From Arthrobacter sp. zg-Y769 (GTDB lineage Bacteria; Actinomycetota; Actinomycetes; Actinomycetales; Micrococcaceae): DNA of 64,000 bases. Below the pieces are notes generated by a model. It worked only from the letters and a program-made list of their open reading frames with translations, had not been told where the DNA came from and ran no database searches. A program made the translations under genes and the position numbers. The stretch spans positions 310,001 through 374,000 of the forward strand of contig NZ_JAJJOE010000003.1 of assembly GCF_020907405.1 (NCBI RefSeq). Reading direction: 5' to 3'. Of the stretch, positions 1 to 64,000 are shown piece after piece (position 1 is the stretch's first letter; every line of letters begins with the position of its first letter).

Positions 1-100
1 GGGTGTAACCGAAACCCGGCTCCAGGGGTTCAATGATGAACCGTGAGCGGTTGTCGGCTACGACTTCTTCGGTGAGGGTGGGGCGCTGTGCAATGAGCAC
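1..100 (-). CDS. rpoA: DNA-directed RNA polymerase subunit alpha, 5' part only
   Basis: The first 33 codons of the RNA polymerase alpha subunit, running off the left edge of the window. The visible N-terminus reads [12 protein letters not shown] and contains the conserved stretch [10 protein letters not shown] of the alpha N-terminal domain. I chose the GTG at 98-100 because AAAGGA lies about 7 nt upstream and it gives the N-terminus usual in actinobacteria. An ATG at 104-106 would add two residues (M-Q) but sits directly against the ribosome binding site. Last gene seen of the infA-rpmJ-rpsM-rpsK-rpoA operon. Confidence 0.95.
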
Positions 101-218
101 TTGCATTTCCTTTCAGCGAGCATCCGCTATATGACGCAACACAAATGGTGGAAACGACGACGACGGGTCTTCCGCGGGCGTCTTGGACGGCTTACAGCCA
201 GCCCGGGACCGGTGCCCT

Positions 219-253
219 CCGGCGGGCAGCCCACGAAGTGGACTACCCGCCGG
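219..253 (-). terminator. nested hairpin between rpsK and rpoA
   Basis: An 8-bp GC stem (219-226 with 246-253) encloses a second 4-bp stem (231-234 with 238-241). It lies between two co-transcribed genes and has no T-run, so it could be an attenuator, a processing site or an RNA-stabilising hairpin rather than a true terminator. Confidence 0.35.
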
Positions 254-276
254 TGGAACCGGAACCGCAGTGCTGC

Positions 277-678
277 TTATACGCGGCGGCGCTTCGGGGG
301 ACGGCAGCCGTTGTGCGCGCTCGGGGTGACGTCCTGAATGGAGCCAACCTCCAGGCCGGTGGCCTGCAGCGAACGGATGGCGGTCTCGCGACCGGAGCCC
401 GGACCCTTCACGAAGACGTCGACCTTGCGGACGCCGTGCTCCTGTGCGCGCTTAGCGGCAGCTTCAGCAGCCATCTGAGCAGCGAACGGGGTGGACTTAC
501 GGGAGCCCTTGAAGCCAACCTCACCGGCGGAAGCCCATGAGATAACAGCACCGGACGGGTCCGTGATGGACACGATGGTGTTGTTGAAGGTGCTCTTGAT
601 ATGCGCCTGGCCGAGCGCGATATTCTTCTTATCCTTGCGACGCGGTTTGCGGACCGCTCCACGAGTCTTGGGGGGCAT
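277..678 (-). CDS. rpsK: 30S ribosomal protein S11 (uS11)
   Basis: Small-subunit protein S11, which with S7 shapes the mRNA exit and Shine-Dalgarno region of the 30S platform. The 133-aa product has the family's central [13 protein letters not shown] and the diagnostic C-terminal [12 protein letters not shown]. The ATG at 676-678 follows AGGAG at a normal distance. It sits between rpsM and rpoA in the usual alpha-operon order. Confidence 0.98.
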
Positions 679-744
679 TACTTCTCCTACAAAGAGTTTG
701 GTTTAGGTGGCCCGGATTCGGGCCGTGGCCGAAAGACCGCTTAT

Positions 745-1122
745 TTAGCGGCCGGCCTTCTTCTTACCGGCAACGGTGCGCTTCGGGCCCTTACGGGTAC
801 GAGCGTTGGTCTTCGTGCGCTGACCGTGGACGGGCATGCCGCGGCGGTGCCGGATGCCCTGGTAGCTGCCAATCTCGACCTTGCGGCGGATGTCGGCGGC
901 CACCTCACGGCGGAGGTCACCCTCAACCTTGAAGTTGCCCTCGATGTAGTCACGCAGCTGAACGAGTTCAGCGTCGGTGAGGTCCTTGACGCGAGTATCC
1001 GGGCTGATGCCGGTCTCTACAAGGGTCTGCTCTGCACGGGTCTTGCCCACGCCGTAGATGTAGGTAAGCGCAATCACTACCCGCTTTTCGCGGGGAATGT
1101 CAACGCCAGCGAGACGTGCCAT
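745..1122 (-). CDS. rpsM: 30S ribosomal protein S13 (uS13)
   Basis: Small-subunit head protein S13, which contacts the large subunit and P-site tRNA through its basic tail. The 125-aa product starts [14 protein letters not shown], as in the family, and ends in the basic segment [22 protein letters not shown] lies 10 nt before the ATG. Second-from-last ribosomal protein gene before rpoA. Confidence 0.98.
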
Positions 1123-1323
1123 ATCGGCGGTTCTCCTTTGGTTATTACCGGAGGTCTGAAGCAGTGCGTCCCTGTTGCCAGGTCCCCGGCCTCCGTACCG
1201 GGGGTATGCGTCACGCGTATAGACGCTGCACTGCCATATTGAATTAACTACGCGTGGGCTGATCCCCTGAATCAGGAGCCCTCTTACCGGTGCCCTTTCG
1301 GACCTCGGAGCTAGAGAAGCAGA

Positions 1324-1437
1324 TTAGCCCTGGCGCTGCTTGTGGCGCGGGTTCTCGCAGATCACCATGACTCGACCGTTACGGCGAATCACCTTGCACT
1401 TATCGCAGATCTGCTTGACGCTCGGCTGGACCTTCAT
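1324..1437 (-). CDS. rpmJ: 50S ribosomal protein L36 (bL36), zinc-binding form
   Basis: A 37-aa protein, [17 protein letters not shown] at its N-terminus, matching L36. Cys11, Cys14, Cys27 and His32 form the zinc ribbon of the C+ form of this protein, so it belongs to the zinc-dependent class. It lies between infA and rpsM, as in most bacteria. Confidence 0.97.
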
Positions 1438-1520
1438 GGTTTTCCTTTGCGTGGTTGCAGGGTTGAGCTTGAACGGTCAGTGAACCGGCAGGCCGGTGCG
1501 CTGTCCGTCTTTGCAGCGGT

Positions 1521-1742
1521 TTATTTGTAGCGGTAGACGATGCGACCCCGGGTGAGGTCGTACGGGCTAAGTTCCACCACAACGCGGTCTCCTGGGAGGA
1601 TGCGAATGTAGTGTTGACGCATCTTTCCCGAGATGTGTGCGAGCACAATGTGGCCGTTGGCCAACTCAACGCGGAACATCGCGTTGGGCAGGGCCTCGTT
1701 TACCGAGCCCTCGATCTCAATGACGCCGTCTTTCTTGGCCAT
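1521..1742 (-). CDS. infA: translation initiation factor IF-1
   Basis: A 73-aa OB-fold protein that occupies the ribosomal A site during initiation. The sequence [14 protein letters not shown] and the S1-like segment [15 protein letters not shown] are diagnostic. The ATG at 1740-1742 is preceded by GGAGGAT, although the frame stays open upstream to 1883. The upstream reading has no family similarity and is taken as leader. First gene of the infA-rpmJ-rpsM-rpsK-rpoA operon. Confidence 0.97.
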
Positions 1743-1889
1743 ATCCTCCGCTAACGTCTGTGTCGCCGGCGGAACGCCGGCAACGGTTTTTCGAATGTGG
1801 CTGGTCTGTCCGGTCCGGGCCGCCGCATCGGCGCACAAAGCATCGAAAGCGGTCAATCCGGGCACGAATGTAGAGACAACCAACAGATA

Positions 1890-1918
1890 ACTCTACGGGA
1901 AGACCCCCCATAAGTTAA
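1890..1918 (-). promoter_or_regulatory. candidate promoter of the infA operon
   Basis: On the minus strand, TTAACT (1913-1918) and TAGAGT (1890-1895) are separated by exactly 17 nt, each matching four of six consensus positions. It lies just downstream of the map terminator hairpin, where a promoter is needed. Assigned by eye. Confidence 0.4.
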
Positions 1919-1981
1919 ATCGTTCCACCTGTCCAGTCCCTGAACGGGCGGTTCGGATAGCCGCCTTCCCTCCCCCGGACG

Positions 1982-2022
1982 CCAGGCAGGCCCCGTTCCG
2001 GAAGGGAACGGGGCCTGCCTGG
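1982..2022 (-). terminator. terminator hairpin after map
   Basis: A perfect 18-bp stem (1982-1999 with 2005-2022) with a 5-nt loop, 22 nt downstream of the map stop codon. It has no T-run. It shares the core GGCCCCGTTCC with the hairpin after the thiolase and rplL genes. Confidence 0.85.
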
Positions 2023-2043
2023 GGTGTTCACAACACGTACTCC

Positions 2044-2868
2044 CTAGGGAATCGGAACCGGGGTGACCCCCAGCGGCTCCAGCCGGGAGGCGCCGCCGTC
2101 GGGCGACGTGAGGACCCAGATGCCCTTTTCATGGATGGCAACGGAGTGCTCCCACTGGCTTGACCTGCTTCCGTCCTCGGTGACAACCGTCCAGTCATCG
2201 TCGAGGGTGCGGGTGAGGATCTTCCCGCGGACCAGCATCGGTTCGATGGCGAGGCACAGGCCCGGCCGCAGCTTGGGACCGCGGTGTCCGGTCCGGTAAT
2301 TCAGCACGTCCGGGGCCTGGTGCATCTCGGTGCCGATGCCGTGGCCGACATAGTCTTCGAGGATGCCCAGTTTCCGGCCCGGGACGCTGCTGACGTAATC
2401 GTCCACGGCGTCGCCGATGTCGCCCACGAACTTGCCTTTGGCAGCAGCGGCGATGCCGTGCCACATGGCGTTCTCGGTGACATCGGACAGCCGCTGGTCC
2501 TCGGGATCCGGTGTACCCACGATCACGGTGCGTGCGGAGTCCGAATGCCAGCCGTTCACCACTGCGCCGCCGTCGATGGAAATGATGTCGCCGTCCTGCA
2601 GCACCCGGTCCCCCGGGATGCCGTGGACAACTTCCTCGTTCACGGAGGTGCACACCGTGGCCGGGTAGCCGTGGTAGCCCAGGAAATTCGAGGTTGCCCC
2701 CGCTTCCTTCAGTACCCGGGCAAATACTGCGTCTATCTCGCGTGTGCTGACCCCGACCTCGGCGGCCTTCACGGCCGCATCGAGAGCGGAGATCAATACA
2801 AGGCCGGCTTCGCGCATGATGCGCATCTGCTCGTTGGTTTTGTATTCGATTCGAGGCTGGCCGAACAT
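2044..2868 (-). CDS. map: type I methionine aminopeptidase
   Basis: Removes the initiator methionine from nascent proteins in the cytosol; a dinuclear metal hydrolase. The 274-aa product shows the metal ligands in family order: Asp in ISIDGG, Asp in HSDSART, His in YVGHGIG, Glu in LAIEPML and Glu in SQWEHS. There is no zinc-finger N-terminal extension, so it looks like subtype Ia. It follows adk, in the common secY-adk-map order, and is the last gene before a strong hairpin. The ATG at 2868 has only a weak ribosome binding site. Confidence 0.96.
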   Translation of the reverse strand: MFGQPRIEYKTNEQMRIMREAGLVLISALDAAVKAAEVGVSTREIDAVFARVLKEAGATSNFLGYHGYPATVCTSVNEEVVHGIPGDRVLQDGDIISIDGGAVVNGWHSDSARTVIVGTPDPEDQRLSDVTENAMWHGIAAAAKGKFVGDIGDAVDDYVSSVPGRKLGILEDYVGHGIGTEMHQAPDVLNYRTGHRGPKLRPGLCLAIEPMLVRGKILTRTLDDDWTVVTEDGSRSSQWEHSVAIHEKGIWVLTSPDGGASRLEPLGVTPVPIP

Positions 2869-2914
2869 GTGTCTTCTAACTTCCTAGCGGATAACTTTTA
2901 GCGCCGGTGCTTCT

Positions 2915-3487
2915 TTAGCGCAGGTCCTTCAGTGCTTCCATAACGCGCTCGGTGACGTCGTCGATGCCGCCGAGTCCGTCAACGCGGGTCACGATGCCGC
3001 GGTCCTCGTAACGGGCGACGACGTCGCCCGTCTGCTGCTTGTAGAGGTCCAGGCGGTGCCGAATGACGTCTTCGGTGTCATCGCTGCGGCCTTCGAGCTC
3101 CGCACGCTTCAGCAGCCGGGCGACGAGTTCGTCGTCGTCGGCCGTCAGCAGAAGCACCGCGTCGAGCTTCTGGCCGTTGCCGGCCAGGATGTCGTCCAGT
3201 TCCTCCACCTGCGCCACGGTGCGCGGGTAGCCGTCAAGCAGGAAGCCCGATTCGACGTCGTCCTCCGTCAGCCGGGTGCGCACCATGTCGTTGGTGACGG
3301 AATCCGGAACGAAGTTGCCGGCGTCGATGTACTTCTTGGCCTCTACGCCAAGGGGAGTCTGTTCCTTGACGTTGAAACGGAAAATGTCTCCGGTCGATAT
3401 TGCCGTGACACCGAGCCGGTCCGAGATGCGGGCCGCCTGAGTTCCTTTACCGGCACCGGGAGGCCCGATAATGAGCATTCTTGTCAT
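2915..3487 (-). CDS. adk: adenylate kinase
   Basis: Catalyses ATP + AMP to 2 ADP. The 190-aa protein begins MTRMLIIGPPGAGKGT, containing the P-loop, followed by the AMP-binding segment ISTGDIFR and LLDGYPRT. The LID region is short and has no zinc-binding cysteines, so this is the short-form enzyme. The start overlaps the secY stop by 4 nt, which indicates translational coupling with the translocon gene. Confidence 0.97.
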   Translation of the reverse strand: MTRMLIIGPPGAGKGTQAARISDRLGVTAISTGDIFRFNVKEQTPLGVEAKKYIDAGNFVPDSVTNDMVRTRLTEDDVESGFLLDGYPRTVAQVEELDDILAGNGQKLDAVLLLTADDDELVARLLKRAELEGRSDDTEDVIRHRLDLYKQQTGDVVARYEDRGIVTRVDGLGGIDDVTERVMEALKDLR

Positions 3488-4794
3488 CGCAATAACCCTT
3501 CGTAGTGACGTTGCTGGAGCTGCGCGTCAATTTGCTTAACCGTTTCCAGTCCCACACCAACCATGATGAGGATTGACGTTCCGCCGAACGGGAAGTTCTG
3601 GTTAGCTCCAACCAACACCAGAGCAATCAGCGGGATCAGGGCGACAAAGCCCAGGTAAAGGGCGCCGGGCAGGGTGATCCGGGAGAGCACGTACTGCAGG
3701 TATTCGGCGGTGGGGCGGCCGGCACGGATGCCGGGAATGAAGCCGCCGTATTTCTTCATGTTCTCCGAGACCTCGTCCGGGTTGAACGTGATGGAGACGT
3801 AGAAGTAGGTGAAGAAGACGATCAGCAGGAAGTACACCAGCATGTACAGCGGGTGGTCGCCGCTGACGAGGTAGTTGTTGATCCAGACCACCCATCCCGG
3901 CGGCGTGCCCTCGCGGGGCGTATTGAACTGCGCCAGCAGGCTGGGCAGGTACAGCATGGAGGACGCGAAGATCACGGGGATCACGCCGGCCATGTTCACC
4001 TTGATCGGGATGTAGGTGTTGGTGCCGCCGACCGTCCGGCGGCCGACCATCCGCTTGGCGTACTGCACCGGGATCCGGCGCTGTGACTGTTCCACGAAGA
4101 TGACCAGCGCAACCGTCAGGACGCCGACGGCGATGACGGCCAGGAAGATAGTCCAGCCCTGCGCGCTGAGGATGGCGCCGAGGGCGCTGGGGAAGGACGC
4201 CGCGATGGAGGTGAAGATGAGCAGCGACATACCGTTGCCCACACCCTTTTCCGTGACGAGCTCGCCCATCCACATGATGACGCCGGTGCCGGCGGTCAGC
4301 GTGACGATGAGCAGCAGGACGGTGACCATGTTGTCATCCGGGATGATCGGCAGGGCGCACTGGTTGTTGAAGAGCGCGCCCGAACGGGCCAGGGAGACGA
4401 CAGTCGTCGCGTTGAGCAGGCCCAGTGCGATGGTGAGGTACCGGGTGTACTGCGTCAGCTTCGACTGGCCCTGCTGGCCTTCGTCGTAGAGAGCCTGGAA
4501 GTGGGGGATCACGACGCGCAGCAGCTGAACAATGATGCTGGCGGTGATGTAGGGCATGATGCCGAGGGCAAAGATGGAGACCTGCAGCAGCGCACCGCCG
4601 CTGAAAAGATTGACGAACTGGTAAATGCCACCTGAGGTGGCACCCAGATTCAAGCACTGCTGCACATTGCCGTAGTCAACACCCGGGGCCGGGATAAAAG
4701 CACCCATGCGGAAGATAGTGATGATACCCAGCGTAAACAACAGCTTGCGTCGCAGGTCTGGCGTCCGGAAAGCCCGGCCAATAGCGCTAAGCAA
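3484..4794 (-). CDS. secY: protein translocase subunit SecY
   Basis: Channel subunit of the Sec translocon in the inner membrane. The 436-aa product has the expected pattern of about ten transmembrane helices and the conserved segment KYGGFIPGIRAGRPTAEYL before the last helices. It begins MLSAIGRAFRTPDLRRKLL. A 244-nt gap with two hairpins separates it from rplO, so secY-adk-map probably has its own promoter in 4795-4911. Confidence 0.98.
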   Translation of the reverse strand: MLSAIGRAFRTPDLRRKLLFTLGIITIFRMGAFIPAPGVDYGNVQQCLNLGATSGGIYQFVNLFSGGALLQVSIFALGIMPYITASIIVQLLRVVIPHFQALYDEGQQGQSKLTQYTRYLTIALGLLNATTVVSLARSGALFNNQCALPIIPDDNMVTVLLLIVTLTAGTGVIMWMGELVTEKGVGNGMSLLIFTSIAASFPSALGAILSAQGWTIFLAVIAVGVLTVALVIFVEQSQRRIPVQYAKRMVGRRTVGGTNTYIPIKVNMAGVIPVIFASSMLYLPSLLAQFNTPREGTPPGWVVWINNYLVSGDHPLYMLVYFLLIVFFTYFYVSITFNPDEVSENMKKYGGFIPGIRAGRPTAEYLQYVLSRITLPGALYLGFVALIPLIALVLVGANQNFPFGGTSILIMVGVGLETVKQIDAQLQQRHYEGLLR

Positions 4795-4911
4795 GCGTCC
4801 TCCTGAAGTTTGGAAAGTCCCATGCGGACTTGTGACAGAAACAGAGTCTAGCCGCTCGCGGCCCGTACTGCGTTAACGCCGGACGGGACGCGGTAGTTGC
4901 CTTAAACGGAA

Positions 4912-4952
4912 CTGAACTCCCGGCGGACCGGATGGGCCCGCCGGGAGTTCAG
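4912..4952 (-). terminator. hairpin upstream of secY
   Basis: A perfect 15-bp stem (4912-4926 with 4938-4952) with an 11-nt loop. It is the second of two tandem hairpins in the rplO-secY gap and probably helps stop read-through from the spc operon. Confidence 0.65.
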
Positions 4953-4980
4953 TGGTGAAACGCTGGATCGTGCGCCCCTG

Positions 4981-5013
4981 CCCTGTCCGGACGCATAAAG
5001 CGTCCGGACGGGG
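4981..5013 (-). terminator. terminator hairpin after rplO
   Basis: A 14-bp stem including one wobble pair (4981-4994 with 5000-5013), loop ATAAA on the plus strand, starting 25 nt after the rplO stop. No T-run follows on the minus strand. Confidence 0.7.
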
Positions 5014-5038
5014 AGGGAAGCAGACCCGCCACGTGGTC

Positions 5039-5494
5039 TTAGACCGTGGTGGTGGATCCGCCGGCTGCGGCGATCTTTTCTGCAGCGCTGGCGGAGAAGG
5101 CGTTGGCGGAGATATCAACCTTGACGGTGATGTCGCCGGAGCCGAGTACCTTCACGGGCTGGTTCTTGCGAACCGCACCCTTTGCAACCAGTGCTTCGAT
5201 GTCCACGGCGCCGCCTTCGGGGAACAGCTCCGAGATCTTGTCCAGGTTTACAACCTGGAACTCGACCCGGAACGGGTTCTTGAAGCCGCGCAGCTTCGGC
5301 AGACGCATGTGCAGCGGAAGCTGTCCGCCTGCGAAACCTGCCTTGACCTGGTAGCGGGCAGCCGTACCCTTGGTACCGCGGCCTGCCGTCTTACCCTTGG
5401 AACCTTCACCGCGGCCAACGCGGGTCTTAGCCGTCTTGGCACCGGGTGCCGGACGCAGGTGATGGACCTTAAGAGTTCTGTTTTCTTCGGGCAT
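5039..5494 (-). CDS. rplO: 50S ribosomal protein L15 (uL15)
   Basis: Large-subunit assembly protein L15, 151 aa. It has the glycine- and basic-rich N-terminus [17 protein letters not shown] and the family segment [12 protein letters not shown] start at the ATG of [13 protein letters not shown] (5492-5494), one nt after the rpmD stop and with a GAGG site upstream, rather than at an in-frame upstream codon inside rpmD. Last gene of the spc operon here. Confidence 0.96.
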
Positions 5495-5495
5495 G

Positions 5496-5708
5496 TTACT
5501 TCGCCTCCTCAACCTTCACGAGGTGCGGAACCGTGTTGATCATGCCAACGGTCACTGCATCAGCAGTACGGACGACGGAGTCGCCGATGTGCTTCAGGCC
5601 CAGTGAACGCAGCGTGTCGCGCTGATTCTGCTTACCACCGATGGTGGACTTGATCTGAGTGATTTCCAGCCGAGCCGTGCTAACGGCAACGTTCTTCGGA
5701 GTCGACAT
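5496..5708 (-). CDS. rpmD: 50S ribosomal protein L30 (uL30)
   Basis: A 70-aa large-subunit protein. The segment [17 protein letters not shown]-like ([13 protein letters not shown]) is typical of L30. Its ATG overlaps the rpsE stop by one nt (TGATG) and its stop lies one nt before rplO, so translation of the three genes is probably coupled. Confidence 0.96.
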
Positions 5709-6421
5709 CAGGCACCTGCCTTCTGCATGTTGCGGAGCATCGCGTAGGGAACGACCTGGTCGAGCGGAAGGCCGCGGCGTGCTGCCACTGCCTGGGGCTC
5801 CTCGAGGCGCTTCAGCGCATCAACCGTGGCGTGCACGATGTTGATGGCGTTGGAGGACCCGAGCGACTTGGACAGGACGTCGTGGATACCGGCGCATTCG
5901 AGAATGGCGCGGACCGGACCACCGGCGATAACACCGGTACCGGGGGAAGCCGGACGCAGCAGGACAACGCCTGCAGCAGCTTCACCCTGGACGAGGTGCG
6001 GGATGGTTCCACCGATGCGCGGGACGCGGAAGAAGGTCTTCTTGGCTTCTTCAACGGCCTTCGCGATAGCGGAGGGAACTTCCTTTGCCTTGCCGTAGCC
6101 AACGCCGACCATGCCGTTGCCGTCACCGACAACAACGAGGGCGGTGAAGCTGAAGCGACGGCCACCCTTGACCACCTTGGCAACGCGGTTGATGGTCACG
6201 ACGCGTTCAATGAACTTGTCCTTCTCATCGTTGCGTCCGCCGTCGCGGCCACCGCGGCCACCGCGTTCTCCGCGGCCTCCACGGTCGGAGCCGCGCTGCT
6301 CGCCGCGACGTCCGCCGCGGCGGTCGTCGGTACCGGTGGCTGCGGCTTCCTTGGTCTCAGTTGCCTCAGCAGCTGTAGCTTCAGTCACCTGATTTTCCTT
6401 TTCCTTGTTTACCTCGGTCAC
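5708..6421 (-). CDS. rpsE: 30S ribosomal protein S5 (uS5) with RG-rich N-terminal extension
   Basis: Small-subunit protein S5, involved in decoding fidelity. At 237 aa it is longer than the usual 160-170 aa because of an extension of about 65 residues. The extension has an acidic/Ala-rich first half (about 1-32) and an Arg/Gly-rich second half (about 33-64, [10 protein letters not shown] and [11 protein letters not shown]). The canonical domain starts near [20 protein letters not shown] and includes the spectinomycin-region segment [19 protein letters not shown]. The start is GTG at 6419-6421, overlapping the rplR stop (GTGA). Confidence 0.97.
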
Positions 6422-6801
6422 AGTGCCAGCCCACCTTCACGTGCGCCGTCTGCAACTGCAGCAATACGGCCGTGGTAGCGGTTACCACCGCGGTCAAAGA
6501 CAACGGATTCGACGCCGGCGGCCTTGGACCGCTCAGCGACGAGTTCGCCGACGCGCTTGGCCTTGGCGGTCTTGTCGCCGTCCAGGGCACGCAGATCCGC
6601 TTCCATGGTGGAGGCGGAAGCCACGGTTACGCCGCGGGTGTCATCGACAACCTGGACGAAGATGTGGCGGGCAGAGCGGTTGACCACGAGGCGCGGGCGA
6701 ACCGCGGTTCCGGAAATCCGCTTGCGGATACGCAGCTGGCGACGGCTGCGCAGGGCAGACTTGCTCTTGCTGTTTCGCTTCTTATTAATGCTGATGGCCA
6801 T
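6418..6801 (-). CDS. rplR: 50S ribosomal protein L18 (uL18)
   Basis: 5S rRNA-binding protein of the central protuberance, 127 aa. It has a strongly basic N-terminus ([25 protein letters not shown]) and the family C-terminal [21 protein letters not shown]. The ATG is at 6799-6801, two nt after the rplF stop; the stop overlaps the GTG start of rpsE. Confidence 0.97.
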
Positions 6802-6803
6802 GG

Positions 6804-7340
6804 TTACTTACCAGCCTTTCCGACCTTGCGGCGGACAATCTCGCCGGCGTAACGAATACCCTTGCCCTTGTAGGGGTCGGGCTTACGCAGCTTGCGGATG
6901 TTGGCGGAAACCTCGCCCACCTGCTGCTTGTCGATACCGGACACGGTGACCTTCGTCGGGCCAACCACGGTAAGCGTGATGCCTTCGGGGGCCGCGACGG
7001 GGACCGGGTGGCTGTAGCCGAGGGCGAACTCGAGGTCCGAACCCTTCGCAACAACGCGGTAACCGGTACCAACGATTTCCAGATCCTTCTTGTAGCCCTC
7101 GGTCACGCCGGTGATCATGTTGCTGATCAGCGTGCGGGTCAGGCCGTGGAGGGAGCGGGATTCACGCTCGTCGTTCGGGCGGGTAACGGTGATGGTGCCG
7201 TCTTCAAGCGTTGCCGTGATCGGGCTGGGCACAGTGTGGCTCAGCTCGCCCTTGGCGCCCTTGACGGATACAACGTTGCCGTTGATGGCGATATCTACTC
7301 CGGCAGGAACCGGGATGGGCAGACGTCCAATACGTGACAT
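6804..7340 (-). CDS. rplF: 50S ribosomal protein L6 (uL6)
   Basis: Large-subunit protein near the sarcin-ricin loop, 178 aa, with the usual two-domain repeat. It starts [17 protein letters not shown] and ends with the L6 signature [26 protein letters not shown] precedes the ATG. Lies between rpsH and rplR. Confidence 0.97.
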
Positions 7341-7358
7341 TTTTCTTTCCCTTCCCTG

Positions 7359-7757
7359 CTACCAGACGTAGGCGAGGACTTCCCCACCTACACCCTTCTT
7401 GGCGGCCTGGCGGTCAGTCAGGAGACCTGACGACGTCGACAGGATTGCGATACCCAGACCACCCAGCACGTGCGGCAGGTTGGTGGACTTCGCGTAAACG
7501 CGCAGACCGGGCTTGGAGATGCGGCGAACACCGGCGATGGAACGCTCGCGGTTCGGACCGAACTTGAGATCCAGGGTCAGCTTCTTGCCAACCTCGGCCT
7601 CTTCTTCCTTCCAGCCGGCGATGTAGCCCTCGGCCTTCAGGATGTCAGCAACGCGCGCCTTGAGCTTGCTGTAAGGCATGGACACGGAATCGTGGTATGC
7701 CGAGTTTGCATTGCGCAGACGCGTGAGCATATCTGCGACAGGATCTGTCATTGTCAT
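7359..7757 (-). CDS. rpsH: 30S ribosomal protein S8 (uS8)
   Basis: Early-assembling small-subunit protein, 132 aa, beginning [17 protein letters not shown], a typical S8 start, with the family's C-terminal [20 protein letters not shown] segment. Two in-frame ATGs (codons 1 and 3) are possible; the first is better placed relative to GGGAGG. No rpsN gene lies between it and rplE. Confidence 0.97.
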
Positions 7758-7847
7758 TTGGGCTCTTGCCCTCCCTCGTAACGGTTTCCTGCAGGAGTCC
7801 CGTGCGGCGTTGCCTCACGGTTTTCCGTCGGACCTGTTACGTAGTAA

Positions 7848-8417
7848 TTAATCTTCGGATTTGAACGGGAAGCCGAGCGCCTTCAGCAGCGCGCGTCCCT
7901 CGTCATCGGTCTTTGCGGTGGTAACCACGGTGATGTCCATGCCGCGTACGCGGTCGATCTTGTCCTGATCGATTTCGTGGAACATCGACTGCTCGGTCAG
8001 ACCGAACGTGTAGTTGCCGTTGCCGTCGAACTGCTTGCCGTTCAGGCCGCGGAAGTCACGGATACGGGGCAGTGCCAGGGAAACCAGCCGGTCAACGAAT
8101 TCCCACATGCGGTCGCCGCGCAGCGTAACGTGCGCACCGATCGGCATGCCTTCGCGCAGCTTGAACTGTGCGATGGACTTGCGTGCCTTGGTGACCTGGG
8201 GCTTCTGGCCCGTGATCTGGGTGAGGTCGCGGACAGCGCCGTCAATGAGCTTGGAGTCCTTGGCGGCATCTCCAACACCCATGTTCACAACCACCTTGAC
8301 GAGGCGGGGAACCTGGTTGACGTTCGAGTAGTTGAATTCGTCCTGCAGGGTCTGCTTGATCTCCGCTGCGTAGCGGGTCTTCAGACGGGGAACGATCTTG
8401 GTGACAGTCTCAGTCAT
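7848..8417 (-). CDS. rplE: 50S ribosomal protein L5 (uL5)
   Basis: 5S rRNA-binding protein that contacts P-site tRNA, 189 aa. It shows [23 protein letters not shown] and the conserved [20 protein letters not shown]. The ATG overlaps the rplX stop by one nt (TAATG), indicating coupling. Confidence 0.97.
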
Positions 8418-8776
8418 TAGAGGTCCTTCCCAGAGCCCTTGGCCACGCGGATACGCACAATGCGCTCACGGCCATCTTTTTCGACGGTTGCGGTGCGGAA
8501 GCCAACGCGGGTCGGCTTCTTGGTCTCCGGGTCGACAACTGCGACGTTGGAAACGTGGATCGGGGCTTCAACAACCTCGATGCCGCCGGTCTTGGAACCA
8601 CGGGAGGACTGGCCAACCTTGGTGTGCTTGGTGACGCGGTTGATGCCTTCAACGAGAACGCGGTTGCTCTCGGGGAAAACCTTCAGAACCTTGCCCTGCT
8701 TACCGCGGTCTCCGCCGCGCTCAGCCTTTGCACCGGTGATGACCTGAACGAGGTCACCCTTCTTGATTTTTGCCAT
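8417..8776 (-). CDS. rplX: 50S ribosomal protein L24 (uL24)
   Basis: Assembly-initiator protein of the large subunit, 119 aa. The N-terminal KOW motif reads [14 protein letters not shown] and [12 protein letters not shown]. It lies three nt after the rplN stop and overlaps rplE by one nt. Confidence 0.97.
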
Positions 8777-8779
8777 GGA

Positions 8780-9148
8780 CTACAGCACCTCCGGAGCCAG
8801 CGAAATGATCTTCATGAACTTCTTGTCGCGAAGTTCGCGGCCGACCGGCCCGAAGATACGGGTACCACGGGGGTCGCCGTCGTTCTTCAAGATCACTGCA
8901 GCGTTCTCATCGAACTTGATGTAGGAACCGTCCTGGCGGCGGCGTTCCTTCTTGGTACGGACGATGACGGCCTTGACCACGTCGCCCTTTTTGACGTTGC
9001 CGCCGGGAATTGCATCCTTGACGGTGGCAACAATGGTGTCGCCAATGCCTGCGTAGCGACGGCCGGATCCACCGAGAACGCGGATGGTCAAGATTTCCTT
9101 GGCACCCGTGTTGTCGGCGACCTTCAGTCGCGACTCCTGCTGAATCAC
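8780..9148 (-). CDS. rplN: 50S ribosomal protein L14 (uL14)
   Basis: Large-subunit protein at the subunit interface, 122 aa. It begins [18 protein letters not shown] and contains [17 protein letters not shown] and the terminal [17 protein letters not shown], all typical. First gene of the spc operon; a 384-nt gap with terminator hairpins separates it from rpsQ. Confidence 0.98.
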
Positions 9149-9403
9149 TTATTACTCCTGTCGTCGCGCCGGTTCTCTTCTACTGAGCCTGGCGGAACGG
9201 ATATGGGTGGACCCCGTAATACTGGTACTCAACCCCGGGCGGCCGGCCGCACGCCAGTGCAGCCGCCTACGCGGAGTCGAACAAGATTATCGGGCTTTTG
9301 TCTCATTCGGCGGTGAGATAGCCGGTCGGTTTCCAGTTCCCCTTCGGGACCGGATTCCGGACATACTTCCCCACCACACAGACAAGATTTCAAGTTTATC
9401 GCG

Positions 9404-9449
9404 AAAAGGCCCCGGATGCGAAATCGAAGACGATAACGCGGCCGGGGCC
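9404..9449 (-). terminator. second terminator of the S10 operon
   Basis: An 8-bp GGCCCCGG/CCGGGGCC stem (9408-9415 with 9442-9449) followed on the minus strand by TTTT (9404-9407). The loop is long (26 nt). Confidence 0.6.
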
Positions 9450-9466
9450 CTCACGCTGTGGACGGT

Positions 9467-9505
9467 GCCGGCGTGTTCCCCGCCTGAGGCAGTGAACACA
9501 CCGGC
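9467..9505 (-). terminator. first terminator of the S10 operon
   Basis: A 12-bp stem (9467-9478 with 9494-9505) whose single plus-strand mismatch becomes a G-U pair only in the minus-strand RNA, which points to function for rpsQ transcription. It begins 27 nt after the rpsQ stop. Confidence 0.6.
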
Positions 9506-9532
9506 GGGCCGCCGGTACTTCTTACTACTAGG

Positions 9533-9838
9533 TTACTTGGCCTTTTCGAGGATCTCGACCAGGCGCCACCGCTTGGTAGCGGACAGCGGCCGGGTCTCGG
9601 CGATCAGCACGAGGTCACCAATGCCGGCAGCGTTCTGCTCGTCATGGGCCTTGCGCTTCTCGGTCCGGCGAATAACCTTGCCGTAAAGGGCGTGCTTCAC
9701 GCGGTCTTCAACCTGGACGACGATGGTCTTGTCCATCTTGTCCGAGACCACGTAGCCGCGTGCGGTCTTCCGGTACCCGCGGGCATCGGCGCCGTTTGCG
9801 TCAGTTGTCACTGCTGCCTCATTCTTGTTTTCGCTCAC
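9533..9838 (-). CDS. rpsQ: 30S ribosomal protein S17 (uS17)
   Basis: 16S rRNA-binding protein of the 30S body, 101 aa. The core reads [19 protein letters not shown] and [21 protein letters not shown], as in S17, with a short Ala/Asn-rich N-terminal extension. The start is GTG at 9836-9838, overlapping the rpmC stop as GTGA. Confidence 0.96.
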
Positions 9839-10164
9839 TTGGCATCATCCTCAGCGACCTTGGCTTCAGCTTCAGACTTGTCAGCCTTCTTCTTTGACTT
9901 CTTCGGTGCCTCGGGTGCTGCTTCCTCAACGGGAGCGGTAACCTCGGGACGAATGCCCAGCTCGCGCTCACGCAGCACCGTGTAGATGCGGGCGATATCG
10001 CGCTTGACTGCACGCAGACGACCGTGGTTTTCCAGCTGGCCGGTGGCCGACTGGAAGCGGAGGTTGAACAGCTCCTCCTTGGCCTTGCGCAGTTCTTCTA
10101 CGAGACGGTCCTTATCGAAGCCGTCAAGCTGCTCAGTTGTCAGCTCTTTTGATCCAACTGCCAT
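9835..10164 (-). CDS. rpmC: 50S ribosomal protein L29 (uL29) with charged C-terminal tail
   Basis: Protein at the peptide exit tunnel, a docking point for chaperones and SRP. Residues 1-73 are a normal L29 ([24 protein letters not shown]). The tail of about 35 residues that follows is rich in Pro, Ala, Lys and Glu ([20 protein letters not shown]), making it 109 aa instead of the common 60-80. It overlaps rpsQ by 4 nt. Confidence 0.95.
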
Positions 10165-10166
10165 TT

Positions 10167-10583
10167 CTATTCACCACCCTCGCGACGCACAATGCGTGCC
10201 TTCAACGGCAGCTTATGGATCGCCAGGCGCAGGGCCTCACGAGCTACCTCTTCGGAAACACCGGAGAGTTCGAAGAGAACCCGGCCCGGCTTGACGTTTG
10301 CAACCCACCACTCCGGAGAACCCTTACCGGAACCCATACGGGTTTCAGCAGGCTTCTTCGTCAGCGGACGGTCCGGGTAGATGTTGATCCAGACCTTACC
10401 GCCACGCTTGATGTGGCGTGTCATGGCAATACGCGCAGCTTCAATCTGGCGGTTGGTGACGTACGCAGGCGTCAGAGCCTGGATACCCCACTCGCCGAAG
10501 CTGACGGCGGTGCCGCCGGTTGCAGCGCCGGAGCGACCCGGGTGGTGCTGCTTACGGTATTTGACTCGACGTGGGATAAGCAT
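10167..10583 (-). CDS. rplP: 50S ribosomal protein L16 (uL16)
   Basis: Large-subunit protein near the A site and peptidyl transferase centre, 138 aa. It begins [19 protein letters not shown] and has [23 protein letters not shown], the L16 signature. Its ATG directly abuts the rpsC stop codon. Confidence 0.98.
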
Positions 10584-11426
10584 TTAAGCCTGTCCTCCTT
10601 CTGCTGCGGGGGCAGCTGCCTCAGCGGCCGGAGCCTCTGCAGCAGCGGGCGCGGCGGCTTTGTCGCCGCGCTCGGGACGACGACGGCGGTCGCCGCCACG
10701 GTCACCGCGGTCGGCCGGGCCGCGGCCCGGACGATCGTTGGAGCGTCCGCGGGACGGTGCAGCAGCCTGCTGTGCAGCCAGTTCCTTAGCGGTAACGTCG
10801 CCCTTGTAGATCCAGACCTTCACGCCGATACGGCCGAAGGTGGTCTTGGCTTCGAAGAAACCGTAGTCGATCTGCGCGCGGAGGGTGTGCAGGGGCACAC
10901 GGCCTTCGCGGTAGAACTCGGAACGGCTCATTTCAGCGCCGCCCAGACGACCGGAGCACTGGATACGGATACCCTTGGCGCCTGCACGCTGTGCGGACTG
11001 GATGGCCTTCTTCATCGCACGGCGGAAAGCCACGCGGGAAGAGAGCTGCTCAGCAACACCCTGGGCAACAAGCTGTGCTTCCATCTCGGGGTTCTTGACC
11101 TCGAGGATGTTCAGCTGGACCTGCTTGCCGGTGAGCTTTTCGAGCTCGCCGCGGATGCGGTCTGCTTCGGCGCCGCGGCGGCCGATCACGATGCCCGGAC
11201 GTGCGGTGTGGATATCCACACGGACACGGTCACGGGTGCGCTCGATCTCAACCTTGGCGATGCCGGCGCGGTCCATGCCGGTGGACATCAGCTGACGGAT
11301 CTTGATGTCCTCGCGGACGAAGTCCTTGTAACGCTGGCCCGGCTTGTTGCTGTCAGCAAACCAGTGCGATACGTGGTCAGTGGTGATGCCGAGTCGGAAC
11401 CCGTGCGGGTTTACCTTCTGTCCCAC
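10584..11426 (-). CDS. rpsC: 30S ribosomal protein S3 (uS3) with disordered C-terminal tail
   Basis: Small-subunit protein lining the mRNA entry tunnel. The N-terminal part contains the KH domain ([19 protein letters not shown], near residues 78-96). The canonical protein ends near [18 protein letters not shown]. The last 60 or so residues are a tail first rich in Arg/Gly/Asp and then in Ala/Pro/Glu. Start is GTG at 11424-11426, abutting the rplV stop. Total length is 280 aa. Confidence 0.97.
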
Positions 11427-11792
11427 TTAGCGTTCCTCCTCGATCGTAGGGGTTGCGACTACCACGGTGACGTGGCTGGTCCGCTTGTTGATGCGGTAGG
11501 CGCGGCCCTGGGCCCGCGGCTGGAACCGCTTCATGGTGGGTCCTTCATCAACGAATGCTTCGCTGACGAAGAGGTCACCCTCGTCGAAGGCCACGCCGTC
11601 ACGGTCCGCGAGGACACGTGCATTGGCCATAGCCGACTGAATTACCTTAAGTACCGGCTCCGAAGCTGCCTGGGGGGCAAACTTCAGAATTGCCAGAGCC
11701 TCATTCGCTTGCTTGCCACGAACAAGGTTGACGACGCGCCGGGCCTTCATAGGCGTTACGCGGATATGACGCGCAATTGCCTTGGCTTCCAT
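11427..11792 (-). CDS. rplV: 50S ribosomal protein L22 (uL22)
   Basis: Large-subunit protein whose beta-hairpin lines the exit tunnel and the macrolide site, 121 aa. Typical segments are [19 protein letters not shown] and [20 protein letters not shown]. The ATG is 38 nt after the rpsS stop; the stop abuts the rpsC start. Confidence 0.97.
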
Positions 11793-11830
11793 TGCTTTCC
11801 TTCTCTCGTCTTCTGCCGAAAGAGCAGCGC

Positions 11831-12112
11831 CTAGCGGCGCTTGCCCTTGCGGTCGTCCTTCACATGGCCGCGGAATGTCCGCGTCAGAGCGAATTCGCCG
11901 AGCTTGTGCCCGACCATCGACTCGGTGACAAACACCGGAATGTGCTTACGTCCGTCGTGTACGGCGATCGTGTGCCCGAGCATGTCGGGGATGATCATCG
12001 AACGGCGTGACCACGTCTTGATGACGTTCTTGGTGCCCTTTTCGTTTTCGGCCGCTACCTTGAGAAACAGGTGCTGGTCGACGAAGGGGCCTTTCTTCAG
12101 GCTGCGTGGCAT
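11831..12112 (-). CDS. rpsS: 30S ribosomal protein S19 (uS19)
   Basis: Small-subunit head protein, 93 aa, beginning [15 protein letters not shown] and containing [25 protein letters not shown], diagnostic for S19. Located between rplB and rplV as expected. Confidence 0.98.
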
Positions 12113-12124
12113 GTTTCCAGGCTC

Positions 12125-12964
12125 CTATCGCTTGTTCTTGCCGGAACGACGGCGACGCACAATGAGGTTGTCGCTCTCTTTATTGGAACGGCGGGTACGG
12201 CCTTCGCGCTTACCGTTCGGGTTGACCGGGTGGCGTCCACCGGAGGTCTTACCTTCACCACCACCGTGCGGGTGGTCGACCGGGTTCATGGCGACACCAC
12301 GGACGGTCGGGCGTACGCCCTTCCAGCGCATACGGCCGGCCTTGCCCCAGTTGATGTTCGACTGCTCGGCGTTGCCGACCTCGCCGATGGTGGCGCGGCA
12401 GCGGACGTCGACGTTGCGGATTTCGCCGGAGGGCAGACGCAGCTGGGCGAAGCGGCCTTCCTTGGCAACGAGCTGAACGGATGCACCGGCGGAGCGGGCC
12501 ATCTTGGCGCCGCCGCCCGGACGCAGTTCAACGGCGTGGATGGTGGTACCCACGGGGATGTTACGCAGGGGCAGGTTGTTGCCGGGCTTGATATCAGCGC
12601 CGGCGCCTGCCTCTACGAAGTCGCCCTGCTTGAGCTTGTTCGGAGCAATGATGTAACGCTTGGTGCCATCAACGTAGTGCAGCAGCGCAATGCGGGCGGT
12701 ACGGTTCGGATCGTATTCGATCTCGGCAACGCGTGCGTTGACGCCGTCCTTGTCGTGGCGGCGGAAGTCGATCAGACGGTACTGACGCTTGTGTCCACCA
12801 CCCTTGTGCCTGGTCGTGATCTTACCGGTGTTGTTACGGCCGCCCTTTTTGGGCAGCGGACGTACCAACGACTTTTCCGGCGTCGACCGAGTGATTTCGG
12901 TGAAGTCGGCTACGCTCGAGCCGCGACGGCCCGGAGTAGTCGGCTTGTATTTACGGATTCCCAT
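12125..12964 (-). CDS. rplB: 50S ribosomal protein L2 (uL2)
   Basis: Highly conserved protein required for subunit association and peptidyl transfer, 279 aa. It contains [18 protein letters not shown], including the conserved His, and a basic C-terminus. AGGA lies 7 nt before the ATG at 12962-12964. Confidence 0.98.
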
Positions 12965-12994
12965 TATTTATTCCTCGTTAAAGTGGTCTCCGCC

Positions 12995-13300
12995 CTAGCT
13001 GAGCGGACCGCCGAAGATGTCGATTGTGCCGTCCTTGAGGGTGACAATTGCGCGCTTGGTGCTCTTGCGCTGTCCCCATCCGAACTTGGTGCGCTTACGC
13101 TTACCGGCACGGTTGATGGTGTTGATCGAGTCGACCTTGACGGAGAAGATTTTCTCCACGGCCAGCTTGATCTCGGTCTTGTTGGAGCGGGGGTCGACCA
13201 GGAAGGTGTACTTACCTTCGTCAATCAGGCCGTAGCTCTTTTCCGAGACGACGGGTGCAAGCACTACGTCGCGCGGATCCTTAGCGGTGGTCGCGCTCAC
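12995..13300 (-). CDS. rplW: 50S ribosomal protein L23 (uL23)
   Basis: Exit-tunnel protein that docks trigger factor and SRP, 101 aa. Typical segments are [20 protein letters not shown] and [20 protein letters not shown]. It starts with GTG at 13298-13300, overlapping the rplD stop as GTGA. Confidence 0.97.
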
Positions 13301-13911
13301 TTGGCGTCCTCCTTGACAGTGTTCTTGCCGACGAACTCGTCGTAGGCAGCCTTGGTGAAGACCACGTCGTCGGCAACAAGCACGTCATAGGTGTTCAGCT
13401 GATCTACGTAGATCACGTGAACAGCCGGAACGTTGCGCACTGAAAGTGCGGCAACATCGTTGGCGCGCTCGATAACAACGAGCAGGTTCTTGCGGTCGGA
13501 AACCGAACGCAGGGCGCTCAGTGCGTCCTTGGTGGAAGGCTTGGTGCCTTCAACCAGGGATTCGAGGACGTGGATACGGCCGTTGCGTGCCCGGTCCGAC
13601 AGGGCGCCGCGCAGTGCAGCAGCCTTCATCTTCTTGGGGGTGCGCTGGCTGTAATCGCGGGGCGTCGGTCCGTGGACTACGCCGCCGCCGGTCATGTGAG
13701 GAGCACGGATGGAGCCCTGACGAGCCCGGCCGGTGCCCTTCTGCTTGAACGGCTTGCGGCCTGCGCCGCTTACCTCGGCGCGCGTCTTCGTCTTGTGCGT
13801 ACCCTGGCGGGCGGCTGCAAGCTGAGCAACTACCACCTGGTGGAGCAGCGGTACGTTCGTCTGAACGTCGAAGATCTCTGCGGGGAATTCAACAGTGGTT
13901 TCGTTAGCCAT
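13297..13911 (-). CDS. rplD: 50S ribosomal protein L4 (uL4)
   Basis: Large-subunit protein with a loop in the exit tunnel and, in enterobacteria, the autoregulator of the S10 operon. The 204-aa product has the conserved [21 protein letters not shown] loop region. The ATG lies 4 nt after the rplC stop. Confidence 0.97.
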
Positions 13912-13915
13912 GAGA

Positions 13916-14572
13916 CTAATCTCCCTTCACGGCAGAGCGTACGAGGACGACCTGGCCGCGGGCGCCGGGAACGGCACCCTTGATCAGCAGGAGCGACTTC
14001 TCGGCGTCCACACCGTGAACCGTGAGGTTCATGGTGGTGTGACGGACGCCGCCCATGCGGCCCGCCATCCGAACGCCCTTGAAGACGCGGCCCGGGGTGG
14101 ATGCGCCACCGATGGAACCCGGCTTACGGTGGTTCTTGTGTGCACCGTGGGAGGCACCAACGCCATGGAAGCCGTGACGCTTCATGACACCGGCAAAGCC
14201 CTTACCCTTGGAGGTTCCGGTGACGTCGACCTTCTGGCCGGCTGCGAACATCTCAACAGAGAGTTCCTGGCCCAGCTCATAGGTGTCGGCGTCTGCGGTA
14301 CGCAGTTCAACTACGTGGCGGCGCGGCGTGACGCCGGCCTTTTCAAAGTGGCCGGCCAGCGGCTTGGTCACCTTGCGCGGATCGATCTGGCCGTAGCCGA
14401 TCTGAACGGCGGTGTAGCCGTCCTTTTCCGCGTTGCGCAGCTGCGTGATGACGTTGGAGTCAGCCTGGACGACGGTTACGGGGATGAGCTTGTTGTTCTC
14501 GTCCCAAACCTGGGTCATGCCGAGCTTGGTGCCCAGCAGTCCCTTTACCTGGCGTGTAAGTGAAGTAGACAT
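13916..14572 (-). CDS. rplC: 50S ribosomal protein L3 (uL3)
   Basis: Early-assembling protein near the peptidyl transferase centre, 218 aa. It contains [15 protein letters not shown] and the family signature [13 protein letters not shown] followed by [16 protein letters not shown]. Located directly after rpsJ (17-nt gap). Confidence 0.98.
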
Positions 14573-14589
14573 AAGTATCCGCTCCCCCC

Positions 14590-14898
14590 CTACAGCTTGA
14601 TTTCGATGTTCACGTCTGCAGGCAGGTCGAGACGCATGAGCGAGTCAACGGCCTTAGGCGTGGGGTCAATGATGTCGATCAGGCGCTTGTGCGTGCGCAT
14701 TTCAAAGTGCTCGCGGCTGTCCTTGTACTTGTGCGGCGAACGGATAACAACGTAAACGTTCTTTTCCGTGGGCAGCGGCACAGGGCCTACTACCGTTGCG
14801 CCTGCACGCGTGACCGTCTCAACGATCTTCCGTGCTGATACGTCGATGACCTCGTGGTCATACGACTTCAGCCGGATGCGGATTTTTTGTCCCGCCAT
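14590..14898 (-). CDS. rpsJ: 30S ribosomal protein S10 (uS10)
   Basis: First gene of the S10 operon; the protein also acts as NusE in antitermination with NusB. I take the ATG at 14896-14898, giving 102 aa beginning [19 protein letters not shown]. The frame is open further upstream but that part is unlike S10. Conserved [20 protein letters not shown] is present. Confidence 0.97.
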
Positions 14899-15406
14899 GG
14901 CGTCGTGCCTCTTTCTTCGAGTAATGCTCTCTGTACAGTTTTTGCACCGAACTGCCTTACGGCCTGGCGCCCCTCCAACAGACTGAATCCGGATAATTCC
15001 GGGTTCCTCACCCTGCCGAGGCTCCGACCCCCGCGCTCGGGCGTGTCGCGGTGTTGAGACCGACGACGCCGAGCAAGAGTAGGGGCGGGTTATATATGGG
15101 CTCTTTCCCTGAAGGATCCGACCCTGCATCAGGCATTATCCTGACCGGGACGCAATCTCACCACTGCCTGGTCCCTGCTGTTCGCAGGAATACGGGCGCG
15201 TGTGGGCACAAAAGCGCTTGAACAACTTCTCTAGTCTGCCAGACTCGGGCACAGATGGCTAATCAGGCATCTGCGCCGGAGGTCTCCCTCCGGCCTTCCC
15301 CGGTCCGGTCTTTTCCGTCCTGCACGCCGCTCCCGGAGTAACCTCCCAGGTTGGCAGCGTGTCAACTTCCACCAGTCTAACGCACCGCGGGCGGCACCTT
15401 AAAAAG
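14899..15406. other. S10 operon leader and promoter region
   Basis: A 508-nt gap upstream of rpsJ with no recognisable gene. On the minus strand, GATAAT (15135-15140) and an AT-rich ATATATAA (near 15090-15097) stand out in otherwise GC-rich DNA as possible -10 elements, implying a leader of about 190-240 nt. A 7-bp hairpin with TCTC loop lies at 15276-15293, downstream of the small gene at 15407-15538. No start point can be fixed by eye. Confidence 0.45.
15276..15293 (-). terminator. small hairpin downstream of the 43-aa gene
   Basis: CCGGAGG (15276-15282) pairs with CCTCCGG (15287-15293) around a 4-nt loop. It lies 114 nt after the stop of the small membrane peptide gene and upstream of the rpsJ leader. 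A T-run is not present. Confidence 0.4.
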
Positions 15407-15538
15407 TCAGGGCCTGTCGTCCCGGTTGGCCCGGCGGATCTGCTTCGCCCGCTCAATTTCCGGACGGAACCGCTTACGGGACCATCCGATGCCTGCAGCT
15501 AATGCGGCTCCGATACCCAGAAGGATGACAAGTTCCAT
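15407..15538 (-). CDS. 43-aa single-pass membrane peptide, unknown function
   Basis: A short frame starting MELVILLGIGAALAAGIGWS, with an N-terminal hydrophobic helix (about residues 2-19). A basic, charged tail follows (RKRFRPEIERAKQIRRANRDDRP). CGGAG lies a few nt before the ATG at 15536-15538, supporting translation. It is downstream of, and co-oriented with, the giant membrane protein gene (85-nt gap) and might be its partner. I do not recognise the family. Confidence 0.6.
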   Translation of the reverse strand: MELVILLGIGAALAAGIGWSRKRFRPEIERAKQIRRANRDDRP

Positions 15539-15623
15539 GCTCCGAGCCTAGCGGACCATGGTCCCGGCGTCAGCGGGCGCGGCTGCCCTCCGTCGTCTGC
15601 GCGCTCCGGGACCAGACCCGGAG

Positions 15624-18600
15624 TCAGTGTGTGCGGTCCTCCTCGGGGGTCTGCATCCGCGGCGGTTCCGGCACCGTGCCTTCCCCGCCGCCGGTGTTCG
15701 GGCCGCCGGACGCCAACGGGGTACTCCCCTGTGCCGGCGGCGACTGCGTGTAGCCGGAAACGGGGCTAGGTGGTGTGGTGTTCCCCGGTTCGTCCGTCCG
15801 GACGCGTGTCAGCCGCCAGACGGCCAGGGCGATCAGCCCGATGCCCAGCAGTGCCAGAAGCAGGAAGGTGTAGCCGCGCAGGTACCAGAGCACCGCCAAC
15901 GCAACACCCGCTGCACCCCAGAGGGTGAACAGTCTCTTGCTGGCGAGCAGACCGAACGCCAGGAGCCCCGCATGCGCCACCAGAGCCCAGAGCTGCCGTC
16001 CCCCTCCCCCGGAAATGACCGTGGAGAGCCCGCTGGCGGAAAGGATGACGGCCGAAACCGCCAGGACCACGGTGCCCCGCTGGTCGCGCTGGCGAAGGAA
16101 CTCATAGGCAGCCATCCCGGCCAGGACTGCGGCCCAATACTGCAGTGACCAGAATCCGCTGACCCCGCCCAGGGCGAGCCAGCCGATCCGCTGCACTGCG
16201 AGTGCGGTCACGAGTACCGCCGCCTGGACAGCCGGCTCGCGGAACCGGCGGGGAACTTCGAGCAGGGCAAGGGCCACGGCAGCGACCACGGTCAGTGCAC
16301 CGGCCGCGGCTGACGCATCCGGAGCCATTGCAGGTATGCCGGCCAGAGCCGGGATAAGGGCGGAAGCCGAGCCCAGGATCCGCCGGCGCAGCCGGCCGGG
16401 GAAAACGGCCGGGGACGCGGCTCCACCGGGCTGCGACGCTTCGACCGGATGGACGGGAGTGAGGAGACGGACCCCTTGGAGAACAGCGGCAGCCGCCCAG
16501 ATCGGCAGGAGGTACGCGAAGCCCGCCTCCCCCAGGCCTGCCAGGACTGTGTCAAAGAGTCCCTGGAACAGGAACACCATGCCCACCGTGAGCATGGGAG
16601 CCAGCCCAACGGCCAGCCACGGGCGGCTGCGGGTGTAGGAGAGAACCAGGAAGATCGCTCCGCCCAGGATGAACGCGGCGGCCGGCAGGAAGCTGTTCTC
16701 CGCGAACGGGGGGATCACCATCACGGCGACGGTGTAAACGCATGCAGCTGCCAGCAGGGCCGTACGGGTGGGCCTGTCCAGCGACCGGCGTGCTTCCCCG
16801 CACATGGCCCCCGCGGCCAGGGCAAGCAGGACCGCCCCAACCCCTCCAACCGAGAGGATCGGATCCGGGATCGGCCCCAGGATGCTGAACTCCAGCAGGT
16901 CGGTAAGGACCAGCGGAAGCGCCGCCAGCGCATACGCTGCCGGATAGATCACCCAGGCTGACCGCGGATGGCTGCCCATCCGGCCCCGGACCAACACCGC
17001 AGCAGCAGTGATGAGAAGCAGGAACAGATGAAGGGCCACGACCCCGCGGTGGACAGCGCTTCCGGCCTGGAGTCCGTAATAGGCCGGAAGCAGTGCCAGC
17101 AGCACCAGGCTTAGCCACTGCGACGTTTCGGAGTATCCGGCTGCGTCCAGGCGGCGGTGCAGCAGTGTGCGGACCAGTTGCTGCACCGCAAGCGCCACCC
17201 CGCCGGCAATGTACAGCCCGTACATACCTGCTCCAAGGTCGGCGGCCGCGAGGACCGTCAGGACCACTATCAGGCCCTGCACTCCGAGCAGGTAGGGTCC
17301 ACGGTTCGGCTCGTCCCCCTTCAACGCCAGGTACGCACAGTAGGCCAGTGCTGCAAGGACCAGCAGTTCGTAGCCCTGCAGTCCCAGAATGCCGGCGCCC
17401 ACGGCTGTCGCAGCGGCAAATCCTGCCAGTGCCGCTGCCCGATAGCTGCCGGAAAGCAGCAGCGACGTGGCCGTGTTTGCGGCCAACGCGGTCCAGAGCA
17501 ACGCCAACGTCCAGCCGGTTCCCTGTCCCTCGATTCCACGGGAACCGATTGTTGCGAGCAGCACCACCACTGCGGACGCCGTGAGGAACCCGGCAGCGGA
17601 CTGAATCGTCCTGCCCCGCCGCAGCCCGACGACGGCAGCCAGCTGGCTGAGCACTCCCACAGCGGCGGCGCACAGGACAAGGAACATCAGCATGCCGCTT
17701 CGCCCTGTCGGTCCCTGCAATGCCAAATATGCCAGGGGAACTCCCGCGGATGCGGCCAGACCGCCCCACCGCGCCCACGATGCGAGGCCCAGGGGGTCCA
17801 GCCTCCCGGCAAGGAGGGTCCGCAGCACCTGCCCGACGGCGACGGCTACGGCCACCGCAGCGAAAACCTGATGAACGTCGCCGGTCAGGTCAGCAGCCGC
17901 CAGCCCGGCCAGGACAACAGCCAGGACCTGGGCAGCCAGGAGATAGGCGCCGCGGAAGGGATTATCCCGCCCCAGGATGAGGTACGTGCAGTAGGCAAGG
18001 GCCACCGTCAGCAGGATCCCGTAGCCCGGGATCCCAAGGATCCCTGCTCCGACGACGGCGGCGGCGGCGAAGCCGGCAGGTGCCGTCAGTGCCGCCCAGC
18101 TGCGCCGGAGCATCAGTGCCGTGAGGAGGTTGGCGGCCAGTGCTCCTGCGAGGACAGCCAGGGTGGCAACCGCTGCTCCGCTTTCGTCCACTGTCCGCAC
18201 CCCGATGGCCAGCAGCAGCACCAGGGCTGCTGCAGCGGCAGCGCCGGTTTTCGGTTCGTGCTCCCGGCGTGTGCCGCCGGCATTCCCGGCCGGCATACCG
18301 GCAGAGGCACCGAACGCGGGGGCTCCCTCGCTGCCGTGGAAACCAAAGCGGGTCCGGCCCGCGGCACCAAGCGTGTAGGCGCTTTGGGTGAGGACCGCGG
18401 AACCGGCGCCGATGAGCAGCAGGACAACTCCGGTACCCCAGCGTGCCGCCGTGTAAGTGAGGATGTAGTAAAGCGGCGGCAGCATCGCCAGCACGGCCAG
18501 GGTCGCCCACAGAAGTGTCCGGGACAATCCGAGCCCGCGGAGTTTCCGGTCCAGGATGATCCGCAGCAGATGCTCGACCGCCAGGCAAACCGCCATGGCG

Positions 18601-21242
18601 ATGAAAATCCCGTGCACTCCTGCTCCGAGGTCTGCCGTTATCAGCGCAGCCAGGGCGACAAGCTGGGTCTGTCCTGCCGCTATGTAGTAGGTCCGGTGCG
18701 GTTTGGGCGCCGGCTTCCATGCCAGCACCGCGCAGTAGCAAAGAGCGGCGGCTGCAAGCAGCTCGTAGCCCCTGATACCCAGGACACCCGCTCCGATCAG
18801 CGCCGCAGCCGCAAATCCGGCAGGCGCAGCCGCAGCATACCGACCGCCGGGCCGCAGCGCGGATGTCAGTACATTTCCGGCCACAACGGTCCATAGCCCC
18901 ACCAGGGTCAACACCGTTCCCGGCGACTCCTGGAAGCGAAGCTGCAGGGTCAGCAGCGCGGCAGCCGCAGCCGCTGCACTGATGGCGGCACCCGAAAAAT
19001 GTTCCGGCTTTCCACGCCTGGTGCGGAGAACCGAAACGACCTGGTTGACCGTCAGGGCAAGGACAGCCGCAGCCAGGGCCCAGGCTTCTGCGTTCACCCC
19101 GTCCACCCCGGCAAGTGCCGCAAGGACAGTCAGCGGTACCAGCAGGACCGCCGCAGCGCGCGCGGCCAGGACGAACACGGGGCGTTGCTCCGCACGGCCC
19201 CGCACCGCGCGGACCACCAGATAGGCCCCAAGGACTGCGGTGGCCAGGACACCCGGCCACAGTGCGCGGCCGGGCATCAACATGTTCGGCACGAAGGCGA
19301 GGACAACCGGCACCAGGACAGCGAACTCAAGGCGTCCGCCCAGTTTCCAGGCGGCGGCGAGATACGTGCCCAGGACTACGAGGGCTGTCCCGGTGAACGC
19401 AGCGGAACTTCCCGAAGCCTGCCACTCGCGAAGCACGTACCAGAGTCCGGCCGCCAGTGCCGTGCACGCCTGCAGGACCAGCAGGGCAGCCACATCCACG
19501 CGGAAGAACCTGCGGGCAGCCACTTCGGGAGCAACAACCGGCTTCTTCCTGAGGCTGACAGCGGGTTCAGCCGCGGATCCGGATCCGGATACCGGTGCCG
19601 TGGGTGCGGCCTGTGCGGGAGGTGCCTGTGCGGGCAGTTCCGGCGGGGCGGGCGGCGCCGACCCCGGCTCTCCGCCGCCTGACGCGGCCGTAGCGTGCGG
19701 GCCGGCATCCCTGGCGGATACCGGTTCTGCCGTCGGGGGAAGGTTTTCGGTTTCCCGGTCCAACGGCAGCCCGGTGCTCCGGGAGGCCACCTGCAGCAGG
19801 GCCGCGGCGCCGTACACGGGCCTGCGCAGCAGGACCCCTGCGGTCTGTGCCGCCACCTGCACTGCGAAGGCCAGCAACGTCAACTGCGTACTGTCCGTAA
19901 AGGAATAGAACAGAGCCGTAAGGCCCACGGTGCCCGCAGCCCTCAATCCGTAGCTGTTGACGAGCTGATCCCGGGCGGGACCCTGCCCCAGCATCACGGC
20001 GTAATAGAGGGCGAAGGCGAGGAACAGTACGCCCAGCTGCGCCGAGCTCAACTGCCCGGCGATCTGGACGGAAGCGATGGCCGTGGCCGGAACCAGGTAC
20101 CGGTGGGAACGGACAAAGGCATCAACATAGAGATTGTTCAGCCATCCGGGACGCCGGACGGCGGCGAGGCTGATCAAGGTGGCGAGGATAACGGTGAAGA
20201 GGAAATACCAGACGATTCCCCACCTCAGTGCCGCACCCGAGGCCAGGCCCGAGGACAGCAGGAACGTCAGGGCCAGATAGGTGACCACCCTGCTTTCGAT
20301 TCTTGCCGCGGCGTAGGCGAACGCCGCCGTTCCAACCACCGAAGTGACCAGCCAGGCCGCGGGACCGTCCGGAAGCACAAAATTGAACAAGGCGAGTCCG
20401 ACCACCGGAATCAAGGCCAGCCCCGTACCGGTGAAGGCAACGGCTGCGGGCCGAAGGCGGGTGCTGCGGGAGTAAACGACCAGTCCGGATATGTAGAACA
20501 GTGCAGTGACAGCGACGACGCCGAAGAAACGGGCCTCTGCGGGAATGGCCAGGCCGATGAACAGCGCCGCCGCAGCCACCAGCAGGAGGCTGGCGGAGTA
20601 GAGCGTGATGTTGATGTTGCGGAGGTCCCGGCGGTGCTTTTCTTCCTTCAGCTGCGCTTCCGTCTTGACCGGCGGAGCCGGCCTGGGAGCAACCGGCCGG
20701 GGCGGGACCGGAGCACTCGGGGTTCGGGCGCCGGGCCCTCCGGCAAAGGCGGGCTGCGAAGCTGCTGCAGGGGACGAAGCCGCTGCAGGGGACACGGACG
20801 AGGGAGCCGCATATGAGGAGACATACGTAGCAGCGGGTGCAAGGGGCACGGCGGGCGGCATGGTTCCAGGGGCGGCCGCCGGGGCCGGGACTGTCGCAGC
20901 CACGGGTGCCTGCCCAGCAGGAGCAGGTACAGCAGGAGCAGGTGCAGCAGGGGCCTGCCCCGCAGGAGCAGCAGGGGCCTGCCCCGCAGGAGCAGGTGCA
21001 GCAGGAGCCGGTGCGGCGGACACCCCCGAAGCCGCGGAAGGCTGCGGGGCACCAGCCGGAGCCGGCAATCCGGAACGCGTTGCCGCGTCCCTGAAGCCCG
21101 CCCGGTAGCCTTCTTCGTAGATCTGGGCCGGCGGCGGCAGCGGCCTGCCGTGGCTGTCCACGGTTTGGACCGCTTTCTTGCCTGCCGCCCGCCCTATGGC
21201 GAAACTGGCCGCGACTGCGGCCAGGAAAAGGAAGACCCCCAT
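15624..21242 (-). CDS. giant polytopic membrane protein with internal repeats
   Basis: An 1872-aa protein. I start at MGVFLFLAAVAASFAIGRAAG (ATG 21240-21242, GGAAGG upstream), not 13 codons earlier. Order of parts: one N-terminal helix; a Gly/Tyr/Phe-containing segment; about 130 residues of Ala/Pro-rich linker; a charged stretch (KTEAQLKEEKHRRDLRNIN); then dozens of hydrophobic segments to near the C-terminus, broken by one Pro/Ala-rich loop near residue 520. The protein ends in a hydrophilic Pro/Gly-rich tail. Three homologous units of about 150 aa occur (see repeat entries). No catalytic motif seen. It may belong to the poorly characterised actinobacterial large membrane proteins annotated by a SCO7613-type C-terminal domain, but that is a guess from overall form. 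Confidence 0.8.
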   Translation of the reverse strand: MGVFLFLAAVAASFAIGRAAGKKAVQTVDSHGRPLPPPAQIYEEGYRAGFRDAATRSGLPAPAGAPQPSAASGVSAAPAPAAPAPAGQAPAAPAGQAPAAPAPAVPAPAGQAPVAATVPAPAAAPGTMPPAVPLAPAATYVSSYAAPSSVSPAAASSPAAASQPAFAGGPGARTPSAPVPPRPVAPRPAPPVKTEAQLKEEKHRRDLRNINITLYSASLLLVAAAALFIGLAIPAEARFFGVVAVTALFYISGLVVYSRSTRLRPAAVAFTGTGLALIPVVGLALFNFVLPDGPAAWLVTSVVGTAAFAYAAARIESRVVTYLALTFLLSSGLASGAALRWGIVWYFLFTVILATLISLAAVRRPGWLNNLYVDAFVRSHRYLVPATAIASVQIAGQLSSAQLGVLFLAFALYYAVMLGQGPARDQLVNSYGLRAAGTVGLTALFYSFTDSTQLTLLAFAVQVAAQTAGVLLRRPVYGAAALLQVASRSTGLPLDRETENLPPTAEPVSARDAGPHATAASGGGEPGSAPPAPPELPAQAPPAQAAPTAPVSGSGSAAEPAVSLRKKPVVAPEVAARRFFRVDVAALLVLQACTALAAGLWYVLREWQASGSSAAFTGTALVVLGTYLAAAWKLGGRLEFAVLVPVVLAFVPNMLMPGRALWPGVLATAVLGAYLVVRAVRGRAEQRPVFVLAARAAAVLLVPLTVLAALAGVDGVNAEAWALAAAVLALTVNQVVSVLRTRRGKPEHFSGAAISAAAAAAALLTLQLRFQESPGTVLTLVGLWTVVAGNVLTSALRPGGRYAAAAPAGFAAAALIGAGVLGIRGYELLAAAALCYCAVLAWKPAPKPHRTYYIAAGQTQLVALAALITADLGAGVHGIFIAMAVCLAVEHLLRIILDRKLRGLGLSRTLLWATLAVLAMLPPLYYILTYTAARWGTGVVLLLIGAGSAVLTQSAYTLGAAGRTRFGFHGSEGAPAFGASAGMPAGNAGGTRREHEPKTGAAAAAALVLLLAIGVRTVDESGAAVATLAVLAGALAANLLTALMLRRSWAALTAPAGFAAAAVVGAGILGIPGYGILLTVALAYCTYLILGRDNPFRGAYLLAAQVLAVVLAGLAAADLTGDVHQVFAAVAVAVAVGQVLRTLLAGRLDPLGLASWARWGGLAASAGVPLAYLALQGPTGRSGMLMFLVLCAAAVGVLSQLAAVVGLRRGRTIQSAAGFLTASAVVVLLATIGSRGIEGQGTGWTLALLWTALAANTATSLLLSGSYRAAALAGFAAATAVGAGILGLQGYELLVLAALAYCAYLALKGDEPNRGPYLLGVQGLIVVLTVLAAADLGAGMYGLYIAGGVALAVQQLVRTLLHRRLDAAGYSETSQWLSLVLLALLPAYYGLQAGSAVHRGVVALHLFLLLITAAAVLVRGRMGSHPRSAWVIYPAAYALAALPLVLTDLLEFSILGPIPDPILSVGGVGAVLLALAAGAMCGEARRSLDRPTRTALLAAACVYTVAVMVIPPFAENSFLPAAAFILGGAIFLVLSYTRSRPWLAVGLAPMLTVGMVFLFQGLFDTVLAGLGEAGFAYLLPIWAAAAVLQGVRLLTPVHPVEASQPGGAASPAVFPGRLRRRILGSASALIPALAGIPAMAPDASAAAGALTVVAAVALALLEVPRRFREPAVQAAVLVTALAVQRIGWLALGGVSGFWSLQYWAAVLAGMAAYEFLRQRDQRGTVVLAVSAVILSASGLSTVISGGGGRQLWALVAHAGLLAFGLLASKRLFTLWGAAGVALAVLWYLRGYTFLLLALLGIGLIALAVWRLTRVRTDEPGNTTPPSPVSGYTQSPPAQGSTPLASGGPNTGGGEGTVPEPPRMQTPEEDRTH
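17060..17513 (-). repeat. internal protein repeat, unit 3
   Basis: Third copy of a roughly 150-aa membrane unit. Its landmarks are LLWTALAANTATSLLL, then GFAAATAVGAGILGLQGYELL, then AYCAYLAL, then AAADLGAGMYGLYIAGGVALAV, then RTLLHRRLDAAG and LLPAYYGLQ. Confidence 0.75.
17710..18175 (-). repeat. internal protein repeat, unit 2
   Basis: Second copy, with the landmarks VLAGALAANLLTALML, GFAAAAVVGAGILGIPGYGILL, AYCTYLIL, AAADLTGDVHQVFAAVAVAVAV and RTLLAGRLDPLGLASW in the same order and spacing. Confidence 0.75.
18450..18915 (-). repeat. internal protein repeat, unit 1
   Basis: First copy, with LVGLWTVVAGNVLTSAL, GFAAAALIGAGVLGIRGYELL, CYCAVLAW, TADLGAGVHGIFIAMAVCLAV and RIILDRKLRGLGLS, then LPPLYYIL. 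Spacing to the next copy is about 750 nt. Confidence 0.75.
20911..21017. repeat. Ala/Pro-coding tandem DNA repeats
   Basis: A run of short repeats inside the giant membrane gene. The clearest is a perfect 24-bp tandem duplication, 20947-20970 and 20971-20994, encoding repeated P-A-G-Q-A-P-A-A. The unit also contains the inverted repeat GGGGCCTGCCCC. Such tracts are prone to copy-number change. Confidence 0.8.
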
Positions 21243-21637
21243 GAAACTGCTACCTTCCGGTTGAGCTCGACTGCAGACCATCCTAGGGTGCCGCAGCTCA
21301 CATCCCGGTAACTATTCGATCCCGTTGTGGGCAAGGTTCCGCACGGGCAGCTTCCGGGGCCCCTGTGCAGGCATAGTCCCGACACGGCACGTCCACAACC
21401 GGCGGCGGTCCCGGGCGGGGACGCCCCGGAGGAAACCCCGGAGGGAAACACAGGAGGAAAACCCCGGAGGGAAACCCTGGAGGAAAACCCCGGAGGGAAA
21501 CACCGGAGGAACCTGCCGGTCTGCCCGCGGGCCGTTCCGGCCCGGATACCGAACTGGTAGCGTCGGCGCAGGACGGCCCCGTGGGAGGCAGGACGGCCCC
21601 GCGGGAGGCACCAGACGAACGGGAAGGCCTTTCGGCC
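21243..21637. other. divergent intergenic region between the giant membrane gene and the EPSPS-ligase operon
   Basis: A 395-nt region between two divergent genes that must hold both promoters. It contains the 13/26-bp direct-repeat array at 21424-21513. Near the minus-strand gene, TAGGAT (minus, 21280-21285) could be a -10 box. No gene is recognisable. Confidence 0.55.
21424..21513. repeat. 13/26-bp direct repeat array upstream of the EPSPS-ligase gene
   Basis: Copies of a 26-bp unit begin at 21436, 21462 and 21488, with a half unit at 21424. Each unit is CCCCGGAGGGAAA followed by a 13-bp variant of the form NNNNGGAGGAAAA, so the array can also be read as seven imperfect 13-mers. The plus strand carries seven GGAGG-like boxes. 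The 13-bp period argues against coding. Confidence 0.9.
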
Positions 21638-24600
21638 ATGTATCTTTCGGTTCTTGGAACGCACGCCGGCATCTCCGGAACGGTGCAGGTTCCCAACTCC
21701 AAATACCACGCCCACCGGGCGCTGATACTGGCTTCCCTTGCGCCCGGCACCAGTCGGATTTCCGGGCTTACCGACGCCCGCCATGTGCAGTACACGGTAG
21801 CCGCGCTGCGCGGGCTCGGGACGGAAATAGAGGTGCAGGATGACACCTTCGTTGTCCATGGCGGGCCGTACCGCCCGCAGCGCGCCACCGTCTCCGCCGG
21901 CAGCTCCGGAACCACGCTGTACTTTATGGCCGGACTTGCGTCGCTGGGAACACGCGACGTCGTCGTGACCGGGCAGAAATACTTCCAGCGCCGTCCCATC
22001 GGCGCACTGCTGGCAGCCCTGGGCGAGATGGGGGTGGACATCGCCGCGCAGGGGAACTGCCCTCCCCTGCGCGTGGCCCACGGCCGGCCGCTCGGGGGCG
22101 TTGTCCACATATCCGGAACGCTGTCACAGTGGATTTCCGGGCTCCTGCTGTTGGCGCCCTTTGCCCGTACGGAAACCACTGTGGTGGTGGACGGCCCGCA
22201 GAACGAGGGCAGCTATGTGGCACTGACCCTCGCCATGATGGCGCACTTCGGACTGCAGGTGGAGGCCTCGGCGGACTTTCGGCGCTTTCGGATCCCGCCG
22301 AACCAGCAGGCGGTGCCGGCGGATCTGCAAATGCCGCCGGATATCGGGTCGGCCGCGTTCGGCCTGGCTGCCGCGGCCCTGCATCCCGCGGACATAGCCC
22401 TCACCGGCCTGCACGCAGTCTCCTCGGCCGGCTCGGACCACCCCGAGGCGGACTTTCTGGATCTGGCAGCGCAAATGGGGGTCCCCATGGCCTACGATCC
22501 GGCGGCGGATGCGGTTCGGGTCCGCCACCCGGGCCTGGACCTGCAGCCGGTGGACGTGGACTGCCGCCGCGTGCCGGACATGCTCCCTGTGCTGTCCGTG
22601 CTGGCCTGCTTCGCGACGGGCCGCAGCGTCTTCCGCAACATTGACCATGTGCGGATGAAGGAGTCCGACCGGGTGGCCGCCATGCTGCAGCTGAACTCCA
22701 TGGGCGCCGACCTCACCGTGGAGGGCTCCACCCTGGCGATCCGCGGCGTCGGCGGCCTCGACGGAGCGGACCTCTCCTCCTTTAACGACCACCGGGTGCT
22801 GATGTCCCTGGCCGTGGCGGCGTCTGCAGCGGAGGGACGCAGCACCCTCACCTATCCGAATGCCTACCGCATCTCCTATCCCGAATACCTGGAGGCCATG
22901 ACAGCCTTCGGGCTGCGGATGCAGGTCGAAGACGGAGCGATCCGGCGTCCCCGCCCGAGCCGGCCCGCCCGCCCCGCCCGGACCGCCAGGGGCACCCGTT
23001 CCCGAAGTATCACCGGACCGGCCGCCGTTGAGGCATCCGCAGCCGTGACCGGCCCGGACTGGGTGCGGCGGTGGGCCGCCGAACGGCCCAACGAAACGGC
23101 GGTGGCCGACGGCGGCACCGGCGCATCGGGGCACCTCACCTGGGCCGAACTCGACGCACAGGCGGACCGTGCGGCAGCCGCACTGCTGGAGCTGGGGGTG
23201 TCATCAGGTGACCGGGTGGCCTTCCAGCTGCCCAACCGGAGCGAATTCGTGATCCTCACCGTGGCCGTCCTTCGCCTGGGCGCCGTCGCCGCGCCGGTCA
23301 TGCCGATTTTCCGGGAGCGCGAGGTCGCCTTGGCACTGCACCGGGCGGGCGCCCGCGTCTTCGTTGCCGTTGAAGAGTTCCGCGGACGCCGGCCGGCCGA
23401 GGAACTCGCGGGGCTGCTGCAGCGCGCGGACGGAACCGATGCGGTGCCGCCTCCCCCGCTGGCGGATGTCCTCGTGCTGCGGGATCCGGCGTCGCCGCTT
23501 CCCCTCCCCTCCGTTCCCGGCGGCCCGCGGTTCACGGACTGGGGCAGTGCCCTGCGCCGGGCGCATCCCGGGACCGTGCTCCGTGCACGGCCTGCCCCGG
23601 ATGCAGGGGACGCAGCACAGCTGCTGTTCACCTCCGGCACCTCGGGCGAACCGAAGGGTGTGGTGCACCGCCATGAAACCCTTAGCCGTGCGGCGGCCAT
23701 GGCCGCAGCGCACCTGGGCCTCACCAGCGACGACGCCGTCTTCATCCCGTCGCCACTGGCCCACCAGACCGGCTTCCTCTACGGCATGTGGCTCTCGTTC
23801 GTTCTCGGCTGCCCGCAGATCCTGCAGCCGGTCTGGGACGCCGAACAGGCGTTGAAGCTCATCCGCGGCTGGCGGGCCACCTTCGTCCAGGCGGCCACCC
23901 CGTTCCTGACCGACCTGGTTGCCGCCGTCGACGCAGGTGCCCCCGCTCCGGCCAGCCTGCGCATCTTCGTAGCCACCGGGGCGGCGGTTCCCCGGCACCT
24001 GGCCGAGCGGGCCACCCGCGTCCTGGGTGCCGGGATCTGCGGTGCGTTCGGAACCACCGAAACCTGCCTGGGCACCCTGGCCTCCCCCGGGGATGAACCG
24101 GTACAGATGTGGGGCACCGACGGGCGCGCGCTGGAGGGGGTGCGGACCCGGATTGTCGACGACGCCGGGCATCTCCTGCCGCCCGGTGCGGAAGGCAACT
24201 TCGAACTCAGCAGCGCTACCGTCTTTGACGGATACCTTGACCGCCCGGACCTGACCAAGGAAGCCTTTACCGAAGACGGCTGGTACCGCACGGGCGACAC
24301 GGCGATCCTCGACGACGCCGGATTCCTGCGCATTACCGGGCGGGTTCGCGACATCATCAACCGCGGAGGGGAGAAAATCCCGGTGGCAGAAATCGAGCAG
24401 CTGCTCTACCGGCATCCTGCCGTGCGGGATGTTGCCCTGGCCGCCATGCCCGATGAACGGCTGGGCGAGCGGGCCTGCGCCTTTGTGGTCCCGGCGGCAG
24501 GCATGCACCCGCAGCTGGCGGATCTCACCGCTTTCCTCGACCGGCACCGCGTCTCGAGGCATTACTGGCCCGAACGCCTCGAACTGCTTGATGCCATTCC

Positions 24601-24685
24601 CCGCAACGCAGTCGGCAAGGTGCAGAAGTTCCTGCTGCGCGAAGCCGCCCGCAGTTTCCCGGCACCCGATTGGAGCACCCGATGA
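21638..24685 (+). CDS. fusion of an EPSP-synthase-like domain and an acyl-CoA ligase
   Basis: A 1015-aa two-domain protein. Residues 1 to about 430 match 3-phosphoshikimate 1-carboxyvinyltransferase folds: Lys22 and Arg27 in PNSKYHAHRAL, AGSSGTTLYF (86-96), Arg119 in RRPIG, Asp314, Glu342 and Arg345 in KESDR, and Arg386 in NDHR. Differences from E. coli AroA at substrate sites are Tyr23 for Ser23, Tyr95 for Arg100, one missing Ser before Gln164, Glu190 for Ser197, and Arg411/Ile412 around Lys411. A Pro/Arg-rich linker (about 434-465) joins a full adenylating enzyme: LLFTSGTSGEPKGVVH (about 661-676), YRTGD (about 881), TGRVRDIINRGGEKIP (about 899) and the C-terminal PRNAVGK lysine (about 993). 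I infer a shikimate-type acid as substrate, dehydrated or otherwise eliminated and then activated as its CoA thioester. The ATG at 21638 has GGAAGG upstream. Confidence 0.9.
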   Translation: MYLSVLGTHAGISGTVQVPNSKYHAHRALILASLAPGTSRISGLTDARHVQYTVAALRGLGTEIEVQDDTFVVHGGPYRPQRATVSAGSSGTTLYFMAGLASLGTRDVVVTGQKYFQRRPIGALLAALGEMGVDIAAQGNCPPLRVAHGRPLGGVVHISGTLSQWISGLLLLAPFARTETTVVVDGPQNEGSYVALTLAMMAHFGLQVEASADFRRFRIPPNQQAVPADLQMPPDIGSAAFGLAAAALHPADIALTGLHAVSSAGSDHPEADFLDLAAQMGVPMAYDPAADAVRVRHPGLDLQPVDVDCRRVPDMLPVLSVLACFATGRSVFRNIDHVRMKESDRVAAMLQLNSMGADLTVEGSTLAIRGVGGLDGADLSSFNDHRVLMSLAVAASAAEGRSTLTYPNAYRISYPEYLEAMTAFGLRMQVEDGAIRRPRPSRPARPARTARGTRSRSITGPAAVEASAAVTGPDWVRRWAAERPNETAVADGGTGASGHLTWAELDAQADRAAAALLELGVSSGDRVAFQLPNRSEFVILTVAVLRLGAVAAPVMPIFREREVALALHRAGARVFVAVEEFRGRRPAEELAGLLQRADGTDAVPPPPLADVLVLRDPASPLPLPSVPGGPRFTDWGSALRRAHPGTVLRARPAPDAGDAAQLLFTSGTSGEPKGVVHRHETLSRAAAMAAAHLGLTSDDAVFIPSPLAHQTGFLYGMWLSFVLGCPQILQPVWDAEQALKLIRGWRATFVQAATPFLTDLVAAVDAGAPAPASLRIFVATGAAVPRHLAERATRVLGAGICGAFGTTETCLGTLASPGDEPVQMWGTDGRALEGVRTRIVDDAGHLLPPGAEGNFELSSATVFDGYLDRPDLTKEAFTEDGWYRTGDTAILDDAGFLRITGRVRDIINRGGEKIPVAEIEQLLYRHPAVRDVALAAMPDERLGERACAFVVPAAGMHPQLADLTAFLDRHRVSRHYWPERLELLDAIPRNAVGKVQKFLLREAARSFPAPDWSTR

Positions 24686-25920
24686 TTAGTGCAGCCGTCA
24701 CTGCCGATGGACGGGGCAGCAGCATCCCGGAGCCGGAGTACCTTGAGCTGCTCACGGCCGTAACAGCGTGGGTTGAGGGTCCCGGCGAGGAATGGGCCGG
24801 GATCATCGAATCCAGCGGATCGGTGCCCGATGCCCTGTGGAAGGAGCTGCGCGGAGCCGGGTTCCTCTCCCTCGCAGCACCCGCGGAGCTCGGCGGCCGG
24901 GGGCTGAGTTTCGTCCAGTGGATGGGGCTGATGGAGGTCTTTTCCCGTTCGCATGCCTCGGTCCGCATGATCGTGCACGTGGTCAACGGGACCTGGCGGG
25001 CCATGAATCCGTATGCCGACGCCGACCAGCGGCGGAAATTCGTCCTCCCGTCGGTCGCCGGCGACCTCATCGTTGCCTTCACCCTGACGGAACCCGGCAA
25101 CGGCACGGGCGCGGACATCACTGCGAGCGTGCAGCGGACGGGTGACACCTATTACCTCACCGGCCGCAAGCACCTGATCACCTTCGGAGTGCGCTGCGAC
25201 TATTGGCTGCTTTTTGCCCGTCTGGCGGGCAGCACAGGCAGCCGGGGCACCGTGGCGCTGCTGGTGGACCGGCATGCCCCCGGCGTCGAGGTGGAAGACA
25301 CGTCGGAGACCATGGGTGTCCGCGGCACCGACCATGCCTCCCTCACTTTCACCCGGACCCCCGTCCCCGTGGCCAACCGCCTCGGCGCGGAGGGGGACGG
25401 GCTGGCCGTCGCCCTGGGCGGCTTCCTCACCCCCAGCCGGATCTCCGTCGCGATGAGCTGCGTCGGCCTGGCCCAGCGTGCCCAGCAGCTCGCGGTCCGC
25501 TATGCACTGGACCGCACCACTTTCGGGAAGCCGCTCGCCGCCCGGCAGGCAGTCGCCTTCGCCCTCGCGGAGAACGCCGCCGACATCGAGGCGGCCCGGG
25601 CGCTGGCCCTGCATGCCGCCCAGGCCTGGCAGGACGGCACCGCCAATGCAGGCTCCCTTTCCTCCATGGCCAAGCTGACCGCCGTCGACATGCTCACCCG
25701 GGTAACGGACAAGGCCCTGCAGGTCCACGGCGGCGTCGGGTACTGGAAGAGCATGCCCATGGAACGCGTGTACCGCGATGCGCGGGCGCAGCGCTTCGAA
25801 GAAGGGACCAACGAAATCCAGAAGACAGTGATTGCCCGCGGCATTTTAGGCCGGGCCCAGGCGCCGTCGGCCGACGCCGGTCTGGTCCCGGAATCGGCGG
25901 CGCCCGCTGTCCGGCCCTGA
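24682..25920 (+). CDS. acyl-CoA dehydrogenase
   Basis: A 412-aa FAD-dependent acyl-CoA dehydrogenase. It contains AFTLTEPGNGTGADI (FAD/substrate region), the segment TPSRISVAMSCVGLAQRAQQ, the ALQVHGGVGYWKSMPMERVYRDAR block and the likely catalytic base in FEEGTNEIQ. The ATG at 24682-24684 overlaps the preceding stop (ATGA) and has GGAG 6 nt upstream, which I prefer to a TTG four codons earlier. Translational coupling ties it to the EPSPS-ligase fusion. In a shikimate-to-cyclohexane/cyclohexene route it would introduce a ring double bond at the CoA ester stage. The substrate is inferred, not shown. Confidence 0.93.
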   Translation: MISAAVTADGRGSSIPEPEYLELLTAVTAWVEGPGEEWAGIIESSGSVPDALWKELRGAGFLSLAAPAELGGRGLSFVQWMGLMEVFSRSHASVRMIVHVVNGTWRAMNPYADADQRRKFVLPSVAGDLIVAFTLTEPGNGTGADITASVQRTGDTYYLTGRKHLITFGVRCDYWLLFARLAGSTGSRGTVALLVDRHAPGVEVEDTSETMGVRGTDHASLTFTRTPVPVANRLGAEGDGLAVALGGFLTPSRISVAMSCVGLAQRAQQLAVRYALDRTTFGKPLAARQAVAFALAENAADIEAARALALHAAQAWQDGTANAGSLSSMAKLTAVDMLTRVTDKALQVHGGVGYWKSMPMERVYRDARAQRFEEGTNEIQKTVIARGILGRAQAPSADAGLVPESAAPAVRP

Positions 25921-25927
25921 TACCGGC

Positions 25928-27940
25928 GTGCTGGACCGGGTCTTCTCCCCAGTTTCCATCGGTTCCCTGCGCCTGGACCACCGGATCGTCATGGGCTCCA
26001 TGCACCTGAACCGTGAGGACGACCCCGGCGCGCTGGCCGCGTTCTACCGGGAGCGGGCGGCCGCCGGGGCCGGGCTTATCGTTACGGGCGGTGCCGCAGT
26101 GAACCGTGCCGGCGCCGGCGGCCCCAACTATCTGTTGATCAACGAACCCGAAGCGGCGGCGCTGGTGTCCCCGATGCTCGACGCCGTGCATGCCGCCGGC
26201 GGCAGGCTCGCCCTGCAGCTGTTCCACGCGGGACGCTATGCCCGTGAAACCACCTACGGTCTCCGCCCGGTCGCCCCGTCGGAGGTTCCCTTTTCCCGCA
26301 CCCTGCCGCGGGCACTGACGCAGGCGCAGATCGATGACACCCTTGCGGACTTCGCCGCCGGTGCCGGTACTGCGCGTGCCCTGGGGTTTGATGCCGTGGA
26401 GATCATGGGCTCCGAGGGCTACCTGATCAACCAGTTTGCCTCACCGCTGACCAACCTCCGCCGTGACCGCTGGGGCGGGGATCCGCAGCGGCGGCAGGCC
26501 TTTCCGCGGGCGGTGCTCCAGGCGGTCCGCAGCGCGGTGGGCGAAGGCTACCCGGTCATCTACCGCACGTCCGGCGCCGATTTCGTGGCCGGATCGAGCA
26601 CGCCGGAAGAATCGGCCGATCTGGCGCTGGCGCTGGCCCGGGACGGCGCCGACGCGGTCAATATCGGCATCGGCTGGCACGAGTCCAGGGTCCCCTCCGT
26701 ACAGGGCATGGTTCCGCACGGACGCTGGATGGAAATTGCGGGCGGAATCCGTGCGGCACTGGCGGCTGCGGAGGTGGCCGTCCCGGTCATTGGCAGCAAC
26801 CGGATCAACTCGGTGGAGCTGGCCGAGCGGGCCCTGGCGGCCGGGCACGCCGACCTGGTTTCCATGGCCCGGCCCTTCCTCGCCGACCCTGCGATCGTGG
26901 CTAAGTCCCGGCGCGGCGACTCGAACCTCGTCAATACCTGCATAGCCTGCAACGAGGCCTGCATCGACCGCTCGCTGGGTGCCGCACCGGTCTCCTGCCT
27001 GGTGAACCCCCGGGCCGGCCGGGAAGCCCAGTTCCCGCTGCGGCCGGTCCCGCCGCCCGGTGCGTCCCGTGTGCGCGTTGCAGTAGTGGGAGCCGGCCCG
27101 GCCGGGATGCAGGCCGCCGCAACGCTGGCGGGGTCGGGACTCAAGGTCGACCTGTACGAGCAGGAGGGCAGCATCGGCGGACAGTTCCGGCTGGCCGGGC
27201 AGGTGCCCGGCAAGGCCGACTTCCTGCAGACCATCCGTTATTTCAGCCATGAACTGGGCCGGCTGGGCGTTTCCGTCCTCGCAGGTGCCGCTCCCGACAC
27301 CGAGCAGCTGGCCGGCTACTTGCACGTGGTCCTGGCTACCGGTGTCCTGCCCCGGACCGTGGGCCTGCCCGGTGCCGGGCTGCTCCCGGTGCTGGACTAT
27401 CGGCAGGCCTTTGCCGACCCGGCGCGGCTGGGCCGCCGCGTCGTTCTTATTGGTGCCGGCGGTATTGCAGTGGACCTTTCCCGCCTGCTGGCCGACGCCG
27501 CAGTTCCCGGCGGTCCCCGGGAGGTAACCATCCTGCGCCGGGGCGGCAGGATCGGTGACGGGATCGGCCCCTCCACGCGGTGGGCGGTGCTGCAGGAGAT
27601 CCGGGCCGCCGGTGTCCGGACCCTGGCCAACACCACGCCGCTGCAGATAACCGCCGCGGGGCTTCGGGTCCGGGACCCGGACGGCGCAGCGAAGCTGCTG
27701 GCCGCGGACGACGTCGTCCTGGCCGCGGGACAGGTGTCCCACAATCCGCACGAGGCGCAGCTGACCGCACGGGGTATCCCCGTCACAGTGATCGGCGGTG
27801 CCCTGGACGCCACGGGGCTGAATGCCGTCCGGGCGTTCGAGCAGGGCCTGGCTGCCGGTACCGCGGTGGCACGGCTGCTCAACGGGAAAGGAACGCAGGC
27901 CGGCCCTGCGGTTAAAAGCAGCAGGGCCCCGCTGCCATAA
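25928..27940 (+). CDS. 2,4-dienoyl-CoA reductase-type FMN/FAD/4Fe-4S oxidoreductase
   Basis: A 670-aa protein, close in length and layout to E. coli FadH. The N-terminal FMN barrel includes VMGSMH, LFHAGRY, GSEGYLINQ (Tyr acid) and GIGWHESRVP (His). The cluster motif NTCIACNEACIDRSL with a later SCLVNPR provides four Cys for a 4Fe-4S centre. FAD/NADPH domains follow from VAVVGAGPAGMQAA and VVLIGAGGIAVDL. The GTG start lies 7 nt after the dehydrogenase stop, with a poor ribosome binding site. FadH enzymes reduce conjugated dienoyl-CoA; here I infer reduction of a cyclohexadiene-carboxyl-CoA. Last gene of the operon. Confidence 0.92.
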   Translation: MLDRVFSPVSIGSLRLDHRIVMGSMHLNREDDPGALAAFYRERAAAGAGLIVTGGAAVNRAGAGGPNYLLINEPEAAALVSPMLDAVHAAGGRLALQLFHAGRYARETTYGLRPVAPSEVPFSRTLPRALTQAQIDDTLADFAAGAGTARALGFDAVEIMGSEGYLINQFASPLTNLRRDRWGGDPQRRQAFPRAVLQAVRSAVGEGYPVIYRTSGADFVAGSSTPEESADLALALARDGADAVNIGIGWHESRVPSVQGMVPHGRWMEIAGGIRAALAAAEVAVPVIGSNRINSVELAERALAAGHADLVSMARPFLADPAIVAKSRRGDSNLVNTCIACNEACIDRSLGAAPVSCLVNPRAGREAQFPLRPVPPPGASRVRVAVVGAGPAGMQAAATLAGSGLKVDLYEQEGSIGGQFRLAGQVPGKADFLQTIRYFSHELGRLGVSVLAGAAPDTEQLAGYLHVVLATGVLPRTVGLPGAGLLPVLDYRQAFADPARLGRRVVLIGAGGIAVDLSRLLADAAVPGGPREVTILRRGGRIGDGIGPSTRWAVLQEIRAAGVRTLANTTPLQITAAGLRVRDPDGAAKLLAADDVVLAAGQVSHNPHEAQLTARGIPVTVIGGALDATGLNAVRAFEQGLAAGTAVARLLNGKGTQAGPAVKSSRAPLP

Positions 27941-27956
27941 GCAACGGGGCCCTGCT
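27920..27956. terminator. bidirectional terminator between the dienoyl-CoA reductase gene and tuf
   Basis: A perfect 12-bp stem AGCAGGGCCCCG (27920-27931) with CGGGGCCCTGCT (27945-27956). On the minus strand it is followed by TTTT, as expected for tuf transcription. On the plus strand it overlaps the last codons and stop of the reductase gene. Confidence 0.85.
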
Positions 27957-27989
27957 AAGAACCGGTGAGGTTCAGGCTAAATCATCAAA

Positions 27990-29180
27990 TTACTTGATGA
28001 TCTTGGTGACGCGGCCTGATCCAACGGTGCGGCCGCCTTCGCGGATAGCGAAGCCGAGGCCCTCTTCCATTGCGATCGGCTGGATGAGCTCAACGCTCAT
28101 CTCAGTGTTATCGCCGGGCATAACCATTTCAGTGCCCTCGGGGAGGGTGATGACGCCGGTTACGTCCGTGGTGCGGAAGTAGAACTGCGGGCGGTAGTTC
28201 GAGTAGAACGGGTTGTGGCGTCCGCCTTCATCCTTGGACAGGATGTAGACGTTGGCTTCGAAGTCGGTGTGCGGGGTGATGGAACCCGGCTTTACGACAA
28301 CCTGGCCACGCTCTACGTCTTCGCGCTTGATACCGCGGAGCAGCAGGCCACAGTTCTCGCCGGCCCATGCTTCGTCAAGCTGCTTGTGGAACATCTCGAT
28401 ACCGGTAACCGTGGTCTTCTGGACCGGACGGATGCCGACGATCTCGACCTCGGAGTTGATGGCGAGGGTACCGCGCTCGGCGCGGCCCGTGACAACGGTT
28501 CCACGACCGGTGATCGTGAAGACGTCCTCGATCGGCATCAGGAACGGCTTGTCCTTGTCGCGAACCGGGTCCGGCACGTTGTTGTCAACGGCTTCCATGA
28601 GCTCTTCGACGGCTGCAACCCACTTGGGGTCGCCTTCGAGAGCCTTGAGGCCGGAAACACGGACGACGGGAGCGTTGTCGCCGTCGAAGTCCTGGGAGCT
28701 CAGCAGTTCGCGAACTTCCATTTCCACGAGGTCGAGCAGTTCTTCGTCGTCAACCATGTCGGACTTGTTCAGTGCGACCAGCAGGTAGGGAACGCCAACC
28801 TGGCGGGCAAGCAGAACGTGCTCGCGGGTCTGGGCCATCGGACCGTCGGTAGCGGCAACCACGAGGATTGCGCCGTCCATCTGTGCTGCACCAGTGATCA
28901 TGTTCTTGATGTAGTCAGCGTGGCCGGGGGCGTCTACGTGTGCGTAGTGGCGCTTCTCGGTCTGGTACTCGATGTGCGAGATGTTGATGGTGATGCCGCG
29001 CTGGCGCTCTTCAGGTGCAGAGTCGATAGCAGCGAAATCGCGCTTTTCATTCAGATCAGGGTACTTGTCAGCAAGCACCTTCGAAATGGCAGCGGTCAAC
29101 GTCGTTTTTCCATGGTCAACGTGACCAATGGTGCCGATGTTGACGTGCGGCTTAGTCCGCTCGAACTTTGCCTTCGCCAC
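27990..29180 (-). CDS. tuf: elongation factor Tu
   Basis: GTPase that delivers aminoacyl-tRNA to the ribosome, 396 aa. G motifs are [26 protein letters not shown] and NKSD. It is the last gene of the str operon, 219 nt after fusA. That gap contains an 11-bp hairpin and may contain a second tuf promoter. Only one tuf copy is in the window. Confidence 0.99.
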
Positions 29181-29246
29181 GGGTTCCTCCTAGAGAGTTA
29201 GAAGACTCAATCTCCAGCCGCGCTTTTCGCAACTGAAACTGATGTA

Positions 29247-29352
29247 AGTCTACTTGGGGCTGTTTATTTGATGAAATTGCCGATTTCCGCAGCAGCCTCG
29301 CAAGGCCGCTCAGTCTGGCTATGCGCCCGGTCCGGGCCGAAGCCCGGACCGG
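29247..29352 (-). promoter_or_regulatory. fusA-tuf intergenic hairpin and possible tuf promoter
   Basis: A perfect 11-bp stem with CGAA loop lies at 29327-29352 (29327-29337 with 29342-29352), 48 nt after fusA. Downstream on the minus strand, TAGACT (29247-29252) resembles an actinobacterial -10 box. The hairpin is certain as sequence; its effect, and the promoter, are conjecture. Confidence 0.35.
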
Positions 29353-29399
29353 CCGCACACGGCGGGCGGCCCGGCGTAAACCGGTCCACCCTCCAAGTT

Positions 29400-31514
<2,115 letters not shown>

Positions 31515-31624
31515 GGTTTCTCCCTTTTTTGGTTGCTTCCGTCAACGGCGCTTATCCGGCTGAAGCCCCGGGCCCGCAAAATGCGGGCCACAGGGCCATC
31601 AGCGTTTGCCGTCAGCTTGGCGTA

Positions 31625-32095
31625 TTACCAGCGGTAGTGGGCGAAGGCCTTGTTGGACTCGGCCATCTTGTGGGTGTCCTCGCGGCGCTTCACAGCTGCA
31701 CCAAGACCGTTGGAAGCGTCCAGGATTTCGTTGCGCAGACGCTCAGTCATCGTCTTCTCGCGGCGGGCCTTGGAGTAGCCAACCAGCCAGCGCAGGGCCA
31801 GTGCGGTTGCACGGCCCGGCTTGACCTCAACCGGAACCTGGTAAGTGGCGCCGCCAACGCGGCGGGACTTGACCTCAAGGCTCGGCTTGATGTTGTCCAT
31901 GGCCTTCTTCAGGGCTGCAACCGGATCCTGTCCGGTCTTCTCCTGTGCGCCTGCAAGTGCACCGTAAACGATGCGCTCTGCGGTGGACTTCTTGCCGTCT
32001 ACCAGAACCTTGTTGATCAGCTGCGTGACCAGCGGGGAGCCGTAGACGGGATCCAGTACGAGCGGCCGCTTGGGGGCCGGACCCTTGCGGGGCAT
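31625..32095 (-). CDS. rpsG: 30S ribosomal protein S7 (uS7)
   Basis: Head-assembly protein of the small subunit, 156 aa, beginning [20 protein letters not shown] and containing [19 protein letters not shown]. The chosen ATG is one nt after the rpsL stop; an upstream in-frame start inside rpsL was rejected. Confidence 0.97.
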
Positions 32096-32096
32096 A

Positions 32097-32471
32097 TTAC
32101 TTCTTCTCCATCTTCGCGCCGTAGCGGCTGCGAGCCTGCTTGCGGTTCTTGACACCCTGGGTATCGAGGGCACCGCGGACAATCTTGTAGCGGACACCGG
32201 GAAGGTCCTTCACACGACCACCGCGCACCAGCACGATGGAGTGTTCCTGAAGGTTGTGACCCACACCGGGGATGTAAGCGGTTACTTCGATGCCGCCGTT
32301 GAGGCGGACACGTGCAACCTTACGCAGAGCCGAGTTCGGCTTCTTCGGGGTGGTGGTGTAAACGCGGGTGCAGACACCACGGCGCATCGGGCTGCCCTTG
32401 AGGGCAGGAGCCTTGGTCTTGGAGACCTTGGGTGAGCGGCCCTTGCGGACCAGCTGCTGAATCGTAGGCAC
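32097..32471 (-). CDS. rpsL: 30S ribosomal protein S12 (uS12)
   Basis: Decoding-centre protein, 124 aa, [12 protein letters not shown] at the N-terminus. The streptomycin-region segments [16 protein letters not shown] and [13 protein letters not shown] carry lysines at the positions equivalent to 43 and 88, the drug-sensitive form. Start is GTG at 32469-32471 with CGGAG upstream; the frame continues far upstream but without S12 similarity. First gene of the str operon. Confidence 0.97.
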
Positions 32472-32812
32472 TTTCGTGTTCTCCGTTTTTTCTCGAGATA
32501 ATTCTCTGGTTGCCTCGCCCCGCTGCCGGCTAAGAGCCGATCCCGGGGCGACGCGCTTCAAGTCGTTGCCGCAATGCCCCGAGAAGTTCCGATATTCTCG
32601 CCGAAAGCGACCGTAGGCGTGCAAAAGTGTGGCATTCGTTGCGCAAGGACCCCGCAACCCGGAAACAGGCCCGCCCATTCCTTTCGGAATGCATTCCCCC
32701 GAGTATCTCTCCACGGGGGGCACGCGAGCGGCCTTCATCCACTGCCACACAAACAATTGGTTTTCAGTCTAGCAGACTTAACGGGTTCCGGAGGAAAGTG
32801 CGGGCAGCGTCA
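32472..32812. other. str operon leader
   Basis: A 341-nt gap upstream of rpsL. It holds two overlapping, mutually exclusive inverted repeats: CATTCC/GGAATG (32676-32691) and the palindrome GGAATGCATTCC (32686-32697). A minus-strand TAGACT at 32766-32771 may be a -10 box, but I see no convincing -35. No gene recognised. Confidence 0.45.
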
Positions 32813-33595
32813 CTAGCTGCGGGCACTCAGGGCCGAGGTGATCGTGGCCGAGGCCTGCTGCAGGTACGGAAGCACGCGGGCAGCCGCTTCTTCCAGGGTA
32901 AGGCCCGCGGTCGCCTGCATGGAGGTGTTCAGGGCAGCCACCACCTCCCCCTTGGGATCCAGGACGGGAACGGCCACGGAGCGCAGTCCCAGTTCCAGCT
33001 CCTGGTCCACGATGGCCCAGCCCCGTTCCCGCGCCTGCGCCACCAGGACGCGCAGCCGGTCCGGGTCCGTGACCGTGCGTTCCGTCAGCGGGCGCAGACG
33101 GACTTGTGAAACATAGTCCTCGAACCGGTCCTCCGGCAGCCCGGCCAGCAGGACCCTGCCCATGGACGTGGCATAGGCGGGGAACCGGGTCCCCACGCTG
33201 ATGCCAACGGTCATCAGCCGGCGGGTATGGATGCGGGCAATATAGACAATCTCGTCCCCGTCCAGCACGGACGCCGACGTGGATTCGGAAATCTCCCGGG
33301 ACAGGTCTTCCAGCACCGGCTGCGCGAGCTGGGGCAGGGACTGGCCGGACAGATAGGAATACCCCAGCTGCAGGACCAGTGCCGTCAATTCAAAGGTCCG
33401 CCCGTCGGTGCGTACGTAGCCGAGTTCCACAAGGGTGAGCAGGAAGCGGCGGGCCGTGGCCCGCGTCAGCCCTGTCCGGCGGGAAACCTCGCTCAGGGTC
33501 ATCTGCACGTTGTCCGCGTCGAATGCCCGGATCACCACCAGGCCGCGGGCCAGCGACTGCACAAACTGGTCGCTGGCCGGCACCGTCCCGCTCAC
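32813..33595 (-). CDS. pcaR: IclR-family regulator of protocatechuate catabolism
   Basis: A 260-aa regulator. The N-terminal winged helix reads MTLSEVSRRTGLTRATARRFLLTL (about 31-54). The effector domain carries typical PcaR/PcaU/PobR features (LSGQSLPQLAQPVLEDLS, YIARIHTRRLMTVGISVGTRFPAYATSMGRVLL). It is the last gene of the pcaHGBDCFIJ operon, 19 nt after pcaJ, and starts with GTG after GGGGGA. PcaR-type regulators respond to beta-ketoadipate or protocatechuate; the actual ligand is not shown by sequence. Confidence 0.9.
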   Translation of the reverse strand: MSGTVPASDQFVQSLARGLVVIRAFDADNVQMTLSEVSRRTGLTRATARRFLLTLVELGYVRTDGRTFELTALVLQLGYSYLSGQSLPQLAQPVLEDLSREISESTSASVLDGDEIVYIARIHTRRLMTVGISVGTRFPAYATSMGRVLLAGLPEDRFEDYVSQVRLRPLTERTVTDPDRLRVLVAQARERGWAIVDQELELGLRSVAVPVLDPKGEVVAALNTSMQATAGLTLEEAAARVLPYLQQASATITSALSARS

Positions 33596-33614
33596 CTGTC
33601 CCCCATGTGATTAG

Positions 33615-34280
33615 TTACTTCCCGCTGTCGGCGGCGCCGCGGATCAACGGGATGTCCATCTTTGCCGCCAGCTCTTCGAACGTGGTGCCGAAGGTCTCGC
33701 GGACGTGGACACCGTCCTCCTTCAGCAGGAAGACCGCTTCACTAGTGTAGACGCGGGTCACACACCCGACGCCGGTAAGCGGGTAGCTGCATTCCTTCAC
33801 CAGTTTGCTCAGTCCGTCCTTGGTGAACAGGGACATCATCACGTAGACATCCTTGGCACCGGTCGCCAGGTCCATTGCACCGCCGACCGCCGGGATGGCA
33901 TCCGGGGCACCGGTGTGCCAGTTCGCGAGGTCACCGGAGGCGGAAACCTGGAAGGCGCCCAGCACACACACGTCCAGGTGCCCGCCGCGCATGATCGCGA
34001 AGGAGTCCGCATGGTGGAAATAGGCGGCACCCGGCAGCTCGGTCACCGGAATCTTGCCGGCGTTGATCAGGTCCGGGTCCACCTCCCCGCCGGCGGCTTC
34101 CGGGCCCATGCCCAGCATCCCGTTTTCGGTATGCAGGGTGATGTTTTGTTCCGGCCGCAGGTAGTTGGAGACCAGGGTGGGCTGGCCGATGCCCAGATTC
34201 ACGAAGGATCCGGGGGCGATATCACCAGCCACCAGTGCGGCGAGGTCGTTCTTGCCCAGCTTTTCGGTCTGGTTGCTCAT
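33615..34280 (-). CDS. pcaJ: 3-oxoadipate CoA-transferase, subunit B
   Basis: Beta subunit of the enzyme transferring CoA from succinyl-CoA to 3-oxoadipate, 221 aa. The catalytic Glu lies in TENGMLGMGP, and SFVNLGIGQPTLV is typical of the family. The ATG overlaps the pcaI stop (ATGA), as usual for the two subunits. Confidence 0.94.
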   Translation of the reverse strand: MSNQTEKLGKNDLAALVAGDIAPGSFVNLGIGQPTLVSNYLRPEQNITLHTENGMLGMGPEAAGGEVDPDLINAGKIPVTELPGAAYFHHADSFAIMRGGHLDVCVLGAFQVSASGDLANWHTGAPDAIPAVGGAMDLATGAKDVYVMMSLFTKDGLSKLVKECSYPLTGVGCVTRVYTSEAVFLLKEDGVHVRETFGTTFEELAAKMDIPLIRGAADSGK

Positions 34281-34960
34281 GCTGCAGCCGGCGCTTTCTC
34301 CCGGTCCACGCGGACCAGGCTGTTGACGTAGATTCCGGGGGTCACCACTACTTCAGGGTCCATCTCGCCGATGTCGACGATCTCGCGGACCTGCACAATT
34401 GCGGTCTTCGCGGCGGCGGCCATGATCGGTCCGAAGTTCCTGGCGGTCTTCCGGTAGACCAGGTTGCCGGCCTTATCTGCCCGCAGGGCCTTGACCAGGG
34501 CGAAGTCCGCGTGCAGCGGGGTTTCGAAGACGTAGCCGCGGCCGTCGATCATCCGCGTTTCCTTGCCTTCGGCCAGCGGGGTGCCGTAGGCGGTGGGCGT
34601 AAAGAACCCGCCGATGCCGGCACCGGCGGCGCGGATGCGCTCGGCCAGGTTGCCCTGGGGCACGAGCTCCAGTTCGATCTCGCCGGCGCGGAACTTCGCG
34701 TCGAAGATCTGCGAGTCGGACTGCCGCGGGAAGGAGCAGATGATCTTCTTCACCCGGCCCGCGCCGATGAGGGCGGCCAGCCCGTGTTCGCCGTTGCCGG
34801 CGTTGTTGTTGACGACGGTCAGGTCCCTGGCACCCTGGCGCAGCAGCGCCTCGATGAGTTCCACGGGCTGTCCGGCCTGGCCGAACCCGCCGATCATGAC
34901 GGTGGCGCCGTCGTGGATGGGCGCAACTGCCTCATCAACGTCCTGCACAATGTTGAGCAC
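34277..34960 (-). CDS. pcaI: 3-oxoadipate CoA-transferase, subunit A
   Basis: Alpha subunit of 3-oxoadipate:succinyl-CoA transferase, 227 aa. It has the glycine-rich coenzyme-A-transferase signature VMIGGFGQAGQPVELIEAL and VVNNNAGNGEHGLAALI. Start is GTG at 34958-34960. Lies between pcaF and pcaJ. Confidence 0.94.
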   Translation of the reverse strand: MLNIVQDVDEAVAPIHDGATVMIGGFGQAGQPVELIEALLRQGARDLTVVNNNAGNGEHGLAALIGAGRVKKIICSFPRQSDSQIFDAKFRAGEIELELVPQGNLAERIRAAGAGIGGFFTPTAYGTPLAEGKETRMIDGRGYVFETPLHADFALVKALRADKAGNLVYRKTARNFGPIMAAAAKTAIVQVREIVDIGEMDPEVVVTPGIYVNSLVRVDREKAPAAA

Positions 34961-34992
34961 GGTTTTTCCTTACGTCTTCGGTGGCGGGATTC

Positions 34993-36192
34993 TCAGTTGG
35001 CGTTTTCGAGCACGACGGCGAGGCCCTGGCCCACGCCGATGCAGATTGCGGCCACGCCCCAGCGCTCTCCGGATTCCTGCAGCCGGCGGGCAAGCGTGCC
35101 GAGGATGCGGGTTCCGGAAGCACCCAGCGGGTGGCCGATGGCTACGGCGCCACCCCAGGCGTTGACGATGCCGGGGTCAACGTCCCAGGCGTCCAGGCAG
35201 GCCAGCGACTGGGCGGCAAAGGCCTCGTTGAGTTCAACGGCGCCGACGTCGCTCCAGCTGATGCCGGCCCGCTTCAGCGCCGTGTTGGCCGCTTCCACCG
35301 GGGCGTACCCGAAGTACTGCGGTTCGTTGGCGGCGGCGCCGCGGCCGGCGATCCGGGCCAGGGGCTCCAGCCCGAGGATCCCGGCGGCTTTCTCGCTGCC
35401 CAGCCAGGCGGCGGACGCGCCGTCGTTCAGCGGTGAGGCGTTGCCCGCCGTGACGGTACCGCCGGAGGCATCCTCCGATGCGGGACGGAAAACGGTGCGC
35501 AGCGTGGAGAGCTTTTCCACCGTGGAACCGGCGCGGATGCTTTCATCCCGGTCCAGGTCCACACCGTCCACGGCTACGGTCAGGTTCGCGTATTTGCCTT
35601 CGTCCCAGGCCCGGGCGGCCAGGGCGTGGGAGGCGGCTGCGAACTCGTCCTGGCGTTCCCGCGTGATGCCGTACTTCTCGCGCAGCTGCTCGGTGGCCTC
35701 GCCCAGGGACACTGTCCATTCCGCGGGCATGGCCGGGTTGACCAGCCGCCAGCCCAGCGTGGTCGAGACCAGGGTGGAATCTCCGGCCGGGTACGGCTTC
35801 TCGTTCTTGGGCAGCACCCAGGGGGCACGGCTCATGGATTCGACGCCGCCGATGAGCATCAGGTCCGCCTCGCCGGTGTTGATCTGCCGCGAGGCGATCA
35901 GTGCGGCGTCCAGGGACGAGCCACAGAGGCGGTTGACCGTGGTGCCCGGGATCGAGGTCGGCAGTCCGGCCAGCAGTGTGGCCATGCGGGCAACGTTGCG
36001 GTTTTCCTCGCCTGCGCCGTTGGCGTTGCCGAACACTACTTCGTCGATGCGCTCGGGATCGAGTCCGGGAGCCCGGGAGACGGACGCCTTCATCACCTGC
36101 GCGGCCAGGTCGTCCGGGCGGACTCCGGCCAGGGCACCGCCGAACTTGCCGAAGGGGGTGCGGACTGCGTCGTAGATATAAGCCTGGTTCAC
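34993..36192 (-). CDS. pcaF: 3-oxoadipyl-CoA thiolase
   Basis: Cleaves 3-oxoadipyl-CoA to succinyl-CoA and acetyl-CoA, 399 aa. Catalytic residues are the Cys in VNRLCGSSLDAAL, His in AIGHPLGASGTR and Cys in AICIGVGQG. I take the GTG at 36190-36192 (AAGGAG upstream), giving the N-terminus V-N-Q-A-Y-I-Y-D-A-V-R-T-P-F-G-K. An open extension into the pcaC-pcaF gap was rejected. Confidence 0.94.
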   Translation of the reverse strand: MNQAYIYDAVRTPFGKFGGALAGVRPDDLAAQVMKASVSRAPGLDPERIDEVVFGNANGAGEENRNVARMATLLAGLPTSIPGTTVNRLCGSSLDAALIASRQINTGEADLMLIGGVESMSRAPWVLPKNEKPYPAGDSTLVSTTLGWRLVNPAMPAEWTVSLGEATEQLREKYGITRERQDEFAAASHALAARAWDEGKYANLTVAVDGVDLDRDESIRAGSTVEKLSTLRTVFRPASEDASGGTVTAGNASPLNDGASAAWLGSEKAAGILGLEPLARIAGRGAAANEPQYFGYAPVEAANTALKRAGISWSDVGAVELNEAFAAQSLACLDAWDVDPGIVNAWGGAVAIGHPLGASGTRILGTLARRLQESGERWGVAAICIGVGQGLAVVLENAN

Positions 36193-36250
36193 CGGTACTC
36201 CTTGAGCTGGAAAGCGAAAACTGGAAGAGGGAGAAGGGACATTCCGCGGC

Positions 36251-36655
36251 TCAGGCCCCGGCGTCGATCTCCCGGAAAACACCCTGGGCCACCTTGAAGG
36301 CGGAGTTGGCCGAGGGGACGCCGCAGTAAATGGCCGACTGCAGCACGATCTCCTTGATTTCGTCACGGCTGAGGCCGTTGCGCAGTGCTGCGCGGACGTG
36401 CATGGCGAACTCCTCCAGGTGTCCGTGGGCGATCAGGGCGGTCAGCGTAATGGCGCTGCGCATGGTGCGCGGAAGTCCGGGACGGGTCCAGATGGTGCCC
36501 CAGGCGTACTGGGTGATCATGTCCTGGAAGTCAGTGGTGAATTCGTCCTTGCCGGCGTTGGCCCGGTCCACGTGCTCGCCGCCGAGGACCTCGCGGCGCA
36601 CCGCCATGCCCTCGTTGTAAACGTCCTGCCTGCTCTTGCCGGCGTCTGCGATCAC
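36251..36655 (-). CDS. pcaC: 4-carboxymuconolactone decarboxylase
   Basis: Converts 4-carboxymuconolactone to 3-oxoadipate enol-lactone, 134 aa. Conserved segments are FQDMITQYAWGTIWTRPGL and IKEIVLQSAIYCGVPSANSAF, including the family Cys. GTG start 4 nt after the pcaD stop. In many actinobacteria this domain is fused behind PcaD as PcaL; here it is a separate gene in the same order. Confidence 0.94.
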   Translation of the reverse strand: MIADAGKSRQDVYNEGMAVRREVLGGEHVDRANAGKDEFTTDFQDMITQYAWGTIWTRPGLPRTMRSAITLTALIAHGHLEEFAMHVRAALRNGLSRDEIKEIVLQSAIYCGVPSANSAFKVAQGVFREIDAGA

Positions 36656-36659
36656 TGCG

Positions 36660-37472
36660 TTACTTCCCTTCGAGGTACTGTGCGCCGAAGAAATCCTTCA
36701 GCAGGTCTGCGGTGGCGTCCGGCTGCTCCACCGGGACCAGGTGTGCGGCATCGTCGACGACGGCGACGGTTCCGTTGGCAACGCGGTCCGCAATAAGCTG
36801 CGCGAACGACGGCGGCGTGACGGCGTCGTCAGCCCCGGCCACAGCGAGCACCGGAACCGTGATGTCCGGCAGGCGTCCGCGGACATCGAAGGTGGCAAGG
36901 GCACGGCAGCACAGGGCGTACGAGAAGCGGTCGGCGTCCTGCAGCGAATGCAGCAGGGAAGAAGCGGCAGCGGGCTCCCGGTCCATGAATCCCGGTGCAA
37001 ACCAGCGCTGGCCCGAGCCGACCACCTGGGTGGGTGTGCCCTGGACGCGCACCGTTTCCGCGCGTTCCTCCCAGGCCCCCGCCTCGCCGATCTTGGCTCC
37101 GGAGCAGAGGACGGCCACGCCGTCGAACAGCGATCCGTGGTCCAGCGCCAGCTGCAGCCCGACGGCGCCGCCCAGCGACACCCCGGCGTAGAAGACCGGG
37201 ACGTCTGCGGGAATGTCTCCGGCGCTGCGGGCACCGGTGACCATCGCGGCGACGGCGGCGGCCAGGTCCGCGATGCTGAACGGTTCCTCGGCGGCGGGAC
37301 TGGCACCGTGTCCGGGCAGGTCCCAGGCGATGACGGTGAAGGTGTCCAGGGCGGCGGCCGCACGGCTCCACAGCGGCATGGATGCGGTGCCCAGTGACGG
37401 GCCGGCGATCAGGACGGGGGCTGCGGGGCCGGCGCTGGAGAGGCGGGTGGCCTTGATGGCGGGGGTACTCAT
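36660..37472 (-). CDS. pcaD: 3-oxoadipate enol-lactonase
   Basis: Alpha/beta hydrolase of 270 aa that opens 3-oxoadipate enol-lactone. The nucleophile Ser is in YAGVSLGGAVG, the acid in AGADDAVTPP and the His in DDAAHLVPVEQP. The start overlaps the pcaB stop by 4 nt. Followed after 4 nt by pcaC. Confidence 0.93.
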   Translation of the reverse strand: MSTPAIKATRLSSAGPAAPVLIAGPSLGTASMPLWSRAAAALDTFTVIAWDLPGHGASPAAEEPFSIADLAAAVAAMVTGARSAGDIPADVPVFYAGVSLGGAVGLQLALDHGSLFDGVAVLCSGAKIGEAGAWEERAETVRVQGTPTQVVGSGQRWFAPGFMDREPAAASSLLHSLQDADRFSYALCCRALATFDVRGRLPDITVPVLAVAGADDAVTPPSFAQLIADRVANGTVAVVDDAAHLVPVEQPDATADLLKDFFGAQYLEGK

Positions 37473-38881
37473 GCTGAGGGCTTTCCGGGGTAGGCGGCGA
37501 TGATCCGCTCAATGAGGGCGGCGGCCTCCCCTAGGTATTCGGCGGGGTCGAGGAGGCTCTTGAGTTCGGCGTCGGAGAGGATTTCCGCGGGGACGGCGCT
37601 GCGCAGCAGCTCCTCGAAGGGCTCGCCCGAGGACAGGGAGCGGGCGACCGCGCCGGCAATGACTTCCTTGCCGCGCCCGGGCACGCCGTCGTCGAGCAGC
37701 GGGGCTGCGACAGCCATGATTTTCTCGCTGACCACGAGCGGTCCGGCGGATTCCAGGTTCCGGGCCAGCGCGTCGGTGGAGACCTGGAGGCCTTCGGCCA
37801 GTTCGGCCAGCTTGGCGGCAGTTCCCCCGGCGAGGCGCAGCAGGGAGCGCAGTGCCTGCCATTCGACATGCCAGGAACCGCTGGGCCGTTCATCATCCGC
37901 GGCCGCCGCGGCAGCGTTCAGCTGCATCCCGTATCCGGGTGCCGCCAGGGCAGCGCTGCGGATCAGGACGGACAGGACGGGGTTCTGCTTCTGCGGCATG
38001 GCGGAGGAACCGCCGCGGCCGGCGGCACGCGGTTCGGAGACTTCACCGATCTCCGGGCGGCTGAGGAGCAGGACGTCGTTGGCGACCTTCCCGGCCGCCG
38101 CGGTGAAGTCCTGCAGTGCGGCACCGAGTGCGGTCACGGGCAGCCGGTTGGTCTGCCACGGTGCCACGGGGGCAGCCAGGCCAAGGGCATCCGCCAGCCG
38201 CGCAGTGAGGTCGAAGGCGGTTGGGCGAACAGGCCCCGGTGCGGAAGCCGCAGTCAGGGTGAGCGCCGCCAGGGTACCGGAGGCGCCGCCCCACTGCAGC
38301 AGCAGGTTCCCGGAGGCGGTGCGCAGCCCCTGGGTGGCGCTGCCGACGCCGTGCAGCCACTGGGCGGCACGCAGGCCGAACGTGGAGGGAAGGGAGTGCT
38401 GGGTCAGGGTGCGGGCCACGCACAGGGTTGCTGCGTGGCGGCGGGCCGTTTCGGCCAGGGCAGCGGCGGCCCGGTCGGCGTCCGCCAGGACCGCTTCCAG
38501 GGCACGCCGGGCCAGCAGCATCAGGGCGGTGTCCATGATGTCCTGGCTGGTGGCGCCGCGGTGGATGGCGGCCGCTGCCTTCGGGGACTGCGCGCGTGCC
38601 TGCGTGCGGAGGTCGGCCAGCAGCGGAATCACGGGGTTGCCGCCGCCCTGTGCCCGCTCGGCGAGGGACGCAGCGTCGTACCGGGAGGCGTCGCTGACAG
38701 CCGCAACCGCAGCGGGGGCGTCAGGATCCGCCAGTCCGGCGGAGGCCAGCACGCGCACCCACTCGAGCTCCACGTCCAGGAGCGCCTGGAGCAACTGGCG
38801 GTCTCCGGTCAGTTCCGCGGCGCGGGTTCCCGCCCACACCGGGGAGAGCAGCCCGTAGTCCGCACTGTCAGCTGCACCCAC
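37469..38881 (-). CDS. pcaB: 3-carboxy-cis,cis-muconate cycloisomerase
   Basis: Lyase-family enzyme (fumarase/aspartase superfamily) of 470 aa that lactonises 3-carboxymuconate. The family signature GGSSAMPQKQNPV is present, as are IHRGATSQDIMDTAL and QTNRLPVTALGAAL. GTG start at 38879-38881, 2 nt after pcaG; the end overlaps pcaD. Confidence 0.94.
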   Translation of the reverse strand: MGAADSADYGLLSPVWAGTRAAELTGDRQLLQALLDVELEWVRVLASAGLADPDAPAAVAAVSDASRYDAASLAERAQGGGNPVIPLLADLRTQARAQSPKAAAAIHRGATSQDIMDTALMLLARRALEAVLADADRAAAALAETARRHAATLCVARTLTQHSLPSTFGLRAAQWLHGVGSATQGLRTASGNLLLQWGGASGTLAALTLTAASAPGPVRPTAFDLTARLADALGLAAPVAPWQTNRLPVTALGAALQDFTAAAGKVANDVLLLSRPEIGEVSEPRAAGRGGSSAMPQKQNPVLSVLIRSAALAAPGYGMQLNAAAAAADDERPSGSWHVEWQALRSLLRLAGGTAAKLAELAEGLQVSTDALARNLESAGPLVVSEKIMAVAAPLLDDGVPGRGKEVIAGAVARSLSSGEPFEELLRSAVPAEILSDAELKSLLDPAEYLGEAAALIERIIAAYPGKPSA

Positions 38882-38883
38882 CG

Positions 38884-39450
38884 CTATGACCCGGGGTAGG
38901 CGAGGAAGACGGTTTCGTCCTCGCCCTGCAGGCAGATATTCCAGCGCAGCCCGCCGTCGGCCTCGCGTGTGGCGATCAGGGTGCGCCGGCGTTCCTCGGG
39001 CAGCGAGGACAGCAGGGCATCGCGGGCCAGCGCCTCTTTGTCATCCGGCAGGTACATCCGGGTGTGCAGCTTGTTCAGCAGGCCGCGGGCAAAGATGACG
39101 AAGGAGATGAAGGGTGCCGATCCCTCCTCCGTCGGGCCCGGGTTCACCGTGGTGAAGGTGTAGTTGCCGACATTGTCGACGGCGGTACGGCCCCAGCCGG
39201 TGAAGGTGTAGCCGTCGCGGACCAGGGAACCGGTCCGCTGCGGGATGTTGCCGTCGGCGTCGGCCTGCCAGATTTCCAGCAGGGCGTCCGGAATGGTGTC
39301 CCCGGCGCCGTCGGTCACGGTGCCCTGCAGGCGGATGCTGCCGGGCATCCCCGGGGGAAGCAGCTGGTTGTCCCTCTCGAAGGGAAGGGCGTAGCCGTAG
39401 AACGGGCCGATGGTCTGGCCGGGCGTGGCGGTTAGCTTCTGCTCGCTCAT
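38884..39450 (-). CDS. pcaG: protocatechuate 3,4-dioxygenase, alpha subunit
   Basis: Structural subunit of the intradiol ring-cleavage enzyme, 188 aa from MSEQKLTATPGQTIGPF. Typical segments are LLEIWQADADGNIPQ and FTTVNPGP. It lacks the full set of iron ligands, as expected for alpha. The ATG overlaps the pcaH stop by one nt (TAATG). Confidence 0.95.
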   Translation of the reverse strand: MSEQKLTATPGQTIGPFYGYALPFERDNQLLPPGMPGSIRLQGTVTDGAGDTIPDALLEIWQADADGNIPQRTGSLVRDGYTFTGWGRTAVDNVGNYTFTTVNPGPTEEGSAPFISFVIFARGLLNKLHTRMYLPDDKEALARDALLSSLPEERRRTLIATREADGGLRWNICLQGEDETVFLAYPGS

Positions 39451-40274
39451 TACTCTGCGTCCTCGTCTTCCATCCAGGTGCGGTTGCTGCCGGTGAGCAC
39501 GATGTCCCAGTTGTAGCCGGTGGCCCATTCATGCGAGGTGATGTTGTGGTCGTACGTGGCCACGAGGCGGTCGCGGGCCTTGGAGTCGGTGATCGACTGG
39601 TAGATCGGGTCAAGGGCGAAAAGCGGATCCCCGGGGAAGTACATCTGGGTGATCATGCGCTGGGTGAAGTCGGTCCCGAAGAGCGAGAAGTGGATGTGGG
39701 CCGGCCGCCAGGCGTTGTAGTGGTTCTTCCACGGGTACGGGCCGGGCTTGATCGTGGTGAACTCGTAGGATCCGTCGTCGGTGGTGATGCAGCGCCCGAC
39801 GCCGGTGAAGTTCGGGTCCAGCGGGGCCGGGTGCTGGTCGCGCTTGTGGATGTAGCGGCCGGCGGAGTTGGCCTGCCAGATTTCCACCAGCTGGTTGCGG
39901 ACCGGGTGCCCGTCGCCGTCGAGGATGCGTCCGCGGACGATGATCCGCTCCCCCATCGGCTCGCCGTTGTGCTGGATGGTCAGGTCGCTCTCGAGCGCGT
40001 GGACGTCCTGGTGCCCGAAGGCCGGGGACCACAGCTCAATGGTTTCGGGGTCCACGTGGTGCGGATCCTTGGTGGGGTGGCGCAGCAGGGAGCTGCGGTA
40101 GGGAGTGAAATCGATGCGGGGCTGGGTTTCCTCGGCGGCGCCGTCGTCCACCCCCTTGGAGTAGTCGGCGTGGACCGAGGCGATTTCAGCGGAGATCTGG
40201 TCCTGCGAGGCCTCTGCCGCATCCAGCTTCTCGATGACATGGCTGTTCGAGAAAAGATTCTCTTCCATTTCCAT
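39450..40274 (-). CDS. pcaH: protocatechuate 3,4-dioxygenase, beta subunit
   Basis: Catalytic subunit of the Fe(III) intradiol dioxygenase, 274 aa. The likely iron ligands are Tyr in GRYIHK, Tyr in PGPYPWKN, and the two His in RPAHIHFSLFG. I start at the ATG at 40272-40274, 6 nt after AAGGA; an open extension upstream would run across the putative operator. First gene of the nine-gene pca operon. Confidence 0.95.
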   Translation of the reverse strand: MEMEENLFSNSHVIEKLDAAEASQDQISAEIASVHADYSKGVDDGAAEETQPRIDFTPYRSSLLRHPTKDPHHVDPETIELWSPAFGHQDVHALESDLTIQHNGEPMGERIIVRGRILDGDGHPVRNQLVEIWQANSAGRYIHKRDQHPAPLDPNFTGVGRCITTDDGSYEFTTIKPGPYPWKNHYNAWRPAHIHFSLFGTDFTQRMITQMYFPGDPLFALDPIYQSITDSKARDRLVATYDHNITSHEWATGYNWDIVLTGSNRTWMEDEDAE

Positions 40275-40372
40275 GGGTCTTCCTTTCAATGAAGCGCGCC
40301 CTCGCGCTCCGGCTTTCCAAGCATCCACGTGGTCGAGACCACAGTACACGGCTTGTTCATTGGATGTACAGG

Positions 40373-40389
40373 TGTTCGCCATACGAACA
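40373..40389. promoter_or_regulatory. putative IclR-family operator upstream of pcaH
   Basis: A perfect palindrome with 6-bp arms TGTTCG and CGAACA around CCATA. It lies about 100 nt upstream of the pcaH start and next to the pobA stop codon. A second partial element (TGTTC with GTACA) lies just inside it, near 40354-40370. Arm length and spacing suit an IclR-type dimer. Confidence 0.6.
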
Positions 40390-40390
40390 G

Positions 40391-41587
40391 CTAGGCGTTC
40401 GGCCACCCGGTATAGGCCTCGGCCAGGTAGGCGCTGCCGTGCCGGGAAGCGACGACGCCGCTAAGCTCCCCCAGCGCACGCTTGCGCTCGAAGGGGCTGG
40501 CATCCGCACGGGTGTGCAGCATGGAAGTCATCCAATAGGAAAAGTTCTGCGCCCGCCATACCCGCTGCAGTGCCTTGTCGCTGTACCCGTCCAGCAGGTC
40601 CGCGGACCCGGTGGCGTAGAACGAGTCAATGGCCTCGAACAATACCGACACGTCGGCCAGGGCGAGGTTCAGGCCCTTGGCGCCCGTGGGCGGAACGGTG
40701 TGCCCGGCGTCGCCGGCCAGGAAGAGGTTGCCGTAGCGCATCGGTTCGCAGACGTAGCTGCGGAATTTCAGGACGGTCTTTTCGAAGATCGGGCCCCGCG
40801 TCAGTTCGAAACCGTCGGGGCCGTCCACCCGGGCCTGCAGTTCGTCCCAGATCCGGTCTTCGCTCCAGGCATCCGGGTCCTCGTTCGGATCGGACTGGAA
40901 GTACATCCGCTGGACCTCGTCGTTGCGCTGGCTGATCAAGGCGAAGCCGCGGTCCGAGTTGGCGTAGATCAGTTCCGGGGCGCTGGGAGCCGCCCGGGTA
41001 AGGATGCCGAACCAGGCGAAGGGATACTCGATGAAGTTGTCCGTGCGGGCTTCCCTGGGGATGGAGCGCTTGCAGATTCCGGCGGAACCGTCCGAGCCGA
41101 CCAGGATCTCGCAGTGGATTTCAAAGTCCCGCCCGTCGCTGTCGGTGAACAGGATTTTCGGGGTGCCGGTGGTCAGGTCCGTGACGGCGGTGTCGGTGAC
41201 TGCGTAGCGGACGTCGCCGTGGTCCCGTTCTCGGGCGGCGGCCAGGTCCGTGAACACCTCGTTCTGCGGGTACAGCCACACGGACTCCCCCACCAGGTCC
41301 TCAAAGTCGATGCGGTGGCTCTCGCCGCCGAAGCGCAGGTCGATCCCCTCGTGGCGGTACCCGTCCGTCAACACCCGGTTACTCACGCCGGTTTCGGTGA
41401 GCATGCGGACGCTGCCGTGCTCCAGGATCCCGGCCCGGTGCGTGGTGCGGATGGTTTCGTAATCCCGCTTTTCCACCACGATGTTCTCGATGCCGGACTT
41501 GGACAAAAGATGCGAGAGCATCAGCCCGGCCGGGCCGCCGCCCACAATACCGACCTGCGTCTTGAGGACCGTGCGCTCTGCACTCAT
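40391..41587 (-). CDS. pobA: 4-hydroxybenzoate 3-monooxygenase
   Basis: FAD-dependent hydroxylase making protocatechuate from 4-hydroxybenzoate, 398 aa. It shows the dinucleotide fold VGIVGGGPAGLMLSHLL, the segment THRAGILEHGSVRML, and the second FAD motif FLAGDAGHTVPPTGAKGLNLA. I start at the ATG at 41585-41587 (GGGAG upstream). It lies upstream of the pca operon on the same strand and feeds it with substrate. Confidence 0.94.
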   Translation of the reverse strand: MSAERTVLKTQVGIVGGGPAGLMLSHLLSKSGIENIVVEKRDYETIRTTHRAGILEHGSVRMLTETGVSNRVLTDGYRHEGIDLRFGGESHRIDFEDLVGESVWLYPQNEVFTDLAAARERDHGDVRYAVTDTAVTDLTTGTPKILFTDSDGRDFEIHCEILVGSDGSAGICKRSIPREARTDNFIEYPFAWFGILTRAAPSAPELIYANSDRGFALISQRNDEVQRMYFQSDPNEDPDAWSEDRIWDELQARVDGPDGFELTRGPIFEKTVLKFRSYVCEPMRYGNLFLAGDAGHTVPPTGAKGLNLALADVSVLFEAIDSFYATGSADLLDGYSDKALQRVWRAQNFSYWMTSMLHTRADASPFERKRALGELSGVVASRHGSAYLAEAYTGWPNA

Positions 41588-41662
41588 CTGGGACTCCCTT
41601 GGAAACTTGTAGCGGACACTACCCCCAGTGTGACTGGAGGCACATAGCCGGCTCCAAGGCGA

Positions 41663-41679
41663 TTCCCATTCAATGGGAA
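41663..41679. promoter_or_regulatory. putative operator in the pobA promoter
   Basis: A perfect palindrome TTCCCATT-C-AATGGGAA, with flanking CGAT and ATCG that extend the symmetry apart from one extra base. It lies 76-92 nt upstream of the pobA start and downstream of an IclR-family regulator gene. Confidence 0.6.
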
Positions 41680-41714
41680 ATCGGCCGGCCGTCCAGGGCG
41701 GCCGGGAGCAGGGG

Positions 41715-42482
41715 TCAGCACTGGTGGTGCGGTCCCGCCGCCTCCGCACGGACGCCGAGCCCCCGGGAGATTCCACGGGCGGCCGTCATCAGGGCCGGGA
41801 CGGTCGCCGGGATGTATTCGCCGCCGGTAGGCACCACAACGCCAATTGCCGCCACCGCGGTGCTGCCCGCACCAAACACGGGTACCGCTATCCCGGTGGT
41901 GTCCGGAACGACGGCGCCGGGCAGGCTTGCGCTGCCTTCCAGGCGCATCCGGGCCCAGGACGCCCGCAGGCTCTTCTCCCCTGCGGCATCGAGGTTCCGG
42001 CGCTGCAGGTAGTCCTCCTGCACGTGCCGGGGTGAATGGGCCATCATGACCATTCCGGAGGAGGAGACGTGGACCGGAAGCCGGCCGGCAACCTTGGCGT
42101 GGTTCAGCACCGATCCGTGGCTGGAAAGGCGTTCGATGAACAGGACCTCGTCCTGGCGCAGCACCGACAGCTGGGTGTGCTGCCGGACCACAGCCTGGAT
42201 GTCTTCCATAAACGGCATGGCAATCTGCTTGAGGCCAAGCGCAGCGGAACTGCGGTTGGCCAGTTCCCACAGGCGAAGGCCAAGGCGCACGCCGCCGTCG
42301 GGCTCCCTTTGCAGGAAACCGTGTCCCATCAGATCATTCACGATCCGGTGCGCAGTGGACAGCGGCAGCCCGGCACGGCGGGCCAGCATGGCAATGGGCA
42401 TGGCCTGGTGGGTTTCGTCGAAGGCGCTGATAACCCGGACGATCCGGCTGGTCATGGACTCGCCGCTGGGGGAATTGGCCAT
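41715..42482 (-). CDS. IclR-family transcriptional regulator next to pobA
   Basis: A 255-aa regulator with an N-terminal winged helix (PIAMLARRAGLPLSTAHRIVNDLMG, about 29-53) and an IclR effector domain (LSVLRQDEVLFIERLSSHGSV, HVSSSGMVMMAHSP). Position and orientation suggest a PobR-like regulator of pobA. The first ATG (42480-42482) has no good ribosome binding site, so translation could be leaderless or start at the Met of MTSRIVRVISAF. Confidence 0.85.
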   Translation of the reverse strand: MANSPSGESMTSRIVRVISAFDETHQAMPIAMLARRAGLPLSTAHRIVNDLMGHGFLQREPDGGVRLGLRLWELANRSSAALGLKQIAMPFMEDIQAVVRQHTQLSVLRQDEVLFIERLSSHGSVLNHAKVAGRLPVHVSSSGMVMMAHSPRHVQEDYLQRRNLDAAGEKSLRASWARMRLEGSASLPGAVVPDTTGIAVPVFGAGSTAVAAIGVVVPTGGEYIPATVPALMTAARGISRGLGVRAEAAGPHHQC

Positions 42483-42526
42483 TATTAAAGTCTCGCACAG
42501 CCGTTACCGGCACAGCCGTTAAACGC

Positions 42527-42560
42527 GGCAGGCCCCGCACCCTGGGGTGCGGGACCTGCC
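42527..42560 (-). terminator. terminator hairpin after rpoC
   Basis: A 16-bp inverted repeat (42527-42542 with 42545-42560). The single plus-strand mismatch becomes a G-U pair in the minus-strand RNA. It starts 42 nt after the rpoC stop. Confidence 0.75.
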
Positions 42561-42601
42561 GTTGACGCTGCGCGCTGTACGCGGCGCCTGTTTTGCCTTG
42601 G

Positions 42602-46492
<3,891 letters not shown>

Positions 46493-46681
46493 GGGTCCCT
46501 GTTCTCTCTTGTTCTCTAAATCTGAATGTCTCGGGTGCGGAAAAGATTGAAGGTGACCATCAGGGCCGGCGCCAGCCGGTCCGGGTTAGGCGGCTTTAAT
46601 ATTCCTGCGAGCTCTGCGAGCTGGGAATTTCGTTGCCGCCGTTCCGGACCGTCCTGGCACCGACCGGGACGGATCTACCTG

Positions 46682-50182
<3,501 letters not shown>

Positions 50183-50204
50183 GAGGGATCCTTCCACAGA
50201 CCTT

Positions 50205-50221
50205 CAGGCGTGTTTCACGCC
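50205..50221 (-). promoter_or_regulatory. hairpin in the rpoB leader
   Basis: AGGCGTG (50205-50211) pairs with CACGCCT (50215-50221) around three bases, 23 nt before the rpoB TTG. Its nearness to the ribosome binding site suggests a role in translation or RNA stability, which is unproven. Confidence 0.4.
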
Positions 50222-50366
50222 TCCTCCCCTGCACGATCCGGACCGAGTCCGTGTGCGTCCCAGTGTCCGGCGGCGGGCACATCCACAGGTTGCGGATACT
50301 GCCCGGCACGGAACGAAGCCCACCGCTATATGAAGGCTGAAGGTTAACAGGAGGAAGCAAATATCC

Positions 50367-50396
50367 ACTATAGGGCATTATGGGCAGACAAGTCTA
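50367..50396 (-). promoter_or_regulatory. candidate rpoB promoter
   Basis: On the minus strand TAGACT (50391-50396) and TATAGT (50367-50372) lie 18 nt apart, matching four and five of six consensus positions in an AT-rich pocket. It implies a leader of about 175 nt. Confidence 0.5.
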
Positions 50397-50687
50397 CCCG
50401 GTATTTGAACCCTGCTTCGCTCAACCCCTCGGAAAGGACGTTCCGGGGTGGACTTTCCGGCTATCAGATCCGGATCCAACCCCGTTTTAAGGGGGAGCTA
50501 CAGGCAACACCGGCGTACCGTTCACGCATCGGATACAGATACCTTACCGCATAAGCGCGCTTCCGCGCTCGTCGGTCGGTGGGCGGGACCGCAGGGGCGT
50601 GTGACGGCGCTCTCCCCCGGCGCCGCGCGTTGGCGTAGCCTTGTCCCTGTCTTCAATGACGAATACAACGACGAAAGCGACGCACGA

Positions 50688-51923
50688 GTGACTAACGCAC
50701 CCATAAACCCCTCCGCGGCCCGCGAGGGCGCAGCCGTTCCCGAAGTGGTCATTGTCGGCGGCGCACGGACACCCCAGGGGCGCCTGAACGGCCAGCTGTC
50801 CGCCTTTACTGCCGTCGAGCTTGGTGCCTTTGCCATCAGGGGCGCCCTGGAAAAGTCCGGCGTCGACGCCGCAGATGTGGACTCCGTCATCATGGGCCAT
50901 GTGGTGCAGGCCGGCTGCGGGCAGAATCCCGCCCGCCAGGCCTCCATCAAGGCCGGCATCGGCTGGAACGTTCCGGCGGCCACGGTCAACAAGGTCTGCC
51001 TGTCCGGCCTGGCTGCAGTGATTGATGCCGCCCGGCTCATCCGCGGCGGCGAGGCCACCGTGGTGGTGGCCGGCGGCCAGGAATCAATGACGCGCGGACC
51101 GCACCTGCTTCCGGGGTCCCGGCAGGGCTGGAACTACGGCAATATCTCCGCCCTGGATTCCGTGGCGCACGATGGCCTGACGGATGCCTTCGACAACGAC
51201 TCCATGGGTATTTCCACCGAGCGGGGCAATACGAAACTGGCGATCAAGCGGCTGGAACAGGACGAAGTAGCCGCTGCCTCGCACCAGCGTGCGGCAGCGG
51301 CCATGGCTACGGGGATCTTCGACGCGGAAATCATTCCCGTCACGGTGCCGCAGCGCCGGGGCGAGCCCCTGGTCCTCATCTCGGACGAGGGCGTGCGGCC
51401 CAACACCACCGTGGAGACGCTGGCGGGCCTTCGCCCGGCATTCGATTCCGAGGGAACCATCACGGCCGGCAACTCCTCCCCGCTTTCCGACGGCGCGGCG
51501 GCCCTGATCCTCACTACCCGGGACTATGCCGAAGCCAACGGGCTGGACATCCTCGCCGCCGTCGGGCTTCCCGGCCAGGTCGCCGGTCCTGACAACACGC
51601 TGCATTCCCAGCCGTCCAATGCACTCTTCGCCGCCCTCGGGCGGGCCGGCTGGAGCGCCTCGGACCTGGACTTCATCGAGATCAACGAGGCCTTCGGCGC
51701 CGTGGCGGTCCAGTCCCTGAACGAGCTGGGCATGGACCTGGAACAATGCAACCTGCACGGCGGAGCAATTGCGCTCGGGCATCCCATCGGCGCCTCGGGC
51801 GCCCGGCTGGCGCTCACGGCAGCACATGAACTCGCGCGGCGCGGAACCGGCCGGGCCGGCGTCGCCCTCTGCGGCGGCGGCGGACAGGGCGAGGCGCTGC
51901 TGCTTTACCGCGAAGAGGCATAG
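50688..51923 (+). CDS. acetyl-CoA C-acetyltransferase (thiolase)
   Basis: A 411-aa thiolase that condenses or cleaves acetyl units. Catalytic Cys is in NKVCLSGLAAV, His in ALGHPIGASGARL and the second Cys in CGGGGQGEA. The GTG at 50688 gives V-T-N-A-P-I-N-P before PEVVIVGGARTPQG; the ribosome binding site is weak. It lies on the plus strand between rplL and rpoB and so splits the usual rplJL-rpoBC set. Substrate not determined by sequence; FadA/AtoB/PhaA-type roles are possible. Confidence 0.92.
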   Translation: MTNAPINPSAAREGAAVPEVVIVGGARTPQGRLNGQLSAFTAVELGAFAIRGALEKSGVDAADVDSVIMGHVVQAGCGQNPARQASIKAGIGWNVPAATVNKVCLSGLAAVIDAARLIRGGEATVVVAGGQESMTRGPHLLPGSRQGWNYGNISALDSVAHDGLTDAFDNDSMGISTERGNTKLAIKRLEQDEVAAASHQRAAAAMATGIFDAEIIPVTVPQRRGEPLVLISDEGVRPNTTVETLAGLRPAFDSEGTITAGNSSPLSDGAAALILTTRDYAEANGLDILAAVGLPGQVAGPDNTLHSQPSNALFAALGRAGWSASDLDFIEINEAFGAVAVQSLNELGMDLEQCNLHGGAIALGHPIGASGARLALTAAHELARRGTGRAGVALCGGGGQGEALLLYREEA

Positions 51924-51939
51924 CAGGAGCCTGCACACG

Positions 51940-51975
51940 CAGAAGGCCCCGTTCCGAAAGGAACGGGGCCTTCTG
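51940..51975. terminator. bidirectional terminator between thiolase and rplL
   Basis: A perfect 16-bp stem (51940-51955 with 51960-51975) closed by a GAAA loop, lying between convergent genes 17 nt after the thiolase stop and 33 nt after the rplL stop. Core GGCCCCGTTCC is shared with the hairpin after map. Confidence 0.9.
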
Positions 51976-52007
51976 TAAGGCGTTTTTATGCGGTTAGGCA
52001 GTAAAAA

Positions 52008-52382
52008 CTACTTGACGGTGACGGTGGCGCCGGCAGCTTCGAGAGCTTCCTTGGCCTTGTCAGCGGCTTCCTTGTTGGCGCCTTCGAGGACGGCCTTCGG
52101 AGCGCTGTCAACCAGGTCCTTGGCTTCCTTCAGACCCAGCGAGGTCAGGGAGCGAACTTCCTTGATCACTGCGATCTTCTTGTCGCCGGCTGCTTCGAGG
52201 ATGACGTCGAATTCGGTCTTCTCTTCAGCGGCTTCAGCGGCACCGGCAGCGGGGCCGGCAACTGCAACAGCAGCAGCGGTGACGTCGAACGTCTCCTCGA
52301 AGAGCTTCACGAAATCGGAGAGCTCGATGATGGACAGTTCCTTGAAAGCTTCAATGAGCTCTTCGTTGGTGAGCTTCGCCAT
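52008..52382 (-). CDS. rplL: 50S ribosomal protein L7/L12 (bL12)
   Basis: Stalk protein that recruits translational GTPases, 124 aa. It has an N-terminal dimerisation helix ([27 protein letters not shown]), an Ala-rich hinge ([19 protein letters not shown]) and the C-terminal domain ending [14 protein letters not shown]. Follows rplJ after 61 nt. Confidence 0.98.
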
Positions 52383-52443
52383 GGTGTGGCGTCCTTCCTA
52401 TAGTTGGTGCACGCAGGCACCGGAGATTGATGGAGAAGAGGTT

Positions 52444-53013
52444 CTACTCTTCGGTGGCTGCTTCTGCTGCCGGAGCTTCTTCTGCAGCGGCCGGAGCCTC
52501 TTCTGCAGCGGAGTCAGCGGGGGCGCCGCTTTCCTCTTCAAGCTTCATGCGCAGTGCATCAGCCGTGCGGGCGAGCATGGACATCGGTGCCTTGAGGACA
52601 CCGGCGACGCGTGCAAGCTGGAACTCACGGGACTCAAGGGCAGCCAGTGCGGCTACACCGGCGGCATCCAGGGCATTGCCCTCGAAGACACCGGTCTTGA
52701 TGACGAGCTGCGGGTTGGTCTTGGCAAAATCCGTCAGGCTCTTTGCAGCTGCAACTGCGTCACCCTTGATGAAGGCAATTGCAGTAGGTCCGGCAAGCTG
52801 GCCTTCGAACGCGTCGATGCCGGCTTCCTTGGCTGCAATGCCAGTCAGGGTGTTCTTTACGACCGAGTACTTGGTGTCCTGGCCGAGCGAACGACGCAGC
52901 TCCTTGAGCTGTGCAACGGTGAGCCCGCGGTATTCGGTTAGGACAGCAGCGGTCGATTCCTTGAAATCGGTGGTGATTTCCTCGACTGCTGACACCTTTG
53001 TTGGCGTTGCCAT
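52444..53013 (-). CDS. rplJ: 50S ribosomal protein L10 (uL10)
   Basis: Stalk base protein that carries L7/L12 dimers, 189 aa. Typical segments are TEYRGLTVAQLKELRRSLGQ and KNTLTGIAAKEAG. The last 25 residues are an Ala/Glu-rich tail. GGAGGG immediately precedes the ATG at 53011-53013. The frame is open far upstream, across the leader terminator, but not L10-like there. Confidence 0.97.
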   Translation of the reverse strand: MATPTKVSAVEEITTDFKESTAAVLTEYRGLTVAQLKELRRSLGQDTKYSVVKNTLTGIAAKEAGIDAFEGQLAGPTAIAFIKGDAVAAAKSLTDFAKTNPQLVIKTGVFEGNALDAAGVAALAALESREFQLARVAGVLKAPMSMLARTADALRMKLEEESGAPADSAAEEAPAAAEEAPAAEAATEE

Positions 53014-53351
53014 AACCCTCCTTCCGGGGAAATAGTGCCGGTGGATCGGGTCCCGAACATAAAAAACGCCCCGGGCAGATGCACGGGGCTTCACTCTACG
53101 GACGCACGAAGTTCCGGAGTTCAGTTCGTTCACCTGCGCAGGCCGCCCTATCAAGGGACTTTCGGATGTTTCTCCAACCGGGTTCCACGCGTGGAGGGCT
53201 GAAGGTTCAGCCTTACGGTGGGATTGAATGCACATCGACCGACGGTCTTTGGTAGTTCCAGAGTACGGGAGAATCCGGCAGGGAACAAATCCCGGTCCCG
53301 GGGCCTGCATGGCTGGCAGCCGCCCGGCGGATGTCAGCGGGCCGGCGGATG
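53014..53351. other. rplJL leader region
   Basis: A 338-nt gap between rplJ and the acetyltransferase gene. It contains an intrinsic terminator-like element close to rplJ (53061-53089) and, further upstream, a possible promoter on the minus strand: TTGTTC (53283-53288), 17 nt, TACTCT (53260-53265). This is the expected place of an L10 autoregulatory leader. Confidence 0.5.
53061..53089 (-). terminator. attenuator-like terminator in the rplJ leader
   Basis: On the minus strand GCCCCG pairs with CGGGGC (53084-53089 with 53068-53073) and is followed after one base by six T (53061-53066). It lies about 50 nt before the rplJ start, inside the leader and not after a gene, so it probably works as an attenuator. 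Confidence 0.65.
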
Positions 53352-54446
53352 TCAACCGGCGGACAGCTCCCTTTGCCACTCTCCGGAGTAGCCGATGGCC
53401 CGGAACCCCAGCTGCTCGTTAATGGAGAGCATGTAGCGGTTTTCCTCAGCGTTCCAGGTGTAGACCCGGAGCGCTTCGGGAACCACCTCCCGGAGGCGGA
53501 CCAGGTTCGCGGCCTTGAGCAGCATGCCCAGCCGGTTCCCCCGGTGGCCTTCCAGGACCAGGGTGTCGTCCTGGTAAACCACGGCGGGGTTGTTGCGGAA
53601 AACCTCCAGGACGGTGTGGCCGGCGAGTTCACCGGTGGCAACATGCCGGGCGGCGCTGACCAGCACCTCTGCGTCCATATCGCGGGCCAGGCCCTCGGCT
53701 TCCCGCACCCGGGCTTCGTCCCAGGCTTCTTCCGCCAGGTCCAGCCCGCCCATCGGCGCATCGGTGCTCATCTTCTGCCGCAGCTGTGCGTAGGCCTCCA
53801 CGAGATCCTCCGGACAGGCACCGCTCCAGAACTCAAGTTCGTACCCTGCTCCCGCGGCCGCCTCGGCCTGCTGCAGCACAGCTATGCCGGCGGCAGCGCT
53901 TCCCAGCTCAAGCCGGCTGATCCGGTCCACCAGTTCCAGCCGGAAGCCGAGCCCTGCGGCAAATGCGGCAGCGGCGTCCTGCGGGATCCGGCTTTCCGTC
54001 CCGGATTCCGGTTGCACGGATCCGCCGGGCAGCAGGTGCTCTGTCTCCGCCATCAGCATGCGCCGGTTGTGGGACACGGCAAGTTCCTCCGCGGCTGCAT
54101 AAAGCTGCGTCCCCACCCCTTGGCGGCGGGCAGAGGGGGCCACAACCACATTGACGTATCCGGTATGGAGGTTGTCCGTAAGCGGCAGGTTGACCAGGGC
54201 CACACCGACGATCGTTCCGCCGGGCTCCGTGCCGGCACGGGCAGCCAGCATCTCGCGCCGGCGGGTCTCGGTGCTGCGTCGGCCGGCCAGCTGGGCCTGC
54301 GGCGGGCCGTAGAAGTCATCATTGCCCCAGAACTCGCGCAGCTGCGCATTGAGCAGCTCGGCAACGGCGACGAAATCCTCCGCCCCCGGTGCGTCCAGGC
54401 TGTCCGGAACGGCAATCGGCTCAATGGAAACCGGCATCTGTGTCAT
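53352..54446 (-). CDS. two-domain GNAT N-acetyltransferase
   Basis: A 364-aa protein with two GNAT modules. The first shows VNVVVAPSARRQGVGTQLYAAAEE (acetyl-CoA loop R-R-Q-G-V-G). The second, in the C-terminal half, has LEGHRGNRLGMLLKAANL and a late VYTWNAEENRYMLSINEQLGFR. I use the ATG at 54444-54446, 8 nt after AGGA. The two-module build recalls mycothiol synthase, but I see no basis for that specific call. Substrate unknown. Confidence 0.82.
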   Translation of the reverse strand: MTQMPVSIEPIAVPDSLDAPGAEDFVAVAELLNAQLREFWGNDDFYGPPQAQLAGRRSTETRRREMLAARAGTEPGGTIVGVALVNLPLTDNLHTGYVNVVVAPSARRQGVGTQLYAAAEELAVSHNRRMLMAETEHLLPGGSVQPESGTESRIPQDAAAAFAAGLGFRLELVDRISRLELGSAAAGIAVLQQAEAAAGAGYELEFWSGACPEDLVEAYAQLRQKMSTDAPMGGLDLAEEAWDEARVREAEGLARDMDAEVLVSAARHVATGELAGHTVLEVFRNNPAVVYQDDTLVLEGHRGNRLGMLLKAANLVRLREVVPEALRVYTWNAEENRYMLSINEQLGFRAIGYSGEWQRELSAG

Positions 54447-54502
54447 GGCCCACATCCTGCCGTACGCAGTCCCCGGGACCAAAGGCTGAGGCCCGGGAAC
54501 AC

Positions 54503-54538
54503 AAAAGAGCGGCCGCAGCCTGGGGCTGCGACCGCTCT
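54503..54538 (-). terminator. intrinsic terminator of rplKA
   Basis: A 15-bp stem (54506-54520 with 54524-54538), with the single mismatch becoming G-U in minus-strand RNA, followed by TTTT (54503-54506 on the complementary strand). It lies 34 nt after the rplA stop. Confidence 0.85.
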
Positions 54539-54571
54539 ATTCGGGGAGAAATCCCCAGGTTCTACTGCTGA

Positions 54572-55279
54572 CTATGCGTCTGCAAGGACCTTGGTGACGT
54601 TGGGATCAACGCTGATGCTCGGGCCGAACGTGGTGGACACGGTCGCCTTGGAGATGTAGCGGCCCTTGGCTGCGGACGGCTTGAGGCGAAGAACTTCTTC
54701 CAGGGCGGCTGCGTAGTTCTCAGCCAGCTTCTGGGCGTCGAAGGACACCTTGCCAATGATGAAGTGCAGGTTGGAGTGCTTGTCGACGCGGAAGTCGATC
54801 TTGCCGCCCTTGATGTCCGTGACAGCCTTGGCCACGTTCGGGGTAACCGTACCGGTCTTCGGGTTCGGCATGAGGTTACGCGGGCCGAGCACGCGGCCCA
54901 GGCGGCCGACCTTGCCCATCATGTCCGGGGTAGCCACTGCGGCGTCGAAGTCGGTCCAGCCGGCTGCAACCTTTTCGATCATGTCATCGGAACCAACGAA
55001 GTCGGCGCCGGCAGCGATTGCTGCTTCAGCCTTCTCGCCGGTAGCGAAAACGAGGACGCGGGCCGTCTTGCCGGTGCCGTGGGGCAGGTTGACCGTGCCG
55101 CGGACCATCTGGTCAGCCTTACGGGGGTCAACGCCCAGGCGGAAAGCCACCTCAACGGTTGCGTCGAACTTGGAAGGATTGGTGTCCTTCGCCAGCTCTA
55201 CAGCCTCGACCGGTGCGTACAGCTTGTCCGCATCGATCTTGGCTGCAGCTGCTTCATATGCTTTGCTGCGCTTTGCCAT
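54572..55279 (-). CDS. rplA: 50S ribosomal protein L1 (uL1)
   Basis: Stalk protein at the E site, often the autoregulator of its own operon, 235 aa. Conserved segments are [24 protein letters not shown] and the terminal [19 protein letters not shown] lies 9 nt before the ATG. Follows rplK after 113 nt. Confidence 0.98.
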
Positions 55280-55392
55280 CTGCTTTTTCTCCTTGTGCAG
55301 TTGTGGTCTGTCGGACCGCGCCCGGCCCTGCCACGCGCCGTCGCCCGTTAGGGGCGGCGGCAGTTATTTGAAAGTGAAACCAGTACGGGGAC

Positions 55393-55824
55393 TTAGCCCT
55401 GTACCGTGATGCCCATCGAACGGGCGGTGCCGGCGATGATCTTGGCAGCTGCCTGGACATCGTTGGCGTTGAGGTCTTCCATCTTCATGGTGGCGATCTC
55501 TTCGACCTGTGCCTGGGTCAGGTTGGCAACCTTGGTGGTGTGCGGGGTTGCGGAACCCTTGGCGACACCGGCAGCCTTCTTGATCAGCTGTGCAGCCGGA
55601 GGGGTCTTCGTGATGAAGGTGAAGGAACGGTCTTCGTAGACGGTGATTTCCACCGGGATAACGTTGCCGCGCTGGGATTCCGTTGCAGCGTTGTACTGCT
55701 TGCAGAATTCCATGATGTTGACACCGTGCTGGCCAAGTGCCGGACCGATCGGAGGAGCCGGGTTGGCGGCACCTGCGTTGATCTGCAGCTTGATGAGGCC
55801 GGTGACCTTTTTCTTGGGGGCCAT
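55393..55824 (-). CDS. rplK: 50S ribosomal protein L11 (uL11)
   Basis: GTPase-centre protein, 143 aa, with the Pro-rich N-terminal [27 protein letters not shown] and the C-terminal rRNA-binding GTARSMGI segment. Follows nusG after 129 nt and precedes rplA. Confidence 0.98.
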
Positions 55825-55953
55825 GAAAGGGTCCTTCTCTAAATTATGTTCCCGAAGGACAGGAGCGTCCGTCCGGGGTGTTGGCCGCCATGGCTTGGTG
55901 GCCGGACGCTGCCTGCAGGTTAAAGCGGACCTGCGGGCAGCGAAATCTGAAAG

Positions 55954-56727
55954 CTACTGGAGCTTGGTGACCTGGCCGAAGCCAAGGGTCACAGGCGTCT
56001 CGCGCTCGAAGATGGTCACGAGGACCACCAGCTGCTGGGACTCGGGCTTGATCTCCGAGATGGTGGCCTGGAGCGTTTCGAACGGGCCTTCGTTGACCGT
56101 TACGGGCTCGCCGACCTCGAAGTCCACGGCAATGTTGGAGGACTGCTGCTGTGCAGGCTTACCGGCCTCGGTCTTCGGCGAAACGATCGTGTGCTCGAGC
56201 ATCGAGTACACCTCGGAAAGGCTCAGCGGAGTCGGGTTGTGTGCATTGCCCACGAAGCCGGTGACGCCGGGGGTGTGCCGGACAACGCCCCAGGACTCGT
56301 CGGTGAGGTTCATGCGAACCAGGACATAGCCGGGGATGCGGACGCGGTTGACGATCTTCCGCGTGGTGTTCTTGATCTCGACGACTTCCTCCATCGGGAC
56401 CTGGATTTCGAAGATGTCCTCTTCCATGTCCAGGGTCTGGATGCGGGTCTCAAGGTTGGACTTCACGCGGTTTTCGTAGCCGGCGTAGGAGTGGATGACG
56501 TACCAGTCACCCTCCTGGCGGCGCAGCTTTGCCTTGAAGGCAACAGCCGGATCTTCCTCGGGCTCAGCGTCTTCTGCGGAATCGGCAGCCTCTTCGGCTG
56601 CGTTTTCTTCGTCGGCCGAAGCATCAACAGCAGCGGGCGCCTCGTCGACGTCGGCTGCGGTCATCTGATCCTCGGTATCCAGATCAGCGTTGTCATTGAT
56701 CTGTGATTCGAGTTCTTGCTCGGACAC
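55954..56727 (-). CDS. nusG: transcription termination/antitermination protein NusG with acidic N-terminus
   Basis: Binds RNA polymerase and links it to Rho or the ribosome; 257 aa. The first 75 or so residues are an acidic, Ala/Asp/Glu-rich extension. The NGN domain starts at [19 protein letters not shown] and includes IPGYVLVRM and [10 protein letters not shown]. The KOW domain follows at [16 protein letters not shown]. Start is GTG at 56725-56727 with AGGA 6 nt upstream. Sits after secE. Confidence 0.97.
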
Positions 56728-56822
56728 GTAGATTCCTGCTTTCTTCTTCAGAGCACTATCGGGTTTGTCACTAGCTCATGGTCTCCGGTTCCGTGCCCGG
56801 GGGCGGAACCTTAAGTCTCTGG

Positions 56823-57104
56823 CTAGCTTTCGCCGCCGCCCGAGCCGAAGATCCACAGTGCGCCCCTGCCGAAGGCAAAGTCGAGAGCCGTAACGATAAG
56901 CATCATCACCATCACGAACGCGAGGACAACGAGCGTGTACCTCAGCAGTTCCTTGCGGGTGGGGGTGACCACCTTTTTCAGCTCGGCAATCACCTGGCGA
57001 AGGAAGAGAGCAATACCGGCGAAGAACCCGCGCTTCCTGGGCCCGCTGGAGGGGTGTCCCTTGGAGCTGCTGGCAGCTGTCTCGGTCACCTTCGCCTCAC
57101 TCAT
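56823..57104 (-). CDS. secE: preprotein translocase subunit SecE
   Basis: Single-pass stabilising subunit of SecYEG, 93 aa. The conserved SecE core FLRQVIAELKKVVTPTRKELLRYT is followed by one transmembrane helix (LVVLAFVMVMMLIVTALDF). The ATG at 57102-57104 begins MSEAKVTETAAS; its ribosome binding site is weak. Located between tRNA-Trp and nusG, as usual. Confidence 0.95.
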   Translation of the reverse strand: MSEAKVTETAASSSKGHPSSGPRKRGFFAGIALFLRQVIAELKKVVTPTRKELLRYTLVVLAFVMVMMLIVTALDFAFGRGALWIFGSGGGES

Positions 57105-57188
57105 CTGTGTCGGTTCACAATCACAGCAAGCGCTGGGACTGCTCATTCCATGAAGGACTGCTGAGCTGCCGGAAATGACAGTTCTGCG

Positions 57189-57261
57189 CAGGGCAGACAG
57201 GACTCGAACCTGCAACCTGCGGTTTTGGAGACCGCTGCGCTACCAATTGCGCCACTACCCT
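57189..57261 (-). tRNA. tRNA-Trp (anticodon CCA)
   Basis: A 73-nt tRNA reading 5' AGGGTAG with a complete cloverleaf: D arm GCGCAATTGGTAGCGC, anticodon arm GCGGT-CTCCAAA-ACCGC with CCA at 57226-57228 on the complementary strand, and T arm with GGTTCGAGTCC. The 7-bp acceptor pairs with CTGCCCT, including one T-G pair. The discriminator is G and the CCA end is not encoded. It lies immediately upstream of secE, a common arrangement. Confidence 0.97.
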
Positions 57262-57544
57262 ATGGAGGAAAACTCACCCTACCGCCACCATTGTAGCCGC
57301 AACGAACCGGAGATTATTTCGCAAATCATTCCGACCGAAAGGCACAAAGCAGCGTGGTGTGCTCAACCACCGAAGAACCAGTCTACGCAAATTTTCCCCT
57401 CCCGTCGAACCGGCACCCCGCCACGGAGTGCCCTGCTGACCTGCGGCGGAGTTTCCGAGCGCCTAAACTGGGGGAACGCCGCCGTCGTCCGGCAGGACCG
57501 ACGCGGCAAATGTAAGCCGCCGCCACACACCAGACGGGAATCCC

Positions 57545-58765
57545 ATGTCTTCCACCGGCCGTATTTCAGAGCGCATCGCATCCATTGCCGAGTCCGCAAC
57601 CCTCGCAGTGGATGCCAAGGCCAAGGCGCTAAAGGCCGCCGGGCGCCCCGTGATCGGTTTCGGCGCGGGGGAACCGGATTTCCCCACCCCGGACTACATT
57701 GTCGACGCCGCCGTGGACGCCGCCCGCCAGCCGCGCTTCCACCGCTACTCCCCCGCAGGCGGGCTGCCTGAGCTGAAGAAGGCCATTGCGGCCAAGACCC
57801 TGCGCGATTCCGGCTACGCCGTTGACCCCGCCCAGGTCCTGGTGACCAACGGCGGCAAGCAGGCCGTCTACGAATCCTTCGCGACGCTGCTGAACCCGGG
57901 CGACGAAGTACTTGTTCCCACCCCGTACTGGACCACCTACCCGGAGGCCATCCGGCTGGCTGGCGGTGTTCCGGTGGAGGTCTTCGCCGGACCGGAGCGG
58001 GGTTACCTGGTCAGCGTCGAGCAGCTCGAAGCCGCCCGCACCGAAGCCACCAAGGTGCTGCTCTTCGTTTCCCCGTCCAACCCCACCGGTGCCGTGTACC
58101 CCGCGGAGCAGGTCGCCGAAATCGGACGCTGGGCGGCGGAAAACGGGCTGTGGGTGGTCACGGATGAGATTTACGAGCACCTGACGTACGACGGCGTGCC
58201 CTTCACCTCCATCGCCACGGCCGCGCCGGAGCTTGGGGACAAGGTGGTTGTGCTCAACGGCGTTGCGAAGACCTACGCCATGACCGGCTGGCGGGTCGGC
58301 TGGATGATCGCCGCGGCGGACGTCATCAAGGCCGCCACCAACCTGCAGTCCCACCTGTCATCCAACGTTTCCAACGTGTCGCAGATGGCGGCCCTGGCAG
58401 CTGTGTCGGGCCCGCTGACGGCCGTGGATGAAATGAAGCAGGCCTTCGACCGGCGGCGCCGCGCGATGGTTTCGGCCCTGAACTCGATCGACGGCGTCGA
58501 ATGCCCCATGCCCGAAGGCGCGTTCTATGCCTACGCGGATGTCCGCGGACTGCTCGGACGCGAGTTCCCCGGCAAGGACGGCCCGGTCCGGCCGCAGACC
58601 TCGGCCGAGCTGGCGGCACTGATCCTCGACACCGTTGAGGTTGCAGTGGTTCCGGGTGAAGCGTTTGGCCCCTCGGGCTACCTCCGCCTCTCCTACGCCC
58701 TGGGCGACGACGACCTCGCCACCGGCATGGAGCGGCTGCAGGACTTCCTCGGCAAGGGCCGGTAA
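57545..58765 (+). CDS. pyridoxal-phosphate aminotransferase, aspartate aminotransferase type
   Basis: A 406-aa class I aminotransferase. The PLP Lys is in [44 protein letters not shown] and the late Arg in GYLRLSYAL are family motifs of the Ib aspartate aminotransferases. GGGAA precedes the ATG. The gene ends 3 nt from the convergent response-regulator gene, with no terminator between them. Confidence 0.93.
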
Positions 58766-58768
58766 GGA

Positions 58769-59431
58769 CTAAAGCAGCCGGCGGTCCGCGGCCCAGCGGG
58801 TGAGCTCGTGGCGCGAGGAAAGCTGGAGCTTGCGCAGCACCGAGGAGACGTGGGTTTCCACGGTCTTCACGGAAATGAACAGCTCACGGGCCACCTCCTT
58901 GTAGCTGTAGCCGCGGGCAATCAGCCGCATGACTTCCAGTTCGCGGGCCGACAGGCGGTCCAGTTCGTCATCCACCGCGGCCACGCTTGCCGTGCCGAAG
59001 GCGTCCAGCACGAAACCGGCCAGGCGCGGAGAGAACACCGCGTCGCCGCCTGCCACCCGGAGGACGGCGTCGGAAATCTCCGGGCCGGAAATGGTCTTGG
59101 TGACATAGCCGCGGGCACCGGCACGGATTACGGTGACCACGTCTTCCGCGGCATCGGAGACGCTCAGCGCCAGGAACCGGGTCACCCCGAGCAGCCCGGC
59201 ACACCCCGCCAGCACTTCCGCGCCGCCGCCGCCGTTGCCGCCGGGAAGGTGGACGTCAAGGAGGACGACGGCGGGCCGCCGGGCGGTGATCACGGCAACC
59301 GCAGTTTCAACACTGTCGGCTTCCGCCACCACATTGATCCGGGCATCGAGGTCAGCGCGGAGGCCGGAACGGAAGATGGCGTGGTCGTCAACCACCACGA
59401 CGTCGACCGGCGGGGAGGGGTGGATCGTCAT
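58769..59431 (-). CDS. LuxR/NarL-family response regulator
   Basis: A 220-aa two-component regulator. The receiver has VVDDHAIFRSGL and the phospho-acceptor Asp59 in VVLLDVHLP. The C-terminal helix-turn-helix reads LSARELEVMRLIARGYSYKEVARELF and VKTVETHVSSVLRKLQL. Its ATG overlaps the stop of the kinase gene by one nt, so the two are a cognate pair. Confidence 0.94.
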   Translation of the reverse strand: MTIHPSPPVDVVVVDDHAIFRSGLRADLDARINVVAEADSVETAVAVITARRPAVVLLDVHLPGGNGGGGAEVLAGCAGLLGVTRFLALSVSDAAEDVVTVIRAGARGYVTKTISGPEISDAVLRVAGGDAVFSPRLAGFVLDAFGTASVAAVDDELDRLSARELEVMRLIARGYSYKEVARELFISVKTVETHVSSVLRKLQLSSRHELTRWAADRRLL

Positions 59432-60777
59432 TAAGGTTGTGCTCCGTTGCTCGATACGTGGCTCTGATGGTTCTTCTTTGCTGCCCTGCCGTCTGCCGTG
59501 CTGCCTGCCGCACCGCCCGGCTCGGAGGACCCGTTTTCCGGCCCCTTCGGCAGCGGCAGCACCAGCTGCACCTCGGTGCCGTCCGCCGTGCTGCGGATGG
59601 CGGCGCTGCCTCCCGCGCGCTGCATCCGTCCGATGATGGAGCCCCGCACACCAATCCGGTCCGGCGGCACCGTGTCCAGATCGAAGCCTGACCCGCGGTC
59701 CCGCACAAACACTTCAAGCTGCTCGGGCCTGCATTCAACATAAACGGAAACGGTGCCGCCGGCATGCTGGGCGGCATTGAGCACGGCCGCCCGCGTGGCG
59801 GAGGCAAGGGCTTCGGTCCGTTCATCCAGCTCTGCGTCCGAGACGGCCACCAGCTCAATCGGGTGTCCGTAGGCGTCTTCGATTTCGGCGGCGATCCGGC
59901 GCAGGCACTCCACGAGGTGGTCTTCGGCCCGGGCATGGTCGGTGTACAACCACTGCCGCAGTTCCCTCTCCTGGGCCCGGGCGAGCCGGACCACATCCTG
60001 CTCGGAGCCGGCGCGTTTCTGGATCAGGGCCAGGGTCTGCAGGACCGAGTCATGCAGATGTGCCGCAATTTCAGCCCGTTCCGTCTGCCGGATCCGTCCG
60101 GACCGCTCGGCTTCCAGGTCCCGCCAGTGCTTTACCGCCCACGGTGTGAAGACCAGTGCCACCCCGGCCAGCACCGCGGCGGAGGCCAGCAGCCCCGATA
60201 TCAGGAGATCCCAGCTCACCGCCCCCGAGATCACCGCCAGCACCCCGGACACCACCAGCACCAGGCCGGCCGCGAGGCGGATCAGGCCGGAGGTGCGGTC
60301 CGCTCCGGCACTGTTCATCAGCCCGGCCCGACGGCTCTCGTCGAGCTGGGTCCAGGCCAGGACCGCACCACCCGCAATCGCGGCGACCGGGACAATCAGG
60401 CCCCAGTTCAGGTCGGCTCCCAGACGCTGGGCAATAAAGGCCGCAGCCACCAGCAGCAGGGCAAGGCCCACCGCTACCTCCCGCCGCCCTGCCTTTCGCG
60501 GCCCCGGACGGGGGGCTGTGCCTTCGCGGAGCTGCCTGGCGTAGTTCTCGGCAATACTGCGCGGGCTGGCCTGGACCTGCTCCTTCTTCTCCTGCTCCTC
60601 CTGGGTCGGAACCATGATCCACAGCCACGCGTAGAGGATGAAGCCGCTGCCGGCGCCCAGCACCAGCACGGCCATGATGATCCGGGTCAGCTTCACCGGC
60701 CAGCCCAGATGTGCTGCCAGTCCGGCGCATACGCCGGCGATAATCCGGTCACGGGGGCGAACCAAGGGTTCTCTCAT
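59431..60777 (-). CDS. PspC-domain sensor histidine kinase
   Basis: A 448-aa membrane kinase. The N-terminal PspC domain (RDRIIAGVCAGLAAHLGWPV and a helix to about residue 57) is followed by a linker. Several membrane helices follow (about 100-210), then a HisKA_3 dimerisation segment with His242 in AHLHDSVLQTL. An ATPase domain completes it (TRAAVLNAAQHAGG, DRGSGFDLD). The ATG at 60775-60777 is used; a TTG four codons earlier is possible. It senses an unknown envelope signal. Confidence 0.92.
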   Translation of the reverse strand: MREPLVRPRDRIIAGVCAGLAAHLGWPVKLTRIIMAVLVLGAGSGFILYAWLWIMVPTQEEQEKKEQVQASPRSIAENYARQLREGTAPRPGPRKAGRREVAVGLALLLVAAAFIAQRLGADLNWGLIVPVAAIAGGAVLAWTQLDESRRAGLMNSAGADRTSGLIRLAAGLVLVVSGVLAVISGAVSWDLLISGLLASAAVLAGVALVFTPWAVKHWRDLEAERSGRIRQTERAEIAAHLHDSVLQTLALIQKRAGSEQDVVRLARAQERELRQWLYTDHARAEDHLVECLRRIAAEIEDAYGHPIELVAVSDAELDERTEALASATRAAVLNAAQHAGGTVSVYVECRPEQLEVFVRDRGSGFDLDTVPPDRIGVRGSIIGRMQRAGGSAAIRSTADGTEVQLVLPLPKGPENGSSEPGGAAGSTADGRAAKKNHQSHVSSNGAQP

Positions 60778-60911
60778 GGACCTATCCAAGCACGCGGGAG
60801 GTGCCGGGGACCGGCCCCGGGGGCAGGAATTCCATTCTTCAGGGGCAGGTTCAGGGCCGGCTCAGGGTAGTCCCTGATGCGGTACGGCTGCGGCGGGAGA
60901 AGACTGGAACC

Positions 60912-62420
60912 ATGAATCCTTCCCCATCACCTGATCCCGGGGCCCAAGACCCCGCATCGCAATCTGCTTCGGCTTCTGCCGAACAGAACGCCCTCCCGGC
61001 AGGCAGCCATTCGGCCGATGCCGGTTCGGACGGCACCGGTCCTGCAGGCACCGGCGCATCCGGCGGATTCCACAGCGGTTTCTTCAACTGGATCCGGTCG
61101 CTTGGCATCACGCGCGGCGGGGACCGTTGGTTCGGCGGCGTCGCCACGGGGATCGCCGCGCGGACCGGATTCGACCCTGTCCTTGTGCGCGGACTGTTTG
61201 TTGTCCTGGGCGTCTTCGGGATCGGTCTACTGGTTTACGGCATCGCCTGGGCGCTGCTCCCGGAACCGGACGGCCGGATCCACCTGGAAGAAGCGGGGCG
61301 CGGAACCTGGACATCGGGCATGACCGGGGCACTCATCTTCACGGTACTGGGCATAGGCGGACCCGGTGCCTCTTTCCTGGGCGACGACGGCTGGTTCGGT
61401 GCCGTCGTCTGGACCCTGTTCTGGATCGGGTCGGGCGTAGCGGCCATTTACTGGTTTTCCACGACGAAGGGCCGGCCGCACCTTCCCGGCCACCGAACCG
61501 GTTCGGACACCGGCCCGGGACCCGCAGGAGCCGCTGACACTCCGAGCAGCGCTCCGGACACGGCCTCCGGCACCCGTCCCGGCAAGCCCGTAACGCTTGC
61601 CAAACCCGGCATGCCCGCTGCAGGTACCGGCTTTGGTCCTGCCGGGTCTGAAGCTGCCGGCGTCACTGTCCCTGGAAGTGGCGCTGTCCCTTCCGGCGCT
61701 GTCCCTTCCGGCCCGGTGCCGTGCCCGCCGGCCGGCCCGAAGGACGCGCAATGCACAACTGAGGCAAAGCGCGCCCGCGCTCCGGGAGCCCCGGGTTCCT
61801 ACACGGCGGCCCTGTTCGGAGCCGCCCTGCTGGCCGGGGGCGCACTCCTTGCCCTGGACTACGTCCACGTCCTTTCGCTGGGCTCAGCGGTTTCAGTGGC
61901 GCTGGCAGCGGCCGCTGCCGTCCTGGGCATCGGCATCGTGATCCTGGGCGTGGTCGGCAGGCATTCCAGCGGGATCGGCACGGCGGCAGTGGCAGTGCTC
62001 GTCGCCTCCCTCCTGGCCCAGGGCAGCATGGTCAACGCCAACCTGTTGGTGGCCAGCGATATGGACTGGGTGCCGCAGGACGCTGCCCAGGCCAGCGGGG
62101 GCTACACCCTGATCGCCGCCAACGGGACAGTCGACCTGCGCGGGACCGAGAGTACGGGGAACTTCGAAATCCCCGCCAGCGTCGCCGCAGGGAACCTGGA
62201 CATCCTCGTTCCCGACGATTCGCCGGTAACCATCAGGTACGGCATGGCTGCGGGAAACGTTGAGGTAAACGACGGGTCGGACCGGCACGAATACAGCGGC
62301 TTGTGGCAGCCGTCCGACGAGCGCACCCTCAACGACGACGCCGACGGAGACCGGATCACCATTGACGTCCGCGGACTCGCGGGCAACGTACTCGTCACTA
62401 CTGAAGAAAGCGACCTCTAG
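60912..62420 (+). CDS. PspC-domain membrane protein with LiaF-like C-terminal domain
   Basis: A 502-aa protein divergent from the kinase gene. An N-terminal Pro/Ser/Ala-rich region leads to a PspC domain (GGDRWFGGVATGIAARTGFDP, then WALLPEPDGRIHLEE). A second membrane helix pair and a Pro/Gly-rich linker follow, then helices near ALFGAALLAGGALLALDY. The C-terminal beta-rich segment (LIAANGTVDLRGTESTGNFEI, GNLDILVPDD, GNVEVNDGSD) resembles the toastrack/DUF4097-type domain of LiaF proteins. Start ATG 60912; an open extension upstream was rejected. Probably a modulator of the adjacent kinase. Confidence 0.85.
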   Translation: MNPSPSPDPGAQDPASQSASASAEQNALPAGSHSADAGSDGTGPAGTGASGGFHSGFFNWIRSLGITRGGDRWFGGVATGIAARTGFDPVLVRGLFVVLGVFGIGLLVYGIAWALLPEPDGRIHLEEAGRGTWTSGMTGALIFTVLGIGGPGASFLGDDGWFGAVVWTLFWIGSGVAAIYWFSTTKGRPHLPGHRTGSDTGPGPAGAADTPSSAPDTASGTRPGKPVTLAKPGMPAAGTGFGPAGSEAAGVTVPGSGAVPSGAVPSGPVPCPPAGPKDAQCTTEAKRARAPGAPGSYTAALFGAALLAGGALLALDYVHVLSLGSAVSVALAAAAAVLGIGIVILGVVGRHSSGIGTAAVAVLVASLLAQGSMVNANLLVASDMDWVPQDAAQASGGYTLIAANGTVDLRGTESTGNFEIPASVAAGNLDILVPDDSPVTIRYGMAAGNVEVNDGSDRHEYSGLWQPSDERTLNDDADGDRITIDVRGLAGNVLVTTEESDL

Positions 62421-62422
62421 CC

Positions 62423-62803
62423 ATGGAACAGGACAACGAGAGGGACTACCTGGGCCGGCAGTACGGGCCCGGAAGCATCGGAAGCACCGGCGAAGAAGTG
62501 CCGGCGGCACCGGCAGCGGAAAAGAATCCGGACAGTGCCGAAACCCGCCCGCAGGGCCGCGGTACTCCGGCAGCACCGGCGGCAGACACCGCTGACTCAC
62601 CGGCCGCCGTTCCGAGGCGCGACCTGCGGGTGGGCACCGTCGTCTGGGGCCTGGTCCTCACCGCCCTGGCCGTGCTCCTGCTGCTGACGAACACCGCGGG
62701 CCTCTCAGTGGATCCGGTCCTGCTGGTCCTCTGCATCACCCTGGGTGCCGGCCTGGCCCTCCTGGCGGGCGGCTTCCTCTCCGGCCGGAGCCGGTCCCGC
62801 TAA
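62423..62803 (+). CDS. two-helix membrane protein, unknown function
   Basis: A 126-aa protein with a hydrophilic, Ala/Pro/Gly-rich N-terminal half and two predicted helices (VGTVVWGLVLTALAVLLLL and VLLVLCITLGAGLALLAGGFL) before a short basic end. It starts 2 nt after the LiaF-like gene and is surely co-transcribed with it. No family recognised. Confidence 0.8.
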   Translation: MEQDNERDYLGRQYGPGSIGSTGEEVPAAPAAEKNPDSAETRPQGRGTPAAPAADTADSPAAVPRRDLRVGTVVWGLVLTALAVLLLLTNTAGLSVDPVLLVLCITLGAGLALLAGGFLSGRSRSR

Positions 62804-62888
62804 AGTGTTCCTTCACGGCCCAGACAGGCCGGCATGTCAGTTCGTGACTCATTTCCCTATTTCGACACCACCAGATAAGGCTTAGTAC

Positions 62889-63131
62889 ATGGAAAAGTTC
62901 TTCAGCATCCTGCGCTCCTCCCCCATAAAACGGCGGAAGGGCTGGCTCGGCGGAATCTGCGCCGGTATTGCCGCGACCTACGGCTGGGATGTGTCCCTGG
63001 TCCGGATCGGCGTCCTCCTGAGTTTCCTGCTGCCCTTCGTGGGGATAGGAACCTATCTGGTGGCCTGGCTGCTGCTGCCGAAAGCGGACGGAAGCATCCT
63101 CCTGCAGAGCCTGGTGAGTCCCCGCGCTTAG
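62889..63131 (+). CDS. small PspC-domain protein
   Basis: An 80-aa protein that is almost only a PspC domain: RRKGWLGGICAGIAATYGWDVSLVRIG, one helix (VLLSFLLPFVGIGTYLVAWLLLP) and a short tail. AAGG lies 8 nt before the ATG. With the kinase and the LiaF-like protein it makes three PspC proteins in 4 kb. Confidence 0.88.
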   Translation: MEKFFSILRSSPIKRRKGWLGGICAGIAATYGWDVSLVRIGVLLSFLLPFVGIGTYLVAWLLLPKADGSILLQSLVSPRA

Positions 63132-63201
63132 TCGCTGCCCCGATGGCTGGCTAGAATCAAGGCAAGATCCAATCACCGCCAGCAGATCCAGGGGTAATGA
63201 C

Positions 63202-64000
63202 ATGAAAATCGGTATCCTCACCAGCGGAGGCGACTGCCCCGGCCTGAACGCCGTGATCCGCGGTGCCGTCCTGAAAGGCATCAAGGAATATGAGGACATT
63301 GAGTTCGTCGGTTTCAGGGACGGCTGGCGCGGCGTCGTCGACGGCGACATCATGGATCTCCCCCGTTCCCGCGTCCGCGGCATCTCCAAGCAGGGCGGCA
63401 CGATCCTCGGGACATCCCGCACCAACCCGTTTGAGGGTCCGAACGGCGGGCCGGAGAAGATCAAGGCCACGCTGGAGCGGCTGGGCATAGATGCGATCAT
63501 CGCCATTGGCGGCGAGGGCACCCTGGCTGCCGCACAGCGTCTGACGGACGCCGGGCTGAAAATCGTGGGCGTGCCCAAGACCGTGGATAACGATCTTGAT
63601 GCCACCGATTACACCTTCGGCTTCGATACCGCGGTGGAAATTGCCACCGAGGCCTGTGACCGGCTGCGCACCACGGGCGAATCCCATCACCGCTGCATGG
63701 TGGCCGAAGTGATGGGCCGGCACGTCGGCTGGATCGCGCTGCATTCAGGCATGGCAGCCGGTGCCCACGCCATCCTGATTCCCGAGCATCCGGTCAGCAT
63801 TGAGCAGATCTCCCAGTGGGTCAGCGATGCCCGCGACCGCGGGCGCGCACCCCTGGTGGTGGTTGCCGAGGGTTTTGTCACTACGGATATGGAAATGCCG
63901 CACTCCGAACGCGGCCTCGACAGCTTCGGCCGTCCGCGGCTGGGCGGCATCGGCGAACTGCTTGCGCCGGAAATCGAGGCCCGGACCGGCATCGAAACCC
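63202..64000 (+). CDS. pfkA: 6-phosphofructokinase, 5' part
   Basis: Glycolytic kinase of fructose 6-phosphate, cut by the right edge after 266 codons. It begins MKIGILTSGGDCPGLNAVIRG, with GGEGTL and PKTVDNDLDATDYTFGFDTA active-site segments and MGRHVGWIAL. Gly at the position equivalent to E. coli 104 predicts ATP use, although Lys at the position of 124 is the residue of PPi enzymes; this pairing is known in actinobacterial ATP enzymes. AGGGG lies 7 nt before the ATG. Confidence 0.94.
   Translation, partial: MKIGILTSGGDCPGLNAVIRGAVLKGIKEYEDIEFVGFRDGWRGVVDGDIMDLPRSRVRGISKQGGTILGTSRTNPFEGPNGGPEKIKATLERLGIDAIIAIGGEGTLAAAQRLTDAGLKIVGVPKTVDNDLDATDYTFGFDTAVEIATEACDRLRTTGESHHRCMVAEVMGRHVGWIALHSGMAAGAHAILIPEHPVSIEQISQWVSDARDRGRAPLVVVAEGFVTTDMEMPHSERGLDSFGRPRLGGIGELLAPEIEARTGIET

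What the first reader, a model, noticed from the sequence alone, without database searches (positions are those of the whole stretch)
21638..27940. Operon built on an EPSP-synthase-like/acyl-CoA-ligase fusion, with acyl-CoA dehydrogenase and dienoyl-CoA reductase
Seen: one uninterrupted 1015-aa frame joins a complete EPSPS-type fold to a complete adenylating CoA ligase. An acyl-CoA dehydrogenase follows through an ATGA overlap, and a FadH-like enzyme starts 7 nt later. Known: the shikimate-to-cyclohexanecarboxyl-CoA routes of ansatrienin- and asukamycin-type clusters use an EPSPS homologue, a CoA ligase, an acyl-CoA dehydrogenase and a dienoyl-CoA reductase (from memory). Inferred: this operon converts shikimate or a close relative into a cyclic, partly reduced acyl-CoA, with the first two steps channelled in one polypeptide. 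ChcA- and ChcB-type genes are absent here, so the product may be a cyclohexene or hydroxylated acid. Alternatively, those genes lie elsewhere. I know of no described enzyme with this fusion.
Basis: partly seen in the sequence, partly recalled or inferred. Interest (0 to 1): 0.92.

Follow-up and report, generated by a model that had tools for sequence, protein, structure and literature searches.

The report
Operon for a shikimate-derived six-ring starter
A bacterium of the Arthrobacter group carries, in two places of its genome, the enzymes expected to turn the aromatic-pathway compound shikimate into a saturated six-ring acid that starts fatty chains, with the first two enzymes fused into one protein; the pathway is of a known kind and is inferred from genes alone, but its unusual first enzyme can now be tested.

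Summary
Window 21638-24685 is one 1015-aa frame joining an EPSP-synthase-like domain to an AMP-forming CoA ligase; an acyl-CoA dehydrogenase (ATGA overlap) and a FadH/OYE-type reductase follow. The fusion is real: 37 of 48 compared loci have it.

(1) A ChcA-type enoyl reductase is not missing: it lies on another contig of this genome with a second ligase and a FabF-type ketosynthase; one Streptomyces relative has all six genes in a row. Across 149 family genomes the reductase is in 13 of 13 with the fusion and 1 of 136 without. (2) The fusion is not unique: two Streptomyces copies adjoin modular polyketide synthases, at least one phoslactomycin-like (CHC-CoA starter). (3) The EPSPS-like domain is not a normal AroA: in 48 or 49 of 49 rows Ser23 is Tyr, Arg100 Tyr, Ser169 deleted, Ser197 Glu and Lys411 Ile, while the catalytic core is kept; this fits unphosphorylated shikimate.

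Reactions and end product (perhaps omega-cyclohexyl fatty acids) are inferred, not shown.

The parts
21668..22900 (+). EPSP-synthase-like domain of the fusion protein (residues 11-421 of 1015)
   Evidence: Pfam PF00275 267.5 bits; TIGR01356 311.8 bits, cut-off 287.25; altered active site, for example Ser169 deleted in 49 of 49 family rows
22931..23047 (+). linker between the domains (about residues 432-470), Arg/Pro/Ala-rich, partly disordered in the model
   Evidence: pLDDT under 50 at residues 435-453; third-position changes and in-frame gap against L005
23066..24619 (+). AMP-forming acyl-CoA ligase domain, best curated model cyclohexanecarboxylate-CoA ligase
   Evidence: PF00501 and PF13193; TIGR03208 451.7 bits, below its cut-off 792.3; A3 Lys 45 of 45 rows, A10 Lys 43 of 43 aligned
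21638..24685 (+). whole fusion gene, 1015 aa
24682..25920 (+). acyl-CoA dehydrogenase, 412 aa from ATG 24682
   Evidence: PF00441, PF02770, PF02771; catalytic-type Glu in 38 of 38 aligned rows
25928..27940 (+). FadH/old-yellow-enzyme type flavoprotein (dienoyl-CoA-reductase-like), 670 aa, with four Cys as in a 4Fe-4S motif
   Evidence: PF00724, PF07992; four Cys invariant in 34 of 34 rows
21426..21511 (.). 26-nt tandem repeats (3.3 copies) upstream of the fusion gene; role unknown

Best explanation
The operon is half of a shikimate-to-cyclohexanecarboxyl-CoA (CHC-CoA) pathway; the other half is an unlinked operon on contig 17 (G000:C17:7135-10883: ChcA-type enoyl reductase, second acyl ligase, FabF-type ketosynthase). 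Proposed working: the EPSPS-like domain, refitted for shikimate without its 3-phosphate, promotes the first 1,4-elimination of water (a step recalled from labelling work on ansatrienin) to a dihydroxy-cyclohexadiene carboxylate; the fused ligase makes the CoA ester; the FadH-like enzyme, the acyl-CoA dehydrogenase and the SDR enoyl reductase then remove and reduce the remaining functions to a saturated ring; the ketosynthase starts or extends a chain on it (omega-cyclohexyl fatty acid or a similar ring-tailed acyl product). Shown here: gene content, conservation, co-occurrence, intact catalytic residues, altered EPSPS active site. Inferred: every reaction, their order, and the end product.
For: Conserved order fusion or gene pair-ACAD-(SDR)-OYE: of 46 loci with the EPSPS-like gene, counting only those with enough downstream DNA, ligase 44 of 45, ACAD 37 of 39, SDR 30 of 39, OYE 32 of 37, same strand. 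SDR in 14 of 149 Micrococcaceae genomes: 13 of 13 with the fusion, 1 of 136 without (the Fisher p of 8e-18 ignores relatedness). Five loci without a linked SDR (Arthrobacter L005, L008, L020; Cellulomonas L006, L007) all have it elsewhere in the genome. L154 (Streptomyces) holds six genes in one run, fusion-ACAD-SDR-OYE-KAS-LIG2; L177 (another family) holds fusion-ACAD-SDR-OYE-KAS. The own genome has one other ketosynthase of this type at E 1e-20, 40% identical. Copies directly adjoining modular PKS genes: L148 and L150; in the genome of L150 (G525) the PKS has an AT ahead of its first KS, with an APH-type kinase, an aminotransferase and a P450 nearby, and phoslactomycin PKS loads CHC-CoA (passages of PMC7496768 and PMC9730843). 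Own canonical AroA present (363.9 bits). Active-site contrast of 49 family and 10 AroA rows.
Against: No product or activity is known to me for these genes in this genus, and the held library gave no report of omega-cyclohexyl lipids in Arthrobacter (listings only). TIGR01356 aroA scores over its cut-off, and most PEP-site residues are kept, so a carboxyvinyl transfer is not excluded. ChcB was not sought. In four loci (Conexibacter L044 and the MAGs L028, L035, L036, which may be incomplete) the genome has no SDR of this type at E 1e-50. One genome (G004) has SDR-LIG2-KAS without the fusion at E 1e-100 or the ACAD at E 1e-60, and Streptomyces G278 has the SDR without an EPSPS-like gene at E 1e-60, so the halves are not strictly inseparable. 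Copies L152 and L153 lack ACAD, SDR and OYE nearby, and L031, L148 and L151 lack OYE. No direct comparison with the ansatrienin or other published CHC genes could be made.
Confidence: 0.72

Rival explanations
1. Same pathway, but the product is a specialised metabolite or a partly reduced (cyclohexenyl or hydroxylated) acid rather than a CHC-primed fatty acid.
For: Two Streptomyces copies adjoin PKS genes and three others lie some 9-12 kb from them; L021 and L025 are inside a larger cluster, in L021 with ACP, FabI-like reductase, aminotransferase and a second ketosynthase. ACAD and OYE can leave ring double bonds.
Against: Next to the SDR the window genome has only the FabF-type KAS and a ligase, and no called ORF over 838 aa in the 20 kb fetched there; the SDR accompanies the fusion in 13 of 13 family genomes.
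Confidence: 0.35
2. The operon degrades cyclohexane- or cyclohexenecarboxylate: ligase and dehydrogenase as in AliA/AliB, near the protocatechuate operon.
For: Best curated model for the ligase is cyclohexanecarboxylate-CoA ligase, and the ACAD matches a cyclohexane-1-carbonyl-CoA dehydrogenase model weakly; pca/pob-type genes follow at 32813-42482.
Against: Both scores are far below cut-off (451.7 of 792.3; 186.2 of 650); no ring-hydrolysing gene in the three-gene operon (not sought in the rest of the genome); relatives travel with ketosynthases and PKS; tuf, fusA and two ORFs that read as rpsG and rpsL stand between it and the pca genes.
Confidence: 0.06
3. The N-terminal domain is simply a second working AroA (for example glyphosate-tolerant) joined by accident to an unrelated ligase.
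For: TIGR01356 over cut-off; Lys22, Arg27, Asp313, Glu341, Arg344, His385 and Arg386 kept.
Against: A normal AroA is present; four positions invariant in 10 of 10 AroA rows (Ser23, Asp49, Arg100, Ser169) and two common there (Ser197 7 of 10, Lys411 9 of 10) are uniformly changed in at least 48 family rows; conserved partnership with ACAD, SDR and OYE.
Confidence: 0.05

Closest known systems
CHC-CoA biosynthesis genes of ansatrienin-type clusters (five-gene cassette of Streptomyces collinus, as I recall it: ansJ, ansK, ansL, ansM, chcA)
   Same: Same five enzyme types as recalled: EPSPS homologue, CoA ligase, acyl-CoA dehydrogenase, dienoyl-CoA reductase, SDR enoyl reductase.
   Different: Two of the genes fused; SDR unlinked here and accompanied by a FabF-type ketosynthase and a second ligase; no PKS in the window. 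Gene names and functions are from memory; searches found no paper on them, three recalled papers are not held, and no sequence comparison was possible.
CHC-CoA genes of phoslactomycin-type clusters (a fused gene named plmJK is a dim recollection, unverified)
   Same: Two Streptomyces loci (L148, L150) have the fused gene next to a modular PKS; the window EPSPS-like domain is 63 and 61% identical to theirs.
   Different: They are polyketide clusters; the window operon lies between ribosomal-protein and elongation-factor genes. The label phoslactomycin-like rests on gene content of G525 and, less fully, G518, not on a named record.
omega-cyclohexyl fatty acid synthesis of Alicyclobacillus and Curtobacterium
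   Same: Would use CHC-CoA as primer (recalled); omega-cyclohexyl lipids are reported for both (passages of PMC10562698 and PMC3426160).
   Different: Their chromosomes could not be reached by name here; Arthrobacter is not known to me to make these lipids.
AroA (EPSP synthase)
   Same: Fold and most catalytic residues.
   Different: Ser23, Asp49, Arg100, Ser169, Ser197 and Lys411 replaced or deleted in at least 48 of 49 family rows (one row has a gap at Ser23).
AliA/AliB cyclohexanecarboxylate degradation
   Same: Best curated model of the ligase.
   Different: Scores below cut-off; opposite metabolic direction; partners differ.

Membership tests
Shikimate-to-CHC-CoA pathway (ansatrienin/phoslactomycin type) | EPSPS homologue and CoA ligase acting together | tested here: met
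   Fusion in the window; ligase fused or close on the same strand in 44 of 45 eligible loci; joint action itself not shown
Shikimate-to-CHC-CoA pathway (ansatrienin/phoslactomycin type) | acyl-CoA dehydrogenase and dienoyl-CoA-reductase-type flavoenzyme | tested here: met
   Window 24682-25920 and 25928-27940; 37 of 39 and 32 of 37 eligible loci
Shikimate-to-CHC-CoA pathway (ansatrienin/phoslactomycin type) | ChcA, an SDR enoyl-CoA reductase | tested here: inconclusive
   An SDR with Tyr-x6-Lys in 34 of 34 rows, best curated model FabL (below its cut-off), is in the genome and in the operon of relatives; identity to S. collinus ChcA could not be measured
Shikimate-to-CHC-CoA pathway (ansatrienin/phoslactomycin type) | ChcB enoyl-CoA isomerase | not tested
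   No reference sequence at hand; recalled to lie outside the cluster in S. collinus
Shikimate-to-CHC-CoA pathway (ansatrienin/phoslactomycin type) | formation of CHC-CoA from shikimate | not testable with these tools
   Needs biochemistry
AroA (EPSP synthase) | score over the aroA equivalog cut-off | tested here: met
   311.8 against 287.25 bits
AroA (EPSP synthase) | conserved S3P/PEP site | tested here: not met
   Ser23, Arg100, Ser169 in 10 of 10 AroA rows; Tyr in 48 of 48 aligned, Tyr in 49 of 49, deleted in 49 of 49 family rows. The ligand roles of these residues are recalled
Cyclohexanecarboxylate degradation (Ali/Bad) | ligase and dehydrogenase over curated cut-offs | tested here: not met
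   TIGR03208 451.7 of 792.3 and NF043006 186.2 of 650 bits
Modular PKS cluster with CHC starter | PKS genes beside the CHC genes | tested here: not met
   Neighbours in the window are rpsJ, an 1885-aa ORF without family match, tuf, fusA, and pca/pob-type genes

The most novel reading that the evidence does not exclude
The EPSPS-like domain is a shikimate dehydratase: an EPSP-synthase scaffold that lost the 3-phosphate site and performs a 1,4-elimination on free shikimate, perhaps with transient use of PEP, handing the diene acid to the fused ligase; and soil bacteria outside the known producers (Arthrobacter, Cellulomonas, Sinomonas, Eremiobacterota) use it, with a dedicated ketosynthase where one is linked, to build ring-tailed membrane or storage lipids.
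Probability: 0.4. Interest if true: 0.78.

Novelty: new variant of a known kind. Interest (0 to 1): 0.58.

Why it matters
The first step from shikimate to cyclohexanecarboxylic acid has, to my knowledge (recalled, not searched exhaustively), no purified enzyme behind it. A family of 49 aligned rows with a uniform set of changed and kept residues, most of them fused to the next enzyme, makes that step directly testable in one protein. It also predicts ring-tailed lipids or metabolites in cultivable Arthrobacter and Cellulomonas and in uncultured Eremiobacterota, and warns that the aroA model would name this protein a normal EPSP synthase.

Tried and rejected
Tried without use: a plasmid of Alicyclobacillus acidocaldarius as a way to an omega-cyclohexyl producer; only the plasmid was searchable and it had no SDR match. 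Paper searches for the fusion, for gene names and for omega-cyclohexyl lipids in these genera gave no description (seen as listings). Passages only were seen of PMC10562698, PMC6780079, PMC10295569, PMC9730843, PMC4581413, PMC7284804, PMC7496768, PMC5118839, PMC3426160 and PMC5663706; of PMC8983318 passages and one section. Rejected: sequencing error; a plain second AroA; CHC degradation. First mis-read: by eye I took a Tyr for position 124; the alignment showed Arg124 is kept and Arg120 is changed. L032 was wrongly labelled fused in the first tree and corrected in the second. Crude motif patterns for SDR, ACAD, ligase, OYE and KAS gave misses that alignment columns did not bear out. The G221 and G311 SDR hits (54%) have none of the other operon genes in the stretch fetched and were not counted as members. 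The AroA controls are eight of the 20 hits listed, chosen for spread of organisms, plus E. coli and the own AroA; being hits to this domain they may lean towards it.
Full report
Observation. The frame 21638-24685 is open and codes for 1015 aa with EPSP_synthase, AMP-binding and AMP-binding_C domains. The ACAD overlaps by ATGA and the OYE/FadH-like gene starts 7 nt after it. The operon is on the + strand between an 1885-aa ORF without family match and rpsJ on one side and tuf, fusA and ORFs that read by eye as rpsG and rpsL on the other, all on the - strand. The same site is used in Arthrobacter relatives L005, L008 and L020 and, on the tuf side, in Sinomonas L009.

Is the fusion real? Yes. Full-length relatives are at 87 and 86% (Arthrobacter), 73 and 72% (Cellulomonas), 69% (Arthrobacter gandavensis), 66% (Sinomonas), 59-60% (Streptomyces) and 55-58% (Eremiobacterota MAGs), best-segment identities (which kept the best 80 of 574 confirmed loci; rows from L038 on were ligase matches only, except L044). 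In a frame test of 48 loci, 37 are open from the EPSPS start to the ligase end and 11 are not. Ten of the 11 read as separate genes, in Solirubrobacterales, Conexibacter, Chloroflexi and other MAGs; the eleventh, L026, is a frame change in an Eremiobacterota MAG whose closest relatives are fused. The tree has four changes between fused and unfused, at least three of them forced by well-supported branches, so the history is not a single clean fusion. In that tree the window lies in an 11-row clade (100/100) of Micrococcaceae that also holds Cellulomonas, nested inside Arthrobacter (99/98, suggesting gene transfer), and one genome of another family; its sister, with moderate support (87/95), is 12 Streptomyces rows.

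The missing reductase. Between ACAD and OYE, 30 of 39 eligible loci have an SDR. Searched in the window's genome, the Streptomyces SDR finds one clear counterpart, 65% identical, on contig 17; the next by score is 32%. It is the first gene of a compact set: SDR 7135-7965, ligase 7998-9650, ketosynthase 9651-10883. The SDR's best curated model is FabL enoyl-ACP reductase (245.1 bits, cut-off 328), and Tyr151 and Lys158, spaced Tyr-x6-Lys, are invariant in 34 of 34 rows; that this spacing marks enoyl reductases, and that ChcA is such an SDR, is recalled. The ketosynthase is FabF-like (486.7 bits, cut-off 493.75), keeps Cys-His-Lys-His in 14 of 14 rows, and is 56-70% identical to ketosynthases that end or flank this operon in Streptomyces, Streptosporangiaceae, L014, L027 and L177; the Eremiobacterota operons have a more distant one (33-36%). 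The only other match in the own genome at E 1e-20 is 40% identical. In L154 all six genes stand in a row. The SDR-ligase-ketosynthase set was also read in two further genomes of the genus (L179, L181).

Co-occurrence. In 149 Micrococcaceae genomes, 16 match the fusion query at E 1e-100; three (G005, G060, G133) match the ligase part only and were dropped, leaving 13. The SDR is in 14: those 13 and G004. Two same-genus genomes (G080, G146) lack both. In 392 Streptomyces genomes the EPSPS-like gene is in 11 (12 places, 11 of them in open frames of 997-1127 aa) and the SDR in 13. Ten of the 11 have the SDR at 76% or more to the Streptomyces query; the eleventh (G255) has a partial EPSPS-like gene with a stop. 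The other three SDR genomes are G278 (76%, near a contig end beside a gene that looks like an NRPS) and G221 and G311 (54%). In 396 genomes of the order, 5 have the EPSPS-like gene. These counts do not correct for relatedness.

Link to CHC. In L148 and L150 the fusion directly adjoins a large PKS gene; in the genomes of L145, L146 and L152 PKS genes lie some 9-12 kb away, and L152 also has a crotonyl-CoA reductase (575.9 bits, cut-off 378.55). In G525 (L150) the PKS has an AT ahead of its first KS, and an APH-type kinase, an aminotransferase and a P450 lie near; in G518 (L148) a similar aminotransferase was found, the PKS and P450 rest on motifs only, and of two further ORFs scanned one is SDR-like and one HipA-kinase-like. 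The phoslactomycin PKS has a loading module that selects cyclohexanecarboxyl-CoA (passages of PMC7496768; PMC9730843). That G525 and G518 are phoslactomycin-like is my inference. In L147 a FabH (350.7 bits, cut-off 292.1) precedes the fusion. A passage says that a CHC-CoA gene cassette allows doramectin without CHC feeding (PMC4581413); that this is the five-gene ansatrienin set is recalled. The flanks of L149 (L164, L165) showed no KS motif.

The EPSPS-like active site. Against 10 AroA rows (E. coli, the own AroA and eight from plasmid-collection records), the 49 family rows keep Lys22 and Arg27 (48 of 48 aligned), Gly96, Arg124, Ser170, Gln171, Asp313, Lys340, Glu341, Arg344, His385 and Arg386 (49 of 49), but Ser23 is Tyr (48 of 48 aligned), Asp49 His (48 of 49), Arg100 Tyr (49 of 49), Ser169 deleted (49 of 49), Ser197 Glu (49 of 49) and Lys411 Ile (48 of 49). 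In the AroA rows these six are Ser 10, Asp 10, Arg 10, Ser 10, Ser 7 and Lys 9 of 10. One paper section read states that the central domain binds the carboxylate and phosphate of S3P and the terminal domain both hydroxyls (PMC8983318); which residues do so is recalled (Ser169 and Ser197 phosphate, Arg27 carboxylate, Asp313 and Lys340 hydroxyls), and a search for a paper with these residue names found none. On that footing the pattern fits shikimate without phosphate. Since most PEP-site residues stay, an enolpyruvyl-assisted elimination is not excluded. A canonical AroA (363.9 bits) and two MurA genes are also in the genome.

Other enzymes. Ligase A3 Lys 45 of 45 and A10 Lys 43 of 43 aligned, ACAD Glu 38 of 38 aligned, the four OYE Cys 34 of 34 (2 ligase and 3 ACAD rows had gaps). 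The ligase's best curated model is for a six-ring acid (below cut-off) and its best solved matches are aryl-acid adenylating enzymes; fatty-acid ligases follow closely in both lists.

Against. No chemistry is known to me; no held paper was found that reports such lipids in Arthrobacter. Conexibacter and three MAG loci lack the SDR; in three of these four (L035, L036, L044) a luciferase-like gene stands upstream (the Pfam match was made on the L019 member), which may replace it. G004 shows the second set without the first. L152 and L153 lack ACAD, SDR and OYE nearby, and L031, L148 and L151 lack OYE; beside L152 a short ORF looks by eye like the end of an OYE gene.

Verdict. A CHC-CoA-type pathway, of a known kind, with an altered EPSPS fused to its ligase and, here, split over two loci with an extra ketosynthase. 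Confidence 0.72 for the pathway; about half of that for a fatty-acid end product.

Noticed in passing
window 15624-21281 (-): 1885-aa ORF with many hydrophobic stretches and no Pfam or NCBIfam match at E 0.001; counterparts beside the operon in L005, L008 and L020.
   Followed up: no
window 21426-21511: 26-nt tandem repeats just upstream of the fusion gene; a further 20-nt repeat at 21568-21610.
   Followed up: no
window 32813-42482 (-): 4-hydroxybenzoate/protocatechuate (pob/pca) type genes after an ORF that reads as rpsL, with a PcaR-type regulator.
   Followed up: partly
L044 9052-9981; also L019, L035, L036: Luciferase-like gene directly upstream of the unfused EPSPS-like and ligase genes; the three of these genomes tested (L035, L036, L044) lack the SDR.
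   Followed up: partly
L178 7295-11356: Genome G004 has the SDR-ligase-ketosynthase set without the fusion operon; its ligase matches in two frames.
   Followed up: partly
L021 6496-21105, L025 6928-20903: In Streptosporangiaceae the operon sits in a larger cluster; in L021 with an ACP, FabI-like reductase, PaaA/PaaC-like protein, class IV aminotransferase and two ketosynthases, in L025 relatives of these by clustering.
   Followed up: no
L152 7742-10957 (-) and 2358-3722 (+): Streptomyces albus NRRL B-1811 has a second fusion copy without nearby ACAD, SDR or OYE, in a stretch with a crotonyl-CoA reductase and near PKS genes.
   Followed up: partly
L006, L007: Cellulomonas copies fall inside the Arthrobacter clade, suggesting horizontal transfer.
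   Followed up: partly
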